The position numbers and the translations under genes are program-made. A DNA stretch of 64,000 nucleotides from NCBI GenBank assembly GCA_024345305.1, contig BRON01000018.1, forward strand, positions 1 through 64,000, given 5' to 3'. The DNA is from Mrakia gelida (Eukaryota > Basidiomycota > Tremellomycetes > Cystofilobasidiales > Mrakiaceae). Below, one piece after another: positions 1-64,000 of the stretch. The notes under the pieces are model-generated. The model did not search any database and was not told the origin of the DNA. It saw nothing but the letters and a program-made list of their open reading frames with translations. Numbering within the stretch: position 1 is the first letter of the stretch; every line of letters starts with the position of its first letter.

Positions 1-120
1 AACCCTAACCCTAACCCTAACCCTAACCCTAACCCTAACCCTAACCCTAACCCTAACCCTAACCCTAACCCTAACCCTAACCCTAACCCTAACCCTAACC
101 CTAACCCTAACCCTAACCCT
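1..120. repeat. Telomeric repeat array (AACCCT)x20
   Basis: Twenty perfect tandem AACCCT hexamers start at base 1 with no variant repeat. This is the C-rich strand of a TTAGGG telomere, so the left edge of the window is a physical chromosome end, or an assembly edge inside the telomere tract. TTAGGG is common in filamentous and basidiomycete fungi. Confidence 0.98.
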
Positions 121-510
121 CTTATACACTCCCTTCTCACTTTCTTTACTCCAAAACCACTTCCCTACTACTACTTCACTCTCAAACCCACTCCAACTCT
201 CTTTTTCACTTTTTTCCAAATCCTCTTCCCTCCCACACCTCTCTTTTCCTACTACAACACCCTCCCACACTTTCTCAAACGTACTACATCACTTCACCTT
301 CACTTTCACTTCCTTTTCACTTTCTCTACTTCCTCAACCTCCTCACTACTTCCCCTACTCTCTTCTCCTTCTCACTCCAACTCCTCAACTTCTTCTCTCT
401 CTCTTCAATTTTCTTCACCCAAACACCTCCAAACCAACTTACCTACTACCCAACACTGTTTCTCTACTTTTTCTTCACTTTCACTACTCTACTACTCTCC
501 CACTCCTTCC
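121..510. other. Nearly G-free telomere-adjacent tract
   Basis: The plus strand is C, T and A with only two G bases before about 510, so the complement is almost C-free. The telomere repeat is G-free on the same strand, so about 510 nt in a row are essentially G-less. There is no tandem period that I can see and no open frame. Composition becomes ordinary between 511 and 750, where I see nothing identifiable. Confidence 0.85.
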
Positions 511-750
511 GTCGTACCCAACACTCTTCCAATGCGTCCTTTCCTTCCCTTCTCCAGCCCAACACCCCAGCGCTGTCCCTTGTCTCCCCGACTCATAGAC
601 GGTTTCAGCTAGTCGTTTTCACTTTCCAAGACTGTATTCATTGCTGGAAAGGAGATCAGTGGCGACTTGAGCAGGTCAGGGTGCTTCGTCAGAAGGAAGG
701 ACGTGACTGAAACAAAGAGTCATGAAACGATCCCTTTCATCTGGTATAGA

Positions 751-1978
751 TCACCTCGAGTGATTCAAAGTTGAAACCGAATTTGAATTCCCTTTCGATC
801 GCATATACCCATGACTATAGTGGTGGTTTCGTTCGTGTTCTCCTAGCCGGTGAAGAGCATTTCCACCCTTTCGCATCTTCTCGCGAGCACCCCCAGTTCG
901 GGCCCCAAGCAGCTGGAGTGGCATCAAACATATTGAGAGAACCCTCAAAGGCACTGGAGATGATCTGCGTTGGTTTCGACCAGCTGAGAGAAGATATGAG
1001 TGAGTCGAACTGGCACAAGAGGGGAGAGGACGCAACATGAACAAGGGATCACGAAACGACTTCTTCCATCTCGTATCCCTCGAGTGATTCATAGTTGAAA
1101 CCGAATTTAAATTTTCTTTCGATCACATATGCCCGCGAGTATACAGGTGCGCCCGTTCATGTTCTAGCAGCTGTCAAAGAGCGCGTCCACCATCTTACAT
1201 CCATTTGCGAGCACTCCCAACTCCTCAACAAAAGCAGCTAGAGCGACACCGAACATATTGACAGAACCGTCAAGACTACTAGAGATGATTTGGACTGGTA
1301 TCAACCGGCTCACAGAAGATTTGAGCGAGTCGGATTGGGCTGGGAGGGGAGAGGACGCGACTGGAATGAGAAGTCCTAAGTTGATCCCTTCCATCTGGTA
1401 TAGATCACCTCGAGTGATTCATAGTTGAAACCGAATTTGAATTCCCTTTTGATCGCGTATGCCCGGGAGTATATAGGTGCGCCCGTTCATGTTCTAGTAG
1501 CCGTTGAAGAGCGCGTCCACCATCTCGCACCCACTTACGAACACTTCTAACTTCGGACCCAGAGCAGCTGGAGCGGCATCGAATAAATTGGGAGAACCGT
1601 CAAGACTACTAGAGATGATCCGAATTGGTTTCGATCAGCTCAGAGAAGATTTGAGCAAGTCGAACTTGGCTGGAAGAAGGGAGGACGCGACTGGAAGGAG
1701 AAGTCCTAGATCGATCGCTTCCATCTGATGTAGATCACCTCGGGTCATAGATGGATCAAACAGGCTTTTGATTCCCTTTTGATCGCGTATGCCCGCGAGT
1801 ATATAGGTGCGCCCGTTCATGTTCTAGTAGCCGTCAAAGAGCGCGTCCACCATCTCACACCCACTCGCAAGCACTCCCAACTCCTCAAAGAAAGCAGCTA
1901 GAGCGACACTGAACATACCCAGAGAGTCAGCGAAGCAATACGTGATCATAGGTAGGTCATCTAGCAGTGCCACGGAAG
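751..1978. repeat. Subtelomeric ~330 bp tandem satellite, about 3.7 copies
   Basis: The phrase CGAGTGATTCA followed by AGTTGAAACCGAATTT recurs at about 757, 1081 and 1411, with a degenerate start at 1741, giving periods of 324-330 bp. The last copy stops at 1978, where TLH unit 1 begins. Copies differ by many substitutions, so the array is not fresh. A plus-strand frame with peptides such as EPSRLLEMI and GEDAT stays open through the copies. It may be a remnant exon, but no start, stop or splice pattern proves a gene. Confidence 0.8.
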
Positions 1979-2651
1979 AACTGACGAACGTCGAAGGGAG
2001 GCAAGGTCGAGATGGAGGGAAGGGGAGGAGAGGTGAGCTCAACGCAAGCCGACTCGACGACCGAGAGAGGCCTTCCAACACTCCTACAGTATCCCTCTAC
2101 TTCTCCACCTATGAGCCCACTATATATAAGCCGTATGAATTCGCCAGAAGGGAGGAAAGGGAGCAAGAACTCGTCTCGACAGCTTCGACAAAGGAAAGGA
2201 AGGAGAAAGGTCGAGCTGCCAGCGCATGGAGTGGGGAGGTCGAGGGAGGGAGAGGTGGAGCAAGAGGGGTAGTGGGAGTGTTTCGCGATGGAAGAGGAGG
2301 TATACTAGAGTGGTAGGAAAGAAAGAACGAGAGGATAGAGTTGGTACGAGAGTCTCAGCAGCATCGGATGCATGGGAGGAAGGAGAGTCAAGCTCAACAA
2401 GACTGCATGAGCGAGGAGCCTCAACCGTATACATCCCTCGAAATCTGAGACCTCCCACCTAGGCACCCTAGCTGCCCTACTATACCCCCGAAGTCCCATT
2501 GCGATCCGAGCAAGAGGTGAGGAGAACGGAAGGAGAGAAGATGGAGGGAAGGAAGGGGAGGAGGTGGAGGTGGAGCTCACATTGATCGAGCTCATTTTCT
2601 CCTGCATCCAGCCCTGGCGAAAGATAAAAAGTGGATAGGGTTGGTCCTATA
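1979..2651. other. Left end of TLH unit 1, no clear gene
   Basis: This purine-rich stretch is repeated in unit 2 at 11390-12062. It lies downstream of the small TLH-leader gene and may hold its 3' UTR or further exons. Minus-strand frames are open in places but have no recognisable domain. A TATATATAAG box at 2121-2130 (also at 11532) could serve a rightward transcript, but I see no gene for it. Confidence 0.45.
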
Positions 2652-2941
2652 CTACCATAGACTCATAATGGAGAAGGAGGGGCAAGGGGGAAGCGCATGT
2701 ATAGAGCGAGGGGCAAGGGAAGATGGGGGTTGAGCTTGAACGAACGAGAGGGCCCTTCCATCGACAGGTTCGCTGCCGCTGCGCAACGACTCTAGCAGTA
2801 ACTCGAAATCTGAAAACAGATTAGCCAGGAGGCCGGGTATAGAGAACACGTTCCCTCTTCGAGCGAGCAAATTTTCTTACCACGAGGCTCAGACTCGCAT
2901 AGGAGAAAGGAGGAGGAGCTGGGAGGTGAGCTTGAGCTCAT
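2652..2941 (-). CDS. Small protein sharing the TLH leader and N-terminus (unit 1)
   Basis: The sequence around 2750-3030 is a second copy of the TLH promoter, 5' UTR, exon 1, intron 1 and start of exon 2. Exon 1 runs 2941 to 2881 (M-S-S-S-S-P-P then CESEPR). Intron 1 has a GTAAGA donor, a CTGGCTAATC-like branch region and a TTTTCAG acceptor. Exon 2 runs 2809 to 2652 and ends at TAG. The predicted product is about 71 residues. The first ~40 match TLH (DFELLLESLRSGSEPVDG); the rest is a proline-rich tail ending in SIMSLW. No known domain. It lies directly behind the TLH stop, so its promoter abuts the TLH 3' end. It could be a decoy peptide, a regulated readout of the TLH promoter, or a by-product of duplication. 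A longer spliced form is possible. Confidence 0.45.
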
Positions 2942-3103
2942 ACCTTTCAACCTCGAGACGTCGGCAAATCTTCACTCTAGAGCTAAGCCCTCTTTACGGG
3001 ACATACTAGAGCTATGTACCAACGACTCCAACTTCAGACAAGAGACATCAAAGAGAACCGGAGAAGAAACGAAAGCGGAACAGAAAGAGGAGGACACGAG
3101 TTA

Positions 3104-6100
3104 CTACGTAGGGCGAGAGACAGTCTTGTAGAACCAGAGGAGGAGAAGAGCAGCGTTGGTGAAAGGAAGTGTAGGGGAGAGCAAACCTAGCCAGAACGAG
3201 AACTCCACGTCCTTCTCCTTCGTGATCTTCCACTTGTAATATTCCCTCGTCCCCAGCAGTATCCCTTCTCCGTCAGACACCCACCCCCAGTCTGATCCAA
3301 TCCTCCCCTCCTCGATAGCCCTCTCCCTCCAACTCCGATCCCGGAACAGCTGCATGCAAAGAGGAACAACCATCTTCGCAGCTCTGAACGGACACCCTCC
3401 TCCCATCCCACCCTCCGCCGCCTCCTCGTGCAGCGAGATAGGGAAGAGGCATCCGAAACAGCAGTTGGAGTAGGTAAAGCGTTGAGCGGTAAGGACTGCG
3501 CATGTCTCGAGACTCCTCCAGTTGCAGCCAGTACAGTACGAGCACCTGCGAGAGAAGAGAAGAAAGCGACGTCAGAACGCGTCGCGGTCAAAAAGGAGAG
3601 GCAGACAGAATCGAAAACGTACTCTTTCTTCTTGCTGGGGCATCCGTACTTGTGGAGTGAGGTGGCGTTGGGAGAGAGTTGAGTGGTTGGGTGAAGGAGG
3701 ATGCACGACGAGCAGAGGGAGTCGAGGGTTCGGAGGAGATGGGCAAGTTCGTCGTGGAGGATGTTTGCTTGAGTATGGAGCTGACGGGATTGGAGGTAGG
3801 CTTCGGGGATCTCGGAGGAGTGAGGGATGGTAGGGAAGAGAGAGCTGATGAGGGGAGGAGAGATGGCTGAGGGGAGGAGGTTGGTGGTTCGGTGGGAGGG
3901 GAGGGAGGGAGATTGAGGAGGGGCAACGCGACGACGACGACATTCTGTACAGAGCCCACAGTCTCCCGACGAGAAATCGTTGAGCTGCTCCTCCAGTGCT
4001 TTGGCGATGCAGCTGTTTGGAGAGCGGAAGCGAGGGTCGAACCCGTTTGGGTGGTCGACGAAAAGCAGCGACTTCTTCTTTTGGAGGTCCCAGACGACGG
4101 TCTCCCAGTCTCGACCTCGACCTCCTCCCTGAACGCGCTCGGAGACTGTCCATCCTTTTGGGTGAGGAAGGAAGATGACGAGGTTGCATTGCTGGAAGAG
4201 GAAGGAAGAGAGTTCGGTTGTTGTTCTCGTCCTGACCCGACGCGACGCAAGGGGGGTTGTGTTTGACTCACCGGACAGTCCAGAGCTTGAATCCCCGCTG
4301 TTGTGCAGAACAGGTAGTCGATCCTTCCGGCTTCCCAATCCCTGCTCGTTCCATCCATCTTCCTTGTCTCCTCCACACCCGTCACCGCGTAGTAGACCTC
4401 CGTCCTCACCTCGACACCCTTCCTCTCCGCCTCCTCCACCAGCCTTCCTCGTAGCGCGTCCAGCTCCTTCTTGGTGAATCCAAAGATGATGACTGGAGCT
4501 CTAGGAGCAGAGAGGTGACCGTTCCCGAAAGTATCCATCATCGTCTTGAAGACGTCGTCGCTGTAGTCCAGCTTCACAACGTGGAACGTGACTCCAGGAC
4601 GACGAAGAGGGAAGTTGAGCTCGGTGAGGGTTGAGTGAAGGAGTGTTCCGGCGTGTCTCCGTGCTCCCTCAGTCCAGCTGCCGGAGAGAAGGAGGAAGGG
4701 AGCTCGCGCGAGTCGAGCGAGGGAGACGTAGCCCATCGACGGCCTCCAATCCGACTGAGTCGCCCAGGTGTGAGCCTCATCCCCGACGAACTGGAGGACC
4801 TTCCCTATGGTGCCGAGGGAAGCGAGGTCCTCTCGAAGCTGCTTGTTGCCTAGCTGCTCGATCGAGATGAGGAGGACACCTCGGAGGCTGACGAGAGGGG
4901 TTTCGGGAGGGAAGGGGTGGGTGTGGACGTCGAGACTGCTGTTCCGACATCGAGCGTGAAGCGTAGCGAGGATGGAGCGGAAGGGTGTTATGAAGACGAC
5001 GAGACGACCAGTAGGGTGACTGCGGTCGAGGAGAGCTCGAAGGAGGGAGAGGAAGGTCTTGCCCGACCCAACGGGGCTGCTGAGAAGGTAATCGGTTCCT
5101 CCGCGGATGATCTTGGCAGCAGCTTCGAGCTGGTTCTCGTAGAGCTCCGCTGATGGGTTGCCGGTCCACTCCCGAAGAAGGCTGGTGATGACATCCGCTT
5201 GGGAGTAGGGAGGAGGAACGGGGAGAGGGGAGGGTTCAGGAGGAATGCGAGGAGCCGGAGGAGGAGGAGGAGGAGGGGGACTGGATCCGTCGAAGTCGTC
5301 CATGTCGTCGTCGAAGTCGACACCGTCCGTGAGAGCTTGGAGATCGAGAGGAGTCCGGCTTCTTGAGGATACCTCCACCGCACTTGATGAAAGAATCGAA
5401 CTCCTCTCCTCCTCCAAGACTGGGTCTCTCGCGCTGTCTCCTCCTCCTGACGCGTCGTCTCGACTTAGCTCCATCGGCTCGGATCCTTCGTCGTCGTACC
5501 CTGAGACTGGAGGAGGGGAGGGTGGTGCTGGTGTGGGACGTTTGAAGAGAGGTTGGGAGGAAGAGAGAGAAGAGGAGGAGGGACGCTTGGAGGAGAGCTG
5601 AAGAGAAGGAGAGGAAGAGAGACGCGTCAGTCAGGCGAGGGACGTCGCCAGAAGAGAGAACGGAGGAAGGACTCACCGACGGATGAGAGCTACGCCCAAG
5701 AAACAGATCCAGCCTGTCGGGCAAGCGGTCGATCTTGAGAACCTGCGTAGCGTAGCGGAGGAGGGGGAAGAGGAGGGTTGGTCAGAACGAGGTGTCGCGA
5801 GAGGATCGAGAACGAACATGGAGGCAAAGACTCACAGGATCCACTCCCAACGCGAGTTGATACAGGCTCACAACCCTCATCGCATTCGTCGCGTCTCCAA
5901 AAGCAGCCAAGTCCCGAATCCCACCACTGGAGTCGGTGTTTCCGTAAGCGGCCTCGTCCGTCTTGAGCGAGTGGCCTCGTTGGCTCGACTGAGTCTCCAG
6001 AGCGACGAGGAGTCCGTTGGCGTCTGATCCGAGGAGAGGGAGGATGATCCGACTGATGAAGACTTCGGCGTGTCGAACCGTTTGGAGCCCGACTCCCGAC

Positions 6101-9100
6101 GACGAGCCTGACAAGACGAAGGCGAGCTTGAGGTGGGATCTGAGGTCGGCGGCGACGATCTGCTTCCCGACACCGTTCGTCCAAAGGAACGTCCTGAAGG
6201 TGGTCTGAACGTCGAGGTTGTTGTCCAGAGGGCTGAGAGAGTGGAGGAGGGAGAGAAGGTAGAGAGCGAAGGGTTGTACGACTCCGAAGAGCTGGATGAC
6301 GAGAGGCACGAGGGTCGGCGACACGAAGCGATGGATGGTCTTCGTTCCTGTCTTGTTGACCTCCGTACGAACGGCGAGTCGGTTGGAGGTGATGAAGAGA
6401 GAGGAGCCGTGGTCGACCGTTCGGGTGAGCTGCTGAGTAACGAGTTCCGAAGCTCGACCTCCAGGGGAGGAGAGGTGGATGGCGACGAGGAGGTTGAGCT
6501 TCGCGGCGGCTAGGGAGTGAAGGAAGGCTCGGGCGTGAGGAAGGTTGAGCTGGGGTTTGAGAGGATCCGAGGGGTTTGAGATCCAGAGCTTGGAGTTGGA
6601 GAGAGAGAGGGAGAGGAGGAGAGCCTGTTGGTTCCGAGGTATCCCGAGCTTGATGCAGTTTGATGGATCCGTGAAGATCGATCCTCCAACCTCTCCCGCA
6701 ACTCCTCCGACCGTCACTCCTTCCATCGTTCGGCCAACTGCTGAGAGGTCTGCCGAGAAGGTGAGGGTCTTGATCAAGGAAGCAGCTGATGTGATGGCTC
6801 CCTTGGCTGCGTCGGCAATAGCGGTGAGGGAGATGAAGCGGTTGTAGGAGAGGAGAGGGAGGAGGTGGCCTTCGACTGGGTCGTGGAGGGGTTGGATGGA
6901 GACGACGGGTCCAGCAGCGGTGATGGCGTGGGAGATGGGATAGCGAGTAGCTCGAAGGACGACGAAGGGTGTGACTTGAGCTCCGTTGGGGTGAGCTGTG
7001 ACGAGTTCGAAGAGCGGCGAGTCGAGACTGAGAAAGAAGAAAGAGAGAGAGGTGAGCGACGCGTTTCGAAACCGCAAAGCGATCAAGACAACCGACTTAC
7101 CCTCTCGACACTGGCACTGCTCCAACCTCAGCTTCATCCAACTCCCTAACCTCTCCCCATCCAATCTCGTCCAGCACTAGGCGGTAGACGACGAGTCGAA
7201 CGAAGAACTCGCAGGACGCGAGCTGAGGTCCGAACGATCCGATCTCCCGAAAGCCTCCTCCGGCGGCGAGGGAAAGGCAGATTAGGAACTGATCTAGGAC
7301 CATCTGGCCCCGAGGAGGAGTGGATGAGTATCGAGGGGAGTAGATCGCAAGGAGGAACTGGAGAAGGGCGTCCTGAACCTCCTTCGACTCCTCGACTCCT
7401 CCTCTTCCTTCTCCTCCGAAGACCCCGTTCGGCTGGGTGAGGACGTCCCTCTGGAGGATCTGACGGAGGGTGTTGGCTGCGAGTACCATCCGCTCGGTGG
7501 TGTGCAAGGAGGGAAGGTCGATGGAGGTGGAGAAGGAGGAGGAGGAAGGAGGAGGGGAGATGATTGGAGGAGGTGCGAGCTCGCCCTGAGGGATGGGGAT
7601 GGGGTTTCGGTAGACCGTTGGCGTGACCCTGAGGGCGAAGAGGATGAGCGAGCTTGCGTCCCTGCTGTATCGTTTGAGGGTCGAATCCGCAAGCCGCGGC
7701 TTGAAGATCCTCGTCGGTCCCTTCCCTCCTCGCTCTTCCTCGACCATGTCCTCCGAGATCTGCACCGACCCATCCCCCATCCCGATCTTCCTCGCCACAG
7801 CGAACTCGCTCGGGTTCGTCCCGTACTTCCGAACCCCTAAGGCGAGATCCTGAACGTGGACCCAGACGTTTCGCAGAGGGTCGCGGTCTTCGATTCGAGT
7901 CTTGTCCGAGGATCGGTAGTTGTGGGCGGGGGAGATGGCTGAGCGAAGGATGGCGAGAGGGTAGGGTCGGATGAAGGAGCCGTAGCCGAGAGGGTTCTGG
8001 TAGACTGGTTGATGGTAGAGGGAATTGTCGAGCTTGTCGCTGGGGATGGGAAGGGAGGAGAGTATCTCGTTCTGCTGCTTGAGAAGGAAGGCTGCTGATG
8101 CCGAGAGGGGATCCGATCGTGGGACCTTGAGAGGGGGAGGAGGAACGAAGTTGGTGGAGTCGTGGGAGGGAGGAGGAACGGCGAAGGCGGGGAGGTGAGC
8201 GTCGGGGAAGAGCCGTTGGAAGTAGGCGGGAGTGGGAGCGAGGTTCGTTCCTCCGTGCCTCTTGTGACGGTGGCTTCGGAGGGAGTCGCCATCCTTGTAG
8301 ACAGCTCCACAGCTCCCACACCCTATTCCTGACCTCACAGCGAGTCCCTCGACCATAGGGAAGGTCGAGCCTGAACTCGTCGAGAGGAGGAGGCCGATCG
8401 CGTCTTGGTTGTTGGCGAGGGAAGCGTAGTCGGAGGTGTCGAGAGAGGAAGAGAGGTTGAGGAGGTGGGTGGCATCTCGGGTGAGAGTCTTCCGCTGGGA
8501 GGAGGAGAGGGACGGAGTGTGGAGTGAAAGATGGTGTCCGATGCGAGAGGGACGAACACCTCCTCCGTGGGAGTCCTCGTGGGTTGAGATGACGAGGCCG
8601 ATGCGAGTGTTGACAGCGAGAGAGGCGATATTGAGAGCGGGAGTGGCTGAAAGGAGGAAGAGGAGAAAGGTCAGGGTCGGGAAGGAAGGGGGAGAGCAAG
8701 GAGGAGGGAGGAGAAGAAGAACGAACTGGCGAGATGAGGTAGCTTCCAGAACGCGTCTCGAACGAAAGATCCTCCGATGGTGAGTCCCCTGAGGCTGTTG
8801 TTACCAGCCCTGTCGTCTCTAAGAACCGATGCTGTTGAGCCTGATGGAGGGAAGAAGGGTTTGAGGATCAGCACGAGTCCATACTCTCGAGCGAGAGAGC
8901 AAACAAGAGTGACCTAGAGAGACTCACCATCGTCCGAAGAGACCTCGCCCTCGACTCCATCCATCCCACATGCAGCACCGACTCCTCCATCTTCCGAAAG
9001 GTTCCCATCCTCCCCACCAACACCCTCACTCTCAACAACAACCTCGCGTTCCTTCCCCTTCCTCGTCCCACTCGAGCTCGACCCACTCGCACTCCCTCCA

Positions 9101-10921
9101 ACTCCCTCGCCACCACCTCGCTCGGTCTCTCCCTCTCCCTCCCCCTCGTCCATCCCAAAACCAAACCCTTCCCCATCCCCTAGGTGAGCGTTCTCCTCCT
9201 CCTCCTGTTGATCCTGTGTTGGCGGAGGGGGAGCGTCGGGTTGGGGAGAGGGAGAGGGAGAGTGAACGAGAGGAGAAGGGAAGAGCGGGTGGAGAGGTTC
9301 GGTGAGGGTGCAGATCTTCCAGTGCTTATGAAACGTGTTTGGGGTACGGGAAAAGTGAGGTTCCGAGTGAGGTCGAGGGCAGGAGAACGATCCGTTGGTT
9401 CCACGCGGCACTGAGAGGGATGGGGGAGGGAGAACGAGGGGAAGGGAGGAACGGGATGAGTGTTGGGCTTGAACGGAACCTACACGGAGAAGATGTGTGC
9501 AAGCGCACCTTTGAGACCTCCAGCAAGACGAATTTCAGCTTGATGAACATCCTTCACATGCTCGGTGAGTTTAGCAAGGGTGGAGAAGGGTGAGAGGGCA
9601 TGGCAGATCGCTCTTGAGCATGGGAAGCTCATCTGCTCGAGCACGAACGAGAGAAGGTCAATCGAAAGTCAGAACAGAACCAAGCGGAGGGTGGATGGTA
9701 TGAGAAGATTGAGGTATGCGAGGGCAACTTACGGTACTGAAGAAAGAACCTGAGAGTGCAAGGGGAAGGAGGGAGAGCGAGCGAGGTAGAGGGAAGAACG
9801 ATGGTCAGCTCGAGCTCGCAACTCCTCCTTCCTTCTCCTTCCTTCTGCAAAGGCAGGTGACACCTCATCCCACCTCCCCTACCTCTAACTGAAAGCGAAA
9901 GACTCACTTGAGTCCCACGAGAAAGTCTCTCGAGAGCTCGTTCAGCGAGGGTTCCAAAGGGGAAGGAGGTTTGGCTGAGGTCGCTTTCGAAGGAAGCTGA
10001 AGAGGGTTGTAGAATTGGATCGGATCCGTTGGATGGCTAGGAGTAGAGGAGGAGTGGGGGAGAAGTTCCTGGTGGGAGGGAAGGGGAGGAAAGAGGGTCA
10101 GCATTGAGCTCGCTCGTGGAGGAGGGAAGGGAAGGAGGAGGGGAAGACCGAGTCATGAGGGAGGGAGCCTGCTCCTCCTCCTTCCAACGAGAGACCTTCC
10201 CAGCATACATCCACGTTCTCAGTGGGTTCTTTGCACCCCAGAGGATACACTCCCAACATAGAAGCTCAAGAGAAAGGACTTCCCTTCCTTTGCGAGAGGA
10301 GGAGGGGTTGAGGAAAGGGAAGCGATGAGGAAGCGATAAGGCGAGGGAGCTCACCAAGGCTGCCGTTCAAGCACAGCTCCAGTGGGCCCTTGGGAGGGAT
10401 GCTACTCCCTCGTAGGAGCTGACAAGTTGTTGGTAGAGGGAGTGGGAAATGGGAAGGAAGTGGTCAAGGGAAGAGGTCGATGTGGTTGGGGGAGAGAGCA
10501 GCTCCGCAACTTCTCGTCGAAGACACGCGGTTGACTCGGACCTCGTCCCCTTCGGTCCACGGCTTTGTAGATCCATCGATGTATGAAACCACCCTCCCAT
10601 CGCCCAGGTCAATCCTATAGTACCAAAGAGGCAGGAGGCCCGAGAAGAGTCCAGCTGCTGTTGTAGGAGGTAAGCGAGGGAGGAGGGGGAGGGGGGAGGA
10701 GATGGGGGTTGAGCTTGAACGAACGAGAGGGCAAGTTCCATCGACAGGTTCGCTGGCGCTGCGCAACGACTCTAGCAGTAACTCGAAATCTGAAAACAGA
10801 TTAGTCAGGAGGCCGGGTATAGAGAACACGTTCCCGCTTCGAGCGAGCAAATTTTCCTACCACGAGGCTCAGACTCGCATAGGAGAAAGGAGGAGGAGCT
10901 GGGAGGTGAGCTTGAGCTCAT
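3104..10921 (-). CDS. Telomere-linked RecQ-like helicase with zinc fingers (TLH), multi-exon, unit 1
   Basis: A spliced gene read right to left. I start it at the ATG at 10921: exon 1 (10921-10861) joins through a GTAGGA...CTGACTAATC...TTTTCAG intron to exon 2 at 10789. Two C2H2-like fingers follow: CSRAIC with HVKDVH near 9528-9650, and CPRPH with HKHWKIC near 9300-9370. A third, CGSC with HRHKRH, lies near 8253-8320. Next come the conserved TLH middle region (exons 8356-7097 and 7164-5782, with LTRTVDHGSSLF) and the helicase: Walker A PVGSGKT near 5060-5080, DEAH at 4770-4781, motif V TTAGIQALDCP, then an intron, then QGGGRGRDW, a RecQ-type motif VI. A cysteine-rich C-terminus ends at 3104. 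Families of this type sit next to telomeres in many fungi and probably act in telomere recombination. Exon joins between 10600 and 9400 are not resolved. Confidence 0.75.
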
Positions 10922-11277
10922 TTCTTTCGAGCTCGAGACGTCGGCAAATCTTCACTCTAGAGCTAAGCCCTTTATACCGGACATACTAGAGCTACTAATC
11001 AACGGCCCTAGCTCTTCGCATAGCAGGAACTCGGCCTTGAATATACAGTGCAGCTAAAGAGAGGATGGAGCTCCTCCGAAAAGAACTCGCGGAAGTCAGC
11101 TCGAGCTCACCCTCTCCTTCGTTTTGAGGTACCTCTCGGGAGAATCGCTGTCGACGATGCAGATTTTGTTCTAGAGAGCTGTGCTTCTGATACATTGTGC
11201 TTCATGGGTAGATCTCGCTGGTCGTGTTTCCCGTTTGCGATTCGGTGGAAGGAGGAAGGAGAACGAAGCGACGCAAA
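10922..11277 (-). promoter_or_regulatory. TLH upstream region, unit 1
   Basis: About 350 bp between the TLH start codon and the terminal palindrome complex. It is conserved in units 2 and 3. The part next to the gene (CTCTAGAGCTAAGCC and the CGAGACGTCGGCAAATC block) is also copied in front of the small gene in both units, which marks it as the likely core promoter and leader. I see no clear TATA box. Confidence 0.5.
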
Positions 11278-11389
11278 GTCCGGGTAGTCCAAAAAGGGCT
11301 GCTGGAACGGTCGGACTACCCGGATCCGGGTAGTCGACTACACGGAATCGACCGTTCCTGGAGGCAGGAACGGGGCGCATACCCGTTAG
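11278..11389. repeat. TLH unit 1 right terminus: fourfold 7 bp palindromic module plus hairpin
   Basis: Order along plus: GTCCG, GGTAGTC (11283-11289), a 24 nt linker ending GGAACGGTCG, GACTACC (11314-11320), CGGATCCG, GGTAGTC (11329-11335), GACTACA (11336-11342, one mismatch), CGGAATCGACCGTTCC, then a hairpin CGTTCCTG-GAGG-CAGGAACG (11353-11372), then GGGGCGCATACCCGTTAG. The 7 bp word occurs four times in alternating orientation. GGAACGGTCG also pairs with CGACCGTTCC across the module. Confidence 0.9.
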
Positions 11390-12062
11390 AACTGACGAAC
11401 GTCGAAGGGAGGCAAGGTCGAGATGGAGGGAAGGGGAGGAGAGGTGAGCTCAACGCAAGCCGACTCGACGACCGAGAGAGGCCTTCCAACACTCCTACAG
11501 TATCCCTCTACTTCTCCACCTATGGGCCCACTATATATAAGCCGTATGAATTCGCCAGAAGGGAGGAAAGGGAGCAAGAACTCGTCTCGACAGCTTCGAC
11601 AAAGGAAAGGAAGGAGAAAGGTCGAGCTGCCAGCGCATCAAATCGCGAGGTCGAGGGAGGAAGAGGAGAGCCAAGGCGTGCAATGGGAGCGGTTTGCGAT
11701 GGAGGAGGAAGTATACTAGAGTGGTAGGAAAGAGAGAATGAGAAGATAGAGTGAGTAGGAGAGTCTCAGCAGCATGCAATGCATGGGAGGAAGGAGAGTC
11801 AAGCTCAACAAGGCTCCATGAGCGAGGAGCCTCAACCGTATACATCCCTCGAAATCTGAGACCACCAGCATAGGCTCCATAGCCGCCCTACTATATCCTC
11901 CAAGTCTCATCGCGATCCGAGCAAGAGGAGGGGAGAACGAAACGAGAGAAGATGGAGGGAAGGGAGGGAAGGAGGTGGAGGTGGAGCTCACCTCGATCGA
12001 GCTCATTTTCTCCTGCATCCAGCCTTGACGAGAGATAAAAACCAGCTGGGGTTGGTCCCATA
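11390..12062. other. Left end of TLH unit 2, no clear gene
   Basis: Counterpart of 1979-2651. It is diverged around 11640-11760 and otherwise very similar. Short minus-strand frames are open, but no domain is recognisable. Confidence 0.4.
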
Positions 12063-12352
12063 CTACCAAGGAGTCATAATGGAGAAGGAGGGGCAAGGGG
12101 GAAGCGCATGTATAGAGCGAGGGGCAAGGGAAGATGGGGGTTGAGCTTGAACGAACGAGAGGGCCCTTCCATCGACAGGTTCGCTGCCGCTGCGCAACGA
12201 TTCTAGCAGTAACTCGAAATCTGAAAACAGATTAGTCAGGAGGCCGGGTATAGAGAACACGTTCCTCCTTCGAGCGAGCAAATTTTCTTACCACGAGGCT
12301 CAGACTCGCATAGGAGAAAGGAGGAGGAGCTCAGAGGTGAGCTTGAGCTCAT
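12063..12352 (-). CDS. Small protein sharing the TLH leader and N-terminus (unit 2)
   Basis: Second copy of the small gene. Exon 1 is 12352 to 12292, with a GTAAGA donor and TTTTCAG acceptor; exon 2 is 12220 to 12063. The product again starts MSSSS and contains DFELLLESLRSGSEPVDG, and ends SIMTPW instead of SIMSLW. The frame and both splice sites survive in both units although the flanks have diverged, a mild sign that the product or transcript matters. No known domain. Confidence 0.42.
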
Positions 12353-12537
12353 ACCTTTCAACCTCGAGACGTCGGCAAATCTTCACTCTAGAGCTAAGCC
12401 ACCTTTACGGGACATACTAGAGCTATGTACCAACGACTCCAACTTCAGACAAGAGACATCAAAGAGAACCGGAGAAGAAACGAAAGCGGAGCGCAACAAG
12501 ATTCCAAACCAGTACAGAAAGAGGAGGACACGAGTTA

Positions 12538-15500
12538 CTACGTAGGGAGAGAGACAGTCTTGTAGAACCAGAGGAGGAGAAGAGCAGCGTTGGTGAAAGG
12601 AAGTGTAGGGGAGAGCAAACCTAGCCAGAACGAGAACTCCACGTCCTTCTCCTTCGTGATCTTCCACTTGTGATATTCCCTCGTCCCCAGCAGTATCCCT
12701 TCTCCGTCAGACACCCACCCCCAGTCTGATCCAATCCTCCCCTCTTCGATAGCCCTCTTCCTCCAACTCCGATCCCGGAACAGCTGCATGCAAAGAGGAA
12801 CAACCATCTTTGCAGCTCTGAACGGACACCCTCCTCCCATCCCACCCTCCGCCGCCTCCTCGTGCAGCGAGATAGGGAAGAGGCATCCGAAACAGCAGTT
12901 GGAGTAGGTAGAGCGTTGAGCGGTAAGGACTGCGCATGTCTCGAGACTCCTCCAGTTGCAGCCAGTACAGTACGAGCACCTGCGAGAGAAGAGAAGAAAG
13001 CGACGTCAGAACGCGTCGCGGTCAAGAAGGAGAGGCAAACAGAATCGAAAACGTACTCTTTCTTCTTGCTGGGGCATCCGTACTTGTGGAGTGAGGTAGC
13101 GTTGGGAGAGAGTTGAGTGGTTGGGTGAAGGAGGATGCACGACGAGCAGAGGGAGTCGAGGGTTCGGAGGAGGTGGGCAAGTTCGTTGAGGAGGATGTTT
13201 GCTTGAGTATGGAGCTGACGGGATCGGAGGTAGGCTTCGGGGATCTCGGAGGAGTGAGGAACTGTAGGGAAGAGAGAGCTGATGAGGGGAGGAGAGATGG
13301 CTGAGGGGAGGAGGTTGGTGGTTCGGTGGGAGGGGAGGGAGGGAGATTGAGGAGGGGCAACGCGACGACGACGACATTCCGTACAGAGCCCACAGTCTCC
13401 CGACGAGAAATCGTTGAGCTGCTCCTCCAGTGCTTTGGCAATGCAGCTGTTTGGAGAGCGGAAGCGAGGGTCGAACCCGTTTGGGTGGTCGACGAAAAAG
13501 AAAAGCGGCGACTTCTTCCGTTGGAAGTCCCAGACGACGGTCTCCCAGTCTCGACCTCGACCTCCTCCCTGAACGCGCTCGGAGACTGTCCATCCTTTTG
13601 GGTGAGGAAGGAAGATGACGAGGTTGTATTGCTGGAAGAGGAAGGAAGAGAGTTCGGTTGTTGTTCTCGTCCTGACCCGACGCGACGCAAGGGGGGTTGT
13701 GTTTGACTCACCGGACAGTCCAGAGCTTGAATCCCCGCTGTTGTGCAGAACAGATAGTCGATCCTTCCGGCTTCCCAATCCCTGCTCGTTCCATCCATCT
13801 TCCTTGTCTCCTCCACACCCGTCACCGCGTAGTAGACCTCCGTCCTCACCTCGACACCCTTCCTCTCCGCCTCCTCAACCAGCCTTCCTCGTAGCGCGTC
13901 CAGCTCCTTCTTGGTGAATCCAAAGATGATGACTGGAGCTCTAGGAGCAGAGAGGTGACCGTTCCCGAAAGTATCCATCATCGTCTTGAAGACGTCGTCG
14001 CTGTAGTCCAGCTTCACAACGTGGAACGTGACTCCAGGACGACGAAGAGGGAAGTTGAGCTCGGTGAGGGTTGAGTGAAGGAGTGTTCCGGCGTGTCTCC
14101 GTGCTCCCTCAGTCCAGCTGCCGGAGAGAAGGAGGAAGGGAGCTCGCGCGAGTCGAGCGAGGGAGACGTAGCCCATCGACGGCCTCCAATCCGACTGAGT
14201 CGCCCAGGTGTGAGCCTCATCCCCGACGAACTGGAGGACCTTCCCTATGGTGCCGAGGGAAGCGAGGTCCTCTCGAAGCTGCTTGTTGCCTAGCTGCTCG
14301 ATCGAGATGAGGAGGACACCTCGGAGGCTGACGAGAGGGGTTTCGGGAGGGAAGGGGTGGGTGTGGACGTCGAGACTGCTGTTCCGACATCGAGCGTGAA
14401 GCGTAGCGAGGATGGAGCGGAAGGGTGTTATGAAGACGACGAGACGACCAGTAGGGTGACTGCGGTCAAGGAGAGCTTGAAGGAGGGAGAGGAAGGTCTT
14501 GCCCGACCCAACGGGGCTGCTGAGAAGGTAATCGGTTCCTCCGCGGATGATCTTGGCAGCAGCTTCGAGCTGGTTCTCGTAGAGCTCCGCTGATGGGTTG
14601 CCGGTCCACTCCCGAAGAAGGCTGGTGATGACGTCCGCTTGGGAGTAGGGAGGAGGAACGAGGAGAGGGGAGGGTTCGGGAGGAACGCGAGGAGGCGGAG
14701 GAGGAGGAGGAGGGGGACTGGATCCGTCGAAGTCGTCCATGTCGTCGTCGAAGTCGACACCGTCCGTGAGAGCTTGGAGATCGAGAGGAGTCCGGCTTCT
14801 TGAGGATACTTCCACCGCACTTGATGAAAGAATCGAACTCCTCTCCTCCTCCAAGACTGGGTCTCTCGCGCTGTCTCCTCCTCCTGACGCGTCGTCTCGA
14901 CTTAGCTCCATCGGCTCGGATCCTTCGTCGTCGTACCCTGAGACTGGAGGAGGGGAGGGTGGTGCTGGTGTGGGACGTTTGAAGAGAGGTTGGGAGGAAG
15001 AGAGAGAAGAGGAGGAGGGACGCTTGGAGGAGAGCTGAAGAGAAGGAGAGGAAGAGAGACGCGTCAGTCAGGCGAGGGACGTCGCCAGAAGAGAGAACGG
15101 AGGAAGGACTCACCGACGGATGAGAGCTACGCCCAAGAAACAGATCCAGCCTGTCGGGCAAGCGATCGATCTTGAGAACCTGCGTAGCGGAGGGGGAAGA
15201 GGAGGGTTGGTCAGAACGAGGGGTCGAGTGAAGATCGAGAACGAGCCTGGAGGCAAAGACTCACAGGATCCACTCCCAACGCGAGTTGATACAGGCTCAC
15301 AACCCTCATCGCATTCGTTGCATCTCCAAAAGCAGCCAAGTCCCGAATCCCACCACTCGAATCCGTGTTTCCGTAAGCCGCCTCGTCCGTCTTGAGCGAG
15401 TGGCCTCGTTGGCTCGACTGAGTCTCCAGAGCGACGAGGAGTCCGTTGGCGTCTGATCCGAGGAGAGGGAGGATGATCCGACTGATGAAGACTTCGGCGT

Positions 15501-18500
15501 GTCGAACCGTTTGGAGCCCGACTCCCGACGAGGAGCCTGACAAGACGAAGGCGAGCTTGAGGTGGGATCGGAGGTCGGCGGCGACGATCTGCTTCCCGAC
15601 ACCGTCTGTCCAAAGGAACGTCCTGAAGGTGGTCTGAACGGCGAGGTTGTTGTCCAGAGGGCTGAGAGAGTGGAGGAGGGAGAGAAGGTAGAGAGCGAAG
15701 GGTTGTACGACTCCGAAGAGCTGGATGACGAGAGGCACGAGGGTCGGAGACACGAAGCGATGGATGGTCTTCGTTCCTGTCTTGTTGACCTCCGTACGAA
15801 TGGCGAGTCGGTTGGAGGTGATGAAGAGAGAGGAACCGTGGTCGACCGTTCGGGTGAGCTGCTGAGTAACGAGTTCCGAAGCCCGACCTCCAGGGGAGGA
15901 GAGGTGGATGGCGACGAGGACGTTGAGCTTCGCGGCGGCGAGGGAGTGAAGGAAGGCTCGGGCGTGAGGAAGGTTGAGCTGGGGTTTGAGAGGATCCGAG
16001 GGGTTTGAGATCCAGAGCTTGGAGTTGGAGAGAGAGAGGGAGAGGAGGAGAGCCTGTTGGTTCCGAGGTATCCCGAGCTTGATGCAGTTTGATGGATCCG
16101 TGAAGATCGATCCCCCAACCTCTCCCGCAACTCCTCCGACCGTCACTCCTTTCATCGTTCGGCCAACTGCTGAGAGGTCCGCCGAGAAGGTGAGGGTCTT
16201 GATCGAGGAAGTAGCTGATGCGATGGCTCCCTTGGCTGCGTCGGCGATAGCGGTGAGGGAGATGAAGCGGTTGTAGGAGAGGAGAGGGAGGAGGTGGCCT
16301 TCGACTGGGTCGTGGAGGGGTTGGATGGAGACGACGGGTCCAGCAGCGGTGATGGCGTGGGAGATGGGATAGCGAGTAGCTCGAAGGACGACGAAGGGTG
16401 TGACTTGAGCTCCGTTGGGGTGAGCTGTGACGAGTTCGAAGAGCGGCGAGTTGAGACTGAGAAAGAAGAAAGAGAGAGGTAAGCGACGCGTTTCGAACCC
16501 CAAAGCGATCAAGACAACCGACTTACCCTCTCGACACTGGCACTGCTCCAGCCTCAGCTTCATCCAACTCCCTAACCTCTCCCCATCCAATCTCGTCCAG
16601 CACTAGGCGGTAGACGACGAGTCGAACGAAGAACTCGCAGGACGCGAGCTGAGGTCCGAACGATCCGATCTCCCGAAAGCCTCCTCCAGCAGCAAGGGAA
16701 AGGCAGATTAGGAACTGATCTAGGACCATCTGGCCCCGAGGAGGAGTGGATGAGTATCGAGGGGAGTAGATCGCAAGGAGGAACTGGAGGAGGGCGTCCT
16801 GAACCTCCTTTGACTCCTCGACTCCTCCTCTCCCTTCTCCTCCGACGACCCCGTTCGGCTGGGTGAGGACGTCCCTCTGGAGGACTTGACGGAGGGTGTT
16901 GGCTGCGAGTACCATCCGCTCGGTGGTGTGGAAGGAGGGAAGGTCGATGGAGGTGGTGAAGGAGGAGGAGGAGGGAGGAGGGGAGATGATTGGAGAAGGT
17001 GCGAGCTCGCCCTGAGGGATGGGGATGGGGTTCCGGTAGACCGTTGGCGTGACCCTGAGGGCGAAGAGGATGAGCGAGCTCGAGTCCCTGCTGTATCGTT
17101 TGAGGGTCGAATCCGCGAGCCGCGGCTTGAAGATCCTCGTCTGTCCCTTCCCTCCTCGCTCTTCCTCGACCATGTCCTCCGAGATCTGCACCGACCCGTC
17201 CCCCATCCCGATCTTCCTCGCCACAGCAAACTCGCTCGGACTCGTCCCGTACTTCCAAATCCCTAAGGCGAGATCCTGAACGTGGACCCAGACGTTTCGC
17301 AGAGGGTCGCGGTCTTCAATTCGAGTCTTGTCCGAGGATCAGTAGTTGTGGGCGGGGGAGATGGCTGAGCGAAGGATGGCGAGAGGGTAGGGTTGGATGA
17401 AGGAGCCGTAGCCGAGAGGGTTCTGGTAGACTGGTTGGTGGTAGAGGGAATTGTCGAGCTTGTCGCTGGGGGTGGGAAGGGAGGAGAGTATCTTGTCCTG
17501 CTGCTTGAGAAGGAAGGCTGCTGATGCCGAGAGGGGATCCGATCGTGGGACCTTGGGAGGGGGAGGAGGAACAAAGTTGGTGGAGTCGTGGGAGGGAGGA
17601 GGAACGGCGAAGGCGGGGGAGTGAGCGTCGGGGAAGAGCCGTTGGAAGTAGGCGGGAGTGGGAGCGAGGTTCGTTCCTCCGTGCCTCTTGTGACGGTGGC
17701 TTCGGAGGGAGTCGCCATTCTTGTAGACAGCTCCACAGCTCCCACACCCTATTCCTGACCTCACAGCGAGTCCCTCGACCATAGGGAAGGTCGAGCCTGA
17801 ACTCGTCGAGAGGAGGAGGCCGATCGCGTCTTGGTTGTTGGCGAGGGAAGCGTAGTCGGAGGTGTCGAGAGAGGAAGAGAGGTTGAGGAGGTGGGTGGCA
17901 TCTCGGGTGAGAGTCTTCCGCTGGGAGGAGGAGAGGGACGGAGTGTAGAGTGAAAGATGGTGTCCGATGCGAGAGGGACGAACACCTCCTCCGTGGGAGT
18001 CCTCGTGGGTTGAGATGACGAGGCCGATGCGAGTGTTAACAGCAAGAGAGGCGATATTGAGAGCAGGAGTGGCTGAGAGGAGGAAGAGGAGAAAGGTCAG
18101 CGTCAGGAAGGAAGGGGGAGAGCAAGGAGGAGGGAGGAGAAGAAGAACGAACTGGCGAGATGAGGTAGCTTCCAGAACGCGTCTCGAACGAAAGATCCTC
18201 CGATCGTGAGTCCCCTGAGGCTGTTGTTCCCAGCCCCGTCGTCTCTACGAACCGATGCTGTTGAGCCTGATGGAGGGAAGAAGGGTTTGAGGATCAGCAC
18301 GAGTCCATACTCTCGAGCGAGAGAGCAAACGAGAGTGACGGAACAGGACGCGAGAGACTCACCATCATCCGAAGAGACCTCGCCCTCAACTCCATCCATC
18401 CCGCATGCAGCACCAACCCCTCCACCTTCTGGAAGGTTCCCATCCTCCCCACCACCAACCTCTCTCCCATCAGCAACCTTGCGGTCCTTCCCCTTCCTCG

Positions 18501-20404
18501 TCCCACTCAAGCTCAACCCACTCGCACTCCCTCCAACTCCCTGGCCACCACCTCGCTCGGTCTCTTCCTCTCCCTCCCCCTTGTCCATCCCAGAACCAAA
18601 CCCTTCCCCATCCCCTAGGTGAGCAGGGTGAGCAGGCACCTCCTCCTCCAGCGGATCCTGTGTTGGCGGAGGGGGAGTGTCGGGTTGGGGAGAGGGAGAT
18701 GGAGAGTGGACGAGAGGAGAAGGGAAGAGCGGATGCAGAGGTTCAGCCACCGTGCAGGTCTTCCAGTGCTCGTGGAGAGCAGAGGGAGTTGGAGAGAGGT
18801 GAGGTTGATCATGAGGGCGAGGGCAGGGGAAGGATCCGTTGCTGCCTCGAGGAACTGAGAGGAGAGAGGGGAAGGAACGAGAGGGAGGGAGCAATGGGTT
18901 GAGTGTCGAGCTTGAACGAAGCAAACACAAGCACGGTGAAGATAGATGCAAGCGCACCTTTGAGACCTCCAGAAAGACGAACTTGAACCTGGTGAACATC
19001 CTTCACATGCTGAGTGAGTTTGGCGAGGGTGGAGAAGGGTGAGAGGTCCCGGCAGAGCGCTCTCGAGCAAGAGAAGCTCATCTGCTCGAGCACGAAGGGG
19101 AGAAGGCCAATCGAGAGTCAGAACAGAACCAAGTGGTGGGTGGACGGTATGGGAGGATGGGTGCATGTAAGAGGAACATACAGTATCAAAGAAAGAACCT
19201 GAGAGTGGAAGGGGAAGGAGGAAGAGCGAGCCAGGTGAAGGAAGGAACGATGGTCAGCTCGAGCTCGCAACTCCTCCTTCCTTCTCCTTCGTTCCTCCTT
19301 CCCTCTCCCTTCCCTCCCCTTCCAAAGGCAGATCACACCTCATCCGACCTTTCCGTACCCCCACCTCCATAGCAGAAAGCGAAAGACTCACCCGAATCCT
19401 ACGAGAAGGTCTCTCGAGCGCTCGTTCAGCGAGGGTTCCAAAGGGGAAGGAGGTTTGGCTGAGGTCGCTCTCGAAGGAAGCTCAAGAGGGTTCTGGCAGT
19501 AGATCAGGTCTGTTGGATGGGTAGCAGTAGAGGAGGAGTGATGAAGAAGTTCCTGGTAGAGAGGGAAGGGGAGGAAAGAGGGTCAGCATCGAGTTTGCCC
19601 GTGGAGGAGGGAAAGGAAGGAGGAGGGGAAGACCGAGTCATGAGCGAGGGAGCCTGCTCCTCCTTCCTTCCAACGAGAGACCTTCCCAGCATACATCCAC
19701 GTTCTCAGTGGGTTCTATACACCCCAAAGACTTCTCTCCCAACATAGAAGCTCAAGAGAAAGGACTTCCCTTCCATTGCGAGAGGAGGAGGGGTTGAGGA
19801 AAGGGAAGCGATAAGGGAGCGATAAGGCGAGGGAGCTCACCAAGTCTGCCGTTCAAGCACTGCTCCAGTGGGTCCTTGGGAGGGAGGCTGGTGATCCCTC
19901 GTAGGATCTGACAAGTTGTTGGTAGAGGAAGTGGGAAATGGAAAAAGGTGTCAAGGGAAGAGGTCGATGTGGTTGGGAGAGAGAGCAGCTCCGCGACTTC
20001 TCGTCGAAGACACGGGATGGACTCGGAGCTCGTCCCCCTGGGTCCACGGCTTTGTAGATCCACCGATTTATGAAACCACCCTCCCATCGCCCAGGTCGAT
20101 TCTAGAGTACCAAAGAGGCAGGAGGTCCAGGAAGAGTCCAGCTGCTGTTGTAGGAGGTAAGCGAGGGAGGAAGGAGAGAGGGGAGGAGGTTGATGCTGAG
20201 CTTGAACGAACGAGGTCTTTCCATCGACAGGTTTGCTGCCACTGCGCCAGCGTTCTCGCAGTGAATCGGAATCTGAGAAAAGCCTAGTCAGGAAACTAGG
20301 TATAGAGAGCACGCTCCCTCTTCGAGCGAGCAACTTTTCTTACCACGAGGCTCAGACTCGCATAGGAGAAAGGAAGAGGAGCTGGGAGGTGAGCTTGAGC
20401 TCAT
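12538..20404 (-). pseudogene. TLH helicase gene, unit 2, with premature stop
   Basis: Same architecture as the unit 1 gene. The start ATG is at 20404, fingers CSRALC/HVKDVH near 18960-19090 and CGSC/HRHKRH near 17680-17745, the middle region 17224-15211, and a helicase with PVGSGKT and DEAH (14911-13022). At 17339-17341 the codon that is CGA in units 1 and 3 (N-Y-R-S-S-D) is TGA. Translation would stop after the third finger, before the helicase. The frames on both sides are otherwise open, so the loss is recent. The change is C to T at a CpG. A truncated zinc-finger protein could still be made. Several exon joins are inferred from unit 1. Confidence 0.7.
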
Positions 20405-20763
20405 ACCTTTCAACCTCGAGACGTCGGCAAATCTTCACTCTAGAGCTAAGCCCTCTTTACTGGACATACTAGAGCTATGTACCAACGACTCCAGCTCTTT
20501 ACAATCCGCGGTTTCGGCCTTGAGTATACAGAGAAGCTGAAAGAGAGAGGATGGAGCTCCTCCGAAAAGAACTCGCGGAAGTCAGCTCGAGCTCGCCCTC
20601 TTCATCGTTTTGAGGTACCTCTCGGGAGAGTCGCTGTCGACAATGCAGATTTTATCGTATGAATCTGTACTTCTGATACATTGTGCTTCATAGGTAGATC
20701 TCTCTGGTCGTTTTTCCCGTTTGCGATTTGGTGGAGGGAGGAGGGAGAACGAAGCGACGCAAA
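20405..20763 (-). promoter_or_regulatory. TLH upstream region, unit 2
   Basis: Counterpart of 10922-11277. The block with CGAGACGTCGGCAAATC and CTCTAGAGCTAAGCC lies next to the start codon. It is conserved with unit 3 and with the copied leaders at 2942 and 12353. Confidence 0.45.
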
Positions 20764-20873
20764 GTCCGTCAAGTCCGTCAAGGCTGCTGGAACGGTCGGA
20801 CTTGACGGATCCGTCAAGTCGACTTGACGGAATCGACCGTTCCTGCTAGCAGGAACGGCACGCATATCGTTAG
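20764..20873. repeat. TLH unit 2 right terminus: fourfold 7 bp palindromic module plus hairpin
   Basis: GTCCG, TCAAGTC (20769-20775), a 23 nt linker ending GGAACGGTCG, GACTTGA (20799-20805), CGGATCCG, TCAAGTC (20814-20820), GACTTGA (20821-20827), CGGAATCGACCGTTCC, hairpin CGTTCCTG-CTAG-CAGGAACG, and the GTTAG end at 20869-20873. All four copies of the word match exactly. The flanking frame matches unit 1, but the word is different. The linker also starts with an extra partial copy, CGTCAAG. Confidence 0.9.
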
Positions 20874-23359
20874 AGCTCCCTGCGAGAGAGCGATGAACTC
20901 CGCCTCTGTCGAGGACTTGGAGATTGCTCTCTGTCTTCTGCTTGCCCAAACGACAGTGCTGCCGTAGAGCTTGACGACGTAGCCCGTGGTTGATCGACGC
21001 GTTTCGTGATCGCCCGCGTAGTCTGCGTCCGTCCACATCTCGAGCAACGGAGCTTCTTGATTTCCTCCCAAGACTAGGCCATGATGTGATGTTCCTGCTA
21101 GATAGCGGAAGATCCGATGGATCGCTGACCAGTGGATCTCTCGGGGGTCGCTACTGAATCGACTCACGACTCCCAGTGAGAAGGCGAGGTCGGGTCTCGT
21201 GCAAACCATGAGATACATTAGTGATCCCACAGCCTGGAGGTACCGACTTTGGTTCACTCGCTCTAGATCCTGCTTCGAAAGGTCCTGCTCGATCATGAGC
21301 TGCTTGTGCTCGTCCATCGGAGTTCGGGCTGGTCTCGAAGTCGACGTGTCGAAGCGGCTTAGAACCTCCTTGACATATCGTGACTGAGATAAGGTGATCG
21401 TCCTACGAGATCGATCCCTCTTGACTTCCATCCCGAGCATCAAACCGTCTGAGAGATCGCCTCGGTCATCGATCGTGAATGCTTCTTTGGTGAGACGCAT
21501 GATCTCGTCGACTTCCTTTTCTGAGGAAGCTGCGACTGCGAAGTCGTCAACGTACTGGATCAGCATCCGTCTCTTCTTGTCCTTCCAGCCCACGTATAGG
21601 CAGGTGTCTGCTTCGAGAACCTCCAGATCGATGGTGGTGAAGAAGGAACGAGAGTGGTTCGCAAACGCGAGGGGCGATTGCTTGAGTCCGTAAATCGCCT
21701 TGAGGAGATGAGCGACTAGCTTCTTCCCCCCTTCGCCCCTCGTTTCGTAACCAGTTGGCTGATCCATATAGACGGTTTCGACGAGTCGGGCGGTGAGAAA
21801 GGCGGTCTTAAAGTCTCCTTGTCGGAGCTCTAGGTCTTCGCGTGCGGCGATGGTGAGAAAGGTTCGGAAAGAGTTCAGGTGTAGGACAGGCGCGTAGGTT
21901 TCGTTGTAGTCGATCCCGTCGCGTTGGGTGTATCCTTTGGCGACCCATCTTGCCTTGAACTTTTCGACCTTCCCCCCCTTGTCTCGCTTGAGCGCGTAGA
22001 CCCACCTTCCTCCCACTGCCTTCGCGTCGAGAGGAAGTTCAGTCAGTTCCCAAACTCCGTTTGCTTCCATCGATTCCATCTCAGCGTCCATGGCTTGTTT
22101 CCAGAACGCCGAGTGAGGAGAAGATAGTGCTTCCTTCGTTGAAGATGGTACTGCTGGTTCAGGTAACGCTGCGAGATCCGGGGTGGTGTCGGGGTGGGCG
22201 AGACGAACAAAGTTCACGAATTCTTCTGGTTGAACTTCGCGCTTTCGATTTCGCATACCTCTACCATAGCTCCCACTGTCGTCGACCACGTCTTGATCAA
22301 CGACAGGGACGTACTCCCAGGATGGCTTTGCCTGTTTGGGAGTTGGAGGTTTCAACGGAACGACGTCGGGGATGTCCGCGTCTTCCTCGACCTCTTCGAT
22401 CCTGGGAGCCGTCAGATCCAGCGTCACCATCTTCCCCCCCAGCGAGTTTCGCGGCAGTTGCTCGTCGAACTCAACGTTTCGGGAGTAGTAGATCTTTCCA
22501 GTGTCGGTCCTCAGCAATCGATAAGCCTTCTTCCCAAGGTCTTCGCCGTAGCCAAGAAGGATCGTTTGGATCGTCTTCGACTCGTGCTTCTGACGGTCGG
22601 GGTTGTGAGCGTAGGCGATTGAGCCAAACGTTCGGAGATGGGCAAGGGGAGGTTTTTCCTCGTAGTACGCTTCGTAGGGCGTCTTTCCTCTGTTCGGCGA
22701 GGAGGGGAGGCGGTTGATCAGATAAGTCGCGGTCATCATCGCCTCGACCCAGAAACGCCTCCGATCTCCTGGAAGATTCTCTGAGTCGTGCAGTAGACAC
22801 GTGATCTTCTCTTCTAGGGTTCGGTTTCCTCGCTCTACCTTCCCATTCTGCTCGGGTGTCGCGGGAATCGTTGTTTCAGCCTTGATCCCCTCCTTTTTGA
22901 GGTAAGCTTTGAATGCGTCTGAGGTGAACTCCCCGCCGTTATCCGACCGTAGGACCTTCACCTTCTGATCTCTCTCCTTCTCGACCTGAGTCTTCCAGAC
23001 CTTAAAAGTCTCCAATGCTTCGGACTTTCGCTCGAGGGCGTATGTCCAGTGGAAGTTCGTCGCGTCATCCCAGATCGCCATCATGTAGCGCTTTCTAGTA
23101 ATCGACTCAACCGGCATTGGTCCTTGGAGGTCGGTATGTACGCGTGCGAGAGGAGTGGAGGATCGGCTCGTGCTGTCGTGGAATGGTGACTTGTGTTGTT
23201 TTCCTTTGAGGCAAACGACGCACGGCGCTTCTGTGATTTTGTTGAGATCCTCCTCGTTGAATTTTGGGATGACTCCGTCGGCTGAGAGTCTCCTCATTGC
23301 TGTGACTGACGCGTGTCCCAACCTCCGGTGAAGAAGAACTGCTTGGTCGGCCGTTGCCG
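20874..23359 (-). pseudogene. Ty1/copia pol fragment, open frame, cut at both ends
   Basis: The minus strand encodes, in order: the end of the gag-pre-integrase zinc region (HRRLGHAS and CVVC), integrase with the D-D-E residues in VHTDLQG, RSDNGGEF and NGKVERGNR, reverse transcriptase with YVDD at 21543-21554, and RNase H with WTDADYAGD and SSTEAEFIALSQ. It has no internal stop. It lacks gag, protease, the last part of RNase H and both LTRs. The frame runs straight into the gypsy LTR at 23360 on one side and into the TLH unit 2 GTTAG end on the other. The intact frame suggests recent truncation. It is not functional alone. Confidence 0.9.
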
Positions 23360-23718
23360 TGTCAGGGAATCAGGTTTCAGCTCCTTCTTGTTTCACTCTC
23401 CCTTACTCTTTCCCTTTCTTCCCCCTACTTCCCTTTCACCGCTACTAGTCCTTTGTTCTCAGCTACGCGTTCTGCCTTTGTCCCTTTGTTCATAACTCTT
23501 CCCCTGTTATTGTTTCAGCCTTCAAAGTCTTTTGTTCTTTCTTCCCTTTGATCGCTTCGCCTCCCTTAAATATGTTCGCCTCGCTTTTCACTTTCTAACC
23601 TCTATCTTGAATCACCTTTGGATCATACCTCGTCCTCGTTCCTCGATAAGCACCTGACTTCTCTTCGTCGCGTCGCTCTCGTTCCCTCGCCATCCCCGCT
23701 CCTCGCTCGATCCTCACA
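23360..23718 (+). repeat. 5' LTR of the gypsy element
   Basis: Starts TGTCAGGGAATC and ends TCCTCACA. It differs from the 3' LTR at three sites, TTG here for TCG there once and the reverse twice. It directly abuts the open copia frame. Confidence 0.95.
23566..23612 (+). promoter_or_regulatory. LTR core promoter and likely transcript start
   Basis: TTAAATATG at 23566-23574 is a TATA-like box. About 30 nt downstream lies ATCTTGAAT (23604-23612), the exact complement of the putative primer-binding site. In self-priming elements the 5' end of the mRNA anneals to that site, so transcription probably starts close to 23604. This is inference from pairing and spacing. Confidence 0.55.
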
Positions 23719-23720
23719 TA

Positions 23721-23729
23721 ATTCAAGAT
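23721..23729 (+). other. Putative primer-binding site, self-priming type
   Basis: ATTCAAGAT begins two bases after the 5' LTR, where a primer-binding site belongs. It is the reverse complement of ATCTTGAAT in the LTR. I see no match to a usual tRNA 3' end here. Confidence 0.6.
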
Positions 23730-23776
23730 CAACAAACCGGTCGCCTGCTTATCACCAATCCCCCAACAACAACAAC

Positions 23777-24886
23777 ATGTCCTCCGACGCCTCCTCTCCT
23801 GCTTTCAGCTCTGAGCACGAAACGAACTCTCCTGGATGGTTTTCCGACGCCCTCAGATGGCAACAAGACCAACATGACGTCGCCTCCAACCGCTTCAGGA
23901 CCAACCTCGATCAACAGCAACAGGCACTTGCTCAAGCTCAAGCTCAACAGGAGGAACTCGTCCAACTCGTCCACCAACTTCAAGCTCAACTCCCCTCTTC
24001 GGTCAGTTCCTCCCTCCACAACTCCTCCATCCCCTACGCTCAAGAACCCAAGGAGCCCAAGGTCGCTGCTCCTACTCCCTTCACCGGAAAAGTTTCCGAA
24101 GCGAGGGAATTCCTCATCAAGTGCGAACTCGTCTTCAAAGTCCAACCTCGTTCCTACTCCTCCGACTCGGCCAAGATCACCTTCGTCGTTACCTACCTCA
24201 AGGACGCCGCCTTTCACTGGATCCGACCGGCTCTCGATCTCAAGGATGACGAGACTCCTCCCAACTGGTCTCAGGATTGGATTCTCTTCAAGAAGAAGTT
24301 CCTCCAAGACTTCGGAGACGCGGACCTCATTGAAACCTCTCGACGCTCCCTCGCCAAACTCAAACAAACAGGACCCTGCACCACTTACGCCATCGACTTC
24401 CGACGCTTCGCTTCCTCCCTCGAGATGAGCGATCAGTCTCTTCGACATGCCTACTACGACGGACTCAAGGACGACGTCAAGGATCGAATCCTCAACCCTC
24501 TCTCCACCGACTTCACCGACTTGGAAACCCTCATCAACACTTCAATCCGATGGGACACCCTCCTTTACAACCGTCGAAAACAGCCTTCCACCACCAACAA
24601 GCCTTTCCCCGTCACCAACTTCCTCCCTCGAAACTCCACCCTCTCCTCTGGACCAACTCCAATGGACGTCGACGCGACTACTTCTCGACCTCGAGGACCT
24701 CTCACCGACGCCGAAAAACTTCGCCGACGAACTCTCAGACTCTGCGGATACTGTGGTGGAACGGGTCACTTCGCAATCACCTGTCCTCTCGCGGCGAATC
24801 GACGACAACATCAGCTTTCCGCTTTGGAATACGGAACCGACGCACTTCCCTCGGCAACGGTCACCCCTCTTCCCACTTTGGAATGA
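23777..24886 (+). CDS. Gypsy Gag protein
   Basis: The first in-frame ATG after the short leader is at 23777 (MSSDASSPAF), 58 nt after the LTR, so I use it. The 369-residue product has a glutamine-rich coiled-coil-like stretch near residues 40-75, a retrotransposon gag domain (FTGKVSEAREFLIKCE, WIRPAL, FKKKFLQDFGD), and one zinc knuckle, CGYCGGTGHFAITC (C-x2-C-x4-H-x4-C). It ends at TGA 24884-24886. Pol follows in the same frame with no other stop, so Gag and Pol are separated by this one codon only. Confidence 0.9.
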   Translation: MSSDASSPAFSSEHETNSPGWFSDALRWQQDQHDVASNRFRTNLDQQQQALAQAQAQQEELVQLVHQLQAQLPSSVSSSLHNSSIPYAQEPKEPKVAAPTPFTGKVSEAREFLIKCELVFKVQPRSYSSDSAKITFVVTYLKDAAFHWIRPALDLKDDETPPNWSQDWILFKKKFLQDFGDADLIETSRRSLAKLKQTGPCTTYAIDFRRFASSLEMSDQSLRHAYYDGLKDDVKDRILNPLSTDFTDLETLINTSIRWDTLLYNRRKQPSTTNKPFPVTNFLPRNSTLSSGPTPMDVDATTSRPRGPLTDAEKLRRRTLRLCGYCGGTGHFAITCPLAANRRQHQLSALEYGTDALPSATVTPLPTLE

Positions 24887-27800
24887 AGGCCACAGCCTTC
24901 CCCCTTCGCTCAGCTCAACAATCACCGGTCCTCGCTCTCGTCCTCGTCAACTATAAACCTACCAAACTCCCCTCCGGTCGCCAACTCCAAATCGACTTCC
25001 CATCCTCACCCCGGTCGTCTTACCACTCCCTCCCCTCTCAACATCTCCCTCAACTCCCTCTCCAACTCGCTCTCACCTTTCACCCATCCAAACCCCTTCG
25101 AAATCCTTGCGCTCGAGACGATCTTCTCAGAGGAGGATCACCTCGTTATCGAAGTCGCGCTGGGCTTCGGATCTTTCGCCGTCAAGACCTTCGCGATGCT
25201 GGACTCCGGAGCTACCTCAAACTTCGTCGACTCTACCTTTGTCTCCGCTCATTCCCTGAAAACGGTCGCCAAACCCATTCCTCGGGAACTCGTCGTTGTT
25301 GACGGTCGTTCCATCTCCTCTGGCGCCGTCACCCACCACACCTCTCCACTCCCTTTCTCCGTCACCTCCTCATCGCCACTTCACTCCGAAACCCTATCCT
25401 TCGACATCACTACCCTCGGATCCTACCCCATCATCCTCGGAATCCCCTGGCTCAAAAAACACGAACCAACAATCGGATGGAGCACCCACTCGCTCAACTT
25501 CCTCTCGGACCACTGCGACTATCACTGCCTCCCACCTATCGCGGATCGGAAACTTCGCTTCCCAACAGCTTCCACCCCCACTCCACTCTCTTCCCTTCCC
25601 TCATCGTTCCACCCATCGCCAAAACCTCCTTCCCTCAGCAAGCCTCCTCCCAGCAAACCAAGACCCTCGACGCGGCCCACCGTCGCATCTCCCTCGCCCC
25701 CAACCTCGCCTCTCCCTCAAATATCCATCATCTCCGCTGCCGCCTTCACTCAAGCCGCCAAGGCAGGAGCATTCAAGAACGTCTACTCTCTCTCAGCCAA
25801 CTATTCCCCCGTTCCAGTCAACATCTCTCCTCCTCGCTCAGGAGAGGAACCTCCCTCGGATCCAACCTTCAACCTCGACAAACACCTCCCTCCCGAGTTC
25901 CTCCCCTATCGCTCAGTATTCGAAAAATCCTCCGCCGACATCCTCCCTCCTCATCGATCCTACGACCTCAAGATCAACACCGAACCCGGCTCCACTCCTC
26001 CCTTCCAACACATCTACGGACTCTCCGCCACGGAACTCGACGCTCTCAAGACCTTCATCGACGAAAACCTCACCAAAGGATTCATTCGACACTCAACCTC
26101 TCCCGCTGGGGCTCCCATCCTTTTCGTCAAAAAGAAGGACGGATCTCTTCGCCTTTGCGTCGACTACCGAGGACTCAACAAGATCACCCTCAAGAATCGC
26201 TACCCTCTCCCCCTCATCCCCGAATCCCTCGATCGACTCTCCAAGGCAAAATTCTTCACCAAACTCGATCTTCGTGGAGCATACAACCTCGTTCGGATCG
26301 CTCCTGGAGACGAGTGGAAAACCGCCTTCCGCTGTCGTTACGGCCACTTCGAATACACCGTCATGCCCTTCGGCCTCACCAACGCTCCCGCCGCCTTCCA
26401 GCACTTTATGAACGACACCCTTCGCCAACACCTCGACATCTTCTGCATCGTTTACCTCGACGACATCCTCATCTACTCCAACTCCCTCGCCGAACACACT
26501 CAACACGTCTCCGTCATCCTCAAGGCTCTTCAAGAAGCACAACTCTGGGTCAAACCGGAGAAGTGTGAGTTCTACAAGGAGGAGGTCGACTTCCTCGGTT
26601 ACGTCGTCGGTCGAAATGGAGTTCGAATGGACAAGAACAAGGTCTCCGCTATCCTCGAATGGTCCCCTCCCTCCTCGGTCAAGGATATTCAGGTCTTCCT
26701 TGGATTCGCCAACTTCTATCGCCGCTTCATCCATCACTTCTCAGACATCGCCGCTCCCCTCACCTCCCTCCTTCGAAAAGACGTCCCCTTCGACTTTGGA
26801 CGCGACGCTCTCTCCGCTCTTAACAAACTCAAAACCGCCTTCACCACCGCTCCCGTCCTCACCGTCTTCGATCCCTCACTCCCACTCCTCCTCGAAACCG
26901 ACGCGTCCGACTTCGCTATCGCCGGAATCCTCTCCCAACGCTCTCCCACCAACGAATTCAACCACCCCATCGCTTTCTACTCTCGAAAACTCAACCCCGC
27001 CGAACTCAACTACGAAATCCACGACAAGGAGATGCTCGCCATCGTTGAGTGCCTCAAGCAATGGAGACACTACTGTGAAGGACACCCGTCAACCCTCACC
27101 ATTCACTCCGACCACGAGGCCCTTCAATACTTCAATTCGTCCAAGGTCCTCACGCGTCGACAAGCTCGCTGGTGCGAACTCCTCGGAAACTTCTCCTTCG
27201 TCATTCACTACAAACAGGGAACTAAGATGGAACTTCCGGATGCCCTCTCGAGACGATCGGGTCTTTCAGAGGGGAGTAGAGCTTCTCAACAAGCCCCTCA
27301 ACGCGTCCTCAAGCCTGGTCAACTCGTCGCTCCTCCCCGTCCTCCCTCGGAACCCTTCGTCAACCTTACCCCGGCTATCAACACTCCTCCACATCTATCT
27401 ATCGCTCAAGGCTCTCGGCCAATCCGAACATCCACTCGCCTTTCACTCTCGAAACCTCAACAACATCAACCTCCTCCCTCGATCCTCGCTCCCTCCCTCG
27501 ACCCTGCACCTCAACCTCCCCCCTCAATCCTCGCTCCCTCCCTCGACCCTCAACCTCCTCCCTCGATCCTCGCTCCCTCCCTCGACCCTGCACCTCAACC
27601 TCCTCCCTCGATCCTCGCTCCCTCCCTCGTCCCTGAACCTCAACCTCCTCCCTCGATCCTCGCTCCCTCCCTCGACCCTCAACCTGCCGATCCGGATCCC
27701 GACCTTGTCGGACGCATTCGTCGCGCTACTTCCCTCGACCCTTCGCTCGACGAAATCGGACAGCTCCTCCGGAACCCGATGCTCCCTCTAGAATACGACA

Positions 27801-29215
27801 ACTTCATCCTCCTCCGAGACTTCTCACTCCACCCAACCCTCGACCTCATCCTCTTCAAGGGACTCATCCGAGTACCCAACGATCACCAACTTCGCCTCGA
27901 CATCGTTCGCTCCTGCCACAACACCCTCCTTGCTGGTCACCTCGGACGAACCAAGACGCACGACCTCCTTCGACGATCCTTCATCTTCCCTCTGGACTCG
28001 GATTTCGTCGGAACCTACGTCGCGGGTTGTGATACCTGCGCTCGAAACAAACCCTCGCGACAACTCCCCCTCGGCCTCCTCCAACCTATCCCTCCTCCAC
28101 TTGCTCCCTGGCGCCAAATTTCGATGGACGGAATCGTCAAGCTCCCTCTCTCCAACGGATTCGACTGCATTCAGGTCTTCGTCGATCGCTTCTCCAAGAT
28201 GGTCGTCCTCGTCCCTTACAAGGAAGATGGATTCAACGCGTCGGATCTCGCCAAAATGTACCTTAACCACGTCGTTGCTCATCACGGTCTTCAAACAGAC
28301 ATCCTCTCGGATCGCGGAACTACCTTCACCTCCTCCTTCTTCACCTCTTTCATCCAACTCCTCGGCGTTCGTCCTCACTTTACTACGGCGTTCCACCCTC
28401 AAGGAAACGGTCAAACGGAAAAGACGAATCAAGCAACGGAAACCTACCTTCGGATGTTTTGCGACTACAACCAATCGAACTGGTCCGGACTCCTCCCAAC
28501 ATGCGCCTTCGCTCTCAACAACTCTCGCTCGGCCACCACCCTCGAATCTCCCTTCTTCGCGGATCATGGTTACCATCCTTTGGCTCCCTCCGACTTCCTC
28601 CTCACCGCCACCTCTCACAACCCCGCCGCCAACACCGAAATCCTCGCTCTCGCCAAAGTCCACTCCTCTATCCACCACTCAATCATCCACGCTCAAGACC
28701 TCCAAAAAAAGTACTACGATCGGAAACATCGGGCTCCAATTCGACGCGACAAGGATGGAAAGGAGGTCGACCTCTTCAACGTCGGGGATCTCGTTTGGCT
28801 CAACTCCAGAAACATCTCCACCGCTCGGCCCTCGTTCAAGCTCGACGCACGAAATCTCGGTCCCTTCCCCATTGTCAAGAAACTCTCCCCAATCACCTTC
28901 GTCCTGGACCTTCCCCCTACCCTCCAAGTTCATCCCGTCTTCCACGTCTCGCTCCTCCTCCCTCACTCTCCCGGCCTCCACGATCAGCATCAGGATCCTC
29001 CTCCCATCATTGAATTCGAATCCCAGGAACACTTCATCCCGGAACGGATCCTCGCTCACGAACATCGTCCTGACGGAACCTACTACCTCGTTCACTGGGA
29101 AGAATATCAAGACTTCGACGACACTTGGGAACCGGCCAACGGACTTGCTCGACTTCGAGTTCTCAACTCTTATCTTCGCTCTCACAAGGATGCTCGCCCT
29201 AGGAAAGGTTCTTAG
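24887..29215 (+). CDS. Gypsy Pol polyprotein with chromodomain
   Basis: The frame is open from just after the Gag TGA; the first ATG is at 25196, inside the protease, so the true start is by readthrough or from an older fused frame. Domains in order: aspartic protease (MLDSGATSNFV), reverse transcriptase (FVKKKDGSLRLCVDYRGLN, YLDD at 26452-26463), RNase H (LLETDASDFAIAG, EMLAIVECLKQWRHY, HSDHEALQ), a spacer of five PPPSILAPSLDP repeats (about 27470-27690), integrase zinc finger (HNTLLAGHLG, CDTCARNK), catalytic D-D-E (SMDGI, LSDRGT, GQTEKTNQ), and a C-terminal chromodomain (ERILAHEH, YYLVHWEEY, TWEPANG) likely to direct insertion to modified chromatin. No frameshift seen. Confidence 0.93.
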   Translation, partial: RPQPSPFAQLNNHRSSLSSSSTINLPNSPPVANSKSTSHPHPGRLTTPSPLNISLNSLSNSLSPFTHPNPFEILALETIFSEEDHLVIEVALGFGSFAVKTFAMLDSGATSNFVDSTFVSAHSLKTVAKPIPRELVVVDGRSISSGAVTHHTSPLPFSVTSSSPLHSETLSFDITTLGSYPIILGIPWLKKHEPTIGWSTHSLNFLSDHCDYHCLPPIADRKLRFPTASTPTPLSSLPSSFHPSPKPPSLSKPPPSKPRPSTRPTVASPSPPTSPLPQISIISAAAFTQAAKAGAFKNVYSLSANYSPVPVNISPPRSGEEPPSDPTFNLDKHLPPEFLPYRSVFEKSSADILPPHRSYDLKINTEPGSTPPFQHIYGLSATELDALKTFIDENLTKGFIRHSTSPAGAPILFVKKKDGSLRLCVDYRGLNKITLKNRYPLPLIPESLDRLSKAKFFTKLDLRGAYNLVRIAPGDEWKTAFRCRYGHFEYTVMPFGLTNAPAAFQHFMNDTLRQHLDIFCIVYLDDILIYSNSLAEHTQHVSVILKALQEAQLWVKPEKCEFYKEEVDFLGYVVGRNGVRMDKNKVSAILEWSPPSSVKDIQVFLGFANFYRRFIHHFSDIAAPLTSLLRKDVPFDFGRDALSALNKLKTAFTTAPVLTVFDPSLPLLLETDASDFAIAGILSQRSPTNEFNHPIAFYSRKLNPAELNYEIHDKEMLAIVECLKQWRHYCEGHPSTLTIHSDHEALQYFNSSKVLTRRQARWCELLGNFSFVIHYKQGTKMELPDALSRRSGLSEGSRASQQAPQRVLKPGQLVAPPRPPSEPFVNLTPAINTPPHLSIAQGSRPIRTSTRLSLSKPQQHQPPPSILAPSLDPAPQPPPSILAPSLDPQPPPSILAPSLDPAPQPPPSILAPSLVPEPQPPPSILAPSLDPQPADPDPDLVGRIRRATSLDPSLDEIGQLLRNPMLPLEYDNFILLRDFSLHPTLDLILFKGLIRVPNDHQLRLDIVRSCHNTLLAGHLGRTKTHDLLRRSFIFPLDSDFVGTYVAGCDTCARNKPSRQLPLGLLQPIPPPLAPWRQISMDGIVKLPLSNGFDCIQVFVDRFSKMVVLVPYKEDGFNASDLAKMYLNHVVAHHGLQTDILSDRGTTFTSSFFTSFIQLLGVRPHFTTAFHPQGNGQTEKTNQATETYLRMFCDYNQSNWSGLLPTCAFALNNSRSATTLESPFFADHGYHPLAPSDFLLTATSHNPAANTEILALAKVHSSIHHSIIHAQDLQKKYYDRKHRAPIRRDKDGKEVDLFNVGDLVWLNSRNISTARPSFKLDARNLGPFPIVKKLSPITFVLDLPPTLQVHPVFHVSLLLPHSPGLHDQHQDPPPIIEFESQEHFIPERILAHEHRPDGTYYLVHWEEYQDFDDTWEPANGLARLRVLNSYLRSHKDARPRKGS

Positions 29216-29240
29216 ACGCTTGAGAGACCTTCGCGTCTTA

Positions 29241-29252
29241 GATGGGGGATTA
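29241..29252 (+). other. Polypurine tract of the gypsy element
   Basis: GATGGGGGATTA directly precedes the 3' LTR and is the only purine run at the expected place for plus-strand priming. Confidence 0.6.
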
Positions 29253-29611
29253 TGTCAGGGAATCAGGTTTCAGCTCCTTCTTGTTTCACTCTCCCTTACT
29301 CTTTCCCTTTCTTCCCCCTACTTCCCTTTCACCGCTACTAGTCCTTTGTTCTCAGCTACGCGTTCTGCCTTTGTCCCTTTGTTCATAACTCTTCCCCTGT
29401 TATCGTTTCAGCCTTCAAAGTCTTTTGTTCTTTCTTCCCTTTGATCGCTTCGCCTCCCTTAAATATGTTCGCCTCGCTTTTCACTTTCTAACCTCTATCT
29501 TGAATCACCTTTGGATCATACCTCGTCCTCGTTCCTTGATAAGCACCTGACTTCTCTTCGTCGCGTTGCTCTCGTTCCCTCGCCATCCCCGCTCCTCGCT
29601 CGATCCTCACA
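29253..29611 (+). repeat. 3' LTR of the gypsy element
   Basis: 359 bp, the same termini as the 5' LTR, three substitutions. It ends inside the TLH coding sequence of unit 3: intact units read CGAGC-TGAGGTCCGAA, while here the LTR CACA is followed by TGAGGTCCGAA. Confidence 0.95.
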
Positions 29612-32600
29612 TGAGGTCCGAATGATCCGATCTCCCGAAAGCCTCCTCCAGCAGCGAGGGAAAGGCAGATTAGGAACTGATCTAGGACCATCTGGCCCCG
29701 AGGAGGAGTGGATGAGTATCGAGGGGAGTAGATCGCAAGGAGGAACTGGAGGAGGGCGTCCTGAACCTCCTTTGACTCCTCGACTCCTCCTCTCCCTTCT
29801 CCTCCGACGACCCCGTTCGGCTGGGTGAGGACGTCCCTCTGGAGGACTTGACGGAGGGTGTTGGCTGCGAGTACCATCCGCTCGGTGGTGTGGAAGGAGG
29901 GAAGGTCGATGGAGGTGGTGAAGGAGCAGGAGGAGGGAGGAGGGGAGATGATTGGAGGAGGTGCGAGCTCGCCCTGAGGGATGGGGATGGGGTTTCGGTA
30001 GACCGTTGGCGTGACCCTGAGGGCAAAGAGGATGAGCGAGCTTGAATCCCTGCTGTATCGTTTGAGGGTCGAATCCGCGAGCCGCGGCTTGAAGATCCTT
30101 GTCGGTCCCTTCCCTCCTCGCTCTTCGTCGACCATGTCCTCCGAGATCTGCACCGACCCGTCCCCCATCCCGATCTTCCTCGCCACAGCAAACTCGCTCG
30201 GATTCGTCCCGTACTTCCGAACTCCTAAGGCGAGATCCTGAACGTGGACCCAGACGTTTCGCAGAGGGTCGCGGTCTTCGATTCGAGTCTTGTCCGAGGA
30301 TCGGTAGTTGTGGGCGGGGGAGATGGCTGAGCGAAGGATGGCGAGAGGGTAGGGTCGGATGAAGGAGCCGTAGCCGAGAGGGTTCTGGTAGACTGGTTGA
30401 TGGTAGAGGGAATTGTCGAGCTTGTCGCTGGGGATGGGAAGGGAGGAGAGTATCTCGTTCTGCTGCTCGAGAAGGAAGGCTGCTGATGCTGAGGAGGGAT
30501 CCGATCGTGGGACCTTGGGAGGGGGAGGAGGAACGAGGTTGGTCCATTCGTGGGAGGGAGGAGGAACGGCGAAAGCGGGGAGGTGAGTGTCAGGGAAGAG
30601 TCGTTGGGAGTAGGCGGGAGTGGGAGCGAGGTTCGTTCCTCCGTGCTTCTTGTGACGGTGGCTTCGGAGAGAGTCGCCATCCTTGCAGACCACACCACAG
30701 CTCCCACACCCTACTCCCATCCTCACGGCGATGCCCTCGACCATAGGGAAGGTCGAGGTGGGCCGTTTGGAGAGGAGCAGCTGACTTGCGAGTGTCCGAT
30801 CGGAGAGGGGACCGTAGATGGAGTGGTGGAGGGAAGGTGCAACATTGAGGAGATGGGTTGCTTCTTGAACGAGGGTTTTTCGATGGGAGGAGGGGAGGGA
30901 AGGGCAGAACTTGAGTAGGTGAGCGGTGAGGCCGGATGGTGCGACTCCTCCTCCGTACGGGTCCTCGTGGGTGGAAACGACGAGACCGATCCTTGTGTTG
31001 ATGGCTAGAGAAGCAGCGTGGAGGTTGGTCGTGGCTGAGAGAGAGAGAGAGAGAGAAATGGAGAGAGAGGTCAGGGTCGGGAAACGAAATTGGGGAAAAG
31101 GAGATGAAGGACGAACAAGCGAGGCTCTCTCCTTTCCAAAACGCGACGAGTCCTTCCACGTCGAGTCTGCTGAAGCCTCCGACCCGAGCTTCGTCGTCTC
31201 TTGGCACCGTTGCTGTTGAGCCTGATGGAGGGAAGAAGGGTTTGAGGATCAGCACGAGTCCATACTCTCGAGCGAGAGAGCAAACGAGAGTGACGGAACA
31301 GGACGCGAGAGACTCACCATCGTCCAAAGAGACCTCGCCCTCGACTCCATCCATCCCGCATGCAGCACCAGCCCCTCCACCTTCCGAAAGGTTCCCATCC
31401 TCCCCACCAACAGCCTCACTCTCAACAACAACCTCGCGTTCCTTCCCCTTCCTCGTCCCACTCAAGCTCGACCCACTCGCACTCCCTCCAACTCCCTCAC
31501 CACCACCTCGCTCGGTCTCTCCCTCTCCCTCCCCCTCGTCCATCCTGAAACCAAAACCTTCTCCGTCCCCTAGGTGAGTGTTGTCCTCCTCCTCCTGCTG
31601 ATCCTGGGTTGGTGGAGGGGGAGCGTCGGGTTGGGGAGAGGGAGAGGGAGAGTGAACGAGAGGGGAAGGGAAGAGCGGATGGAGAGGTTCGGTGACTGTA
31701 CACGTCCTCCAGTGTTTGTGTAGGGCGAAGGGCTTGGAGCATCGGTGGGGGTTGGAGTGAGGTCGAGGGCAGGTCAGAGAACCATCGTCTCCACGAAGAA
31801 CTGAGCGGGGAGGTTGGGACAGAGGGAGGGAGGAAAGAGAGAGGGAGGGAAGGAGATGAGCTTCGTGCTTCGTTCAGTGAGAAGCGAGACGTATGGAGAA
31901 AGAGGGAGCTCACCTTGGAAACCTCCAGCAAGGAGAACTTCAGTTTGGTGCCGATCCTTGATGTGCTGAGTGACCTTAGAGAGAGAGGAGAAAGGTGAGA
32001 GGCCGTGGCAGATAGCTCTCGGGCACGGGAAGCTCATCTGCTCAAGCACGAACGAGAGAAGGCCAATCAAGAGTCAGAACAAAACCAAGTGGTGCGTGGA
32101 TGGTGTGGGAGGATTGATGTCGGCGAGAGGAGCATACGTGATCAAAGAAAGAACCTGAGAGTGCAAGGGGAAGGAGGAAGAGCGAGTGAGGTGAAGGGAA
32201 GGACGATGGTCAGCTCGGGCTCGCAACTCCTCCTTTCTTCTTCATTCCCCCTCCCTTCCCTCCCCTTCCAAAGACAGATCACACCTCATCCGACCTTTCC
32301 CTACCCCCACCTCCATAGCAGAAAGCAAAAGACTCACTTGGATCCTACGCGAAGGTCTCTCGAGCGCTCGATCAGCGAGCGTTCCAAAGGGGAAGGAGGG
32401 TTGGCTGAGGTCGCTTTCAAAGGAAGCTCGAGAGGGTTGTGACAGCAGATCGGGTCCGTTGGATGAATGGGAGTAGAGGAGGAGTGGGGGAGAAGTTCCT
32501 GGTAGAGAGGGAAGGGGAGGAAAGAGAGTCAGCATCGAGCTCGTTCATGGAGGAGGGGAGGGAAGGAGGAGCGGAGGACCGAGTCATGAGCAAGCGAGCT

Positions 32601-33359
32601 TCTCCCTCCTTCCTTCAAACGAGAGACCTTCCCAGCATACATCCACGTTCTCAGTGGGTTCTATACACCCTAGATGATGCTCTCCCAGCATAGAAGCTCA
32701 AGAGAAAGGACTTCCATCCTTTGCGAGAGGAGGAGGGGTTGAGGAAAGGGAAGCGATAAGGGAGCGCTAAGGCGAGGGAGCTCACCAAGGCTGCCGTTCA
32801 AGCACTGCTCCAGTGGGCCCTTGAGAGGGATGCTAGTCCCTCGTAGGAGCTGACAAGTTGTTGGTAAGGGGAGGTGGAAATGGAAAGGAAGGTGTCGAGG
32901 GAAGAGGTCGATGTCGATGTGGTTGGGGGAGAGAGAGCAGCTCCGCGACTTCTCGTCGAAGACACGGGATGGACTCGGAGCTCGTCCCCTTCGGTCCACG
33001 GCTTTGTAGATCCACCGATTTATGAAACCACCCTCCCATCGCCCAGGCTGATCCTAGAGTACCAAAGAGGCAGGAGGGTTCAGGAAAAGCGCAGCTGCTG
33101 TGGTAGGAGGTAAGCGAAAGGGGAGGGAGAGAGGGAGGAGGTCGATGTTGAGCTTGAACGAACAAGAACGTCCTTCCATCGACAGGTTTGCTGCCACTGC
33201 GCCAGCGTCCTCGCACTAGATCAGAATCTGAGAAAAATCTAGTCAGGAGAGTGGGTATAGAGAACACGTTCCCCATTCGAGCGAGCACGAAAACCTGCTA
33301 GGAAGCTCAGACTCGCATAGGAGAAAGGAGGAGGAGCTGGGAGGTGAGCTTGAGCTCAT
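29612..33359 (-). pseudogene. TLH helicase gene, unit 3, 5' fragment cut by the gypsy LTR
   Basis: The start ATG is at 33359. Recognisable parts are the fingers CPRAIC with HIKDRH near 31940-32040, the CPRPH finger near 31690-31780, and CGSC with HKKH near 30640-30710. The middle exon is open up to REIGSFGP, where the LTR begins. At the codon that is a stop in unit 2 this copy has CGA, so unit 2 carries the derived base. The helicase motor is absent, so no helicase can be made. Confidence 0.85.
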
Positions 33360-33717
33360 ACCTTTCAACCTCAAGACGTCGGCAAATCTTCACTCTAGAG
33401 AATGATCCTCTTTACTGGACATACTAGAGCTACCAATCAACGACCCCAGCTGTTTACGTACCAGGTATTTGGGCTGGAATATACAGGGCCGCCGAAAAGG
33501 ACAGGAATGAGCTCCTCCGAAAAGAACTCGCGGAAGTCAGCTCGAGCTCGCCCTCTCCTTCGTTTTGAGGTACCTCTCGGGAGAATCGCTGTCGGCGATG
33601 CAGATCTTCTCGTACGGAGCCGTGCTTCTGATACATTGTGCTTCGTAGGTAGATCTCGCTAGTCGTTTTTCCCGTTTGTGATTTGGTGGGAAGGGGAGGG
33701 AGAACGAAGCGACGCAA
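33360..33717 (-). promoter_or_regulatory. TLH upstream region, unit 3
   Basis: Counterpart of the upstream regions of units 1 and 2, with the conserved ACGTCGGCAAATCTTCACTC block near the start codon and GAGGTACCTCTCGGGAGA further out. It is conserved although the gene behind it is broken. Confidence 0.4.
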
Positions 33718-33828
33718 AGTCCGTATCCCTTGAAAGGTCGCCAGGAACGGTCGAGGGATACGGATCCGTATCCCGAGGGATACGGAAACGCCCGTTCCTG
33801 CTTCCAGGAACGGCACGCATACCGTTAG
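33718..33828. repeat. TLH unit 3 right terminus: fourfold 7 bp palindromic module plus hairpin
   Basis: GTCCG, TATCCCT (33724-33730), a 23 nt linker ending GGAACGGTCG, AGGGATA (33754-33760), CGGATCCG, TATCCCG (33769-33775, one mismatch), AGGGATA (33776-33782), CGGAAACGCCCGTTCC, hairpin CGTTCCTG-CTTC-CAGGAACG (33793-33812), and GTTAG at 33824-33828. The frame is as in units 1 and 2; the word is a third, unrelated one. The DNA to the right is not TLH-related. Confidence 0.9.
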
Positions 33829-35140
33829 GGACAGCCGGAAAGGCAGAGACAGTTTAGAAGAAAGGGAGGAGGAAAGCATCGAAACCAGAAATCACAACGC
33901 TCGAACCGAGGTGTTCCGTTCGTTCGTTTCGTTTCGTTGCTAAAGCGCTGGAGCGGTCTGGGTTGCTTCGCTCTCAGGGCTGGTGCTAGATTTTAGGAGG
34001 AGATGTGGTGACGTTCGTTTGGATGTACTACAGGAAGGAAGGGTAGAAGAGGATGAGAGGGGAGAGACAGTTGGGGGAGAGAGAGAGAGAGAGAAAAGGG
34101 CTGGCTCGGGAGTTTGGTGGGGGGTTATGTAGATCGAGATGCGTTGAGAGCGCGGGTGACTAAAGGCGGAGCATATACGGGTGAAGAGATTGGGGCGCTG
34201 AGACTCAACTGAGCGGGTTTGGAATGACCCGATCCCACGACAAGGGAAGTGGAGGGATTTCGAAGATGTTCACTTCCATCTGGAGTTGACACTGATCTGG
34301 AACGGCGAGTACCCGCCGGACTATACAGCTCGTGCTCTGAGAAGGGTCGCGAGTGAAATTCTTCCCCCACGAGCGAGAAAGAGCGAGATCGAGTCAAAGT
34401 GTTAAGGGCGAGCTCAAAGTGCAGCCCAAGTCCTGTCTCTCTTTTCTACTCGTACACAAGTAGGTATCCCGCAAGAACGTATGAATCTATACTGTTTCGA
34501 GGTCGCCCGATCGAGTGGCGCCTTCAGGTTTGTCGTGGCGGGAACGGCATGTATAGATCTTGCAAAGGGCTCAGAACGAGCTTAGAGAGAATCGAGCAGA
34601 TTTTGAGTTTGTTTTGAGCTTTTCAGCCGTGTTGGACAACGAGATGACTCGTTTACTATACATCTTGATATGTGGAGCAGGGGGGAAGTGAAAGATCTGC
34701 ACGGATTCACCCGAGACGAGGGACGAACGCTTCTGTGCTCGTCTCGCCATTCTGACCCCTCCGCTTTCCTTTAAATTTGTTTTCCTCTCGTTTCCTCTCC
34801 GTTCATCGCTTTCGTTGCTTGAGTGATGGCAGATGGCACACGGTCTAGTCCAACGATATATCATCCAAACGAGCCAAGTATCCAGGGAAAAGCTGGTCTT
34901 CAGGGGAAAGAGGGAGGGTGAAAAGAAGAGGGAGTGCAGAATCCGGAAATCACAACGCTCAAACTGAGGTAGCGCGCCGTTCAGTTCAGGCCGTTCCTCG
35001 AGCTGGCTGGTTCGTCCTTCTCTGGCTTGACGGCCATTCAACGGCGAAGCTAAGTGGAGAGGTCTAATGCGGGTTCAATGAGACTGTATGTAGACGCTTC
35101 AGAGCGAGTGTTGAATCGACAAAGGCGAGAGTGAATGGAC
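33829..35140. other. Spacer without recognisable gene
   Basis: I see no convincing coding region. A short phrase, GAAATCACAACGCTC followed by AA and GAGGT, occurs at about 33887 and again near 34945, so the two ends are related repeats. A (GA)n run lies near 34079-34094. Minus-strand frames of up to about 155 codons have no domain or splice logic and are probably chance. Confidence 0.5.
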
Positions 35141-36180
35141 TTCGCCAGTTTTGGAGAGGAAGAGGAAGAGGAGTGAGTGCAGCCGACTGACTCGCCACTT
35201 TTGGCAAGCGCGGCCATATCCACTTTCTGTGCACTCTCACCAGTTCTTTAGGAGGTAGAACGTGGCGGAGCAAAGGCTCTCGCACGAACAAGAGAAAGAC
35301 GCGACCATGACTCGCCAGTTTCGGAAAGGGCGAGCAGCCGAGTGGCCGGTTTTGGAAAGTTCTTACTCGCCACTTTTGGCAAACCTTCTCGCCTCTTTAC
35401 AACCCTCAACGTGGAAAGAACGAGCTTCGAAAGGGCTCGGAGGAAGCACGAGCCCTTATAGCGTCGTTCTCCTCGACTTGGCAATTCTGGAAAAGGAGAG
35501 CTGAGAAGGTGCGCCCCTTTTGGAAAGCGCTCTCACTGTGCGTGGCGAGGGCTTAGATGATGTTTGTGCGTGTTATGAAGCTGTCTGGAATGGAGTCGAG
35601 TGATTCCGAGCGAGGTGCGAGAGGACAGAGGTGTCAACAACCCCTCCTTCGCTTCTCGACCCGACCCGCCAGTTTCGGAAAGGGGAGTCAGAGAGATTCA
35701 CCTCTTTGGGGAAAGGGATCTTCTTGAGTACAGCGTTCTGGCTAGCAATCCTCGTATGCGTTCTGCTGGAAACAGAACTGACCAGCTGGAACGAGGATCA
35801 AACTCAGAAACAGGCCGACCACACCCTGCTCTACTTCTCTTTCCTCGACTGGCCGTTTTTGGAAAGCTCGTTTGCTCATTTGTCTATGCGTTGGAGCACT
35901 CAGAGACAGAGGGCTGGGCAGGGCGGAGGGACTATCTGGATGCATCCAGAGGAAGAACGAACGAACTGTCAGCGCGTCGATTTCGTCAACTCGCCGATTT
36001 TGGAAAGCGGAAGCAGTCAGGCGACTCACCACTTTTGGAAAAGCTCGCCTCCATCGATGTCTGAGAACTCTTGAGGGCTCCTGAGAGGGCGAAACGTGGT
36101 AGGAGACTGGTGGAAGGATGCGCACGTGATTGAACCCGAGACGCGTGTTCCTCGTGGGCTCGCCAGTTTTGAAAAGCGCC
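35141..36180. repeat. Cluster of a ~20 bp motif, CTCGCCAGTTTTGGAAAG-like
   Basis: At least twelve direct copies on the plus strand at about 35141, 35191, 35311, 35342, 35365, 35476, 35511, 35664, 35848, 35989, 36024 and 36158. The core is CGCCA(G/C)TTTTGG(A/C)AA; copies ending TTGGCAA are self-complementary (GCCA...TGGC). Spacing is irregular (about 23-184 bp) and the DNA between copies is unrelated, so this is not a simple tandem repeat. Confidence 0.8.
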
Positions 36181-36338
36181 AGGTTCGGAAAAGAGGTCCT
36201 CTTGATCTCTTTGAGGCTCTCTACCGGTCCCTACCGTCAGCTGAGAGGCCTCGTAAGGAGATTAGCGTAGTCTAACAAGGGAAAATCTGGTTGATTAAGA
36301 TGTTTTGGACAATGTGCTCGTTCAGGACGTTAATCTGG

Positions 36339-36543
36339 AATCTGGTCAGTTGAAGATCTGGTCAGTTAGGGATCTGGCCGACTGCAGCAAGGACATCCTT
36401 CTATATATCTTAAGTTGGTCCAAGGGCCCCTCTAAAAGCCGCGAGCTTCAACGAGACTCAGTTCTCGAGGCTGCCTCCAAGGATGTGGTAGGTTGGGACG
36501 TGGCAGGTTGGGATGTGGTTGTTTGGGGATCTGGTCGTTTAGG
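36339..36543 (+). repeat. Short imperfect direct repeats, GATCTGGTCAGTT-like
   Basis: Three copies of a ~17 bp word lie at 36339-36384 and four related copies (GGATGTGGTAGGTTGGG and variants) at 36481-36543. No gene is evident around them. Confidence 0.55.
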
Positions 36544-37784
36544 ATGGATGATCAGAGCATCAATCTATCTAGGAAGAGCTGAATTTGAATACTAGCGATG
36601 TGTCAACATTGTCAAAAGCAGACGGTCAGGACAGCAAGATGCGGGCAGAACTGAACGTGACGCCGCGCGACCTCTGCTCATCTTCCTCTCACCGCCCGCC
36701 GACTCCGTTCCATCTTCAAAGCTCAACCTCCGAGTCGACGCGTCGAGATCGCTCTCGCCACCTCCGCTCATTTGACTTTCGGATGAGGGTGAGAGCGGAT
36801 CGTTCCATACAACCCAGGGGAGTGACCTGAAAGCAGAAGAGCTGAGAGCGAAAGAGAGACAGGAGCAAAAAAAAAAAAAAAAAAAAGCAAGCACGACGCG
36901 ACACAACTTGACTCGACCTCTGAGAGTTGTTGTCAGACCGCTCTTTTATCCTGCTTCTGTCGCGAAACATAGAAGAGAGCGGTATGTTCTCACTTCTACA
37001 GAGGAGCGAGGCGTTTCTTGCATTGACGTACAGTGTGAGGACGAACGCAGGCCTGAGTGACCTCTGAATGACGGGTCCGTTCCGCTCTCTCCCCTTCGAC
37101 CTTGTTGAAAAACCGGATCCTGGAGATAGGAGCGGTTCGAGCTGTCCATGGCAGAGAAAGCGAGGCAGAGGAAGCGAGCGGTGACTTGAATGGAGGCGTC
37201 CAAGAAAGCAGAACGGGAAAGAAAGACGCGACTGCTCCTTCCGGAGCAGCTCGTTCTTCCGCTCTCGCATCTCATAGGAGTGCTTGAGCGAGAGCATTGA
37301 GGACAACAGGCTCCAGAGGATGAACTAGAAGGCCAGATCAAGGGAGGTGACGAGAGGAAAAGAGGAGGAGAAGGAGGTGAGTGCTCGCTCAACTCAATTT
37401 TGCCTTGGCTCCCGCGATCCTTCCACGCGGGCTCAGGTTACTCAGCACCGTTGTACGTCCAAGAGAGTCGGGACAAAAGAGCTGAGCGGTCGAGGGAGAT
37501 GGAAGAAAAGTTGTGAAGCGGAAGTCGACGTCGATGGAGTCGACCAACGAGTGAACAAAGACATCCAGTGAAGCCAGCGAGATTCAAAGTCCCAGAGATG
37601 ACGAAAAGGTGGGAAGCAGCGACGAGTGTCGATTCGGGCTGGCCGAAGCTATATAGAAACAAACCAGCGAGCGAACGGAGAAGAGGTCAGCTCTCCATCG
37701 CTTCGTTTCGTTCAAAGCTCGCTCCACAACTCCCCTCCTTCCCTCCCTTCTCTCCTCTTCCCATCCATCCATACATCGACCCAC

Positions 37785-37849
37785 CTCTTCCAGCCTAATC
37801 TCAGTATACACACGAGCTTTAGGTCCACGAGCGACGAGATCGAGTCCTG
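37785..37849 (-). other. 65-nt exon-like segment, left arm
   Basis: On the minus strand it is preceded by a pyrimidine tract and TTCTAG and followed by GTGGGT. One frame reads DLVARGPKARVYTEIRLEE. A segment of the same length with conserved edges occurs at 48296-48360. It may be an exon of a decayed gene family or of a spliced non-coding RNA. Confidence 0.4.
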
Positions 37850-38145
37850 CTAGAACGAACGAAGGAACGAGCAAGCAAGAAGGAAGGAAGAAGACGACGT
37901 CAGCTTCGAGCTCAACTCCCCTTCCCCTCCCTCTCGTCGTTCGTTCCTCCCATCCATCTATCCATCAGCCCATCCATCCTCATTCTCGGTCAATTCACAT
38001 GGATACGAGAATCTCATCGTCCGAGAGAAGAGAAGGATGCTGGCTTGAGGGGAGAAGGGAGAGAAGAGAGAGGGAAGGAGAGGAAATGATGGCCGTTTCT
38101 AACCCAACCCAGAATTGCTCGCTCGTTTTGTTTTGGACGGGGAGA

Positions 38146-38157
38146 GGTTACGTGACC
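38146..38157. promoter_or_regulatory. GGTTACGTGACC palindrome-like box
   Basis: A variant of the GGTTACGTAACC box found five times in this region. ATGGCCGTTT lies about 45 bp to its left, the mirror image of the arrangement in the right arm. TTACGTAA is a bZIP-type half-site pair; binding is inferred only. Confidence 0.4.
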
Positions 38158-39319
38158 TGTAGGTTTTCTGAGTCCGCTAGAAAAAGTGCAGTTTTGGGAC
38201 TCGTGTGAGGGGTTGCATCAAGACGAGAAAATCTTGTCGTCGTCGTTACGTCGCGTCGTCGAGGTTGATTCAGAGTCAACCTCCCTCGTTGCCTTGACGC
38301 GGGCTATTGACCCGCCCCAGCCCAGTGTCCGGACACATAGATTCGACTTCACTGACATGAACAGAGCGAGCAAGGGAGGAAAAAAAAGGCAAAAGGGGAC
38401 GAAAGCTCGACGCGTCGCGTCGCGTCCCGTTCCCGTTTTTTCAATGTCGTTCCCTGGGAGTCGGAGTGAGTAACCGAGAGTGAGACTCTCGACAACGTGC
38501 TATCTCTCGGCCTTTCCCCCGAGATCCAGGGAAGCAAGGTTGAATTCCAAGCTTCGAACAGCCAAAAATGAAGCGGCGACGCGTCCCAAGTCATCAAGCT
38601 CGACTGTTCTTAACAGAGCAACAACTCCTGAGCAGGGCTGAACGTCGGGTCAAAAGAGTGAGATGAGGGACTCTGTAGATCCTCCTTCCAGCTCTTTGCC
38701 CAGAAGATGTCCCTCCTTGGAAGTGAAGCGTGTGCGAGAAAAGTAAAGGCGAGGAGACGACTCCTGCACGGGACTTCCCTCCGACGGCGTACAGGTCTCT
38801 GAGTCTGAAATTGGTACGCCGATGTATGGGTACTAGACAGGAGATGTGGCGATCTCGAAGTGAAATAGTACAGCGACACGGATGAAGGAGAACGCAAGGG
38901 AACGACGCGTCGACTCCGAAGTCGCGAGGCAGAATCGCGGGTTGGAGGCGTCAGAACTAACCGAGCGACTCTTCCCAGCCGGACCACCGGGAGAAGCACG
39001 GAGCTTCTTTGAGGGAGATGATCTGTGTCCTGGAGTGAAATAAAGCAATTTGACTGAAGAGCTTGATTTCTGAGTCGACGCGTCCAGGCCGCTCTCACAA
39101 TCTTCCGCCCATTCAACTTCGGGAGGGGGGTGAGAGCAGTGGGTCTTGCGACTTAGAGAAAGAAGATTCAAAGCAAAGCAAAAAAAAGGACAGTAGTCGA
39201 GAAGGAATGGAGAAAAGGAAGAGCACGAGAGGAAACAAAACGGGGAGGGAGGAGATGATGATGGCCGTTTGGAGTCAACTTGAAACGAGGAGAAAGGTGA
39301 GGAGAGAGGAGGGGGGAGT

Positions 39320-39331
39320 GGTTACGTAACC
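39320..39331. promoter_or_regulatory. GGTTACGTAACC palindrome, left arm
   Basis: A perfect 12 bp palindrome with GATGATGGCCGTTT about 50 bp to the left. Same orientation as the 38146 box and opposite to those at 42424, 47955 and 57393. Confidence 0.5.
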
Positions 39332-42300
39332 TGCGATCTTTTGACTCTGCGCTGAAGAGACAGCCGCAAAAGGGATGGGTGGAAAGGGGAAAGAGGAGAG
39401 AAGAAACTTCTAGCTCACAGTCGGGTCGCGTCGTCAAACGGGAGAGAAGCGGTTTGGACGGCGAGAATCTGCTTCACGCCAGATCCTTCGCCGCCTCATT
39501 CTCGTGACCAGAAAGAAAAGGTTATTTCATCAACAGGACACCGAGGAAGATGACGGGGAAGATCATGTGCGAGAGAGAGAAGGGAGCGAAAAGGGATGAA
39601 AGCTCGACGCGTCGCGACCGGTTTCAAGAACAAAGCTTCCAAGTTGCTTCCTGAGCGGCCGAGAGGAAAATCGAGATTCAACTCTTCAGAAAGCGTATCC
39701 CGACTCCTCTTTCTTGCCCCAGGAAAGCGAGGTTGACCTCCGAGCTTTGAAGAGCGAAAAGGGAGAAGTGGACGCGTCGTCCTTGCCTTCGCTCACGTCT
39801 CTTCCAAAAGAATGCAACAACTTCTGAGCTGGGCTGAACGTCGAGTCAAACGAATTAGACGGCTGAAGTTATTGACCCGTCGTCGACTCCCTCCCAGAAG
39901 ATGTGACTCGCAGGCTGAAGCGTATGTGAGGGGACCAAAGACGAAGAGAAGCAACTCCTGGACGCGTCTTCCCGTTGACGGCCTGCAAGTCTCTGGCGCG
40001 AGATTTATAAGCCATCGCAAGAGCATCGATTCCAAGGGAAGCTAACACTTCCGAGCTGATGACCTGAAGGAGAATAGAGGCAGGCAGAAAGGGAGAAAAA
40101 GCCAAAACAGAACGACGCGTCGACTCCAAAGTCGGAGAGCAAAAGAGTCGGTCAAAAACGCGGGGAGCCAGCGACGTGACCCACTCTTCCACTCGAGCGC
40201 CGCAGAGGAAGTACGGAAGCGTTTTGTGGATACTGCCTCGCGGTTGTTAAGAAGTGAACGGACAAGCTTCCAAGGTTGACCTCTGAGTCGCGCGTCAAGC
40301 CGCTCTCAATTTCAATCGGTCTAGGAGCATCGTTTGGAAGGGAGAGCGGTTGAGAAGCACATGTAGAGGAAAAGATTGGAAGTATAGGACGAGAGTGCAA
40401 GGAAGAGAGAGACACTGGGGGCGAAGAAGAAAAGTAGACGCAACACAACTCAACCTCTGAGAGCTGTTGTTCGACCGCTCTTTTCATCCTGCTTCTGTTG
40501 CAAAGCACATACGAGAGCGGTCTGCCAGGGTCTCTCCAGAGGAGCGGAACTTTTCGGTGCTCTCGAAAGCGAAATGATCGGAAAAGGGTGAACGCGGGCG
40601 GAAGAGACCTTTGAACGACGCGTCTCGCCTGCTCTCTCCTTCTCAATCTGCTTTGAAAAGCTGATTATGTGAGTGAGAGCGATCGATCCTAATCATCCAA
40701 AGGACGCGACCGATCTCTGAGTCTGAAGTGGAGAAGAAGGCGGGGCGAGAGAGAAAGAGGCGACTCGACCCCGCTCAACCTCTGAAGCTGCTCAACCGTT
40801 CACTCTCGCGTTCCTCGGTCATCAAGGGAGCGAGAGCGACGGACTGGGCTGACCCAAAGGGGAGGCAGAAAAGCGGAGACAAAATAGGAGATGTCCAGAT
40901 AAAACATCATAAAGCCAGAAACGAGGGAAGAGAAAGAGACGACGCGTCGACTTCTGAGTCGCAAAGCAGAGACGTCGGTGGAAGCCGTTGATATTCAACG
41001 AGACAGCGGACTCTCTGCTCACGCCTCAGGAGAGGCACGGAGGTTTATTAAGGAAGATGATCCGTGTTCAGGAGCGAAATGAAAGGATGAGCTTCGGGGC
41101 TCGATATCTGAGTCGACGCGTCGAGCCGCTCTCACAACCTCTGCCCATTCAAATTTGGGAGCGGGGTGAGAGCGGTTTCTACGGCTCGGACTCAGAGAAA
41201 GAGACTTTAAAACCAGCGGAGACAAGAGTGTGAAGAGGTAGAGGAAAAGACGAAAGGGAAGAAACACAATGTGACTCGACCTCTGAAGCAGTTGTCTGAC
41301 CGCTCTTTTATCCTGCTTCTGTCGCGAAACATAGAAGAGAGCGGTTTGCAAGACCTTCCACAGAGGAGCAAGGTCTTCCGGTGCTCTTATTCAGAGCGAA
41401 ATGATCGGAAGAGGATGTACGCAGGCCTGAGCAACCTCTGAACGACGCGTCTGTTCCGCTCTTCCCCTCCGGCTCTTTGGGGACAAGTGACTCTAGGGTG
41501 AGAGCGAAGGAGCTATCTTCAACAGAGGAAGTGCGAATATATGAAAGTAGGCGAACAAGAGACTGAAAGGACGGGAAAGAACGACGCGTCTCCCTCGGCT
41601 CATCCTCTGGAGCAGCTCGTCCGTTCGCTCTTGCGCCTTCATCTTTCGTGAGGGGCTGAGAGCGAAGAAGGATCTGACGCTAGGAGAGGAGACAACGGCC
41701 CTGCTCACTGGTGGGTATACAGTCAGAAGCAGGGACGAGACAGGGAGAGAGGTGAGTGCTCGCTCGACTCGATGTTGTCCAAAAAAGTGGCGAGCTGCTC
41801 TTCAGCCCAATGTCGCTATCACCTCTCCGAGCAGGAGGGGAAGGTCGCTCGCCGAGTCGACGCGACGCGATGACCGCCGAAGCGAAAAGGAGATGAACTA
41901 GAGGGAGGAAGAGATTACAAAGAGAGGGACAGGACAAAAAGAGCGAGAAAGAGAGAATGAAAGGGGTAGATGGCGTGAAAACACGGGCGGAGGAAAGGGA
42001 CGGAGACGACGCGTCCTTCCCTTGATACCTTCCTCCTCTCCGCTAATTTCCCCCTGTTCTTCCTATCTAACTCAGTATCCCTCGTTCTCGACCAACTTCA
42101 ATATCCGAGCCAAGACAGATCTGGGTCCGTTCAGAATGGATTCACCCTCCTTGCCGCTCCTACCCTTTCGACTGGATCTCGCTCCAACCCGTGTTCGACG
42201 AACCGAGGGGGGTCCAAGAACGAGGTCCAAAAGAGGAACATGACCAAAGCAAACAACCAACCAAGAGCGAGCACAAAAACAAGACGGGAGGGGGGGAGGC

Positions 42301-42423
42301 GAGGGAGGAGGAGCCTCTCAGGGAAGTCAACAGAGAAGAGCAGAAAAGTATTTGTTTTTCTTCTTTCTATCGTTTCAGTAAGCCTGAGGCCTGATAGAGC
42401 GCTGGAAACTTCGAAATCATATC

Positions 42424-42435
42424 GGTTACGTAACC
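42424..42435. promoter_or_regulatory. GGTTACGTAACC palindrome, R1
   Basis: A perfect palindrome about 50 bp before CGGCCATCGTCTCC and about 120 bp before the first exon-like piece. Its position suggests a promoter or binding site for the repeat unit. Confidence 0.5.
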
Positions 42436-45400
42436 GCTGGCGCCTCCCAAACACGAAAGCGAGGAAGTGATTCGAGTTGACTTCATACGGCCATCGTCTC
42501 CTCTCCCTCTCCCTTCCTCCTCTCACTCTTCCCTCAAGCCAGCCTCCCACTCTTCTCTCGGACGATACGATTCTCGTATACATGGTGAGTCAATTGGGAA
42601 CAAAACCTGGGAAGGATGGATGAATAGATGGAACGAACGGACGAAAGGGAGGGGAAGGGAGCGGGAGGGGAAGGCGAGCTCGAAGCTGACGTCGTCTTCT
42701 TCCTTCCTTCTTGCTTCGCTCATTCGTTCGTTTGATCTAGCAGGACCCGTTCTCGGCGCTCCACGCCCGTAACAGAGAGGCGCGTAAGTATGCTGAGATT
42801 AGGCTGGGAGAGGTGAGTGAGTGGATGGAACGAACGAACGACGAGGGAGGGGAGGGAAGGAAGGTTGGAGCGAGTTCGAACGAACGAAGTGATGGAGAGC
42901 TGACCTTTTCGCTTCGCTCGCTCGCTCGTTCGATGTATACAGCGTCCGCCGACTCGAATCAACCCTCGAGGTCGCCGTCGTCTCTACCGTCGTCGCTCCT
43001 GCTCGCTCGTTCGAACAGCGTCGTTCGTTCCCCTGCCTTTCCTCTCGCTCGTTCGACGTTGAGCTCGCTCCAACGACTTTCCTTCCATCCCTCTTCGGCC
43101 GCTCAGCTCTTCTCTCGATGGCCTCCCTCGAAATCTTTTGGGAGCTGGAGTGTTCGAGGTCGCTGGAAGGATATCTGGAGTGGATGGATAGGTCGTTCGT
43201 TCAAGCGAGTCAGGAAGTGAGAGAGGAGGGTGAGCTCGACGCCAGTGAGTTCTCCGACGTTCGTTCGTTCCCTCGTTCCCTTTCCTTTCCCTTCCCATCT
43301 TGTTCTACCCTCTCCGCTTTTTCTTCCCTGGATGGATTTGGATGGGTTCTTGGGTGGTTGATCGGACGAGGCGAGAGCACTCGTCCGACGTTCCACCTCT
43401 CCTTCCCATCCATCTCGTCCACGACGACGAGTGTTCGTTCGATCTTCATTTGAGGCTTTCCTCCCTCAATTCAGCGCTCAAGTCACCTGGTGATGCAGTC
43501 TCTTGGACGTCCCGGGTGTGCTCAGATCGTGTTTTGATGGAGATTGGTCTTGAGAAGGACGAAGGTCGAGTTGAGGAGCGCGAAGTCACTCGCGTCTCCT
43601 TCTCTCTGCTCTCCTTCTTTCATCGACTCTCACTCTCTTTCTCTTTCTCCGAGTTATCTTTATCTCTCTCTCATCCTTTCTTCTTTTCTGTGTCTCTCTT
43701 TCCTCCCCTTCCGCCGTCACTCCCTTCAACCTTCATCCGCCGTCGCGTCCTCCCTCAATCCATCGATACTTGAAGACCCTCGTTGAAGGGGTTTCGTACG
43801 GCCTTGGATATGGTGATGGTGCAACGACGGACGTCGGGTCAGAGGCTTCTTGACACAAGAAAGGGAAGCGTCGCTGTGAGGTTGAGTGCGACGAGCGACG
43901 AGTCACTCCACTTCTTCTTCCCTCCTCTCCTCTTCCGTTACTTCCATCTTCTTCTCTCCTACCTCTACCTATTTCGCTTCCTCTGTTTGGACGCTTCTTG
44001 ACCTCACTTGTTCCTCCTTTATTCCTGCTCGTTCTCTTCTGCTCGTCGCGTTCTCCCATCTCACTTCCTCTTCAACTCTCCATCCCTTCGCGTCTCGACC
44101 TCGCCGTCCATTCCGACAGGAGTTTACTCTATGTTGGTGTTAGGTCGGTACGAACGAGGGATACTGAGATGGAGAGGAGAGTGCGAGAAGCGACTCTGGC
44201 AGGAGGGGTTGAAGGAAGATGAGACGCGTCGTCTGCCTCTCTGTCTCGGCCACCCCCTTTCGCTCTACCACGGTGCATCTTCCATTTTTTCCGTCCTTGT
44301 TGACAAATTTTCTCAGACCTTTCGTTTTCTTCTATCTCTCTGTTTCTGCCTCTGCCTCTGCTCTCTTCCACCCAATTTGAGACGCGTCGCATTGCGTCCG
44401 AGATTCTTCTTTTCTTCAACCTTTCCTCCCATCTGTCCCACCACTTACATCCCTTCGGCAAAACTATTAGTCTAGCTGCGGAGATGTGTTCTTGATGGGA
44501 GGTCTGGGAGATCGGCTCGAAGAGCAGCTCGCGGACAAAGTCGAGCCGAGTTGAGTTGAGTCAAATTGAGGTGAGCGAGCGCTCACCTCTCTCCCCTTCC
44601 CACTCCTTTCTTTCCATTGTTTCATAACGTGTGACACCTCTGTTCATCAACTCTTTCCCGCTCTCACCTCTTCATCTCAACATCGAGGACGCGATAGCGA
44701 AGGGACGAGGTGTTTCAGAGGTCGAGCGGACAAAGTCGCGTCTCTCTTCCCCTCTTCTCTCGTCCGCTCGACCCATCTCTCGCTTTCTCTACCACAAATA
44801 TCGCAAACCGCCCTCTCCTCTAAGATCCCGCTTCGATCCGGCTTTCCAAGAAATTGGAGCGTGGGAGCGTGCAAGACCCGTCGTCCAGAGAACGGGCGCG
44901 TCGAGTTCACCTTCGCCTGATTTTTTCCCTTCTCCCTTGTTCAAAACGGGAATCACCCCTCTGGTACACGCCCTTTTCCTTGCTCTCACCCTCCATCTCA
45001 CAGATAAATGGAGTCAGCGAGCAACTGAAGAGAGACAACCGGAGGTCGACTCACGTCGCGCCATGTTTCCCTTCCTTTCCCTTGCTCTGGCCCCTTTTCC
45101 CTTCCATTTCTTCTTCTTTCGAGTCACTTCTCTGGGTTGTTGGGGTCACCCCGCTCTCACCCTCATCCCAGACTCGAACGGGCACCGGCTGAGAGAACGG
45201 CGTCGACGCGTCGTCTCAGAAATCCAGCCCCTCAGTAACATCGTTTGATTTCTCTTCTGGGACCGCAGAGCAGTTTTTTTTGACGAGCATCTTGCCTCTC
45301 CTGTATCTTGCGATGAGAGTCGGTCATCGCGACGAGTCTCAACATCTTTGACCGGCTTTTCTGCTTGCGAGCCAGGAGGTCGACGCGTCTGTCCTCGCTT

Positions 45401-46623
45401 TTTTCCTTTCTTACCCGAACCTCGTTTTCTTTTCGCTTTGAAATACTCAAGCTCGTGTTCCCCTGAAGCGGACCATCGAGGACGGCTTACTGCTCTCGAA
45501 CAGAGACTTGCAAGCCGTCAAGGAGGGGCGCTTCCAGGAGTCGTGTCGTTCTGTGTCTCAAGCAGGTCACATCTTCTGAAGCAGCGGCTGTAGTTAGGTC
45601 CCAAGGTTCGTGTAGACAGGGTATCTTTGGGCCCGACACGCGACCCAGCTCAGAAGTTGTCGCTATGTGTGAAAGAGACAGAAACGAAGTTTGGGACGAC
45701 GCGTCCGCTTTTCGCTACGCTTGAGCTTCATGTTTGGATTCCCTGAACGATCGAGTCGGTGACCGAGAGAGGATTCCCGGACAGAGTTCGGAACTCGGTT
45801 GATCACTTCGACGCTCAGGAAACGACGTTGAAGAAAACGAAATGAGACGCGACGCGTCGAGCTTCTTGTCCTCCTCTTCTCCTCCTCTTCTTGTAAAGCT
45901 TCGGCAGTTCAAATCGACACACTCCACCGCCTCCGAGCTCATCTTCAGCTCTGGGACTATGTATCTCGCTCACTCCAGGGACATCGGTCGCTCTTTCCCT
46001 CCCATCTCACTCGTTTGTTCAACGTTGACCTCGCTCCCTTCGTGACGGTCCTTCCATCCCCCTCGGGCGCTCAGCTACTTCCTCCTCGACTCTGTTGGAC
46101 GGAGGAAAGAACTAGACGGTCCGAGGGATGTGAAAGGATCGCTGAAGTGAATGGATTGGATCGTTCGTTCGATTGAAGGGAGGACGGTGGAGCTTGACGC
46201 AGGTGAGTTCTCGTTAGTGCGTTCCTTGGCTTTCTTCCTCCTCCTCTCTCTTCATCTTTCCTCTTATTCTACTTGGTGCGAAGAGGAGGGATGATAGCGA
46301 CATTGGGCTGAAGAGCAGCCTTTTTTCGTGCCTCTTGTCGTTGAGTCGCAGTCGAGTCGAGCGAGCACTCACCATTTTATTCATCCCGTTTCCGTCTTTC
46401 GTGACCAATAAGCGCGCAACGCCATCCCTCGCCGCTCTGTCGTAGAGCTCCTCTCCGCTCTCATCCTCTCATCTCAAACTGAGGGCGCGAGAGTGAACCG
46501 ACGAGCTGCTTCAGAAGTCGAGCGACCGTCTCATTTCCGTCCTCTCCTTTCCTCATTTTTCTCTTTTCACTCGCTTGAACTCTCGCTCGTTAGCTTGCAT
46601 CCTCTAGATCGGTATGAACCTCG

Positions 46624-46676
46624 CGCTCTCATCCTCATCAGCGGCCTTGATCAGCTGTGAGGCGAGGAAGAGAGCG
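46624..46676 (+). ncRNA. Structured hairpin, CGCTCTC/GAGAGCG type, R1
   Basis: CGCTCTC (46624-46630), two unpaired bases, CCTC (46633-46636), loop region, GAGG (46664-46667), AA, GAGAGCG (46670-46676). It pairs with itself as a two-step stem. The homologous hairpin at 55001 has TGCTCTC/GAGAGCA and CTTC/GAAG: the pairing is kept although both sides changed. Expression as RNA is not shown. Confidence 0.45.
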
Positions 46677-47954
46677 GGTGAGACGCGTTGTCTAGAGGTC
46701 GCCCGGGAAGACTTTGCTTTCACTTCGATTCTTCGACTCCTCGGTCTTCGGGATTTGGCGTTCTTTTCTAATCAGCCTCTGTCTTGTCGCTCGCACACTC
46801 CATCACTCAGTAGAATAGAATCAGCGAGCGAGGGTGGATACTCATCAGAGGTTGAGTCGAGTCGCGTCCGGTTCTTGCTTCTCGCTTACTCCTCAGTCTT
46901 CTGGACATTTTCTCTGGGTCTTTCCGCTGACCTGCTCTTGCCCTAGTCTCAAAGCAGTTTGAGCACGAGTTGCTAGAGCGGTCTCGACACGTCAACTCAG
47001 ACATCAAGCTTTCAAGTTATACCTTTGCTTCTCCATTTTGATCTATTTTGAACACAGAGCAGACTTCTCGAGGATATTCCGTGCCTCTCCTAAGTCCTGC
47101 GAAAGATCGGTCGGTTATCTCGTCGTGTTTCAACAACTTCAGCAACCGACTTTTTTGCTTCGCGGCTCAGGAGGTCGACGCGTCGTCTTTTGTTCGCTCT
47201 TTCTCCTCCCTTCACCTAGATTCTCTTCTTGACGTGACTCTGTACGTAAGAGGCGCACCTTCTGGTCCATCTCCTCTTGGTGGCTTATCGGTCTCAAACC
47301 AGGGACTTGTAAGCCGTCGACGGGTAGACCCGACCAGGAGTTGCCTTGTTTGCTCACACACGCTTCGGTTACGCACTTCTTCTGTTGGAGGCGTCAAGAT
47401 GTAAGGTCGACGCGCCGTAGGGAGGAGTCCATTTGACCTGACACCCAGCACATCTCTCAGATGTTGTTGTTTTCCTTTGGAAGAGACGTGAGCAAAGTCA
47501 AGCACGACGCGTCCACTTCTTGCTTTTCGTTGCTCTTCAAAGCTCGGAGGCCAACCTTGCTTCCCTGGATCTCGGGGGAAAGGCCGAGAGATAGCTCGTT
47601 GTTGAGAGTCTCACTCTCGGTTACTCACTCCGATTCCAGGAAACAACGCTAAAGAAACAGAAACAAGCCGCGACGCGTCGACCTTTCGTCCGCTTCCGCT
47701 TTCTTTGTCCCTCGCTTGCTCTTCTTTCTTTATCTCGTTCTTTATCTCGTACGTGTCCAGCTTTTGGATTACGCCTGTTGTCCGGAGTCGGGAACAAGAC
47801 AAACGAAGGGCCCGCGTGAAGCACCTCTGGCAGTCCGAACCGCTCTCTTCCCATCTCGCGACGCGACGAACGACAAGCATATTTTCTCGTTTGATCCAAC
47901 ACCTTGCGCGAGACCCGAAACAGCACTTCATACCCCCGAATCAAAAATTATCCC

Positions 47955-47966
47955 GGTTACGTAACC
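47955..47966. promoter_or_regulatory. GGTTACGTAACC palindrome, R2
   Basis: A perfect 12 bp palindrome, about 75 bp before AAACGGCCATCATCTCC. Same arrangement as at 42424 and 57393. Confidence 0.5.
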
Positions 47967-48295
47967 CCGGCTCTCGCCCCCCCTCTTTTCCACACGACCC
48001 TCAATTTCGAGCTCACCCCAGGGGCCCTGGGCTCACCTCAAACGGCCATCATCTCCCTCCTTCCCTCTCTCCCTTTCTCCGCTCAAGAGAGCATCCCGCT
48101 CTTCTCTCGGACGATACGATTTGTGTATACATGGTGAGTCGATTGAGAGCGAGATTGAGGATGGATGGATGGGTGGGTGGAACGAACGAAGGCGAGAAGA
48201 AGAAGGGAGCGAAGAGGGAGGGAAGAGGGTGAGCTCGAAGCTGACGTCGTCTTCCTTCTTCTGCTTTCGCTCGTTCGTTCGTTCGTTCGTTCTAG

Positions 48296-48360
48296 CAGGA
48301 CGCGATCTCGTCGCTCGTGGACCGAAGACTCGTGTGTATACTGAGATCAGGCTGGAAGAG
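48296..48360 (+). other. 65-nt exon-like segment, R2
   Basis: Flanked by TTCTAG before and GTGAGT after; the upstream intron-like stretch has a CTGAC branch site. One frame reads DLVARGPKTRVYTEIRLEE, differing from the left-arm copy by only one residue over this stretch. The R1 counterpart (42741-42812) has a 7 nt insertion and a stop. Coding status is uncertain. Confidence 0.45.
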
Positions 48361-51300
48361 GTGAGTCGATGGCTTGGATGGGAAGCGAGAGGAGGGAGGG
48401 AGGGGAGGAGGGACGGAGGGTTGTGGAGCAAGCTCGTCAGAGCTGACCTCTTCGTTCGTTCCTTCCTGCTTGCTCTACTATAGTTTCGGCTAGCTCGACT
48501 CGACACTTGCCGCTGCCTTCAATCCTGTCATCATCTCTGGAATGGATCTCGCTTGCTTCGGTGCATTCCTTCGCTGGTTCGTCGACGTCGTCGACCTCGC
48601 TCCACGACTTTCCTTCCATCTCTCCTCGGCCGCTCAGCTGTTCCCTCCCGACTCTGATGGACGGAGGAATAAGCTGAGACGTTCTTGCAGATGAGGAAGG
48701 ACTGCTGGAGTGAATGGATTGGATCGTTCGTGAGGGAGGAGGGAGGGATACGTTGAGCTTGCCGAGATGAGCGCCCCGTCGTTCGTTCACTCCGTTCGTT
48801 CTCGTTCTCGCTCTCTTTCCTCCTCCCTTCTTCTTCCCCTCTCTATCCCCTGCTCTTACTGGCTGTGGACGCATTTGGATGGGGAGTTCCGATACGCGTC
48901 GGAAGACAGCAGTCCGTCCAACGTTGCGTCCCTCCCTCCCATCCATCTCGTCCACGATGACGCTCGTTCGTTTGACCTTCTTTTGAGGCCTTCCTCCCCT
49001 TTCCTTCATCTCTCCCAACCTCCCCACCTCAAGATTGAGACTCTTGTCCGTGTGTAGGTCTGAAGAGATGTTTGATTGGGAGATCGGTCTTGAGAGGAGA
49101 GAAAGACTTAAGGATCGCGACGTCACTCACGCCTCCCTTCCGTCTCTTGCTCCCTTCTCTTTTCTCCTCGAATCCTCGTCCCTTCGCAGTCCCTTTGTAT
49201 ATCCCTCCTCCATGCTCTCTTTCCCATTCCTCCTTCAGCTTTTTTTTCCTCCCTCGTTCTTCTATCCGTCGCTCTTGGTCCCTCGTGCGCCGACGCGTCC
49301 TCCCTCAATCCATTGCCACTTCAAGCCTCTTATTAGAGAGAGCTCCTTATAGTTTGGATGTAGAGCGGCTTCAAGCGGCGGGCGTCGATCGCTTTGGTCG
49401 CTTTGAGGTAGAGTGAGACAAGCGACGCGTCACTCACCTCTCCTCTCCTCCTCTCGTCTCCCGTTCCTTTCCCTCGTTTCTTCTCCCTCTTTTTGCTCTT
49501 GTCCTCCCTGTCTCTCTCCTTCCTCTATCGTACTCTTCTGTGTCTCGCTCGTTCCTCCTTTCTTCCTGCTCAGTCTCTTCTGCTCGTCGCGTCGTCCCAT
49601 CTCCTCTTCTTCTTCAACTCTCTATCCCTTTGTCTCTTCAACTGCGCTTCCATTATGACAGAGATGCCACCCTGCCGCTCATGGATGCGTTGGTGTTGGG
49701 AGCTTAGGGATATCGAGATGGAGAGAAGGAGAAGCGACCTGTCGCGAGGGGGTCGAGAAGTGACGAAACGCGTCCGTCGACTTCGCATCCCCTTCCTTCG
49801 ACTCTGATCTTCTCGCACTGATCATCCCCCTCTTCATCCTCAAAGAGGATGACGTCTTTCATCAACTCCGTCTCTTTCTATCTCTCTGCCTCTATCTCGG
49901 TTTCTCCCGCTCAAAGGCGTCGTGCAACGGCTGTTCTTCTCCTCCTCTTCAACCCCTTCTCCCCTCTGTCTCACAACTTTCATCCTTCGGGGCTGCTAGC
50001 GCTCTGCGCTGTTGAGATGGGGTGTTGACCTGACAGGCGGGAGATCGGCTTGAAGAGCAGCTCTTCACTTTTTCGGACGACGTCGAGTCGAGTTGAGTCG
50101 AGCGAGTACTCACCTCTCTCCCTATCCTGTCCCTTCTCCTTCCTTCGTATCCCACGCGGACATCGCACGGATCTTGCTCTGTCGTCGTCTTGTCGCTCGC
50201 TCTGGCCTCTTTACCTCGGACTGAGGAGGCGAGAGCGAACGTAGGAGCCACTTCAGAGGTCGAGGAAGATCACAACGCGTCGTCCTTGTCTTTCTTCTCC
50301 ACTTCAGACTCAGATATCAGTTCCTTCCTTTAGACGATCCAGTTACGGCCGCTCCCATCCCGTAGTCAAGTGTTCTCAATGAACCAAAGGGTGAGAGCGG
50401 ACAAGACGCGTCGTCCAGAGGTTGGACGCGTCAGGCTCATTTTCGACTGATCTTTCTCTTTCCTTGATTCTTTATTCCTGTTTCTCATTGTCTGAACCTC
50501 AATGATACCCTTCTCTAGCGTTCCTCCTTCCAGTGCGCTCTCACACATTCTCGGATAGGCGAAGGGTATCTGAGAGCCACTGTGAGAGATGCTTAGAGGT
50601 CAAGTCGCGTCGCGTCGCGTCCCGTTTCCTCACATCTTTCTTCCTCTTGTCTCTCCTCGCTCTCATCTCGTCACCAATCAGGTCCATCCTCTTTGTTGGC
50701 ATCTGAGTCGCTCTCCCTCTTATCCGTACTCTCTGAACGAGAGTGCTTGAGGACTGGGAGCCGCTCGACGCGTCGACTCAGAAATTGAGCTTCGAACTTC
50801 TTGCGCTCCTCCTTTTCTCTGTGACTGTATATCGTTTCTTCGACTGCTTCCTTCCCCTCGGTCGTGCGAGAGAGGGAAGTCGAATATCTTGTCAAGTCAC
50901 ACCACTTTTGACCACCTTTCCTGCTTGGCGAGCCAGGAGTCGACGCGTCGCCTTTTGTTCGCTCTTTCTCCTTTTCTTTCTTCCTTCAAATGCTCCGAAA
51001 CCTTGTGGAAACTCTCCTCAGTTGATCATCGAGCCTGCGGCTCATTTGCGTTCCACTCCGAGAGATGTTTGAGCCGTCGAGGCGAGGACAAGTCCAGGAG
51101 TTGTCTGACTTTACCTTTGCTTGCTTCGCCCGCGCTTACACTTATGGGAACAGCCTTCTTTCCTAGATCGAGACGACGGGTCAGCTTCAAATATCTCACT
51201 GAGACTTGATAGCTGACCTCCACCGTCGAATCTAGGAATCCTTGCTGTCTCTGAAGGAGACGCATGCGAAGTCGAGCATGACGCGTCCGCTTCTCGCTTC

Positions 51301-52800
51301 TCATTCGAAGGTTGAGACGCGTCGCGAAACGGCTGTTCTTCTTCTCTTCAAGCCCTTTTCCCCCTTCCCCTTGAACATACACCGTACACATTTGAAGATA
51401 ACCCAAATGTTGTATCGTTTTGCGAAGAGAAGAGATGGCATCTCGGTTTGGAGAGGAGCTCTCCTTTCTCGTCTCCTGGACTTCGAGACGATGAGCGTCG
51501 GCTCTCCCTTGTTTTTATTTCCGGTCTGCTTGTGCCACTGAAATCTCAGACACGCTTTCTTCCTCTTGGAATCCTCTCTACGGTCGCTCTCGTTCGCCAT
51601 GCCGGTGAGCGGGCGAGAGCGACCGTTTCAGCACCTCCAAAGGTCGAGCAAAGGGAGTCGCGTATGTCCTGTTCTTCATCCTCTGGTTCGCCTCATTCCA
51701 TACATTCCGCGCTTCCTCTGTTCACGATGGCTCTTCTGCTCTTGCTCTTGAGTCAGTCTTCCCGCGTCGTTCAGAGGTCGCTCATTGTCCTCTTCCTATC
51801 ATTTTTATACGGTGACTCCGCGGGAAAGACCTCTCTTCTCTATAGCAGGTTTGACAGGGCGCTCTTCTATGCTTTGCGAGAAGCACAACATGAAAAGAGC
51901 GGTCCAGCAACTGCTTTAGAGGGCGAATCGAGTCCCAGCGCGACGTGTTTCCTTCCCTTTCCATCCCTTCCTCTTCTTCTTCACCCTCTCGTCTCCGCTG
52001 GCTTTCGCTCTTTTTTCTCTCAGTCCCAGTCGTAGACCTACTCTTGTCCTCGTCTCAAATCGTTTCGAGCAGAGGTTGGGAGAGCAGCCTCGACGCTTCG
52101 ACTCAGAAATCAAACTCCTCAGTCAAATCGTTTCATTTCCTTCCCGAACACGGATCAGCTCCCTCAGTACATCTCCGTACTTCTTATGGCTCATGGCTGA
52201 GCGTCGGTCATCTCGCTGGATCTCAGCAGGTTTGTTTGACCGACTTTTCTGCTTCACGAGCCAGGCGTTGAACGCGTCGTCTTTGTGCTTTCCTTTCTCT
52301 CCTCTTCTCCTTGCATCCCCTTTCCTTCAGGTCACCAGCTTGGAGCTCTGCGCTTCCTCTATCATCAGAATTCCTTCCGCGGCTTATGGATCTTGCGCCA
52401 GAGACCTGTAGGAGGCAAGACGCGTCCAGGAGTCATCTTCAAGTTGCTCGCTTCCTCTCCCCCGACACGCTTCGTTTCAAAGGAGAGACATCTTCTCAGG
52501 GAGGCAGTCGAGCAAGGGGTCAGCAGCGATTCAGCAGGGTTCTTTTGACCTGATACCGAGCGCAGCTCAGAAGTTGTCGCTCTTTTCGGCAAAGGCAACT
52601 TCGATGTCTCGCGACGCCTCCGCTCCTCACTCTTCGGTCCATACCTTGAACTTGCTTCCCTGACGATTCGCGTGTGCGACCGAGTGTCTGTTCTCTCCCA
52701 AAGTTGAACGCTCGGGCAACCACTCGGACTCTCAGGAACCAACGGTGAAGAAACCGAAACGAGACGCGACGCGACGAGCTTTCGTTCCCTTTCACTTCCT

Positions 52801-55800
52801 TCCCTCTATCGCTCGCTCTTCTTTCGTCCTTTCTCGGTGTCCAGCCAGGAAGAGTTCCCTCAAATGTCCGGACACAGGAGCGAGACGAGGGAAGATCTCG
52901 TGAGAAGTAGACCTGCGATTCCAACCTCCTCTCGTTGCTCTCATCTGCGCTCTGTAGTCATTCTTCAGCTTGGACGCTCGTATGGTTCTCTAGGGCTTCT
53001 TAAGTTGGGTTTGGGGTGGATAGTGTGAGTAGATGGAACGAAGGAAGGAGGGAGGGAGGCAAGGTCGTGGAGCGGAGCGTGCTTGATCTGACGTCGTTCA
53101 TTCGTTCATCCTATACAGCTCCCATCCCTTGAACTCGACCGCTCAAGATCGCTTGCAATCTTACTTCTCGCCCTCGTCTCTACAATCCTCTCTCGCTCGG
53201 GGTGTCGTCCGCTTGACGTCGACTTCGACGTCAGCTTGCTCCCCTCCTTGACTTTCCTTCCTCTCACCTCGCACGCTGATCTCCTCCCAACCCGCTTGGA
53301 GAGAGTAGTCGCTGAGGCTCCTCGAGGCAGGTGGAAGGATTGCTGGAGCGGATGGATCGTTCGTTTGGACGACGAGGGCAAGGAAGGGAGGGACAGGTGT
53401 TGAGCTCAGCGCAGGTGAGTTCGCCTTCATTCGTTCTTTCGCTCGTCCTTCTTTCTTCGCTTCTCTTCATCTCCATCCCCGTCTCTTTTCGTCTCTGGAT
53501 GCATTTGTATGAAGCAGTGGAAGAAGGTCGGCGTCGAACGGCACCCAGTCCGTCCGACGCTCCAGCTTCCGCGCTCATCCATCTCATCCGCGACAAGCGT
53601 TCGTTCGCTGGACCTTCTTCCGAGGCCCTTCCTCCCTCTTCTTCATCTCTCGGACCTCTCGACGTCAAGGTTGAGACTCTTGTCCGTGCGTAGGTTTTGC
53701 GAGGTGAACGAATGGGGGATCGGCCTCGAGAGGAGCAAGCAGAGCAGAGTGAGCAACGCGTCACTCACGTTCTTCCCTCCGTTCCGTCTCATTCTTTCCT
53801 CCATCCCCTCTTCACCTCAATTTATATCACCCTCGCTCTGCCTATCGCTCCCTCTCCTTCTTCCTTCCCCTCTTATCTCTTCCTACTCCTCATCCGTCGT
53901 CGGTCCTCTCAACCCCTCCTCCACCGACGCGTCCTCTCTCAATCCCTCCCTGCTCGAATAACCTTGTCGGAGGGACTTCGTGCGGCTTTGACTTGCTTAA
54001 TGAGGTTTCCATCGGTGGACGTCGGGGCTGGGTACTCCCTGACCGAGGAGAAGAAGCGAGCCTGTCGTTTCACGTTGAGCGAGAAGTGCGACGCGTCACT
54101 CACTTCTCCTCTCCCCTCCTTCTTTGTCCCTTTCCCCCTTCACTCTTGTCCTCCCTGTCTCTCTCCTTGCTCTTCTGTTCTCACTCTTCTCTATCTCCAT
54201 GGTTTCTCCATTGCTCTTTCTTGCTTCCATGTTGCGTTGTCCCTCTTCCCTTTCAACCTCTTCATCCTCTCGTCTCTTACCACACCATTCATTCTGACAA
54301 AAATTGTCTCCATGATGGATTGAATGGCGAGGTGATCTGCGACCGAAGGATACTGGGTTGGAGAGGAAGGAGGGTGCAAGAAGCGGCGTGTCGGAGGGGT
54401 TCAACGAAGGATGAGACGCGTCAACCTCGTCTTCTCTCCTGGACGCTCCCCTTCCTTGCTTTGACGCTCCTTGTCTGCTTCTCCATCTTTGGAGAAAAAG
54501 GCTACCTTCTTTCCCTTCCCGACGTCTCTTTCTCTCTCTCTTCTCTCTTTCCTCTTTCAAATCGTGAACAATTGTTCCTCGCGACTTCCTCAATTTTCAT
54601 CCCTCATCAACTTTGTTTGCCACCCTTTCAAGCGCATGCGCACGATCTAAGCTTACAGTGGTGGCTTGCTGGAGGTTTTGAGGGCTGTCGGTTTGGAAGG
54701 CGTCTCTTGCCGCGAAATTCGAGTCGAGTCGAGCAAATTGACCTTGCTCTCTCTGCATCAGTTCTCCATACCTTGGATTCTCACCCGCGGAGCTTTTCCT
54801 TTCCTCCTCTGAACGGACCACTACTCGTCCGCTCTCACCCCCTCACCTCAAACTGAGGATGAGAGAGCGACGGGTCGGAAACTTCAGAGGTCGAGCGAGA
54901 TCACAACGTGTCGCCATCGTTGTTCTTCCACCCTGTGATATTTTCACTCGCTTTGGGTTCGCCATTTGTTTGCTGCTTCCTCTAGACAACAGGCCGGCCT
55001 TGCTCTCATCTTCATCAGCGGCTGTGAACAGCTGTGAGGTGAAGAAGAGAGCAGACGGAGACGCGTCGTCGAGAGGTCGGACGTGTCGGGCTTGTCTCAG
55101 CTTTCTCGCTCCCGTGTTTCTTGTTTCTTGGCCGAAGTGACACTATTCTCTCTGATCGGCCTGCTTTCTTTGGCTCTCGCGGTCCATCTCGCAGAAAAGA
55201 ATGGAGTCAGGGAGCGACGAGAGGGCGATGATCAGAGGTCGAGTCGCGTCGCGTCGTGTTTCCGTTCTTCTCTCTTCCTCTTCCTCTTCACCTTGTCGTC
55301 TCCGCTGGCTTTCGCTCTGGTTTTTCTGAGCTGAAGTTGCTGATGCGCTCTCATCCTCACCCCAAAGTCGGTTGGGCGAGAGCGACGTCAACGAGTCGAC
55401 TGAGAAATCGAGCTTGGAAGTTCCCTCCGTGTTTCTCTCTCGCTCGTGACCGCATAATGCTTTCCTTAAAGAGGTTCCGCGCGTCTCCTGAGCTTGGCCC
55501 GAGAAGAGTCGGTCATTTCGTTTGATCTCAGCAGCTTTGTTTGACCGATCTTTCTGCCTCGCGACTTCGGAGTCGACGCGTTGTTCCCTTTTCTTCCCCT
55601 TGATCCTTATTGCTGCATCATTTCCCTCCAAGATCACGACATCTTCTGTTTGGTACCCATACATCGGCGTACCAATCTCAGACTCAGAGACCTGTACGCC
55701 GATGAAGGGAAGTCCCGTTCAGGAGTCGTCTCATTCTTACTTTGATCACTTTGGCCACGCCTTGTTGCAAACGCTTCCTCTTCTGGGTAGACCTTGGTGA

Positions 55801-57392
55801 CGAGTCGATTCACTCAGCCAGCTGAGCTTTCTGAGTCCTCGCCCATGGCAGCTAAGGAGTCGCTGCGCTGTGCGGAAGAAGGCGAGCTAGATGACTTGGG
55901 ACGTGTCGCCGCTTCATTTTTCGCCCCTCATAGCTCGGAGGCCAACCTTGCTTCCCTGAACCTCGGGAGAAAAGGCGAGAGATAGCTCGTCGTCAAGAGT
56001 CTGACTCTCGGTTACTCAATCCGACACTCAGGAAACGATGTTGAAACAAACGAAACGAGACGCGATCGGCGGCGACACGTCGAGTTCACCTTCGCCTGAG
56101 CTTTCCTGTTCCTTTATATCTTGGTCTAGATGGGACTCTTCCCTCTGATTCAGCTCCATTCCTTCGCTCTCAGACTCCATCTTACAGAGGAATGGAGTCA
56201 GCGAGCGACGGGAAGGAGATGATCAGAGGTCAAGTCGTGTCGCGTCCCGTTTTCCTTTTTATCTCTTCATCTTCCTCTTCACACTCTCGTCTCCGCTTCT
56301 TTTCGTCTCTGTTATTTTGAGTCAGATTCATCATCCTGCTCGCGCCCTCGTCCCAAAGCGGATTGGGCGGAGGTTGTGAGAGCGGCTCGACGCGTCGACT
56401 CAGAGATTGAGTTTTGAACTTGTCTCGCTCCCCCTCCTTCCTGTGACTGTGTATCGCCTCTCCGACTTTCTGCTGTCTCCTGAGTGTTCCGAGCGAGCAG
56501 TCGGTCGTCCCGTCAAGTTTATGTAAACACCTTCCGACCGACTTTCTTCGCTTCGCGAGCCAGAAGTCGTCGCGTCGTTACAAGTTGGACTCCCACCCTT
56601 GTCTCCTTGAACGTCCTCTGCCTTCATCCTCTTGCCTTCCATGCCACCAAATGAATTATACATTAGCCTTCTGGTCCCGCTCTCGTCTACGGCTTATCAC
56701 TCTCGGACCAGAGACTTGTGAGCCGTCGAAAGAAGACGCGTCCAGGAGTCGTTTCGTTCGCGTTTCTGCTCGCTTCGCACACGCTTTGTGTGAGTGATTT
56801 ACATCTTCTGGGAGAAGAGCTGGATCCAGGATTGACTGAGTCCTCACATTGGATTATTTGGACCCGGTACCCAGCCCAGAGCTCAGAAGTTGTCGCTCTG
56901 TGCGGAAGAAGGCGAGCTCGACCACCCAGCTCGACGACTCGCGACGCGTCGCCTCTTTGCTTCTCGCTTTCGAAGCTTGGACTTCAACCTCACTTCGCTG
57001 AATCTTAGTGAGAGTGATTGAGAGATGGCTTTCTTTTCCGAACTACGACTCTCGGTTGCTCACTCCAACTCTCAGCAAACGACGTTGAAGAAATCGAAAC
57101 AAGACGCGACGCGTCGAGCCTTTTGATCCCCGTTTCGTTTCACTCCCTGTCTTGCTTGTTCTTCCTTGTTGTCCTTCAGCCGTGTCCAGTCAGGAAAACT
57201 TTTATTCTGTCTGAACCTGGGAGTGATGGAAGGGAAAAGCTTGCGGCAAGCAATCAACGGAGGTTGACTTTGTCTCAACTTCGTCGACGCGACTCGACGT
57301 CGACGTAGAAGAGTTTCCTTTCCCTTCTTTCTTTCACTCCTTCTCCTCCCGAAAGGGGGGTTCTCATCTAACGGCCTCAAGCAGATCTTCGA
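52801..57392 (+). repeat. Repeat R3 of the ~5 kb hairpin-rich family (left edge approximate)
   Basis: Has the intron-like stretch ending CTATACAG at about 53118 and the block at 53925, then the hairpin array. It holds the ordered modules: CGCTCTCA hairpin, GGTCA...TGACC hairpin, GGCTTA...AGAGACTTGTGAGCC hairpin, CTCAGAAGTTGTCGCTC, and CTCGGTTACTCA-AAACGACGTTGAAG, spaced by ACGCGT sites. No protein gene. Confidence 0.6.
55001..55053 (+). ncRNA. Structured hairpin, TGCTCTC/GAGAGCA type, R3
   Basis: TGCTCTC (55001-55007), CTTC (55010-55013), loop, GAAG (55041-55044), AA, GAGAGCA (55047-55053). Homologue of 46624-46676 with two paired substitutions that keep the stem. Confidence 0.45.
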
Positions 57393-57402
57393 GTTACGTA
57401 AC
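57393..57402. promoter_or_regulatory. GTTACGTAAC palindrome at the right edge of the array
   Basis: A ten-base palindrome followed at 57468 by AAACGGCCATCATCTCC, as in R1 and R2. The exon-like pieces do not follow here; the repeat breaks off within about 60 bp. Confidence 0.45.
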
Positions 57403-57960
57403 CCCTCCCCCCGCCCCCCTTCCTCTTCTCTTCAACCTCAAACGACCCTCGATTTCGAGTTGACCTCAAACGGCCATCATCTCCATCTCTCCCTCTTCTC
57501 CCCCTGAACGTCCCAGGCTTGACTGGGAACGTTCTACGCGATTGAGGGAGTCGGGAGCAAAGAGCGAAACGAGGAGCGAAACGAGGGAAGAGATCACGGG
57601 TCCGTCATCGACGCGACGATTTTTCCAACTGATATTTGGGCGGGTGTTGAGACCTTTAATATGGATAAACAAGAAGTATTAGAAAGGCACTAGAGCTACA
57701 TGTCTAAGCAGTCGGGATAAGTTGCTGCAAGGGTCTACGAAAGGAAAGGAGAGCGAGCAAAACGAGCGAGCGAAAACGAACTCCCATCAAGGGAGCGCGT
57801 CCCGTCTCGAGCAGGAGCAAAAGTCTGTAGAGGGCAGATACAAATCGAGAGAGGAAAAGAAGCAGATGCAGATGCGGAGTGAGGTAAAGAAAAGAGGGAG
57901 ACGAAGCGAGGGAAAGAGAGAAGAAACGAAACCGAAAGTGAAGGAGAAGAACGCGCGACC
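57403..57960. other. Spacer downstream of the channel gene
   Basis: Holds the last fragment of the repeat family and an inverted repeat, GAACGTCCCAG...CTGGGAACGTTC, at 57506-57534. It must contain the 3' UTR of the channel gene read from the right. No further gene is visible. Confidence 0.5.
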
Positions 57961-60900
57961 TCAAGCTCCCGAGCTAGCCAACATCGCCTTCCTACTTCCT
58001 CCCTTCCTCCTCCTCATAGTCATCACCGCTCCCCTCTCGTCCGCAGGAGGCAAGAACCCAAGCGTCTGCTTCATGGGTTCAGTGGCGATATCGGCTCCGT
58101 CCCTTCCTCCTCCTGGACTGACGGGGATGTCGGATCGGTTGGACGAGGCGGGTCGACGACGACTGGCGGATCGGGTGGGGACTCGGGAGAGAGGAGATCG
58201 GGGTGGTTGGGTTTGGGGTTCGGAGAGGGGTGTGCGGGGGTAGGAGTCGGGGTGGTCGAGCTGATGAGAGGAGGACGGGAGGTGGGGAAGAGAGTCAGTT
58301 CGAGAGAGAGCGGGTGGGGAGAGGAGCGAAAGGTGAGCTCACGATTCGAAGAGGAAGAGGAGCGTTGTAGCAGGTGATTTCGAGTTGTTCCTGTGCGTTC
58401 GAAAGAGCGTCGAAAACGTCAGCGCGGGCGAGAGGGAGCCATTGAGCGGGCGACGAGACGAGACGCGAAGGAGGAGGAGACGAACGAGGTAGTGCTTCAC
58501 GGCGGCGTGGAAACGAGCTGGAAGAGTTGAAACGATCAGCGTGCGTCAAAAAAATACAGAAGATGACGGGCGAGACTCACTTCGTCGAGCCCAACGCTCT
58601 CCCCAGTCCTGCCACGTCGCGAGACTGGTGTGGAAGAAGACGAGGTCAGTTCGAACACTCGACAAGACGAGAGGAAAGGTGGAAAGGTAAGACTGACTGA
58701 GGTATGAGGATCGTAAGCTCGACTTTGGAGCACGCAAGGAGAAAAGGGAGGAGATCAGCCACGGCGTCGCGAATACCAAAGGATCAAAAGGTCCGAGACG
58801 AGACGAGACGAGACGAACTGCTTTGCTGGAAGTTGATGGATTGATACTACGAGACGAGAGAAATGAACGCTGGTCAGTTCATCCTTCTCGAGCAGCATCA
58901 GAAGACCAGGGTCGAGCTCACCATGATAGCAGTCGAAGCTCCGATATCCCTCTTCTCGTCCGTCGAAAGCCACGAGCAAATCGACTTCTCCAGGTCGTCG
59001 AGTTGTTTCTCGGTGGTTTGCCAGCCGACTTGAATGGTACAGTTCTCGGCCATGTTGCCTGAGCGACGAACGTTGATGATCTTCATGCCGAAGAGGATAC
59101 TGAGGAGGGGGAGGAGGAGAGCGAGGGAAGGGAAAGGAAAGGGGAAGGTCAGGACGGAACGCGTCGAGGATGGGTGGGAGAAAGAGAAAGAGAGAGCAAA
59201 CCTGTTGTAGTAGGTGGCGAGGGTTCCGTCGACCTGAAATCGAGGGAGAAGAACGTGAGTCAGCGTTCGCTTCACCAAAGGAGGAGAGGGGGATGCTCAC
59301 TCGGATGAAAGTCGTTGAGAAGATGGCCTGATGAAAAAGACGAAGAGAGGTCAGCGGTGCTCAACTGGACGCAAAACGTGAGGACAAGAGGTGACTCACC
59401 ATCTCCTTGACTACGAGGTTCTCAGCTCCGATGAAGACCTGGAAGTGTTGAAGGAGGTTCAGTTCGCGTTCAAAACTGTCGAAGCGAGAGGAAGTCGAGG
59501 ATCAAACTCACTCGATCGCCTGTGGGACGAAGGGATGAACGAGGGCGTCAGAGAGAGTTCCTGAGGATAGGAGAGAGAGCGAAGCAAGCAAGCATGCTTA
59601 CCTGAGTCGAAGGGATGGGTACTGAAGACGCAAGGACGAAACGAAAAGGAGTCAGCGTTCGAGTCGCGAAGGGTGGACGCTCAGCCCTCGACGCGTTTTG
59701 CTCACATGAACGTGACTGCAGACGAGGAAAATGGATTGTGAAGGTCAGTGCGAGAATAGAGGAAGATTGATAGCAGTGCACGCGACACTCACAGCTGAAG
59801 GGAAAGTGGGAGAGGCAGAAGATCATCAGGGTCAGTCAAAGAGTCGCTCGTTCGACCTCGCTCCTTCTGCTTCAACAAGCTCGAAACTCACATCTGACGA
59901 ACGCAATGAAGAAAGAGAGAACAGGAGTAGGTTAGGCGGAGAACATTGATCGGGGAGGGAGGAACGAGCTCGACTCACGATCGAATCGCTACGAGGGAAG
60001 CACGAAAACGAACCATGAACGAACGAAAGTCAGCTTCCCCGCTTCTCGTTTCGCCTCCCTCGCACGGCTTTGGGGTCGACTCACAAAGCGTTCGAAGCAG
60101 CACTCTGGAAGATGAACGAAAGTCCCAGCCCGATCGTGTAGAGCGAAGTGAACTGCGTTCCGAGCTCGACTCCAAGGACCGAGAGAGCGATGAAGAACAG
60201 GATGATGACTGCGATGGCGAGGAGGACGTAGTTGAGGGATTTGACAGCGTTTCCAACGTCCCTGTGGAGCGATGGAAAGGCGGTGAGCGAAGAAGGAGGG
60301 GAGGGGAGAAAGGAAGAGCGAGGGACTCACTGCATCGACTTGGCCAAAAATCTCCTCTCCTTGTACGTATGCATCACAAAAGTCTTGATCTCCTGCTTGG
60401 AGATATCGTCGTTCCCGTCCTTGTCGAAGACCTGCCGTTTGAGTGGAGGGGGGAGGGGAGGAAGAGCAAGGGAGTCAGTCAGACACGAGATCGAGACCAG
60501 GACGCACACGACGAGGGAAAGAAGAGTCCGACGACGAACCTTGAACGCCAGCTTCGCCTCAGCCTCCGAAGCGTAAGCACAGAAGAAGTCCGAAGGGATG
60601 AGGTAAGACCTCTTGGCTCCGACGGGTTTGTAGGAGGTGTAGATTAGACGAGCGAGTTGCTGCAGCACAAACGAAACGAAAACGAAAACGAAAACGAAAG
60701 TCAGGTCGCTCGCTCACTCGTCCCCCTCGCGGCCGCCCTCTTCTCTCCTCTCTCCTCTCTACCAAATAGAGAATTAGCACACGTCGACTCACCTTCGCAG
60801 CCTTCGGATTAGCCACCGAGAAAGCCATCTTGTCCCCCCCACTCCCATCCTTCCCCTTCACGTTCCTAGCATCGTGAAGCGCGGCCGTCTTGACCCTCTT

Positions 60901-63527
60901 TGCGAACCCACTCGCCATTCGACTCGCTCCTCCCCCTCCTCCTCCTCCTCCTCCTCCTCCACTCCCCCTCCCGGAGCTCCCAGCTCCAGGTCCGCCAGCA
61001 CTCTCCAACCGATCCTCCTCCTCCCTCATCTCAAAACTCGAGTCCCTAGGTTCCGAGGGAAGTCGTTCCGAGTTCGTGCGAGAGCGATCTTGTTTCATCG
61101 CTCCTCCTGAGGAGCGAATGCTAGGAGAACCGTTGAAAGCTCGGCCCCAGGTGGAGGGGTTCATGGTTGGCGTGGTTGGACGGGAGGGAGGAGCGGAGGA
61201 GTAGGAGGGTGGAGTGGTGGTGTGGTTGTGGTTGTTGGTGTTGAAGGCGGCGAAAGGGGAGGAGAAGGAGGTGGAGGACTCTTTTCGTTTGGGACGGTAG
61301 AGGTTGAGTCGGTCGAGGACGCTGATGTTGTACTGGAAGAGAAGAGAGCGGAGAAGGGAAGGTTAATTTGACGACGCGACGAGAAGCGAGACGGAGCGAG
61401 GTGGGATATGGGGGGACGAACGTTGATCTCGGTGAGACGATCCTTGAAGGCCACTCGGTGGAAGGAGAGAGCTGCATTATCCGAACAAGGTGGAAGAGAG
61501 GGCGATGAGGATCAGTTCTCGGTCGAGAAGGACGACGAGAGGGCAGACGCGAAAGAGGAAAACGAACCGATGAACTGGAGCAACAGCTTCTCGATGCAGT
61601 AGATCAACATGGCGAAGAACAGGAGCTCAATGACTTGATACATCTGCGAGAAGGGAACGAACGAGGGGGAAAGAAAGGATGAGCTCGAGACGTTCGTCTG
61701 TCTGAGCGCGTCGTCGAAAAGCAGACGGAGGAGGATGAAAAGCGACTCACTCGTGGGGTGTAAGCAGCTCGACTGTTCCCTTCGTCCGAGGAGTTGTAGA
61801 GCTTGAATATGCTTCCGAAGAGGACGGCCCAGCTTCCCCAGAAGGAGGCGGCGTAGAAGACTGCGAGGGACGGGAGCGAGAGCGAGGGGAAAGAGGGTGG
61901 GTGAGCTTCGTTCGCTCGTTCGTTCGAAAGCGATGGACGCGATGCAGCGCTTACTGGGTTTGATCCAGCTCTTCATGATTGAGAACCTGCGAGCGAATCG
62001 TACGAGACAGATCAGTCAGGGTGCGTCGAAGCGAAGCAAGAAAGGGAACGCGAGAGCCAACTCACGTCTCAACATGAGTCTTCATCGACTCCTGAACCTC
62101 TCCCCAGAAAACATGGACGATCGCCGTAGCCAGAGCGGGGATGAGGTCGACCTGATCCACGCAGCACAAACGCGAACAAGAAGGGGAGGAGGAAGGAGTG
62201 CTTCGATCAGTCCAACGCGTCCCCCTCAAACTGCGACGCAGACGAACAGAGAACGAAGGAAGAAGAGGAGAACGCACCGCTACAGCCAAATACCACGACA
62301 CCAACATGTTGAACGCAGCAAAGTAGAACCAAGCTCCGATGTTGTCCTACATATCAAAACGCAAACATACCCAAAAGGTCAGCTTCTCCGTTTGAGGGTG
62401 CGCTCGTTCGAGGGCTGAAGAAGGGTCGACTCACCGAAATGTACTTCTTCCTCTCTGTCGGATCAGGTTTCTCGTAGAGGAAGTGCACGGCGACGGGGAT
62501 GGAAACGAGACAGGCTGATAGGAAGGTTGATCCCGCTAAGGAGGAGAAGAGGAGGGTTGCGATTCTGTGCAAAACGAAACGAAGGGAAGAAGAGGTGAGC
62601 TCGAGTCGGTCTTGGCTCGCTCGCTCGCTCGTCGGCGGTTTGAGCTCTTCTTCTCCTTCTCCTCCCCTTCCTTCCCTTCCTTCCTTCCCTCTCTTCTCCT
62701 CTCGAGCAAAAGCAGCTGCGCAAGTCTAGTAGAAGACAAGGGATTAGAAATGGGACCTACCTCTTAACCCCCCACTTCTTCTTCCCCTCCCTCTTGATCC
62801 CAATGCTCGCCTCGAAGGCTGCCTCCGTATCCACCAAATCCGCCTCGTCCTCCCAGTCGTACAGCACATCATCGTCCCCTTCCCCCCTATCTGACTCTGC
62901 ATCGCTCATGACGCTCTCGGTTCTGTAGAATCCAGGTCGAGGAGGAGGTTGAGCTTCGTCGTTGTTGGCGTTGGCGAAGGGGGAGGGAGCGTGTCGTCCA
63001 TGGGCTGAAATATCGACCTCCTCCTCTTCGTCCTCTCCTCGAAGTTCGTGGACGTCTACGGAGGTGGCGAAACGAGTAGCTTGTTGTTGTTTAGGAGGCG
63101 AGGGTTTGAACGAGAGTGGGAGAGGGAGAGGAGTAGGGAAGGAAGTCGAGGTAGAGTAGTCCAGGAGGTCGTCCCCGGGTCTGCTGAGGTCGACCTCTTC
63201 AAGTTGCTCGTCGATTCGTTCTTGTCTCTGCTCTCTACGTGAAGAAGGTTGTTGCGTTCGATCGTCGTCCGCGAGATGTTGAGCTTCAGAACCGGGGTAC
63301 AAGATACGATCTGTGCTTTGGTCGCCTCGTTGGTGCTGGAAGGAGGTCGAGGAGGAGGGAGAAGAAGAGGACTCGGAGGAGGGCTGAGAGGGCTGAGAGG
63401 GAGGAGAGCGAGGAGGTTGAGGGGAAGGCGAGGAGTAAGGGAGGTCTGAAGGAGAAACGAGAGAAGAGGAGACGAGCCAGTCGTTCTGTTGGTGCTGAAG
63501 AGGAGGAGGGGGAGGGGAGGAGGGCAT
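57961..63527 (-). CDS. EF-hand MscS-type mechanosensitive ion channel (Msy family), 28 exons
   Basis: I assembled 28 exons: 63527-62761, 62564-62435, 62346-62278, 62151-62066, 61986-61955, 61860-61751, 61643-61568, 61471-61422, 61332-60793, 60659-60540, 60431-60331, 60261-60085, 59988-59979, 59893-59892, 59794-59793, 59715-59706, 59621-59602, 59519-59512, 59438-59400, 59327-59301, 59233-59202, 59099-58922, 58846-58819, 58722-58698, 58624-58581, 58517-58486, 58390-58343, 58260-57961. They total 3,063 nt, one frame of 1,020 residues. A disordered N-terminus (1-255) leads to several membrane segments (about 256-440), a low-complexity linker with poly-Gly, an EF-hand (DKDGNDDISKQE, about 663-674), the MscS pore region and FITHPFDSGDRV (about 760-772), then TWQDWGERWARR. 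Fission yeast Msy1/Msy2 of this family are ER channels in calcium signalling under hypo-osmotic stress. All donors are GT; the exon 24 acceptor (AAAG) is the weakest. Confidence 0.9.
59793..59794 (-). other. 2-nt microexon (CT), exon 15 of the channel gene
   Basis: The minus strand reads CCCTTCAG, CT, GTGAGTGTCGCG. CTGAC branch sites lie in both flanking introns. Joined after AT it completes ATC-TTC, restoring SIIFTFITHPFDSGD. Confidence 0.75.
59892..59893 (-). other. 2-nt microexon (AT), exon 14 of the channel gene
   Basis: The minus strand reads GTTCGTCAG, AT, GTGAGTTTCGA. Both splice sites are consensus, and the intron before it has a CTAAC branch site. With exon 15 it adds the four bases needed to keep frame between exons 13 and 16 and supplies part of the residues I-F. 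Confidence 0.75.
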
Positions 63528-64000
63528 CGTTGGTGGTTGCTGGCAAGAGAAAAGGGTCCAAGAGCAGAGCAGCAGAGCTCGCAGGCCAAAACGTCGAAGC
63601 TCAAAAGGTGGGGAAGCTCAAAGAAATGACGTTGAGGGAGAGGCGAGTTGATCTTTTTGTTTTCTATAGAGGTGGTAGATATTAGGCCGATGGTTACCCT
63701 AGTAGTTGTGTGAGAAAGTCGAAGGAGCTGAGGTGAGTGTTAGAAAATCTATGGAGGATGAGGACGAGTCAAGAAAAGTCAGGCGCGCGCGGGAAGGGGC
63801 GAGAGAAGCACGCGCTTCAACGGTCTCTCTACGAGATTGGAAAGTTTTCCCGTCGTTCGAGAAACAAGCGAGTCGGCCTTCTATACATCCCCCACCTCAC
63901 AAGCTCCCCCTCTCGACAAGCTCAACAAAAACGACCCATTCCTCCCCTCCTCCCTCTTCTTGTCAACAACGGCCGCTCTTCCTCCCCTCCTCGAAACGCT
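63528..64000 (-). promoter_or_regulatory. Upstream region of the channel gene
   Basis: Leader and promoter space for the minus-strand channel gene. A TTGCCAG just before the start codon could be the acceptor of a leader intron. GC-rich patches (GCGCGCGCGG near 63785) and a pyrimidine-rich end are seen. No other gene is recognisable. Confidence 0.4.

Follow-up and report, generated by a model that had tools for sequence, protein, structure and literature searches.

Hairpins with words that change in step at the terminus of an apparently end-capping telomere-linked helicase unit in Mrakia gelida

Layout of the window and its three units

The window, the whole stretch of 64,000 nucleotides analysed here, forms the left end of contig C18 in a 34.9-Mb genome of 25 contigs. 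It opens at position 1 with CCCTAA repeats on the + strand, a terminal telomere tract (1-118) that is followed by a tract very poor in G (119-600; 2.7% G on the + strand by base count). Counterparts of the latter are present at the C3L and C1R ends, again with 1-3% G on the CCCTAA strand, and the point at which telomere and G-poor tract meet differs among ends. Self-BLAST revealed subtelomeric repeats of around 330 bp each (698-1917) and three units on the - strand. The body of unit 1 (1979-11389) carries a helicase gene that is read towards the telomere and ends in GTTAG. Unit 2 (11390-20873) is truncated on its telomere side and contains a subterminal direct repeat of around 300 bp, with a left copy at 12119-12425 and a right copy at 20197-20496 (both +, self-BLAST). 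Unit 3 (29613-33828) is likewise truncated and abuts an LTR retroelement. Between units 2 and 3 lie a copia-like pol ORF (20874-23369, - strand; label by eye), interrupted at its C-terminal end where the GTTAG of unit 2 is joined, and an LTR element (23360-29612), gypsy-type by eye, with 360-bp LTRs that are 99.2% alike. The element has no target duplication, its left flank being the copia-like pol and its right flank unit 3, and it looks like the product of recombination between elements. Further inward, self-comparison showed many diverged direct and inverted repeats of around 66-84% identity (36700-57300). Taken together, the introns, LTR elements and telomere repeat suggest a fungal host.

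The gene of unit 2, spliced by eye at GT..AG sites, contains an in-frame TGA, absent from unit 3, downstream of which it encodes 1359 residues. Outward from the terminus, its exons (all - strand) specify an OrsD/zinc-finger-like part, a middle part and a DEAD helicase. More explicitly, the OrsD/C2H2-like exon (17339-18244) matched PF12013 with E 4e-4 and 21.2 bits, below the curated cut-off of 26.6, and the exon segment after the TGA lies at 16527-17335. Then follow the middle exon (15265-16456), a small exon with splice sites assigned by eye (15114-15179) and the last exon (13024-15034), which carries the DEAD-box helicase domain (PF00270, E 1.7e-6, above cut-off). A Pfam scan of eight unit ORFs recovered the helicase and OrsD/zinc finger only and no reverse transcriptase; the LTR-type ORFs of the window belong to separate elements and are not unit ORFs.

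Within the middle exon we recognised by eye the motifs GGRASEL, NKTGTK, TVRH and GHS...Y, whose order (R, K, R-H, GHS...Y) we take to be that of tyrosine recombinases. The exon gave no Phage_integrase or other recombinase match in Pfam, PF00589 gave 0 matches in the genome at E 10, the AlphaFold models were of low confidence (pLDDT 34 and 38) and Foldseek returned no recombinase hit for the model with pLDDT 38, a result of little weight at such confidence. None of these formal tests supported the recombinase-like motifs. The exon is constrained: pairwise comparison of 10 copies gave a total of 809 synonymous against 352 nonsynonymous codons with a single change. Constraint was weaker in the preceding exon (830 against 523; 14 copies) and left no sign in the helicase exon (6 against 22; the 3 of 12 copies without gaps). 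At least 40 matches to the middle exon occur in the genome, mostly near contig ends, and among the matches listed 30 of the 31 near-full-length ones are without a stop. A diverged internal relative (59-73% identity) is found at C3:2253205-2253788, around 88 kb from the contig end. Protein relatives were absent at E 0.001 or 0.01 from a large protein set that may contain few fungal proteins, and a sequence search of the PDB gave one weak match, to HamB (E 0.0095).

Each unit ends in the same complex, which was delimited by sequence and folding. In unit 1 it consists of a word X1 (TCCG+GGTAGTC; 11279-11289, +), its inverse X2' (11314-11324, -), a third word X3 (11325-11335, +) and a fourth, inverse one X4' (GACTACA, with one mismatch; 11336-11346, -). 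X1 and X2' are the arms of hairpin 1, and X3 and X4' those of hairpin 2, which the optimal fold contains on the + strand but not on the - strand. Hairpin 3 (CCGTTCC-8nt-GGAACGG; 11352-11373, +), also evident from alignment, and GTTAG (11385-11389, +) complete the terminus. In unit 2 the corresponding features are X1 (TCCG+TCAAGTC; 20765-20775, +), X2' (20799-20809, -), X3 (20810-20820, +), X4' (20821-20831, -), hairpin 3 (20837-20858, +) and GTTAG (20869-20873, +). In unit 3 they are X1 (TCCG+TATCCCT; 33720-33730, +), X2' (33754-33764, -), X3 (33765-33775, +; its last letter G is a mismatch), X4' (33776-33786, -), hairpin 3 (33792-33813, +) and GTTAG (33824-33828, +). An earlier, sequence-only reading of this DNA had reported the order word, inverse, word, inverse for GGTAGTC (11283), TCAAGTC (20769) and TATCCCT (33724), with a single mismatch in 2 of the 12 word copies; we found both to be correct, the mismatches being located in the fourth word of unit 1 and the third word of unit 3. 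The recurrence is real, but the repeated word is 11 bp long (T[C/G]CG+7) and not 7 bp. The frame that was thought invariant did not hold up either: CGACCGTTCC reads CGCCCGTTCC in unit 3, within the window itself, and CGGATCCG is simply the place where two word copies (X2' and X3) meet, reading CGCATGCG where all four copies have TGCG. The CG-rich centre therefore changes in step as well.

The stretches after GGAACGG and before GTTAG (11374-11389 and equivalents) vary, and the GCATA between them is constant. The terminal GTTAG (11385-11389) is identical to a five-letter part of the telomere repeat, and the opposite strand begins with 5'-CTAAC. In the excerpted text of PMC6167521, CTAAC is the 5' end of the mammalian C-strand and not the one preferred in Ustilago.

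Word families and hairpins across the genome

A genome-wide search with the exact frame GGAACGGTCG-N7-CGGATCCG gave 36 occurrences, and 66 places when up to two mismatches were allowed; a search with an upstream anchor added 8 further termini. Dropped as non-termini were C2:12688 and C2:162493 (other sequence; L037/L038) and C10:901884 (L059) from the frame list, and C1:2134760, C9:172148 and C9:1549440 from the anchor list. In this way, 71 termini were listed at 33 contig ends, and with L043, which has three mismatches, the genome holds at least 72. We read 50 of these termini completely. At three of the places read, on C1, C12 and C22 (L001/L031, L023, L055), terminus and flank are identical, which leaves 48 distinct copies, 43 read by pattern and five by eye (L011, L025, L032, L036, L052; L032 is without words 3 and 4). 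Backward patterns, searched as a control, gave 0 and 0-1 matches in the genome. In collection searches the frame pattern was found at 2 viral and 29 prokaryote loci (raw counts), 4 of these 31 having near-matching flanking 7-mers (up to two mismatches) and one of them a perfect pair.

The first words of the 43 pattern copies are of the types TCCGGGTAGTC (21 copies), TCCGTCAAGTC (10), TGCGTACCCTC (4), TCCGTATCCCT (3), TGCGTATCCCT (3), TGCGGACCCTC (1) and TCCGTGGAGTC (1). Among the five copies read by eye three have TGGAGTC, one GGTAGTC and one TCAAGTC, so that the total remains at seven types. The word is the mark of a family rather than of a single unit. Given that seven words serve 48 copies and are common to many units, the suggestion that they act as unit tags was dropped.

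To what extent the four words agree depends on the pair. The sequence-only reading had proposed to compare words within and between copies, and on this genome the outcome was favourable for words 1 and 2, which never disagree (43/43 pattern copies and the five read by eye, 48/48), and unfavourable for words 3 and 4, which often do in particular families. X1 equals X3 in 32/43 pattern copies and X4 in 20/43, and X3 equals X4 in 16/43. The mismatches are confined to few sites. Most affect the final letter of X3, which occupies the poorly pairing tip of hairpin 2, or X4 at its letters 5 and 7. All four words are letter-identical in just 15/43 copies, mainly because the fourth word of the GGTAGTC family is one or two letters off: in the 21 pattern copies of this family X4 reads TGTAGTC (11) or TGGAGTC (10), the latter being the own word of another family. 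On a simple reading, X1 to X3 would have been rewritten in this family, with X4 catching up from the tip outward, a polarity that we infer.

In-step change of separated words, as first proposed from the window, was nevertheless upheld across families. In one copy each of the four words is a single letter away from the closest type (TGCGGACCCTC versus TGCGTACCCTC). In the TCAAGTC family the spacer contains a tandem fifth copy of the word (full in 6/10, partial in 4/10), which has changed as well, and the same holds for one TGGAGTC copy. The mixed terminus L043 has TATCCCT in X1/X2 and TACCCTC in X3/X4; its stems are internally consistent and differ from each other, which agrees with every stem being a unit by itself. 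Mean agreement of the words within a copy was 0.63 (43 copies), against 0.17 when words were dealt among copies (2000 shuffles, largest value 0.25; the shuffle ignores relatedness).

Single-stranded DNA of the terminus folds into three successive hairpins, formed by X1:X2' (loop of around 24 nucleotides), X3:X4' (tight loop) and CCGTTCC-8-GGAACGG. We folded eight representatives on both strands and compared the three window termini with shuffles as well, giving z-scores of -4.5 to -7.4 on both strands and 0/200 shuffles as good in each of the six cases. On the - strand of window unit 1 the optimal fold does not include hairpin 2, and on that of the TGGAGTC representative X2' pairs with the fifth word copy of the spacer. 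Pairs were counted in 46 aligned termini, of which 33 are distinct (L011 and L032 were left out). All 363 cells of the 11 pairs of hairpin 1 are paired in the 33 distinct sequences, with two-sided change in 8 pairs and one-sided change in none, and hairpins 2 and 3 are paired for 93.1% and 92.6%, respectively. For the whole structure, 95.2% of the cells are paired in register, against 29-47% when partners were slid by one to three columns. None of 500 shuffles reached the observed percentage paired, the number of cells with two-sided change or the covariation score; the number of two-sided pairs itself does not exceed the shuffle control (18 against a mean of 16.7, with 133/500 as high). Based on the shuffles, the slid controls and the folding z-scores, chance agreement was rejected.

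An alternative pairing, X2':X3 within X1:X4', scored nearly as well (97.5% and 94.8% paired), which implies that the data show the arms to be kept complementary and not which pairing operates. None of the 22 copies of the GGTAGTC family has a hairpin 2 free of mismatches. The outer arm shows a covariation of its own: the spacer end GTT goes with the loop AACGCGT. in 18/18 and GCT/CCA with TG-type loops in 30/30. The loop TGGAGGCA between CCGTTCC and GGAACGG is also found as its reverse complement, TGCCTCCA, and the two forms reside in different word families. Altogether, the hairpins are very probably the object that is being maintained. A ribozyme or known RNA family was dropped as a candidate, since the only Rfam match in 901 bases was weak (E 4.2) and the window contained none at the gathering threshold.

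The GTTAG junction and the orientation of units

The right edge of the 48 copies reads GTTAG in 43, ATTAG in three and GTTAA in one, and is absent in L032. Junctions were analysed for 45 copies, L011, L020 and L032 having ends off the search pattern, which required TTAG. These 45 junctions have 44 distinct flanks, of which 19/45 match another unit in the same orientation within three bases of the break, 2 at the telomere tract of that unit and 17 scattered over positions 628 to 11,314 of the 11.5-kb unit. At J11, J22 and J42 the unit match begins 5 to 13 bases in, the flank of J44 is an inverted piece of a unit, and about half of the flanks showed little or no match in the sequence compared. 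These unmatched flanks would fit end addition and internal insertion followed by loss of the distal arm alike. The joint has a clear base preference: the base before the break in the undisturbed target is G in 16/17 cases (p 2e-8), and the next base is a purine at 40/45 junctions (p 4e-8), GTTAG being followed by G in 28, A in 12, C in 4 and T in 1.

All 64 end-proximal termini with a known end distance point inward. Five further termini, on contigs of unknown length (C9, C15, C16), would agree if they are at right ends, as was assumed, and fall outside this count; two others are far inside contigs, the one on C23 not being directed towards the nearest end. At C1R a second unit lies in front of a complete one, which retains a telomere remnant of its own, and in the window unit 1 ends straight on unit 2, which is without its telomere side. 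The GTTAG of unit 2 is in turn joined inside the copia-like pol ORF. J08 and J09 have one flank in common, and the break points of J16 and J19 coincide to about a letter; such shared junctions imply additional exchange between ends or the presence of hot spots. Short unit forms of 1.43 kb with both edges were observed as well (L031 3294-4726 and 7352-8784; also L035, L046 and L048), apparently derived by recombination between the subterminal direct repeats of around 300 bp.

A unit thus comprises a telomere tract, a G-poor tract, 330-bp repeats, an outward helicase gene, three hairpins and GTTAG. Judged from the junction sequences, the complex is the precise one-way junction of a telomere-bearing unit, an aspect that had escaped the sequence-only reading, and the units resemble caps stacked successively on worn or broken ends. 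We regard such terminal addition as probable. The unit end would be joined at a site between G and a purine to an eroded or broken chromosome end, its own telomere being brought along. Joining would be carried out by the helicase protein of the unit itself, perhaps with a recombinase domain, although the identity of the joining enzyme is the more doubtful part and we put it forward tentatively.

Origin of the in-step words and relation to known systems

How could several separated words change together? In the excerpted report on yeast, template switching between inverted repeats homogenises the arms and inverts the loop or spacer (PMC8604942), and the same process was proposed, in the part of PMC8794818 that deals with it, to rewrite RNA stems in one step. 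Both footprints are present here: the arms of hairpin 1 are identical within each of the 48 copies across seven word types, and hairpin 3 shows loop inversion between perfect arms. As these two footprints are what template switching has been reported to leave, we take this process, combined with selection for pairing, as the best account of the data. Copying between inverted arms, be it by template-switch synthesis or by the snap-back synthesis that had been suggested from the window, is the likely source of the in-step words. The accompanying statement that no described system matches does not hold for the mutational step, which in these excerpts is described in yeast (PMC8604942) and proposed for RNA stems (PMC8794818).

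We consider template switching the probable main source of the in-step change. It would copy one inverted arm into its partner and flip loops, so that an entire word moves in a single step. The stems themselves would be held by selection, the folded single strand (or RNA) of the unit end being what is recognised. In the excerpted accounts (PMC8604942, PMC8794818) template switching or quasipalindrome correction likewise homogenises arms and inverts loops in one event. Those accounts concern single inverted repeats, whereas here four to five arms at a unit end move together and stem 1 is without mismatch in 48 copies. A tree built on the upstream 300 bp of 47 copies, a recombining sequence (L032 could not be aligned there), requires 12 changes of the words and 7 of the loop class, with no mismatch in hairpin 1. 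Part of these word changes may represent recombination rather than mutation. As only seven distinct words exist, the number of independent change events is small.

Ordinary compensatory evolution, in which pairing is selected base by base and nothing is copied between arms, is the strongest competitor, albeit a rather improbable one. The strong in-register covariation of the stems speaks for it, and the two steps in the fourth word of the GGTAGTC family, TGGAGTC and TGTAGTC, resemble catching up by one letter at a time. Catching up from the tip outward also fits partial template switching, however, and none of the 363 cells of hairpin 1 is one-sided, wobble or broken. Moreover, words differ by up to seven of 11 letters while the flanks of different word families differ by just 7-17% on average, and loop inversion is not predicted at all.

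Alternatively, the words could be iterons, bound by a protein of the element, with sites and specificity changing together and the sites being homogenised by conversion. This we judge improbable. Four inverted copies plus a direct tandem fifth, as found in TCAAGTC copies and in one with TGGAGTC, are more than pairing requires, and the gene contains a C2H2-like motif (below cut-off). On the other hand, L043 mixes two words within one terminus, and units with different words encode almost identical protein, only 1 of 395 residues being different between C3L (GGTAGTC) and unit 2 of the window (TCAAGTC) in a comparison confined to the recombinase-like exon. A still weaker case can be made for old families that fixed their words long ago, the present copies merely inheriting and recombining them with no copying now. 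The limited set of seven word types in 48 copies and the common terminus and flank at C1, C12 and C22 agree with such a history. It explains persistence, however, and not the origin of in-step change, and the one-letter step between TACCCTC and GACCCTC in all four words needs copying or rapid compensation, making it a very improbable alternative. Finally, although palindromes are hard to assemble and the 4/31 prokaryote and viral loci with near-matching 7-mers make a single such palindrome unremarkable, chance or an assembly artefact can practically be dismissed in view of 71 listed termini at 33 contig ends, 48 distinct termini seen in the context of the element, and the near-empty backward-pattern control.

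Template switching on stems under selection concerns the words; for the unit as a whole, the traits of telomere-linked helicases are evident, namely a multicopy DEAD helicase gene (PF00270 above cut-off) next to the telomere. In the excerpted literature such genes have been reported from fungi since at least 1998, and a role in telomere maintenance is discussed without a mechanism (PMC10532341). UTASa/UTASb of Ustilago and TLHcr of Fusarium oxysporum share with the present units a subtelomeric helicase and full and truncated copies at many ends, and have an OrsD-like part for which the present gene offers a candidate (below cut-off). The hairpin terminus, fixed GTTAG junction and word families found here do not feature in the excerpted accounts of these systems (PMC10532341, PMC12857005). 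In the open-licence literature we found no paper that combines a telomere-linked helicase (or RecQ with telomere/subtelomere) with a tyrosine recombinase, none that links a palindrome to terminal transposition at chromosome ends, and nothing on this terminus in titles or the starts of abstracts.

HeT-A/TART, terminons and MoTeR/FoTeR build their arrays outward by end addition. As in the present units, one end of these retroelements faces the centromere, older copies are cut distally and arrays extend outward (PMC12857005, PMC8381367, excerpted). Their one-way terminal orientation is also found here, with 64/64 termini inward and older units distally truncated. Elements of the HeT-A/MoTeR type encode a reverse transcriptase, whereas none was recognised in the eight scanned unit ORFs; furthermore, the present unit, unlike end-added retroelements, brings its own telomere and subtelomere and has a hairpin complex as its proximal end. 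Integron attC sites, REP/TnpA-REP and Helitron hairpins are recognised as folded single strands, with arms that may vary if they remain paired. No homology to these is shown, and structure recognition in the present case is something we infer. Helitrons have TC...CTRR ends and insert between A and T. A Helitron was rejected because this terminal rule does not apply here: the right end is GTTAG and the next base is mostly G or A.

In summary, the covariation is confirmed and well controlled, a mutational route for it is known, and the telomere-linked helicase unit in whose terminus it resides appears to be end-capping. We lean slightly towards the view that all three elements hold jointly, i.e. 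stems under selection, template-switched words and end joining between G and a purine. A more specific proposal is speculative and on balance unlikely: a DNA end-capping transposon free of reverse transcriptase, in which a helicase protein with a diverged tyrosine-recombinase domain would read the folded triple hairpin by its shape rather than its sequence and join GTTAG at G/R, the words drifting by template switching.

With 48 copies and seven words, the terminus represents an unusually clean natural series for multi-letter compensatory stem change, and for stem 1 this series shows no broken intermediate. The precise one-way hairpin terminus makes telomere-linked helicases a testable mobile-element hypothesis, and it raises the questions of which agent attaches GTTAG to an eroded end and whether telomerase is required. 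If true, the capping unit would deliver a ready telomere to uncapped chromosome ends, and template switching, by rewriting both arms at once, would leave the hairpin words free to drift.
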